Positions 1 to 28,362 of a stretch of DNA of 28,362 bases are shown piece after piece; the stretch's first letter is position 1; the number at the start of each line of letters is the position of its first letter. A model generated the notes under the pieces. The model ran no database searches, was not told the DNA's origin, and saw nothing but the letters and a program-made list of their open reading frames with translations. The position numbers and the translations under genes are program-made. Source of the DNA: Saccoglossus kowalevskii (Eukaryota; Hemichordata; Enteropneusta; Harrimaniidae); the NCBI RefSeq assembly GCF_000003605.2, contig NW_003140313.1, positions 129,631 to 157,992 of the forward strand, written 5' to 3'.

Positions 1-285
1 CTGATCATCACATTTGAATAAAATTTGGTACAAAAATGCTCTAGGACAATATACAGGCCTGATTAATTTTGGGTTAACATTTGTTCATATTAATTCTTTA
101 ATTAGCATAATAATTCATAATTTTTTTGTTCTGTTCTGTTCATATTAGTTACCTGATTTACATAATTAGTTTTCAGCTTTTCCATCAATATCTCATGTAC
201 AAGTAATTTTGAATTAATTTTTAATGTATCTTCAATACTCTCAGCACACGAGAGTTCTTTCTAAGCTTTCTTTGATTAGCTTTAT
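1..285 (+). mobile_element. Family 1 element, 3' end only (cut by the window start)
   Basis: This stretch matches 18738-19069 closely in order and wording, including CTCTAGGACAATA, and ends with the same tail. GCACACGAGAGT at 244-255 is the inverted partner (11 of 12) of the family 1 5' tip ACTCCCGTGTGC seen at 15949. The tail TTTCTTTGATTAG ends at about 285-286. Confidence 0.7.
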
Positions 286-358
286 GATAAATCAATATTA
301 TTAAAAAAATATGTTTACATCCATATTGTATTTATAAGAATGAATCAGCTATACAGTG

Positions 359-540
359 TACTGTGAAATCTGTATTAGAAACCACGGCTTCTATTAAAAT
401 GTTACAATACAACAAAAAGGATGCGGCTTCCATTAGAGCATCTACACATATGAGAAATTATGATTTTGGTTCTCAATTATTCAAAAAGAATGGGTGCGTC
501 TTCTATCAGGAATGCGGCTTCTAATACAGATTTGATGGTA
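359..540. mobile_element. MITE family 5, copy 1 (182 bp, ~27-bp inverted ends)
   Basis: It begins TACTGTGAAATCTGTATTAG and ends with the inverted match GCGGCTTCTAATACAGATTT...GGTA. Internal copies of GCGGCTTC(T)ATTAG occur. A better preserved copy is at 21136-21319. Too short to code for anything. Confidence 0.75.
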
Positions 541-695
541 CTACTCTGACAGCTTATACAATGTATGTACAACTACAATGTATCAACAGCTGCAAATTTG
601 TATTAACAAAGGCCCAACCATCAAAGTAAACTTGTTCACAGTTTTAAAAACATAGTTTTAAAGTTGCTACAGTGGTCTACACTATGATTTTACAG

Positions 696-909
696 TACTG
701 TAGAATACTTTATTTTCACTTAGAATTTATTCTCGCTATTTTCATTGAAGGGATGCTTCAGTGAAAATGAAATCCAGTGAATATACTTTTTTTTCCTATG
801 TCTCACATTTAACTCGTCAAAAATCAATGAAAATAAATTCCATACAAAACACCCAAAAAGCTTTTTCAGCGAAAATTAATTCCAGCGAAAATAAAGTATT
901 TTTATAGTA
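696..909. mobile_element. MITE family 6, copy 1 (214 bp, ~31-bp inverted ends)
   Basis: It begins TACTGTAGAATACTTTATTT and ends in the inverted counterpart AAATAAAGTATT...AGTA. Internal AAATTCCATACAAAACACCC is shared with the copies at 2892 and, inverted, at 10037. Confidence 0.8.
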
Positions 910-1516
910 ATCTATTGTACTTTATTGTGCACTCTGACAGAACTGATTTTGTAGGGAAATTGAATCCCCCAAAATCAAGTTCAGTCAGCTTGTTGACTGC
1001 TGGAAAGAAAATATAAAAAGAATTAAATTTTATATAAAATTGTATGCAACTGTATTGGTGACTTGAGGCACAAAGTGTTGTGGCCCTTGATTTACTTCAT
1101 ACAATGTATATACACTCATTTTGTTTATAAAATTTGATGGCAATGGCTGTTAAGATAGATAGATTTGAAAATTCATATTTTTTCCCTCTATTGCAGGTTA
1201 TCCAAACCACGAAGATAACTTTTTTGTAGAGGCAGGCCCAGCTGTTAGATTGTGGTGCAATGCACTCAATGAGGTGGGTAGCAAGCCTTATCATGATCAA
1301 CTAACTATTTAAAGGGGAACTACTCAATCCCATGGATTGCACCAAAGAATCATGGGACACTATTGTTTATGTTGTTTACAATGTTAATTTATCTTTTGTT
1401 ATCCATTGTTATTTTAATCCAGAAAGTAAATTTGTTGTGAGATTAGGCTTAACTGGAAGGTGCCCCTTTAACGTTTAACAAAACCTCACTTTCTGCTGAG
1501 AAATCCTCCCCTATTC
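910..1516. other. No gene or repeat recognised
   Basis: AT-rich single-copy-looking sequence. The open frames here are short and have no coding features that I can support. Confidence 0.5.
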
Positions 1517-2060
1517 ACAATGAATATCCCAGTGAAATCGCAATGAATATCCCAGTGAAATCTCAATGAATATCCCAGTGAAATCACAATGAATATCCCT
1601 GTAAAATCGAAATGAATATGCCAGTGAAATCGCAATGAATATCCCAGTGAAATCGCAATGAATATCCCTGTAAAATTGCAATGAATATCCCAGGGAAATC
1701 GCAATGAATATCCCAGGGACAACGCAATGAATATCCCAGTGAAATCGCAATGAATATCCCAGTCAAATCGCAATAAATATCTCAGTCAAATCGCAATAAA
1801 TATCTCGGTCAAATCGCAATGAATATCTCAGTCAAATCGCAATGAATATCCCAGTGAAATTGCAATGAATACCCCAATGAAATCGCAATGAATATCCCAG
1901 TGAAATCGCAATGAATATCCCAGTGAAATCGCAATGAATATCCCAGTGAAATCGCAATGAATATCCATGTAAAATCGCAATGAATATCCCAGGGAAATCG
2001 CAATGAATATCCCAGTGAAATCGCAATGAATATCCCAGTGAAATCGCAATGAATCGCAAT
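1517..2060. repeat. 23-bp minisatellite, about 24 units
   Basis: The unit is AATGAATATCCCAGTGAAAT + CGC with variants (CAGGG, CTGTA, CAGTC, CTCGGTC). Because 23 is not a multiple of three and the unit has no stop on the minus strand, all three minus frames stay open and give 23-residue periodic peptides (AISLGYSLRFHWDIHCDFTG). These are a by-product of the repeat and not genes. Confidence 0.95.
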
Positions 2061-2891
2061 CGCAACGCAACATATCACTTGATCTTTAATATGCATACCT
2101 GTATTATCTCAGGGACATGGACATGTTATAATGAAGGCATTGGACAAGAGATGTGACAAACACAACGGCATTTGGAGAATCAAAAATCATAATTAACGCT
2201 GCGATGAAATGATTAAAGGGCGGTGGTCGTCGCGCCACGCACGCGCGAGATTTATGGGTCTCGTATAAACAAAGATTCGCAGATCAACGAATACAAACTG
2301 AGACGTTTCCAAGCTTAATTAGGTAATTTTTAGGTGTTTGAAAGGTATCGAAGGAGTCACCAATGGTTATTCAGTGCAAGTCGCGCCCAGGTCAAACCTC
2401 ATACTTGTGATTTCCGTGCAAATGTCACACGTGACAACCACTGCGCTTTAACATATGACATCAGTTTGACCCTACAGAGGCACTTGGGTTATACAATAAA
2501 AGAATTTTCAGACAATTTCGAATAATGACTATCGAAAAGTGATTTGCCAACCTTCTTGAAAATAGCATAATTCAACTAAAAAATACAATAGTTTCTAAAT
2601 TAGGCAAAAAAAATGACAGTCTGGTCAGTCTGAAAGTCTGGTCAACCATTTCCGGTCTTGGTGATCTCCAGACAGTTCGAAAATTCTTGTATTAGCCAAA
2701 CTAAAAACACACCAATGTTCTTGTAAATAGTATGATACAAGTAAAAATTATGATAATTTGAACAACAGATGTTTTTTTTGATGCAAAACATGCTGACCCA
2801 AAATTCCAATAGTTTTGTATTTTTCAAAGCCCCTACAAATGTTATAATAATATTTCACATGAAAACATCCTGATTGTATTGATAATTTTAA
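2061..2891. other. Intergenic stretch with a CpG-rich patch at about 2215-2300
   Basis: Around 2218-2255 the sequence is GTGGTCGTCGCGCCACGCAC followed by GCGCGAG, dense in CpG in an AT-rich, CpG-poor setting. An E-box CACGTG occurs at about 2429. It might mark a promoter, but no first exon with a good donor was recognised. The 63-codon + frame at 2334-2525 shows no known domain. Confidence 0.3.
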
Positions 2892-3103
2892 TACTGTAGA
2901 ATACTTTATTTTCGCTTGGAATTAATTTTCACTATTTTCGCTGAAGGAATGATTCAGTGAAAATATAATCCAGCGAATATACCTTTTTTCCTATATTTTA
3001 CATTAAACCCATCAAAAATCAGTGAAAATAAATTCTATACAAAACACCCAAAAAGTCTTTTCAGCGAAAATAAATTCCAGCGAAAATAAAGTATTTCACA
3101 GTA
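2892..3103. mobile_element. MITE family 6, copy 2 (212 bp)
   Basis: The ends TACTGTAGAATACTTTATTT and AAATAAAGTATTTCACAGTA are inverted matches. It is in the same orientation as copy 1 and more regular at the tips (TTTTCGCTTGGAATT / AATTCCAGCGAAAA). Confidence 0.85.
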
Positions 3104-3339
3104 TCTAGAGAACTACATGTATTACAGATGGAGTTATGCAGCTGAGCCAATGCTTTATTAAGTTTATCATATAAGTAACATAACTCATTTATCAGAAGAA
3201 TATATATTGTCATGTGACCTAATTAATCTTGCTAGCTTTACAAATTCACAGAAAATAGCTGTAGATACGATAGATGCGAAAAACTGTCACTTTTTCACGG
3301 TCATTTACGGTCATTGTTGCCATACAGATATAATATACA

Positions 3340-3592
3340 TAAATTTACATAAATTCGCCTATTTCCACAGATATCTCAAAAACCACTCATCAGATTTCAA
3401 TGAAACCTAACACGTATGTGGTCTAGTATAATTCACAGATGTGATTAGTTTGAGGTCGGAATCCATGAATATGATTAACTAAATTTGCATAAATTGATCA
3501 ATTTTATGATATCTTGTTTAAAAGACTAATTTGGTTTATTCCCTATTTCAATTCTCTCAGTACATGACTGTTCTTTCTTAGCTTTCTTTGAA
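3340..3592 (+). mobile_element. Family 1 element, degenerate short copy
   Basis: ATCTCAAAAACCACTCATCA then GATTTCAATGAAACC match the internal units of the 16-19 kb elements. The 3' tail CTTTCTTAGCTTTCTTTGA at about 3575 matches the family 1 end. The 5' hairpin was not found. Confidence 0.5.
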
Positions 3593-3792
3593 TCTAAAAT
3601 GTTGGTTAAGACATTATTATTAGGTTCGTTTAGTCCAACTTTACGGTATAAAAAAAAAATTATGAAAAACGCACAGACACAAATCTCATAAAATGCATTT
3701 CACTGTCATTTTTGGAATTTTAAATATCTCAGTAAATTACAATAACCTTTATCATGAGAACTTCACACCATACAAGAGATTTTTTTAAACAG

Positions 3793-3968
3793 GGGCACAG
3801 CGCCCTCATGCCATGGCCAAGTGCTTTCTTACCCTGGGGAGCAGATCCTCTGGCAACCATAAAATTGTGATTGACCGGGGATCACATGTGGCCACAGTCT
3901 TCAACTGTGACCTGTCTGACAGTAATTTTGGTCCCAAGGAAGCCACAGAATGCTCCATTTTAACTTAG
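3793..3968 (+). other. GC-rich open patch; possible last exon of an upstream gene
   Basis: A polypyrimidine tract and AAACAG end at 3792. The + frame is then open to TAG at 3966-3968, reading MAKCFLTLGSRSSGNHKIVI from an ATG at 3813 and on through DRGSHVATVFNCDLSDSNFG. GC content and codon choice (GCC, GTG, CTG, AAG, GAC) differ from the AT-rich surroundings and look coding. The minus strand is also open over much of the same stretch (3806-3958) and carries a GTAAGA donor-like motif, so strand is uncertain. I do not recognise the protein. It could be a terminal exon of a gene lying to the left, an exon on the other strand, or a repeat-derived fragment. Confidence 0.25.
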
Positions 3969-5459
3969 AATTACCAAAAACTCCACACCCTGGTAGAGGG
4001 AACCCTGTATCCCCCACTTGGTGGTGCCTCTGAATTGCAGTGCTCCCTCTTGTAGTTTTTTTCTAGAAAAACCCTCCATACCATTGGTTGTATATTCCCA
4101 TAGTCATCTCCTATTTATCATCATATGCATGTAATGCAGGGAAATTGCTGTTGTCAGTCGGGGTTATGCATAATAATCCGCTGACGCTCCCAATTGAGCT
4201 GAAATGTTTATCCCTTGCGTCAATAATTCGTCAGACAGATGCTTGTTTGCATACTGATCCAGACAATTGTAAAAACAGTACATGACTTAAAACAAATCTC
4301 TTTTGAAAGAAAAGTGCACTTTGTGCAACATTGTGACCGGATTTTCCACGGCAAACATGATCCTAATCATTTAAAATGAAAGGAAGTATAAGTTTCCTAT
4401 GTCCTCATGATGTGTTAGTACATGCATTTACGTGTATTATCCTAAGCCGATGTGATCAGTCTACTGTGTACAGCTGTTCTACCTTTTCTGATTGCAAATT
4501 AAAATGGAAAGACTGAGCTGTGTATCTTAAGTGTACTATATTTTTAATTATTTAAGTCTATTGAGCCTCACAAATTGAGATCGTGAGCGTTTTATTAATT
4601 TTGCATAAATGTAATATGAAAATTTCCAGGTTAAGTAGGCTTGTGAAAATACAACACATTTGTCGGAGATAATCTTCACAGGATCATGGTTAATGTAATT
4701 GCAAATAATTGCTTAGTGGGTATAGGCCAGGGTAATGTTCCATTTATCTACAAAAATGATGGCAATGTTATGTGTAAACCTCTTTGATTTGTACATACAC
4801 ATGGATGCATCTGCTATCATTTCTCAGACATCTTACAAACACTAGTTTTTACTACCTTAAACTAAATTATGTTTGGGTACTTAGAGTAGTAACACATTCT
4901 CATTTCCGGTCCAGTTAAACTTAAAATACACCACAAATATTTACTTTTGAGATATAATTGTTGATGCGTATTGGTTCTTGGATATTTCAGCTTCGTCGTC
5001 CTATACTTTGTTTAGTTATTCGGACTTCCGAGATTGCGTAAAAACGGATAGTTTCGCGATTTTGTCACGTAAAATACCTTTGCTGAACCATTTGCTGAGA
5101 GATGGCTGTTTAGGTACAAATTTAGTTGCAGCATTAGGTAATCAAACAAAAAAAGACTTTGCACTAAAATATGTTTGAGATCTATATGTTGCTTCACGTG
5201 TTTATTTGCCTTCAATTACGTTTCGGTGGTTGGCACTGCCGCTCCTGGAATCTTGCTGATAATGTTTCGTCCCAATTCCGTAGCTGTCACAGAGAAAATT
5301 CAAAAAGTCTATAATGTTTTCAACTTTTAACATGGCAGACATGTAATTAGCATAACAATGTTTTTGACCTTTGTCGCCATTTTCATCTATCTTTGACTAT
5401 TTCCACATCACAGATGCATGTAACTAAAACATTTGAATGGGCGTTGTGATCGAAATTCA
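3969..5459. other. No gene recognised; CpG-rich patch at about 4980-5290
   Basis: From about 4985 to 5285 CpG is frequent (CTTCGTCGTCC, TTTCGCGAT, TCACGTGTT, GCCGCTCC) against a CpG-poor background. It could be the promoter region of the E2-like gene, whose start must lie upstream of 7840. The 66-codon + frame at 4978-5178 follows a TATTTCAG acceptor-like motif but shows no family features. Confidence 0.3.
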
Positions 5460-5730
5460 CGTGCATTAAATTGCGTTTTTTAGAGTTTCCCAAGATTGTT
5501 TCAAAAACTGCAGTTGCACCAGAGATAACTATAACATTGAAACAGTCATTGTGAAATTCACATGTATTAAATTGCGTTTTTTTAAGTCACATACCATAAA
5601 TATTGTTTTTTAAGTCGCGTACATGTACCGTAAATTGTGTTTTTTAAGTCACTTGCCATAAATTGCGTTTTTTAAGTCGCGTACCGTAAATTGTGTTTTT
5701 TAAATCAAGTGCCGTAAATTGCGTTTTCCC
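5460..5730. repeat. Imperfect ~27-bp tandem repeat, about five units
   Basis: The unit is approximately GTACCGTAAATTGTGTTTTT + TAAGTCAC, with variants. Clear units run from about 5550 to 5725 and a looser one lies at 5460-5490. Confidence 0.7.
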
Positions 5731-7839
5731 TCAAATTCGTGTTTGATATTCGTATCCTAATCCCCCACCAGAGTAATCAGTAATTAAATAATACAAACTG
5801 TGTCACTATCCAAATTTTGAAATGCATTTATTTTCGCTGTAACTTTAACTGTAATATTTACGAAACATTTATTTAATATGTTCTCTATGGATGTTTTCAA
5901 TGATAGAATTATATACCGTAGATAAGGAAAAATTAAAAACAATTTCAATGGCATGAATTTAAAAAAAACCTATGGGCCCGAAAACTAGCAAAGACGGGAA
6001 ATAAATGTTTATTATTGTCGCCATGTTTATTTATCCTTGACTATTCCTTCACCAGCGAGAATAACATCACGACTATTTGTTTCCCTGGTGTCTCAAATAA
6101 AACTGAATTCATATCTTTCATTCAAATTTATAAAGGTTTGTGTCATATTGGGCTTCACTTGCCAATATTGATTGGGTCACAATTATTGTAGCTATCGCCG
6201 AGGTAAATAGTAAATGAGATTCCTTGGTTATTATTTTATATTATCTTGATTTGCCAATTTTTGTTGTATAAATTAATCAATTCAAAGAAAAAAATCGACA
6301 AGCATTAAATTTGTTACTTGCAAATAAAAATTCCAATAAATTTACCAATGTCAACATTATGGTATCTCTGATGCTGAAATGCACATGATAATATTAAGAA
6401 TACACATTACTTGACTTTTACACAGTTATTTGTTGTTGGCCATTGTGCACCAAAAAAAGTATTCTTATCTCGTTCGTCCATCCCTGTTAGTTAGAAATTA
6501 GCCTGAAGTTAAGCCCTTTTGTTGTAAACTTTACATTTTGAACTCATTCTTAAAAAGATGATTCCAAAAAGGTATCTTTGATAGTTTTCCTTCAGATTTG
6601 TGCTTTCCATGACAATAACATTCCATTCTTAATTTTAGTGAAAGTTGTCATAATTTTTGGTGAAAAAAAAATGTTATTTTCAACATTTTTCTGAATACTG
6701 CTATTCCCTTTGCTTTGATATTTGACATATACATACCGTACAATCAATGGTGAACTACTATTGTGTTTGATTGTTGTTTGATTTTTGGAATATTAGTGAA
6801 TATTTTTGTGATATTTTCATTTTCTTTTTGAAAACGCCTAGCACAGTTACTTTTATGCATTATAGGTAGGTTATTTTGTTGTCACAATTATATAAAAAAA
6901 AGAATCCAATTTTCATGAAAATTTAAAATAAAAACACTATTTTATAAACTAATAAATAAAAAAATGCACTCTGAGTTTTGCAAAGTAAATCGACCAGACT
7001 CTTGTTGTATACTTTACCATGGTCCTAAAAAGCATATATGAGGTATGTGCTTCGTCATCCTCGAAGAAATGTATATAAATTCTTTAGTTGTTTGTCAAGT
7101 ACAGTAAATTAGATTGTGTGAATGATGGCTGTACATTACACTAAAACACAATTCATCAAAATGCGTAATTTAAGACAGATGCGGCCATTTTGGCCTCTGG
7201 ATTGCGTCAGTTTCCATTTTAATTTAAAATTTGCAAAAATTAAGAGTTAAAGCTAAAAACGCTCAGCAAGGTAAGGTATGAGCTCCACATCATGCTTGTT
7301 TCTATGGAAACATACCTTGTCCAAGTGTTAATACATGTACCTTTGTGACGACCATTGTGGGTTTAAAGGGGGTCATAATCGATACTAATTGGTCTCTTAG
7401 AAAGTCAATCATAAAGATCAGTCTTGCATTTTGAGAGAATTACTGTATTGAAGTGTCTTATTTGCAGACATCTTTGTTGGTATCCTAGTAACAGAAAAAA
7501 CATCTGCATCATTTCTGGAGACGAAACATGCTTATATGCTGTTTTGCCAAACTTGTGACAATTTACAAGTGAGTTGGAGCCCAATTAAAGAACTTAATGA
7601 ACATTTGAGACGATTTTTTTTGTAATGACTAAATATTGGCAACTAGGGGATCACAGACAGAGTTCTCCCATATTTCACCTGATGCTCCCTCTGTACATTT
7701 AATACATTATCTCAAACAAATGTTCTTACTTCTATTTATTCTAAAAAATAACTGATTTTCACTTGAAATTTGCATAACATTGGTGAAATGAAACAAAAAC
7801 GTATTTTATAATTTTTTTCTTTTTTTTATTTTCATCCAG
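5731..7839. other. Non-coding, AT-rich; one degenerate family 2 unit at about 6590-6735
   Basis: TTCAGATTTGTGCTTTCCAT, then CATAATTTTTGGTGAAA, TATTTTCAACATTTTTC and CCTTTGCTTTGATAT follow the same order as the internal unit of the family 2 elements at 13.9 and 22.3 kb, suggesting an old copy. Nothing else was recognised in this stretch. Confidence 0.45.
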
Positions 7840-8070
7840 TATCTCTTAGATGCCCCATCGATTCTTACTCTGAAGGAAGTCCTTAATAAAGCTGTTATGC
7901 TCCATGGTAACGGAAAAAGAGATGGCACATCGCCAGAAGGAACTGATGAAGAAGATGGAATGGAAGAAGATGAGATTGAAGAGGAAGACCATGAGGCAAT
8001 GATGATGTCTGATGACGACGATGATAATACATTTACAACCAAGTGGGAATTAGATATAGCCAGGAAAAAG
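7840..8070 (+). CDS. Exon 1 (first seen) of the E2-like gene: acidic region
   Basis: A polypyrimidine tract and CAG end at 7839 and the donor GTTAAT follows at 8071, a weaker donor than most here. The 77 codons start [19 protein letters not shown] and run into an acidic stretch with [14 protein letters not shown] and SDDDDDN, ending WELDIARKK. Acidic low-complexity stretches also precede the UBC domain in the UBE2Q family. The frame is open up to the acceptor, so at least one more upstream exon should exist; I could not find it between 1 and 7839. An internal ATG at 7897 could be used as a start, but the open frame before it argues against this. Confidence 0.75.
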
Positions 8071-11000
8071 GTTAATAATATATTTAGTTTGTGCGTCTGT
8101 CAAACTTTAATTGAATTTTGATCCAATGCTTCTCAATAATGCTGGCAGACAGGATGAGACGACAAGTAGTTTTAAGGGACGATCTCATATTCACGTATTC
8201 GAATATTCAAACCTGGGTTAACTCAAACTGCCCGAAGATGAAACCCAATTTCCTGATTTTCAAAGTCTAGACAATAGAGTGTCCCAGGACAACTGCATGA
8301 ATTTGCATAAAAAACCCGATTCAAACGCTCTCATTCACACCCGCCAAACTGTTGTTTATTTTTAGGATTGATTTTTTTTTACGTAGATTTGTCAAGACCA
8401 GGTGGTTGTCCCTAAAATGTGTTGACTTGGTGTGCAAGCTTCATTTTACAGTGCGTCTCATCGAAATAAACCCCTCTTCGAAATACCAGTGAAAACAGTG
8501 CTGAATAAATCAATTGTTTTGTCAGCTGACAATGTTATGGTGGTCTGAGCATTACTGCTGACTTTATTTTTGAGATGCTTTCACAGAAAACAATGTTGTC
8601 ATTATCAATTTATTAATTTCATTGTATTTTGATAACTCAGTCTCACAGACTTAACAAATTTAACCAAAAAATGTTCTCGCTGACTTTATGAACTGACATG
8701 GGCAGTAAACTGATCACACTTGTTGCAGTTAAACAAAGGCCATTTTATTTTTATGAATGCTTTGACTGATTATGTTCAAATTTTATATTTTCACTAAACA
8801 TCAGATTATATACAGATTTATTGATTCAAAAATGATTCAAAAATCAGGCGCAGTTTCTTATTTCCGGTTTCCGTTTGTGACGTCTCTAACATTTTTTCCG
8901 AAATTCTGCAGCAGATATCGATGAACTTTTGGCAGGTTGATGAACAAGTCTCTGTTGAACATGCACATAATTTTTTTCTAAATCTGAAAGTCAAAAGTGG
9001 GTCTTTTTCATGATTTTCATCCAAAATTACCTCTCCCAACAACACTGAGAAAACAACTGAACATGCTCAGAATAAATAATTAGGTTTAGATGGTAATGCT
9101 AGAGTTTTCAGTGATATCATGGCCTTGATCTAAATCAGTGACAGAAATGAACCACAGTCTGTTTTTTGTGAAAAATTAACGCTGAAATCTTGAAAAAAGT
9201 GGTCAGGAATGTTGTTGTATATTATATCTTTAAACTGTAAAAATTGCATTCCATTAAAGAGTCATCACTGAAATACCTGGTCACAAAGTTGAAGATCAGT
9301 GAAATCACTTTGCAGTTACTGTTTATAAATCTTGGCCAGGCACATTGACACATGTGGTCTAAATATAGCTTCAGTTGTCAGGGCTAGTGGGTCATACCAT
9401 TACGAATCTCAGTGGAAACTGTAGAGGGGTGTCAGGGCTACATTTTGATGGGAATTATAATGGTGATAGTGAAACAAACCCAGGTCCTGGTGATATACAA
9501 AGACTTGAATTAACAAAGAAGTCCATTTGTTATTAAAGGTACATCAAGGTTTGCGCAGATTTATGAATGCAGTTTCTAGAGTTTAGTTGCACTTCTGTAC
9601 TCTGAGATTTTGGACTCGTGTCAATGGAAGTTTTCAGTTATCAGTACAATACTATAGATTAAGGGAAGTCACTTTATGATGAGTTTTACCCACATAGAGT
9701 ACATATTAATTTACCTGTTTGCAGATTTTCCATGTATTATTTTAACATGAGTATTTTATAATTAAATGACGGGGACTGTGACATTTATGCCTTGTATATT
9801 GAAACAAAATAAACAAAGAAAGAAAATCAGGTGCCACAACAGTTTAGTTTCTGCCTTCAGAAGATTCCTACAGCCATATACATTTTTTGGTACATGTACA
9901 GACATTCCCATTCTTGAATCATTTTCTTCCCAGCAGTCATCAAGCTGACCTAACTTGAATTTTAGAATTCAAGTGGGACTCAGTTTCTCTACAAAATTGT
10001 TTTAATTCTGCAGCTGGTTGTTTGTGTATAAACCACTACTGTGAAATACTTTATTTTAGCTGAAATTAAGTTTCGCTGAAAAGACCTTTTGGGTTTTGTA
10101 TGGATTTTATTTTCACTGATTTTTGACGAGTTAAATGTAAAATATAGGAAAAAAAGTATATTCGCTTGATTTTATTTTCACTTAACCATTCCTTCAGCGA
10201 AAATAGCTAAAATTAATTCCAAGCGAAAATAAAGTATTTTACAGTATTTAAATATGTGTGTTATCATGCTCATTTGTGCTTTTAACAGAAACTATGGGCT
10301 TTGAAAGAAGCAGAAATCAGAGATGAAATGAAAAAGAGAAAACACATTGTAGCCTGTTCAGAACCCATGGAGTTGGAGGTACGGCAAGGTAGGTCTGACA
10401 GTTGATATTCCATAATATTTGTTACACTTTGACCTCAGTTGAGATAGATCAGGGAAATTAGTCTTGAATAAACCATAAACAATTGTTAGTATTGGAATTG
10501 AAAATAAAATCTACCAAAGATTCTAAATTGTAAATTGACATCAAGTTACAAACATCAAGTTTTAATTAATTAACTGTTAACCACACTTTGAGTTACGGGA
10601 AACATTAAACAAAATAACAAATTTATGTTGCTCGTAACTCGAAGTTCGGTTAGCTGTTATTTAAAGTTCAAGTTACTAAATGGCAATGTTTAACAAAAAC
10701 AAAAATATATATTACCCGTAACTCAAGGTTCTGTTAACTGCTAATTGAACAGTGAGTTACAATTTGGGCGTGGTTTCTAAAATATGGGTGTGGTCATTTT
10801 TGTAACTTGATGTCGGCAACTCAAACAAATTACCATCTGTATTTATTCTACCAAATTCTCTACACTCGTGTAACTGGTCTCTGGCACATAAGTTGGATAG
10901 TTTTCAGATTTTTTATATACTTTGCTCTGTACCCGGTACTTCATTTGGATGCTATTTTGAATCTCTTAAATGCTCTCTGGTTTTTCATTTTCAGCGTCCG

Positions 11001-14000
11001 ACCAGGAACAAGAACAAGCTCAACAGATCTTCAGTAATACAGCGGCGTCAGGTGTCCTCACAAATGACCTTGTTAGGATATTGGAGTCTGAACAGGTAAT
11101 GGCTTATGAAGAGATGTAATTGGCTGTATGAAAATAAGCTTGAGATAGTCGACAACACATCTGGTGTTAAATGTACAATCAATTTGATTGGCTAAATACC
11201 GTTACTTGTCATTTTTTAAAAGTCGATAAGCATTATCAAAAATCAATGATGCAAAACCTGCTATTTAAATAAAATTTGTGTATTAAAAACTTCTGAAATT
11301 TTGAAATATTAAAAAAAATGATATAAATTATATGAATTTAAAAAAATAAATATATACATGCCATACAATGGATTTTAATCTGATTGTGGAAATGCATTGT
11401 ATATTATAAATCGCCACTATAGAAGTTTGTTATGACATCACCACTTTATTTTATCACTTCATGATTTGAACCTCTGTTTTCGCTTTATCTCACACATTAT
11501 CTTGCACAGTGCTTTGGAAGTTGAATAATGCTTGGAGAATTCTGTTGGCCAGTTGGTGTGTGGCACAGTGCTATGTAAGTTGCTTGTAGCCAGATTTGCT
11601 TATTGCATCCACAAGAAATAGTCTGAATTGTGTTTTATTTATTCTTTCAGGAGCTGGGGCTGACAGCGGAACCTGTAGACGATAATATTTACAAATGGAG
11701 TGTGAAATTATTTGATTTTGAAGCTGACAGGTATCTCATTTCATATAATTGATACATTTCATATACCGTATTTATCCGGGTAAAAGCCCAGGGTCCTGAA
11801 CATGGAAAATTGCCAAAAAATAGGGGTGGTCCTAAGCCTGGACATCCCTTACAAAAAAAAACGAAAAGTCATGAAAATTGACAACACGCAGATAGAACAG
11901 CGAATAAAAACATGCAACAGAAATAAATGAACAATATGCAACATTAGAAGTAAAAAAAAATTAATGTATTGCTTATAATGTGACAAGTAAACCAGAAGTA
12001 ATAAAAATCAACAGTGAAGATTCAATCGAATTTAGGATTTCCCCTCCGAAAAATAGGTGTCCAATACGTGTGAACTCAAAATGAACTAAAATGTCAGGTT
12101 AAACTGCGTAAACTTTTTTCCAGTTTTGTTAAATACCGGATCAACAGTCATACAAGAACAATAATAATTTACAAACACAGTAAAAATTACGAAAGTTCAT
12201 AGAAAAAAATTCTCAGATCTCTATTTGTACGTTAATCGCCATCTTCTTCAATGTCAGAACCCTTAAAGTCCAAGTCTGCGTCACTGTCATCGTCAAACAA
12301 AATCCCTACAGCTTCGTCTTAAAGTTCGTAAATGTTGTCGCACACAATTTGGCCTTAGCACTTTTAGTCAAATGATTTCGCTGTCTATCAGCTTGGCACT
12401 TTTAATTCACATCTAATCACAATAAAAAGACAGAAATGCAATAGCTGTTATGAAAGATGGTAAAAAAGTTGACAGTCTTCGGTGTGACATTGCAAAATTG
12501 TTGTCCCTAGTTATGGATTCGCAAGCTGCTATCAAATATTTTATAAAGCCAAAATAACGTGATTTCAACCACTCTCCCAGGTATAGGTTGCTACAATATT
12601 GCAACATTGGTTTCATTGTCGATGACGCTAAAGCCGAACGAGTGTGATACTTCCATTGCGGGTCTCCATCTATACTGTAAGATTTGCTTGAATCGTTTAT
12701 AAGGAAGCACGACAAATTTTAAAAAGAGAACTACCGTTTCTGCTTTAATATACATTTTTGTAGACTTGCTGTCTAATATGATTCAGATAAAAATTCTTGA
12801 AAAATAAATGTAAATTATGTGAACAGTGGCGAACGCGCTGCTCTGTATGCAGAATGCGAAATTACCTATTTTGCTGTCACAGCTATTTTGAGTTCACCCC
12901 TCGTTTTACGCAATTGACAATTATTTTTCAAGAATTTTTATCAGGATCACAACAGACTGCAAGGAAGTCAACTCTTAATACAACGAACAAAAATAGGTTT
13001 TTGTTATTTTTTTATTTCAAGTGTAGTAAAAGACCCCTGGGCATATGCCAGGACATTTGTTTATTGTATCAAAAGTGGGGGGTGTGTGTTTGCCCTGACG
13101 TGGGCTCTTACCTGGATAAATACGGTAATTGATACATTTCATATAATTGATACATTTCATATAATTGATACATTTCATATAATTGATACATTTCATATAA
13201 TTGATACATTTCATATAAATGATACATTTCATAATAATTGATACATTTCATATAAATGATACATTTCATAATAATTGATACATTTCATATATACATGTTA
13301 TTGATACATTGTTGCAATTAGATACTGCCTAGGACCATGAAATAGGCCTCCATAAATGACATTAGTTTATGTTGTAAAAAACCAAGGCAAATTGTTACAT
13401 GAATCAATATGCCATTTTTTTCACAACAGTTGTCATGTGTCCTTCCTTGGATTGAGGTGAATTAGTTCAACATTAAGTGGGTGTCCAAAATTACATTAAA
13501 TCTCACCATCTTATGCAGTATTTCATAATTTATTCATATTCATAATTAAGCAACAAGACTGATTTAGCAACTTCTTATGTTTATTTATCCAGTAATATTT
13601 CAAAGGATCTAGAGGCTGTACATTCTAAGTTTGGATACAATTATATCCAACTGGAGATGGACTTTGCTATAGATTTATTTCCATTTTATCCACCACTAGT
13701 TAAAGTGATTAGGCCACGACTGCAGGTAAGACGTCACTTTGAAAGAGTACCATCAAATTATATTTATATTCGGACTGGTATTTATCCGTTTAACTGCTGT
13801 AAAAATGTTGATAAATCAGTTTGTACTCTTTTATTAGCTCCGCTGTCGACTTTGTCGAGCGGAGCTTATCATATGAGTGATTGTCCATCATCGCCGTCGT
13901 CCGTGTCAATGTTTTACTTTTTCGACTTCTTCTTGAAAACTACAAGCCTGAATGCTTTGATACTTGGTGTATATGTACCTTGGGTAGACTTCTCTCAGAT

Positions 14001-17000
14001 TTGTTCATTTCATGATGATATCTTTAATTCTCTAATTTTGGTGAATATTTTTGTCATTTTTGGTAAAAAGTGATATTTTCGACTTCTTGTTGAAAACCGC
14101 AAGTCCAATTGCTTTGATATTACATATATAGGTACTAAATGTGGACCTCTCTCAGATTTGTTCATTTTGTGATGATATCTTCAATTCTCTGATTTTGGTG
14201 AATATTTTTGTAATTTTTGGTAAAATGTGATATTTTCAACTTCTTGTTAAAACCTGCAAGTCCAATTGCTTTGATATTACATGTATAGGTACTACATGTG
14301 GACCTCTCTCAGATTTGTTCATTTTGTAATGATATCTTCAATTCTCTAATTTTGGTGAATATTTTTATAATTTTTGGTAAAAAGTGATATTTTTGAATTC
14401 TTGTTGAAAACAGCAAGTCCCATTGCTTTGATACTATACATATTTTTCATTTTCTAATGATATCTTCAATTCTCTAATTTTGGTGAATATTTTTATAATT
14501 TTTGGTAAAAAGTGATATTTTTGAATTCTTGTTGAAAACAGCAAGTCCCATTGCTTTGATACTATACATATTGTTCATTTTCTAATGATATCTTCTGTTC
14601 TTTAATTGAAATGTGCATTGCTAACAGCGGAGCTATCTCAGCCGACTGGCTGCTTGTTTAGAAATGTATTATTATTTTCTCTGCAGGATTCCATGATGCA
14701 AAGAGTAACTAATATGGAGATGTTGAAATTGTCATTTTGGTAAATAATTTTTTTTATTTACATTAATTTGGGGGCTGTATAGAAGAAGCAGCAATACACA
14801 ACAAAACGGACAGCAAATGAACAATTGGAAATTATCTTTTATATTATTCAGACAGCAAAATAGTTAGCTTGCTGACCAATTTGGCAGACAACAATGTTAC
14901 TCACTTACATGTATCAGCACTACCCTTCTATTAACCTTTTCACCACCAGACATTTTCGGCTAAATTTTTCTGCATTTTGTTCCAATATTCTTCAATATTC
15001 CTGGAAATGAACTTTAATTTTGGAGCCAACAGGCACTATTTGAATAAATTTGAATGAATCAGTTTTTACTCAAAAGATTTTACTCTTTTTGTCCCAATCT
15101 TCTGCAGGAAAGTGCAGACTATAAACAGGACTATCACTATAAACTGTGAATTTGTGATAAAAAGAGGAAACTGGTGGTGAAACGATTAACCCAAACACAT
15201 ACATGTATATTTTATAACAACGGCAGTGACTAATGCCATCTTTGGATGTGCACGACTAGTTCTTGCCTGCAGTCACTCCACAAAACAGAACCAAATGAAA
15301 AAGCCTTGACACTATAATACTTCAACCCATTGCAGGAATCCTACGAAAGATATGAAGTCTGTATTGTCAGAAATCAAGGGTTATTTACAGAATTGGGCAA
15401 GGTATGTTCAAACTATTTGCTCGTTTAAGGGGGTGACCTTCAGAAATTCTGGGAAGGAGGTCTGGAAAACAAAACTCTACTGAGATTATCAACAAAAAAA
15501 AGAGAAAAAATTCAAATCCAGCTCAAAAGTAATCAACAGGGAATCATTTTGCAGTTATGTTTCCCCTCCAAGCACTTCTTATGGTGAACCTAATACTACA
15601 CTGAAGTTTATTTGCTTTGATTACACTCCAGTCAATACAATCACTGTACTGTCGCCATAACTTATTATCAACTCACTACTTGTTAGTCCCCGTTTCAGGC
15701 GCAGCCTGAATGGCAGACTATTAATTCTTATTTAAATTTTCCATCTGTGACATCTCTAACATTTTCTCGGAAATTCTGCAGCAGATATCGATGAAACTTG
15801 GTAGGTTGATGAACAAGTCTCTGTTGAATATGTACATGATATGCACTGAAGATTTTCATCCAAAATTACCTCTCCCTACTGCACTGACAGAGCAACTGAG
15901 CGTGCTCAGAATAAATAATTAGCTCAGATTGTAATGCTAGGGTTTTTGACTCCCGTGTGCGAAGCACAAAAGGGAGTCTTTGCAGTTACCCTGTCTGTAT
16001 GTCTGTATGTATGTATGTATGTATGTATGTATGTATGTATGTATGTCACTTTTTTTGTTCCATCGTTATCTCAAAAACCACTAATCAGATTTTGGTGACA
16101 CTTGGTACATAGATGCTCTGGGATAATCCGCAGAGTTGATTAGGTTTTGGTAAAAATCTATGAATGTTAATTACCTAATTTGCATAATAATTAGCTGATT
16201 TTTAGCTGTTCCAAGACTGTTCCACTGCTACCTGAAGAACCACTCATTGGATTTTGATGAAACTTGGCACATGGATGCTCTGATCTAGTGCACAGATTTG
16301 ATTAGTTTTGGGTAAAAATCTGTTAATATTATTATTTACCTAATTTACATAATGATTAATCAATTTTCGGCTTTTCCACTGATATCTCAAGTACTAATCA
16401 TAACATTTCAATAAAACTTGGTACATAGATGTCATATGACACTGCACAGACCTGATAGTTTTTAGGGTAATATCAGTACATATTAATTACCTAATTTGTA
16501 TAATTAATTAATTTTCAGCTTTTGATATTTCGAGTAGTAATGATCNNNNNNNNNNNNNNNNNNNNNNNNNNNNNNNNNNNNNNNNNNNNNNNNNNAAATG
16601 ATAATTATCTGATTTCAAGCTGTTCCATGACTGTTCCACTGATATATTTCAAGAACCACTCATTGGATTTTGATGAAACTTGGCACATGGATGCTCTGAA
16701 TCAATACGCACATTTGATAAGTTTTGGGTAAAAATCTATGAATATTAATTACCTAATTTGCATGATAATTAACTGATTTCAAGCTGTTCTATGACTGTTC
16801 CACTGATTTTTGATGAACCACTCATTGGATTTCAATGAAACTTGGCACATGGATGCTCTGAACTAATGCGCAGATTTGATTAGTTCGGGTAAAAATCTGT
16901 TAATATTATTAATTACCTAAATTACATAATGATTAATCAATTTTCGGCTTTTCCACTGATATCTCAAGTACTAATCATAACATTTCAATAAAACTTGGTA

Positions 17001-20000
17001 CATAGATGTCATAGGACACTGCACAGACCTGATAGTTTTTAGGGTAATATCAGTACATATTAATTACCTAATTTGCATAATTAATTAATTTTCAGCTTTT
17101 GATATTTCGAGTAGTAATGATCACATTTCAATGAAACTTGGTACATAGTTACTTGAGGACTGTGCAGAGACCTAATTAGTTTTTGGGTAAATATTTTTGC
17201 ATATTAATCACCTTATTAGCATGATTAGTTAATTTTCAGCTTTTCACCTGATATCTCAAGTACTAATCATCACATTTCAATGAGACTTGCGACATAGATT
17301 TGTTAGGACTATGCAGAGACCTGATTAATTTTGGGATAAATAATTGTGCCTATTAATTACCTAATTTGCATAATTAGTTAACTTTTTGCTGTTCCATGGC
17401 TGTTGCACTGATGTCTAAAGAACTACTCATTGGATTTTAATGACACTTTTAAAGAGTACTCATCATCACATTTCAATGAACCTAGGACTATACACCATAT
17501 TAGTTTTTCATAAATATTTATGCTTCTTAATCACCTAATTAACATATTTAATTAATACTGATATCTCAAGTATTGATCATCACATTACGTCATCACATTA
17601 CTTCTCCTACTGCACTGACAGAGCAACTGAGCGTGCTCAGAATAAATAATTAGCTCAGATTGTAATGCTAGGGTTTTTGACTCCCGTGTGCGAAGCACAA
17701 AAGGGAGTCTTTGCAGTTACCCTGTCTGTATGTCTGTCTGTATGTCTGTATGTATGTATGTATGTATGTATGTATGTATGTATGTATGTCACTTTTTTTG
17801 TTCCATCGTTATCTCAAAAACCACTAATCAGATTTTGGTGACACTTGGTACATAGATGCTCTGGGATAATCCGCAGAGTTGATTAGGTTTTGGTAAAAAT
17901 CTATGAATGTTAATTACCTAATTTGCATAATAATTAGCTGATTTTTAGCTGTTCCAAGACTGTTCCACTGCTACCTGAAGAACCACTCATTGGATTTTGA
18001 TGAAACTTGGCACATGGATGCTCTGATCTAGTGCACAGATTTGATTAGTTTTGGGTAAAAATCTGTTAATATTATTATTTACCTAATTTACATAATGATT
18101 AATCAATTTTCGGCTTTTCCACTGATATCTCAAGTACTAATCATAACATTTCAATAAAACTTGGTACATAGATGTCATATGACACTGCACAGACCTGATA
18201 GTTTTTAGGGTAATATCAGTACATATTAATTACCTAATTTGTATAATTAATTAATTTTCAGCTTTTGATATTTCGAGTAGTAATGATCACATTTCAATGA
18301 AACATGGTACATAGTTACTTGAGGACTGTGCAGAGACCTAATTAGTTTTTGGGTAAATATTTGTGCATATTAATCACCTTATTAGCATAATTAGTTAATT
18401 TTCAGCTTTTCACCTGATATCTCAAGTACTAATCATCACATTTCAATGAGACTTGCGACATAGATTTTTTAGGACTATGCAGAGACCTGATTAATTTTGG
18501 GATAAATAATTGTGTCTATTAATTACTTAATTTGCATAATTAGTTAACTTTTTGCTGTTCCATGGCTGTTGCACTGATGTCTAAAGAACCACTCATTGGA
18601 TTTTAATGACACTTTTAAAGAGTACTCATCATCACATTTCAATGAACCTAGGACTATACACCATATTAGTTTTTGATAAATATTTATGCTTCTTAATCAC
18701 CTAATTAACATATTTAATTAATACTGATATCTCAAGTATTGATCATCACATTTGAATAAAACTTGGTACATAAATGCTCTAGGACAATAGACAGCCTTAT
18801 TAATTTTGGGTTAAAATCTGTTCATATTAATTCTCTAATTAGCATAATAATTAATATTTTTTTGGTTCTAATCACATTTCAATGAAACTTGGTACATTGT
18901 GCAGACCTTATTAGTTTTACACTTAAATCTGTTCATATTAGTTACCTTATTTGCATAATTAGTTTTCTGCGTTTCCATCAACATCTCAAGTTCAAGTAAT
19001 TTTGAATTAATTTTTAATGTGTCTTCAATACTCTCAGCACACTGGAGTTCTTTCTAAGCTTTCTTTGATTAGTGATGTCATGACCTTGATCTGAATCAGT
19101 GACAGATGGGTTGTACCATTACCAATCTGAGTGGAAAATGTAGAGGGGTGTCAGGGCTAGATTTTTAATTATAGTGGTGATAATGAAACAAACCCAGGTC
19201 CTGGTAATATACAAAGACCTGAATTGACAAAGAAGTCAAGTGTCATAAAGGTACATCAAGGTTTACTCAGATTTATGAATGCAGTTTCTTGAACATGTAT
19301 GAGACATAGTTTGGTTGCACTTGTGTACTCTGAGATTTTGGACCCGGGTCAATGAAAGTTTTCAGTTATCAGATTATTAAAGGGAAATTACTTTATGATG
19401 AGTTGTACCCACATAGAGTACATATTAATTCAATTGTTTGCAGATGTTCCATGTATTATTTTAATTAAATAACTGTGACATTCATGTCTTGTTAAATTTC
19501 TGTTGTATGTTGTGCATAAATTTTGTTGTGAAACACATTTGTACCAACCGTGGATACATTTATTTTATAGATTGGAATGTGACAGTTGTCGAAATGACCC
19601 CAAAAGATACCCGAAAGGCTCCTATGTGGATATTGAACACCATTTACTAAGACTAGCATTGGTAAGTTGCATTTCAGTGATTTCTACAACAATAAAGTCA
19701 AATTTCTGTGGATGACAGTGCATGAATACTGCACTATGGAGTACCGGGTAATCTCATGAACTGCGAAGGTACATAGAATTGGAACCAAATCCAGATGTTT
19801 TACTGAGAGAGATAATTGGTAGAATTTTCATGTTATTTTCTCAGATATTGCTATGTTGTTTCCTATGACTGCCTATTTTAAAGTCGAAGGAAAAACCCAA
19901 ACTAGTTTAGAAATATGAACCTCAGTTTTCCATTCAAAAGGGTAGCTGAAGTGGGGGTACAGATCTCACACCTGAATTGAAGCTTTCATTGAAACACAAA

Positions 20001-20763
20001 ATAATGAATTACTCGAAACAAATTCCATAATTTAGATATCTTATGTCTAAGAATTACTGACGCTATATTAACTCACTAGAACGATAGTCAGAGTTTTTGA
20101 TTTCCACATTAGATCAGGTACAAGCCAGTTGTTTTACAATAACAATTAGTCAATTATGAGCATATCAGGAATGGGGGGGGGGATCTTTATTGACAGCCTG
20201 ACACAAATGAAGTAAAATTTACAACACTGGGTCAAAAAAAAGTGTCAAGTTTCAATTCATCGTTACTTCAAAATATGGTTGTCCCTCTATCTATTTTGGG
20301 AGCGCGCAAAAAAAAAAAAAATACAAATTATTGCTACCCCAGAAATTAATTCACAAAGGAAAATACATTTTTTTAATATGCTCAGACACAAATTTAGATA
20401 CAGGTGTGAAAACCTTAGCACTATGGTGAAATCACAAAGTCATAGTTTCTTTTTTACAATAGTCTTTTATATTTATGTGAAAAAACATTTTACTTTGCAA
20501 GCAATCTATAGTTTGTTTTCTTTAGATTCACACCTGTCCATTCAAACCAGTGTGTAGAACAAGCACACCACAATATGTACAAAATGTTTTTGTTTTTTTC
20601 ACTACAGGTGAGTGAGATTTCCCCCAGAGCTAACTTGAAGTATTCTATTGAAGTTGAGAAGCCGCCAGAGATCAGACTCGCAGCTGAGGTTGGTAATAAA
20701 CCCCTCAGTCTTATCAGCTTGCCCTGGGAGAAGCATTTCCAACAACTCAAAAACACTAAACCA
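7840..20763 (+). CDS. E2-like (UBC-fold) protein, probably catalytically inactive; nine exons, 5' end missing
   Basis: Joined exons give 337 residues without a stop and with consistent splice phases (0,1,0,2,0,2,2,0,0). Residues 1-77 are acidic, with long Asp/Glu runs; 78-110 are Lys-rich and probably helical. From about 130 to 285 the pattern fits an E2 fold of the UBE2Q kind: IYKWSVKL (first strands), NYIQLEMDF, then [13 protein letters not shown], the E2 hallmark 'FP..YP..PP.V'. After this an active E2 has a cysteine a few residues before a Trp-x-Pro. Here the equivalent stretch is [12 protein letters not shown], with the Trp-Asn-Pro kept but no cysteine. This suggests a UEV-like ubiquitin-binding or scaffold role rather than transfer of ubiquitin; that is inference. 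Residues 286-337 ([15 protein letters not shown]) extend past the UBC fold. The start codon and stop codon were not identified. Exon structure is secure; the name is less so. Confidence 0.75.
8071..8842. other. Intron 1, first part; nothing recognised
   Basis: AT-rich, with no inverted ends, tandem units or open frames that look coding. Confidence 0.5.
8843..9793 (+). mobile_element. Family 4 element, copy 1 (~950 bp, uninterrupted)
   Basis: It matches the two halves at 15685-15947 and 19073-19492, e.g. AATTCTGCAGCAGATATCGA, AGAATAAATAATTAG, CAAACCCAGGTCCTGGT and ACCCACATAGAGTACATATT. Its 3' end holds ACGGGGACT at 9769-9777, the inverted partner of the 5' tip AGTCCCCGT kept in copy 2, then GTGACATTTATGCCTTGT. 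Its own 5' tip is worn (AAATCAGGCGCAG remains). No coding capacity. Confidence 0.7.
10037..10247. mobile_element. MITE family 6, copy 3, opposite orientation (211 bp)
   Basis: The ends TACTGTGAAATACTTTATTT and AAATAAAGTATTTTACAGTA are inverted matches. The internal CTTTTGGGTTTTGTATGG is the reverse complement of the middle of copies 1 and 2. It lies 41 bases upstream of exon 2. Confidence 0.85.
10289..10388 (+). CDS. Exon 2 of the E2-like gene: charged helix
   Basis: The acceptor TTTTAACAG precedes it and the donor GTAGGT follows. It encodes [19 protein letters not shown] then [14 protein letters not shown]. The alternating charged and hydrophobic residues suggest a helix or short coiled coil. 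It joins exon 1 in phase 0 and ends in phase 1. Confidence 0.75.
10537..10814. mobile_element. Fold-back MITE with perfect 16-bp inverted ends (278 bp)
   Basis: GACATCAAGTTACAAA at 10537-10552 is matched exactly in inverse by TTTGTAACTTGATGTC at 10799-10814. Inside, GAGTTACGGG and CCCGTAACTC form further inverted pairs, so most of the element can fold on itself. No clear target duplication was found. Confidence 0.75.
10995..11095 (+). CDS. Exon 3 of the E2-like gene: start of the UBC region
   Basis: The acceptor TTTTCATTTTCAG and donor GTAATG border it. It encodes [20 protein letters not shown] followed by [14 protein letters not shown]. The last part resembles helix 1 of E2 enzymes, which in UBE2Q proteins carries a similar 'S..LM.EL..I' pattern. 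Phase 1 in, phase 0 out. Confidence 0.8.
11096..11650. other. Intron 3; nothing recognised
   Basis: AT-rich sequence with no clear repeat or open frame; GCACAGTGCT occurs twice near 11505 and 11564. Confidence 0.5.
11651..11730 (+). CDS. Exon 4 of the E2-like gene: first UBC strands
   Basis: The acceptor TTTATTCTTTCAG and donor GTATCT border it. It encodes [20 protein letters not shown] then FDFEAD. 'D.IY.W.VKL' matches the UBE2Q-type strand 1-2 region. Its donor is also the first bases of an 18-bp tandem array that fills the start of the next intron. Confidence 0.85.
11731..11765. repeat. Left piece of an 18-bp tandem array (ATTGATACATTTCATATA)
   Basis: About two units directly follow exon 4, with the splice donor GTATCT at the array's edge. 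The array resumes at 13126 after the inserted transposon. Confidence 0.85.
11766..13125 (-). mobile_element. TIR DNA transposon, 1360 bp, TA target, non-autonomous
   Basis: The ends CCGTATTTATCCGGGTAAAA and the inverted match of TTACCTGGATAAATACGG give about 26-bp inverted repeats, flanked by TA at 11764-11765 and 13126-13127. It splits an 18-bp tandem array cleanly. On the minus strand 12232-12318 reads [20 protein letters not shown] then SDIEEDGD and stop, an acidic C-terminal tail of the sort seen in pogo/Tigger-like transposases, which also use TA targets. The rest of a transposase is missing or too decayed to see. The 100-codon minus frame at 12413-12715 and the 111-codon + frame at 12797-13132 show no transposase features. 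Confidence 0.8.
12232..12318 (-). pseudogene. Remnant of a transposase acidic C-terminus
   Basis: 28 residues rich in Asp/Glu follow an in-frame stop and end in TAA. Upstream in the same frame IVCDNIYEL is readable before that stop. Consistent with the tail of a DDE transposase of the pogo/Tigger kind; the assignment rests on composition, TA target and place in the element. Confidence 0.35.
13126..13290. repeat. 18-bp tandem array, right piece, about nine units
   Basis: The unit ATTGATACATTTCATATA repeats, with variants AATGATACATTTCATA and an AT insertion. It is continuous with the units at 11731-11765 once the transposon is removed. Confidence 0.9.
13593..13725 (+). CDS. Exon 5 of the E2-like gene: E2 hallmark FPFYPP
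   Basis: The acceptor TTTATTTATCCAG and donor GTAAGA border it. It encodes [40 protein letters not shown] and RPRLQ. The [15 protein letters not shown] stretch is the strongest E2 signature in the window, equivalent to 'FP..YPF.PP.V.F' of active E2s. Confidence 0.9.
13835..14658 (+). mobile_element. Family 2 Helentron-like element, copy 1 (~824 bp), fills intron 5
   Basis: The 5' end is a hairpin: AGCTCCGCTGTCGA pairs with TCGAGCGGAGCT, followed by a CG-rich stretch (CATCGCCGTCGTCCGTG). Tandem units of about 150 bp with GGTGAATATTTTTGT and TTGCTTTGATATTAC follow. Near the 3' end ACAGCGGAGCT (14624-14634) is the exact inverse of the 5' AGCTCCGCTGT, then CAGCCgactGGCTG makes a hairpin, then CTTGTT. 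Without it intron 5 would be about 140 bp. Confidence 0.75.
14687..14739 (+). CDS. Exon 6 of the E2-like gene: active-site region lacking cysteine
   Basis: The acceptor TTTTCTCTGCAG and donor GTAAAT border it. It encodes [17 protein letters not shown] plus a split Trp. This is where an active E2 would carry G-x-(I/L)-C-(L/M)-x-(I/L)-L before Trp-x-Pro. No cysteine is encoded in this exon or the one before. Its acceptor lies 28 bases after the end of a mobile element that makes up most of intron 5. Confidence 0.85.
14740..15335. other. Intron 6; nothing recognised
   Basis: No repeat, inverted ends or coding-looking frame noted. Confidence 0.5.
15336..15401 (+). CDS. Exon 7 of the E2-like gene: C-terminal UBC helices
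   Basis: The acceptor CCCATTGCAG and donor GTATGT border it. It encodes (W)[20 protein letters not shown] then AR. The W-N-P followed by a helix with VLSEI is the usual position of the E2 'W.P...I..VL..I' segment. Confidence 0.85.
15685..15947 (+). mobile_element. Family 4 element, copy 2, left half (interrupted)
   Basis: It starts AGTCCCCGTTTCAGGC gca GCCTGAATGGCAGACT, a slightly worn hairpin whose tip equals that of family 3. It then follows copy 1 (8843 onward) up to AATGCTAGGGTTTT, where a family 1 element starts. The right half resumes at 19073. Confidence 0.75.
15998..16046. repeat. (GTAT)n microsatellite inside family 1
   Basis: About eleven GTAT units follow two GTCTGTAT units. The equivalent run in the second copy (17729-17789) is 12 bases longer. 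Confidence 0.95.
16546..16595. other. Assembly gap (50 Ns)
   Basis: Exactly 50 Ns, so the true length is probably unknown. It lies inside a near-identical tandem duplication, where assembly is least reliable. Confidence 1.
17604..19069 (+). mobile_element. Second copy: family 4 flank (17604-17678) plus complete family 1 element (17679-19069)
   Basis: 17604-18290 repeats 15873-16545 almost base for base, offset by 1731 then 1743. This family 1 copy reaches its true 3' end: GCACACTGGAGT (19037-19048) is the inverse (11 of 12) of the 5' tip ACTCCCGTGTGC, followed by TTCTTTCTAAGCTTTCTTTG and a return to family 4 sequence at about 19073. Confidence 0.75.
19073..19492 (+). mobile_element. Family 4 element, copy 2, right half
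   Basis: It resumes at GTGATGTCATGACCTTGATC exactly where copy 1 continues after AGAGTTTTCA. It ends with GACATtcATGTC, a 5-bp-stem hairpin, then TTGTT at 19488-19492, 79 bases before exon 8. Confidence 0.75.
19571..19661 (+). CDS. Exon 8 of the E2-like gene
   Basis: The acceptor TTATTTTATAG and donor GTAAGT border it. It encodes [20 protein letters not shown] then [10 protein letters not shown]. It holds two cysteines, CDSC, but these come about 30 residues after the W-N-P, too late to be the E2 active site. Intron 7, before it, is 4.2 kb and made almost wholly of nested repeats. Confidence 0.85.
19662..20607. other. Intron 8; nothing recognised
   Basis: Contains a G run at about 20175, an A run at about 20310, and a long pyrimidine tract before exon 9. 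The short open frames have no coding features. Confidence 0.5.
20608..20763 (+). CDS. Exon 9 of the E2-like gene
   Basis: The acceptor TTTTTTTCACTACAG and donor GTAAGA border it. It encodes [40 protein letters not shown] and [12 protein letters not shown]. The exon begins with GTGAGT, itself a consensus 5' splice site, so acceptor and donor motifs abut. It ends in phase 0, with no stop. What follows is unknown: the next good exon is at 25461 and belongs to the dynein-like block. Confidence 0.8.
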
Positions 20764-21135
20764 GTAAGATCATAACAATCACTCTCACTATCTTTACTCT
20801 CTGCTTATTAATCCATTTCTCTTTCTCTCTCTTTTTCTCTCAAGCATCATTATTTAGGTTTCACTCTTCTCTCATTGGGTGATTCTATTTTGCTATCAGG
20901 GATGCATGCTTGGTTAAAGTGGGTGATGTACTCATTTTACATTCACTTGTGCTAAAAAGACCTTTCTAGACTATGCATAGATACAGATTTTTTTTTTAGG
21001 ATTTGGATTTCTTAACACAGAGTTTCCTAGTTTTCATCATGGAGAGTAATAAGTGTAAATTGTTTTCTGATTGACACAATTTCCTGCCCTGAAAAGTCAA
21101 TTAAATCATCATGACTCTAATTCAGACTTTTGGAG
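20764..21135. other. Non-coding stretch with a CT-rich tract
   Basis: The tract at about 20813-20845 (TTTCTCTTTCTCTCTCTTTT) resembles an acceptor tract but no exon with an open frame and donor was found after it. Confidence 0.4.
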
Positions 21136-21319
21136 TACTGTAAAATCTGTATTAGAAGCCGCAGCTTCTATTAAAATGGTACAATGCAACAGAGGGGATG
21201 CGGCTTTTATTAGAGCATCTACACATATGAGAAATGGTAAATTTTTGGTTCTCAATTGTTCAAAAATAATGGGTGCGGCTTCTATTAGGGATGCGGCTTC
21301 TAATAGAGATTTTACGGTA
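21136..21319. mobile_element. MITE family 5, copy 2 (184 bp)
   Basis: TACTGTAAAATCTGTATTAG + AAGCCGC at the left is matched in inverse by GCGGCTTCTAATAGAGATTT + TACGGTA at the right, 25 of 27 positions. The core repeats GCGGCTTNTATTAG. Confidence 0.85.
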
Positions 21320-22130
21320 GAACATTGTATAAGTGTATAATTATCCCGCCAACGTTTTGATATCATTTTGTATTATTTTTCTGCATTTTTTTTTATAAGT
21401 ATTGTTTTTTTTTATCAATTTTTGACCAAATACACCTAATATTTCGCATTGACTACAGGTCTTGTTAATTTTTTCTGAGAAATATGCAAAAAATTAAGCG
21501 TGAATTTTTTGTGAACGGCAACAAAATTTTACTTTGGCACTTAAAAAATGAATGAAACCTTATTTTAAATGGGATTGGATTAACAGGAAAATCTTGTTAT
21601 TTGCGGGTTACAGTCCCTAAAGCTTCTATCAAGACTTAACTCTTATTTAACAATTACTTCATCATTTAAGCAGTAGTACAAGTGTGTTTTGCTGAATATT
21701 AAACATCTCATCTAAGGTTTGATAAATGATTGCCTGTCAAAAGAAATTTGAAATCAATGCACAATTACTTGCCCTCTGTCGATTCGAGAAATTAAGCAAT
21801 CATTTTTTCTCCAACAAAGTTGAGGTGTTTTATGTTGAAATATGCATTTGCTCCAAGTAACAAAGGGTGTCTCTATCATCCAGCACGTTAACATTCTCAC
21901 TAAGAGGTGGTGGAACTTAGATGTTGAATCTCTATTTCATACGCAATTCATGCTTCTCAGGTCATATCACATCACATACAGCCATTGGGATGTTCTGTCG
22001 TACATCCAGAAGAAACCATCGTCACTTAGTGATTTAATCGCTACATTTATATTTATTGCTGGCATTGCATTGTGGGTCAATCTTCCCCAAAAAGGGAAGC
22101 AATACCGGATGCAAACAATATCTGGCTTTT
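21320..22130. other. Non-coding; weak open frame at 21842-22171
   Basis: A 109-codon + frame here runs into the hairpin of the next mobile element and has no recognisable domain, so I do not call it a gene. CCCCAAAAAGGG near 22085 is a small inverted repeat. Confidence 0.4.
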
Positions 22131-22811
22131 TAGCTCCGCTGTCGACACAGCGGAGCTGTTCATATTACTGATTGTCCGTCGTCGTCGTCCGTCGCCGTCA
22201 ACTTTACAATTTCAACTTCTGCTTCAAAACCGCAAGTCCGAATGTTTTCAAATTTGATATGCATGTACCTTGGATGGTTCTTTCTCGGATTTGTTCATTT
22301 CATGTCAAAATCTCAAATTCTCTATTTTTGGTGAATATTTTTGTCATTTTTAGTAAAAAGTGATATTTTCGACTTCTTGAAAAAAAACGGCAAGTTCGAT
22401 TGCTTTGATATTGTATATATAGGTACTACATGTGGACCTCTCTCAGATTTGTTCATTTCGTGACAATATCTTTAATTCTCTAGTTTCGATGAATATTTTT
22501 GTCATTTTTGGTAAAAAGTAATATTAAAAACAGCAAGTCTGATTGCTTTGATATTACATATATAGGTACTACATGTGGACCTCTCTCAGGTTTGTTCATT
22601 TTGTGATGATATCTTTAATTCTCTAATTTTGATGAATATTTTTGTCATTTTTGGTAAAAAGTGATATTTTCGACTTCTTGTTAAAAACCACAGGTCCGAT
22701 TGCTTTGATACTACATGTATACATATTGTGAATTTTTAATGATATTTTCAGTTCTTAATTGAAATGTGCATTGCTAATAGCGGAGCTATCTCAGCTGACA
22801 GGCTGCTTGTT
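22131..22811 (+). mobile_element. Family 2 Helentron-like element, copy 2 (~680 bp)
   Basis: A perfect 5' hairpin AGCTCCGCTGT cgac ACAGCGGAGCT (22132-22157) is followed by a CG-rich run (GTCCGTCGTCGTCGTCCGTC) and tandem ~150-bp units. The 3' end has AGCGGAGCT (22779-22787), then CAGCtgacagGCTG and CTTGTT. Confidence 0.8.
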
Positions 22812-23183
22812 AAAGTATGTGCTGTGCATTTATGGATTAAGAAGAATATGCCAAGGTTAGATAATGAAATGAAGATCCTATTGAAATTGTTCACTTCAAA
22901 TATGGATTTCATAGTTCCAAGCAGTTATCTAAACTGGTTCTAACTAATAGAATCACAGAATACCATGGATGCTTTCCCACAGCCATTGGTAAGGTTTGAA
23001 AATAAGAAATGAGTGATATGTGATTCTTTTCGAGATAACAAAAATATGTGCTACAAATATACATGAATGGAGATCAATCAAAGCCATTTCTTTCCCCAAC
23101 TCACTTGCGTTTTTTTAATCGAAATGTGATTTCTTGCAATCAGTAGGATGTAGCTCATATCACAAAAGTTACAAAATCGTTGT
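22812..23183. other. No gene or repeat recognised
   Basis: AT-rich sequence between the family 2 element and the minisatellite. Confidence 0.5.
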
Positions 23184-23600
23184 CAGCTGGTATTGACCAA
23201 TCAACTTTGACAGCTGGTATTGACCAATCATTGTCGACAGCTGGTATTGACCAATCATTGTCGACAGCTGGTATTGACCAATCATTGTCGACAGCTGGTA
23301 TTGACCAATCATTGTCGACAGCTGGTATTGACCAATCATTGTCGACAGCTGGTATTGACCAATCATTGTCAACCTCTAGTATTGACCAATCATTGTCGAC
23401 AGCTGGTATTGGCCAATCATTGTCGACAGCTGGTATTGACCAATCATTGTCGACAGCTGGTATTGACCAATCATTGTCGACAGCTGGTATTGACCAATCA
23501 TTGTCGACAGCTGGTATTGACCAATCATTGTCGACAGCTGGTATTGACCAATCATTGTCAACCTCTAGTATTGACCAATCATTGTCGAAAAACTGGTATT
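23184..23600. repeat. 27-bp minisatellite built around a CCAAT box, about 15 units
   Basis: The unit is ACAGCTGGTATTGACCAATC + ATTGTCG. As 27 is a multiple of three, it reads as a nine-residue repeat (STAGIDQSL) on + and as others on minus, with no stops. A variant unit (ACCTCTAGTATTG) recurs after exactly seven units, a higher-order period of 189 bp. I regard the long open frames as repeat artefacts. Confidence 0.95.
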
Positions 23601-23636
23601 GGCCAATAATTGTTGTCAGCTTGTATTGACCATTAA

Positions 23637-23935
23637 TTGTTGACATCTGGTATTAGCCAATCAGTGTGGACACCAAGTCTGGTATTGGCCAATCATTGTG
23701 GACACCATGTCTGGTATTGGCCAATCATTGTGGACACCATGTTTGGTATTGGCCAATCATTGTGGACTGACAGTGTCTGGTATTGGCCAATCATTGTGGA
23801 CACAGTGTCTGGTATTGGTCAATCATTGTGGACACCATGTCTGGTATTGGCTAATCATAATTGACACAGTGTCTGGTATTGACCAATCATAGTTGACACC
23901 ATGTCTGGTATTGACTACTCATTGTACAGCTGGTG
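23637..23935. repeat. 32-bp minisatellite, diverged relative of the 27-bp array, about nine units
   Basis: The unit is GGTATTGGCCAATCATTGTG + GACACCATGTCT, with variants. It shares GGTATTG(A/G)CCAATCATTGT with the preceding array, so both probably come from one ancestor with a changed spacer. Confidence 0.9.
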
Positions 23936-23985
23936 TATATCATTTAATCTAATGTTACTTAGTATGTAATGTTTACTGAATATTT

Positions 23986-25036
23986 AGTCCCCGTTCGGAC
24001 GTAGTCCGAAAACGGGGACTTATGTTTTGCCCTGTGTGTGTGCGTGCGTCCGTGCGTCCGTGATCACCTGTATCTCAAACATGCATGGACTGATTAAGTT
24101 CAAACTTCACTCATACATCACACATTATATGGGACATATGCACATGCATTTTTTTCATGATCCGATTAACGATAGCCGAATAGCGACCATTTTAAGGCCG
24201 AAAATGCATCAAAATCACACATTTTCACCATTCCGGACCCGGATCTCAGTTATGCATGGACGGATTTCGTTCAAATTTGGTACATACATTAAACATAATG
24301 TGACCTTGATGCACATCATTTTTCTTGGGGGGGATCGGGTTTGAAATGGCCGACTGGCGGCCATTTTGTTTTAAAGAATTCAGTTCTGGATCCGTATCTG
24401 AGACATGCTTGGATTGATCGAGTTCAAACTTCACACACACAAGGTACATCATGTCACAAATATGTATGTGCATTTGTTTCATGATCTCATTAACGATAGC
24501 CAAATGGCGGCCGCTTTAAGGCCGAGAATGCATTGAAATCGCACATTTTCACCATTCCGGAACCGGATCTCAGTTATGCATGGACGGATTTCAGTCAAAT
24601 TTGGTACATACATTAAACATAATAGGACCTTGATGCACGTCATTTTTTTTTCCGGATCAAGTTCGAAATGGCCGACTGGCGGCCATTTTCTTAAAGAATT
24701 CAGTTCTGGATCCGTATCCAAGACATGTCTGGATTGATCAAGTTCAAACATCACACACACATGGTGCATCATGTCACAAATAGATATGTGCATTTGTTTC
24801 ATGATCCGCTTAACAATAGCTGAATGATGGCCATTTTAAGACCGAAAATGCATTAAAATCACGTATTTTCACAATTCCGGAACCAGATCTCAGTCATGCA
24901 TGGATGGATGGATTTTGTTCAGATTTAGTACAATGTGTTGTACATATGCAGGTGCATTTCGGTCATGATCTGCTTTGAATGTATATGTCACTCAAATATG
25001 AACGGAACGGGGACGTGTCATTGACAATGACTTGTT
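23986..25036 (+). mobile_element. Family 3 Helentron-like element, copy 1 (~1050 bp)
   Basis: The 5' hairpin AGTCCCCGTTCGGAC gta GTCCGAAAACGGGGACT (23986-24020) leads into GTGTGTGTGCGTGCGTCCGT, then tandem units of about 330 bp. At the 3' end GAACGGGGAC (25005-25014) is an exact inverse of GTCCCCGTTC, followed by GTCATTGACAATGAC, a 15-base palindrome, and TTGTT. Open frames here (24027-24344 and two on minus) have no domain. Confidence 0.8.
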
Positions 25037-25460
25037 TTCACATGTCCTTACTACCGGTAGTTTCTCAGCAAGTAATGACTAACTTGTATTTTGAAAGCTG
25101 CCACAAACATTGCATCATGAGCCATACACCATGTATATGTATTTGAGGTTTGACTGACTGACTGACTGATGGCTATTTGTGTTTGCTACCAATTCTTGGA
25201 ATGTGTGTAATTGCTGTTCAAATAAAATTGTATGAATCACCTATACTCCACTATATATGCATACAAATAATATGCAACTTCCAATAGCATTGATGTGGCC
25301 TTCAACACAACATACAAGCTGTGATACCCCCTCCCCCCCCCTGCTTATAACATGTTCACAAAAATCCTGCTTTGATGGACCATGTCATCGATGACTAACC
25401 ACTTGTTGATTTAACTTGCATTCAATTTGACACAACTTTTGATGGGTATGGTATTTTTAG
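25037..25460. other. No gene recognised; short TGAC run at about 25151-25168
   Basis: If the dynein-like gene is separate, its promoter would be expected in or before this stretch. No clear promoter element was found. Confidence 0.4.
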
Positions 25461-25636
25461 ATTTTGGCACCCAGACCACCGTCTGCGAGAAGTAATGTAC
25501 CCGGACCAGCATTTAGAACTACCATGTTTAGACGGGATCAAGTGCAGGCAGTGGCAAGGAGACAGCAGTTGAAACGGCGTGGTAGTAATTCATCCCTTGA
25601 TGAAGAAATTATTAAAGCTGTTGGGAAGACTCACAG
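25461..25636 (+). CDS. Exon 10: basic N-terminal linker, first dynein-block exon
   Basis: The acceptor GTATTTTTAG and donor GTGAGT border it. It encodes ILAPRPPSARSNVPGPAFRT, TMFRRDQVQAVARRQQLKRR and GSNSSLDEEIIKAVGKTH. It is in phase 0 with exon 9. If the dynein gene is separate, this is either an internal exon or carries the start at 25524 with a 5' UTR that happens to be open. Confidence 0.7.
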
Positions 25637-27522
25637 GTGAGTAATGTTCTGAGTTCTCCACTATCACGTCTTATTGTTTTCTCATCAACTATTTTTTTCT
25701 GCAGGCCTATCAATTAATGTGCAAGTCAAATTAAATGTATTATAAGTTTAGATGGATTATTTGTTTGTAAGCTAGTCAACAAATTTGCAGTTGCAGGTGC
25801 ATTTCAATTCAATCTGCAGCTTTAAGTGCTAGACTCAAGTATAAAATATTTCATAATTTTGCTGGACCTCTTTGTGAATTTATGCATATTAGAACATAAT
25901 TAAAAAGTTTACGCTTCCTTTCAACTTCCTAGTACATGTGCCAGCTAAAATTGACTATAAATACATCAATGTTAAAAATTAAAAAAATAGCAGAATTCAA
26001 TTTGCTGAAAAACAAATGTTCATCCACTGACGTCATAGTTATTTTTATGCACTCCTGTTCACAGGCAAGGGAGTGGCTCAATAAGGGTACACAACATCTG
26101 GTTATAAAAGCATAAGTACATGAAATTGTAAATGGGAAGCCACTACCGGTACTATGGGCAACATGCTTAAAATCATTGAATTTTCACTGATATGTACTTT
26201 GTATTTGATTTGGAGAAGAGTTCATAGAGTCTGCATTTATATATGATTACATATTTTTGACCCTTATTATTTTACTAATAGTGATACAGAGCAAGTAGCA
26301 ACCCAGGGCCATGCTTCTCCAGAGGGCAGCAGTCATGCTGTTGACACTGGAAGCAAACAACAAAAAATCCATGAAACAGAGGAACCAGAAGTTTTATCAT
26401 TTGAGAGGCCACTAACAGAAGAGGGAAGATCAAGACTTGATGCTGTTAGGTCAGTCACGTCAGTGACATTTAAACTAGATAATATATCACAGGCACCATC
26501 CAGAGCTGGCTCTGCTGGCTCCAGAGTTCCATCCGCAAGAACTGCTACTCCAGCATCATCTGCATTTTCTCTGAGGCCAGATCCTAATATCGTGTTAACA
26601 CATCTGAAAACGAATATTTACGATGACACAGGTAGGTACACTATTTATATTTGTTAAAGACAATTACAGTATTGGTTAAAGAGTTATCATTCGATTTCAG
26701 TGGGTTCAATCTCCATTTTTATATTTTTTGCCAGAACCAGATAATGATGACGCCATTTATCACTTGAAGAGAATGCGTACAAAACTGGGACTGGTGACTG
26801 AGTTGCCCCATTATGGTGCATCCATTAAAGAACAAATGGATGGAATCGAAGATAGATTAGCAGATCCTTTGAAGGTAAATCACAAAGTATCAGTATTTGG
26901 ATTATATTTCTGTGTATATTATTATCTCATGTGTGTATTGCACATATGGTGGCTTTACATTTTTACTCATTGTATGAGTTCAGCTTGTATGTCAAAGAGG
27001 GTGTCTACTTGACCAATATCTTAAGATTCATTATTTGAAAGCAAATTTACATTAATTTTAATAACTTCATTACATGCTTTCGGATAATATACACAAATTT
27101 TACTATTCAAATAATGACATACATCAACAGTTAAAATTAAATTTGTTAATTGTTGTTTGCTAGTAACTGTCTGTCTGACCATTACCACTTGTACAGTAAC
27201 TGTACAGTACACACCCGACTGTAAAATACTGAATCATCACTCAAATTTGTGTGAAAGTGAAGACATGTAAAAATAACAAGAACTTTGGTGAGTGTGGATT
27301 TCAATTTCAAAATTTAGTAATTTCAAATTAATCGTTTTTATTTTCAACTTTCAGTACATGATGGAAGATCATGTTGATAATGGCGAGTTTCTGTATGCGT
27401 TGCCAAGAAACAGGGCTGATACAAGGGGACGTTACAATCGTTATGATCTTCAGGTTGTCTCACCTCATGTAGCTAAATCAGCAAAGGGGTATTTTACACT
27501 CAGCGCACATGGTGTGACAATG
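25461..27522 (+). CDS. N-terminal part of an axonemal dynein heavy chain-like protein; four exons, continues past the window
   Basis: Four exons give 278 residues in one frame. The first 58 are basic with a Ser/Arg/Pro-rich start; the next 117 are acidic then Ser/Ala/Arg-rich low complexity (SRAGSAGSRVPSARTATPAS). The final part holds IEDRLADPLK, GEFLYALPRNR, RYNRYDLQVVS and YFTLSAHGVTM. In my memory this matches the N-terminal region of dynein heavy chains, best DNAH6, where a 'DPL..GFLY..P......Y..Y.L.VVS.....YYT.S...VT' pattern occurs. Axonemal dynein heavy chains are the motor subunits that bend cilia and flagella; this segment would lie in the tail that binds other chains, far from the ATPase ring. 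DNAH14 or DNAH1/3/7/12 are alternatives. The first in-frame ATG is at 25524, with A at -3, but the frame is open upstream of it. Confidence 0.6.
25637..26281. other. Intron 10; nothing recognised
   Basis: AT-rich, with ordinary splice borders GTGAGT and ACTAATAG. Confidence 0.5.
26282..26631 (+). CDS. Exon 11: low-complexity linker of the dynein-like protein
   Basis: The acceptor TTTTACTAATAG and donor GTAGGT border it. It is the largest exon seen (350 bases, 116 full codons). It runs from acidic/polar (SDTEQVATQGHASPEGS) through SFERPLTEEGRSRLDAVRS to a Ser/Ala/Arg-rich tract and ends LRPDPNIVLTHLKTNIYDDT. Low-complexity N-termini are common in axonemal dynein heavy chains. Confidence 0.75.
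26735..26874 (+). CDS. Exon 12 of the dynein-like protein
   Basis: The acceptor ATTTTTTGCCAG and donor GTAAAT border it. It encodes EPDNDDAIYHLKRMRTKLGL, VTELPHYGASIKEQMDGIED and RLADPLK. It ends in phase 0. The 'DPL' sits just before the FLY..P motif of exon 13, the order I recall in DNAH6. Confidence 0.8.
26875..27354. other. Intron 12; nothing recognised
   Basis: AT-rich, ordinary splice borders, no repeat structure seen. Short open frames on both strands are not convincing. Confidence 0.5.
27355..27522 (+). CDS. Exon 13 of the dynein-like protein: conserved tail motif
   Basis: The acceptor TTTTCAACTTTCAG and donor GTGAGT border it. It encodes YMMEDHVDNGEFLYALPRNR, ADTRGRYNRYDLQVVSPHVA and KSAKGYFTLSAHGVTM. 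This is the most recognisable dynein heavy chain segment here. A mobile element begins 13 bases after the exon end. Confidence 0.8.
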
Positions 27523-27535
27523 GTGAGTTATTTTT

Positions 27536-28362
27536 AGTCCCCGTTCGGGCGCAGTCCGAAAACGGGGACTTATGTTTTGACCTCCGTGCGTGCGTGCGTC
27601 TGTGCGTGCGTCCGGACATGTATCTTAGAAATGCCTGGATCAATCACAATCAAACTTCACACATACATCATACATGATATTATACATATGCACGTCAATT
27701 TGTTTCACGATCTGATTTAAGATGGCGGAATGGCGGCCATTTTTGTGTTAAAAATCATCAAAATCAAGCATTTCCCAGCTGTTTATAGATGGATTTTGTT
27801 CAAACCTTGTATATACGTTGGACATTATAGGACCTTGATGCACAACATGTTGTTTTACGATCTGATTTAAGATGGCCGAATGGTGTCCATTTTTGTGCTG
27901 AAAAATCCTAAAAATCCAGCATTTCTCGGCTGTTTACAGATGGACTTTGTTCAAACTTTATATATACATTAGACATTATGGGCCCTTCATGCAAATAATT
28001 TTGTTTTTCAGATAAGATTCAAAATGGCCGGCTGGCGGCCATTTTGTTTTAATGAATGTGGTTCTCGTGCCATATCTCTGACTTGTTTTGACTGATTATG
28101 TTCAAATTTTAAATATTCATTATACATCATGTCATAGATAAACAGATATATTGGTTCGACGATCATATTCAAAATGGCCGAATAGTGGTCATTTTTGTGC
28201 TAAAAAATCATCAAATATCAAGCATTTATGGCATTTATGGATGGATTTCAGTCAAACTTGGTACATACATTAGACATTACTGGTTCCTGATGCACGTCAT
28301 TTTATTTGTCAAGATTGGATTCAAAATGGCTGACTGGCAGCCATTTTGTTTTAATGATTGTG
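27536..28362 (+). mobile_element. Family 3 Helentron-like element, copy 2, cut by the window end
   Basis: The hairpin AGTCCCCGTTCGGGC gca GTCCGAAAACGGGGACT is followed by GTGCGTGCGTGCGTCTGTGC and tandem units with GGCGGCCATTTT. It starts 13 bases after exon 13. Its 3' end lies outside. Confidence 0.8.

Follow-up and report, generated by a model that had tools for sequence, protein, structure and literature searches.

The locus and its repeated elements

The window considered here is the whole stretch of 28,362 nucleotides at G000:C3134:129631-157992, taken from an assembly of 572,110,611 bases in 4830 contigs, and has a G+C content of 34%. Candidate exons are present on its plus strand, many with AG/GT borders and some with edges left unplaced, which gives the locus an animal-like appearance. 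The joined plus-strand exons match 1zuo (E 1.3e-5) and 2qgx (E 4.4e-5) and are predicted to encode an E2 ubiquitin-conjugating enzyme, a relative of UBE2Q; the product of exons further to the right weakly resembles a dynein heavy chain (E 0.032).

Repeated elements of four families occur in the window, all on the plus strand. Family 2 has two complete elements. The first (F2A, 13835..14657), delimited both in the window and by genome copies, starts with the tip AGCTCCGCTGT and a 5′ hairpin, continues through a GTC-rich run and tandem units of about 157 bp to the inverted 3′ tip ACAGCGGAGCT, and terminates in a hairpin (CAGCC/GGCTG) followed by a CTTGT end; the second (F2B) occupies 22131..22810, and its tip forms a 5′ hairpin with an 11-bp perfect stem. 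Family 3 is represented by a complete element at 23985..25035 (F3A), composed of the tip AGTCCCCGTTC, a GTGC/GTCC run, 320-bp units, an inverted 3′ tip, a TCATTG/CAATGA hairpin and a CTTGT end, and by an element truncated by the end of the window (F3B, 27535..28362). The family-4 element (F4X, 15684..19492) ends in CTTGT, has lost its inverted 3′ tip, and is split at 15947/19070 by a family-1 insertion. Family 1 is present there as a 5′ portion without a 3′ end (F1A, 15947..17605), which carries an N gap at 16546-16595, and as a complete element (F1B, 17678..19069) whose limits are backed by 20 5′ ends and 12 3′ ends in the genome; F1B consists of the tip ACTCCCGTGTGC, a TGTA/GTCT run, units of about 150-160 bp, an inverted 3′ tip and the end CTTTGAT. 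An initial annotation had placed the tips, 5′ hairpins, microsatellite-like runs, tandem units and inverted 3′ tips to within one base of where they were found. Neither a microsatellite-like run nor central tandem repeats were seen in family 4.

The same annotation counted family-1 copies at 15948 and 17679 as two. The segments 15875-16046 and 17606-17777, spaced by 1731 bases, are however 99% identical, including 73 bp of host flank that is itself family-4 sequence, and F1A and F1B are a single insertion, tandemly duplicated together with this flank, with F1A in the first half of the 1731-bp duplication. Because there is a 13-bp repeat at the join (17577-17601) and an N gap in F1A, the arrangement may be due either to a recent duplication or to an assembly artefact.

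Older or partial plus-strand copies that had not been annotated were also found. These are the 3′ part of a further family-1 copy (1..276), which ends in CTTTGATT; an old family-1 remnant (about 3330..3592) with a decayed form of the same 3′ tail; an old family-2 remnant of tandem units (6569..6924); a fragment of a family-3 unit (8758..8842); and, adjoining a family-3 fragment on its left side, a decayed family-4 copy (F4old, 8845..9795, limits approximate). F4old has no 5′ tip, retains an intact inverted 3′ tip (9769-9777) and a CTTGT end, and includes at 9070..9150 an unfilled paralogous site of the family-1 insertion.

The elements have no coding capacity, the longest stop-to-stop frame in F1, F2A, F2B, F3A, F3B and F4old being 118 codons, within F3A. 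A 2A-like frame is present in both family-4 copies; that of the older copy has no match in Pfam, and a literature search pairing Helentron with NPGP found no report.

Tips, hairpins and inverted repeats

The four families had been described as having different tips. Several families are indeed present, but the first ten tip bases of families 3 and 4 are identical (AGTCCCCGTT), and by this comparison the four are assigned to three tip types. Single copies of families 1, 2 and 3 hold subterminal inverted repeats, nearly terminal at the 5′ end and internal at the 3′ end, and a distance of 18-23 bases separates the inverted 3′ repeat from the end in each of the four families. The claim that each family has such an inverted tip thus holds for families 1-3, but for family 4 only when two copies are combined: the 9/9 pair proposed for it, AGTCCCCGT/ACGGGGACT, takes its tip from the copy at 15685 and its 3′ end from the copy at 9769.

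As a control, every 12-mer of the window (true tips included) was compared as a mock tip with the same 3′ stretch, scoring both the ungapped match and the longest exact run. The inverted tip of F1B matches at 11/12 positions ungapped, as do 3/28,289 mock tips, and its longest exact run of 6 bases is not rare (1104/28,289), the one mismatch splitting the run. The corresponding values are 11/12 (6/28,289 mock tips) and a run of 11 bases (6/28,289) for F2A, 10/12 (30/28,289) and 9 bases (19/28,289) for F2B, and 10/12 (103/28,289) and 10 bases (12/28,289) for F3A. The 3′ end of F4X itself matches its tip at 7/12 positions, level with chance (11,484/28,289). The 11/12 pair reported for family 1 is correct for F1B, but in 10/12 genome 3′ ends the inverted tip, GCACACGGGAGT, is fully complementary to the 5′ tip (12/12 bases).

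Perfect hairpins (arms of at least 9, loop 3-20) occur at 14 distinct places in the window, and the four whose arm AT content is at most 0.40 coincide exactly with the tips of F2A, F2B, F3A and F3B; the interrupted stems of family 1 and F4X fall outside this list. For one sequence from each of the four families, only 0 or 1 of 200 shuffles folds as well as the 5′ hairpin. That this hairpin is built from the family's own tip is true of families 1-3; in family 4 it is mostly an inner TTCAGGC/GCCTGAA stem, and the tip pairs only partly. The 3′ hairpin followed by CTTGT, noted previously in families 2-4, is likewise visible (short in family 4), but its energy beats the shuffles in family 3 alone (4/200 fold equally well, compared with 46/200 in family 2, 59/200 in family 1 and 93/200 in family 4; one sequence each). 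A family-2-like end at locus L022 has CAACC..GGTTG where the usual form is CAGCC..GGCTG, both arms having changed. The family-1 tail has no palindrome; ACTCTC lies ahead of the inverted tip in 10/13 ends and could form a stem, ACTCTC/GGGAGT, that uses the subterminal inverted repeat (subTIR).

Ends and insertion sites across the genome

Genome copies were taken from the best-scored candidates and are therefore among the best conserved; the 40 best-scored family-2 and family-3 5′ ends show 91-98% similarity to the window copy. For family 1, the best 40 of 1944 first-look candidates were scored (85 matches), and 20 loci provided 20 5′ ends and 12 3′ ends; these counts leave out the window's own copies (L001 and L002) and L004-L008, which are the same as L009-L013. 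For family 3, the best 40 of 1558 candidates were scored, giving 30 loci, one of which is the window's own; 13/30 have no 3′ end within reach, longer copies being out of reach. For family 2, the best 40 of 535 candidates were scored, giving six stretches with 7 5′ ends, L063 having a second one on the opposite strand.

There are several consistent features. First, upstream similarity of the copies ceases a few bases before the tip, and a T immediately precedes the tip in 56/57 5′ ends (20 from family 1, 30 from family 3 and 7 from family 2). In family 1, T is found at −1 and −2 in 20/20 ends and at −4 and −5 in 19/20 each, and from −6 to −12 no base is common to more than 12/20. In family 3, T is at −1 in 29/30 and at −2 in 30/30, and the five bases preceding the tip are TTATT (13 ends), TTTTT (10), TATTT (3), TTGTT (3) or TTGTC (1); TTTTT precedes 7/7 family-2 ends in the six stretches. 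TTTT lies ahead of the element in 17/20 (family 1), 7/7 (family 2) and 10/30 (family 3), with TTAT in 13/30 of the last, and TTNT before the cut in 18/20, 7/7 and 27/30, respectively. Second, the 3′ ends are followed by T: in 15/17 family-3 copies with a 3′ end in reach (after CTTGT), in 10/12 family-1 copies (after CTTTGATT), and in 4/4 sense ends of family 2 (after CTTGT). Third, the number of units varies, the lengths of the 17 complete family-3 copies clustering at about 402, 673-764, 1040-1050 and 1357-1435, in steps of about one 320-bp unit.

Unfilled sites place the insertion point. The family-3 copy at L056 lies in a repeat that is unfilled in four paralogues (L015, L026, L027 and L033), with the junction TGTGTTGT^TATC, and a single extra base is present, namely the base immediately preceding the tip, which is C in this copy and T in 29/30 copies. 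Most simply, this element would run from the base before the tip to CTTGT and have been inserted between the two T of TTGT^T; possibly the extra base is a single duplicated T that mutated later. The family-3 copy at L049 and the unfilled L022 agree within a T run, where the position is ambiguous by a base or so, as it is for family 1 in F4X compared with the unfilled F4old (9070-9150; 9100-9115), which reads GTTTT^(T/C)AGTG. Among the genome loci compared, no spanning unfilled site was found for 11 complete family-1 copies. At L052, a family-3 element is inserted exactly at the 3′ end of a family-2 element (GGCTGCTTGTT|AGTCCCCG). These comparisons support T^T insertion in which at most one T, perhaps belonging to the element itself, could have been duplicated; nearly all copies start with T, so that a 1-base duplication of T looks the same as an element T. 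The comparison of genome copies with a few empty sites, which had been proposed as a check, shows ends that coincide with the tips.

Nature of the elements

Because of the T^T insertion, the asymmetric subterminal inverted repeats, and the 3′ hairpin and CTTGT in families 2-4, we are confident in regarding these families as non-autonomous rolling-circle transposons, specifically Helentrons of the HINE/DINE-1 type with Helitron2-like ends, which would be mobilized by a Rep protein in trans. The mapping of ends and the unfilled sites with their T^T insertion agree with the Helentron-type assignment first made from the window.

Three other explanations can be weighed against the same evidence. 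Were these target-duplicating elements (MITEs), the T on both flanks would permit a T or TT duplication to be drawn on single copies, a question once debated for DINE-1 (in the discussion given in PMC2374699), and a one-T duplication would be compatible with the sites described above. The end of one flank and the start of the other do share letters in the 17 family-3 copies, but their number varies from 0 to 3, and there is no target duplication of constant length; moreover, comparison of L056 with its unfilled paralogues reveals no more than one extra base, a C there, and the inverted 3′ repeat is internal (18-23 bases from the end) in all four families. We consider a MITE origin quite unlikely. 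It is harder still to credit that the families are satellite-like arrays that segmental duplication or recombination has dispersed, with the hairpin ends incidental: one 1731-bp tandem duplication including host flank does exist, and array lengths differ by about whole units, but beyond about 6 bases the flanks of families 1 and 3 are unconserved, in contrast to their sharply defined ends, and unfilled sites have been identified, so that this explanation holds for F1A/F1B and fails for the families as a whole. Canonical Helitrons (Helitron1) would share rolling-circle-like ends, a 3′ hairpin and the want of a clear duplication, but we give this identification almost no credence, since neither a 5′-TC, a CTRR-3′ end nor A^T insertion (T^T being used instead) is found and the 5′ hairpin present here is missing from Helitron1 as characterized in PMC3627910.

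Search for an autonomous partner

The Helentron assignment raises the matter of a partner supplying Rep. Helitron_like_N has 8 matches on 7 contigs of the genome assembly, and loci on 3/7 of these contigs were studied in a stretch of 6.5-8.5 kb each (the other contigs being C651, C3452, C2109 and C1873). At L064 (G000:C2261), three consecutive open stretches, spread over two reading frames, carry Helitron_like_N, PIF1 and Exo_endo_phos, L065 has a 1446-codon frame with a Helitron_like_N match that runs off the contig, and L066 is a fragment containing 1360 N. The Helentron domain set comprises Rep, helicase and endonuclease, as at L064, and Helitron2 is presented as lacking the endonuclease (in the account of PMC4067079). 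Because L064 has Rep, PIF1 and endonuclease domains, we take it that this genome encodes, or once encoded, an enzyme of the Helentron type. The tips of families 1-3 are absent within one mismatch from L064 (8.5 kb) and L065, the best tip matches in L064, L065 and L066 having 2-4 mismatches, and the ends of the L064 element were not found within 8.5 kb. The Rep-helicase element sharing the family ends, whose search had been suggested, was thus not found in the three loci of the seven Helitron_like_N contigs. Likewise, the oyster Cg_HINE study linked no autonomous partner in the results it summarizes (PMC7492417).

Tandem units and orientation

In local alignments of the tandem units against 100 shuffles, 12/15 pairs have z<3 and two same-family pairs z>60. 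Units of families 1 and 3 give z=3.8 (score 33 against a shuffle maximum of 32), and family 1 against F3b gives z −0.3. A profile of family-1 units has three matches in family 3 and one in F4X (E 0.0015-0.03), as well as one on the opposite strand of F4X at E 0.21, with one match at E 0.09 in a reversed-window control; in the other direction, the family-3 profile finds family-1 units at E 0.24-0.88 and the family-2 profile finds them at E 0.07-0.6. These values offer a weak hint of unit homology between families, in the form of a short core box in families 1, 3 and 4. A literature search with the core-box letters and Helitron found nothing, and the papers listed for the tip letters have titles on other subjects. 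Exact-pattern scans of viral contigs (family 1, 3 and 2 patterns and the unit core box) and of prokaryote genome contigs (family 3 pattern) gave no match, as expected because the elements are animal DNA.

All 11 independent copies or fragments counted in the window are in the sense orientation relative to the host genes (2 × 2^-11, about 0.001, for one window and an idea formed post hoc). A minus-strand search (E<=1) returned 20 rows, many of which are self-matches of the family-3 hairpin; the best other match, of the 3′ part of F4X to 5850-5950 (64%, E 6.5e-4), is left out of the copy count. Orientation bias features in a published account of IS200/IS605 and Tn7.

Proposed mechanism

We propose that a Rep-helicase-endonuclease supplied in trans would nick the 5′ end after a TTNT-like site, and that copying primed from the 3′-OH would displace a strand. 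This strand would be freed at the 3′ end, at CTTGT^T in families 2-4 and TTTGAT^T in family 1, and joined into a T-rich T^T target. Pairing of the 5′ and 3′ tips probably signals that copying has gone once around the circle, as has been suggested for Helitron2, in which such pairing is suggested to destroy the 5′ hairpin and so to set the end of replication (in the model outlined in PMC3627910). In families 1, 2 and 3 the element's own tip is present at three places (5′ subTIR, hairpin complement and inverted 3′ repeat), an arrangement that fits such a termination model.

The donor site TTNT^T, the CTTGT^T end of families 2-4 and the target TTNT^T read alike, and the 3′ terminus of one family may consequently serve as a target for another; the 3′ end of family 1, TGAT^T, does not fit TTNT^T and is an exception to this shared reading. 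That a single nicking specificity serves all of the families, with identity residing only in the tip and with a shared Rep, the core box (families 1, 3 and 4) and possibly a strand preference in common, is a tentative suggestion that we rate as rather doubtful.

Comparison with known systems

As far as can be told from comparison by description, these are new families of a known kind, the whole plan, including the 5′ hairpin, having been published already. Well-bounded families with unfilled sites are hereby added to the satellite-carrying Helentron derivatives, in which T runs blur the ends, and the presence of several tips in one genome offers natural material for examining whether tip pairing marks the end of copying and whether one Rep serves many tips. 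The tip-made 5′ hairpin had been thought a possible special feature of these elements; instead it defines the ends of Helitron2 (as described in PMC3627910), corresponds to the 'IR complementary to the subTIR' of Cg_HINEs (as termed in PMC7492417), and appears in DINE-1 descriptions (among those of PMC2374699 and PMC4067079).

The published outline of Cg_HINE from the Pacific oyster (PMC7492417) includes an 11-12 bp 5′ subTIR with a complementary IR, a microsatellite that is mostly tetranucleotide, a short tandem array, a 3′ subTIR and a palindrome, with several families in one genome having element-specific tips. The tips differ from those here (set apart by description), and in family 1 no palindrome follows the 3′ subTIR. 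DINE-1/HINE elements of Drosophila and Metaseiulus, as portrayed in PMC2374699 and PMC4067079, share 12-15-bp subTIRs, a partial 5′ IR or palindrome, a 3′ stem-loop and TT insertion, and DINE-1 also the GTCY-rich microsatellite and central repeats; compared by description, their tips are again different. Helitron2 (in the features reported by PMC3627910) shares the asymmetric terminal inverted repeats, the tip-made 5′ hairpin, a 3′ ATIR about 20-30 bp inside the end and a 5′-T, and Helitron-1N1_CRe inserts after TTTT without duplication; it differs in having no endonuclease, which the one complete domain set found in this genome includes. Finally, the FoHeli elements of Fusarium, according to the description in PMC5148889, likewise place the tip in a 5′ hairpin and repeat it in inverted form close to the 3′ end. 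FoHeli3-5 are without a 3′ hairpin, like the family-1 tail. In FoHeli1/2 a hairpin includes the 3′ inverted repeat, which may also be the case in family 1 (ACTCTC/GGGAGT). The FoHelis differ in being fungal, coding elements with other terminal letters.

Junctions and a possible further family outside the window

In L052, a stretch from elsewhere in the same assembly, the CTTGT^T 3′ end of a family-2 copy is the exact insertion point of a family-3 element (minus strand, ~1466–1500), and the two form a nose-to-tail pair whose members belong to different families. Three other such stretches (L015, L017 and L026) carry related 3′ ends whose tip resembles ACGGGGACT and whose hairpin reads, for example, GCC(A/G)TGCATGGC in place of GACATTCATGTC, which suggests an additional family in which the hairpin has changed on both arms. 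In a further locus, L064 (G000:C2261:3145500-3154000, minus strand), three consecutive open stretches carry domains for Rep, a PIF1 helicase and an AP-type endonuclease; element ends were looked for within this interval and none was found.

Arrangement of copies in the window

The family-1 element is tandemly duplicated together with 73 bp of host flank (15875–17605, then from 17606), with a 13-bp repeat at the join and also a 50-base N gap, and represents either a recent duplication or an assembly artefact. All 11 independent copies or fragments counted across positions 1–28362, a small sample, are on one strand and run in the sense direction of the host genes (F1old1, F1old2, F1A/B as one, F2A, F2B, F2old, F3A, F3B, the family-3 fragment, F4X and F4old; a weak minus-strand match of F4X at 5850–5950, 64%, E 6.5e-4, was left out). 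A different repeat, at 687–901, 2885–3103 and 10037–10253, is represented on both strands. Unrelated tandem arrays occupy 1518–2054 (23-bp units), 13126–13291 (18-bp units) and 23184–23925 (27/32-bp units).

Internal features of families 3 and 4

Inside the family-3 units is a strong hairpin of the type AAATGGCCGACTGGCGGCCATTT (24344–24366, 24666–24688, 28020–28046 and 28322–28348), and its ATGGCGGC core resembles the YY1 site. Each of the two family-4 copies has a reading frame encoding G-D-(S/N)-E-T-N-P-G-P-G (9441–9530 and 19152–19240), possibly a coding remnant, whether captured or inherited; it resembles the 2A-type motif of non-LTR retrotransposon proteins.
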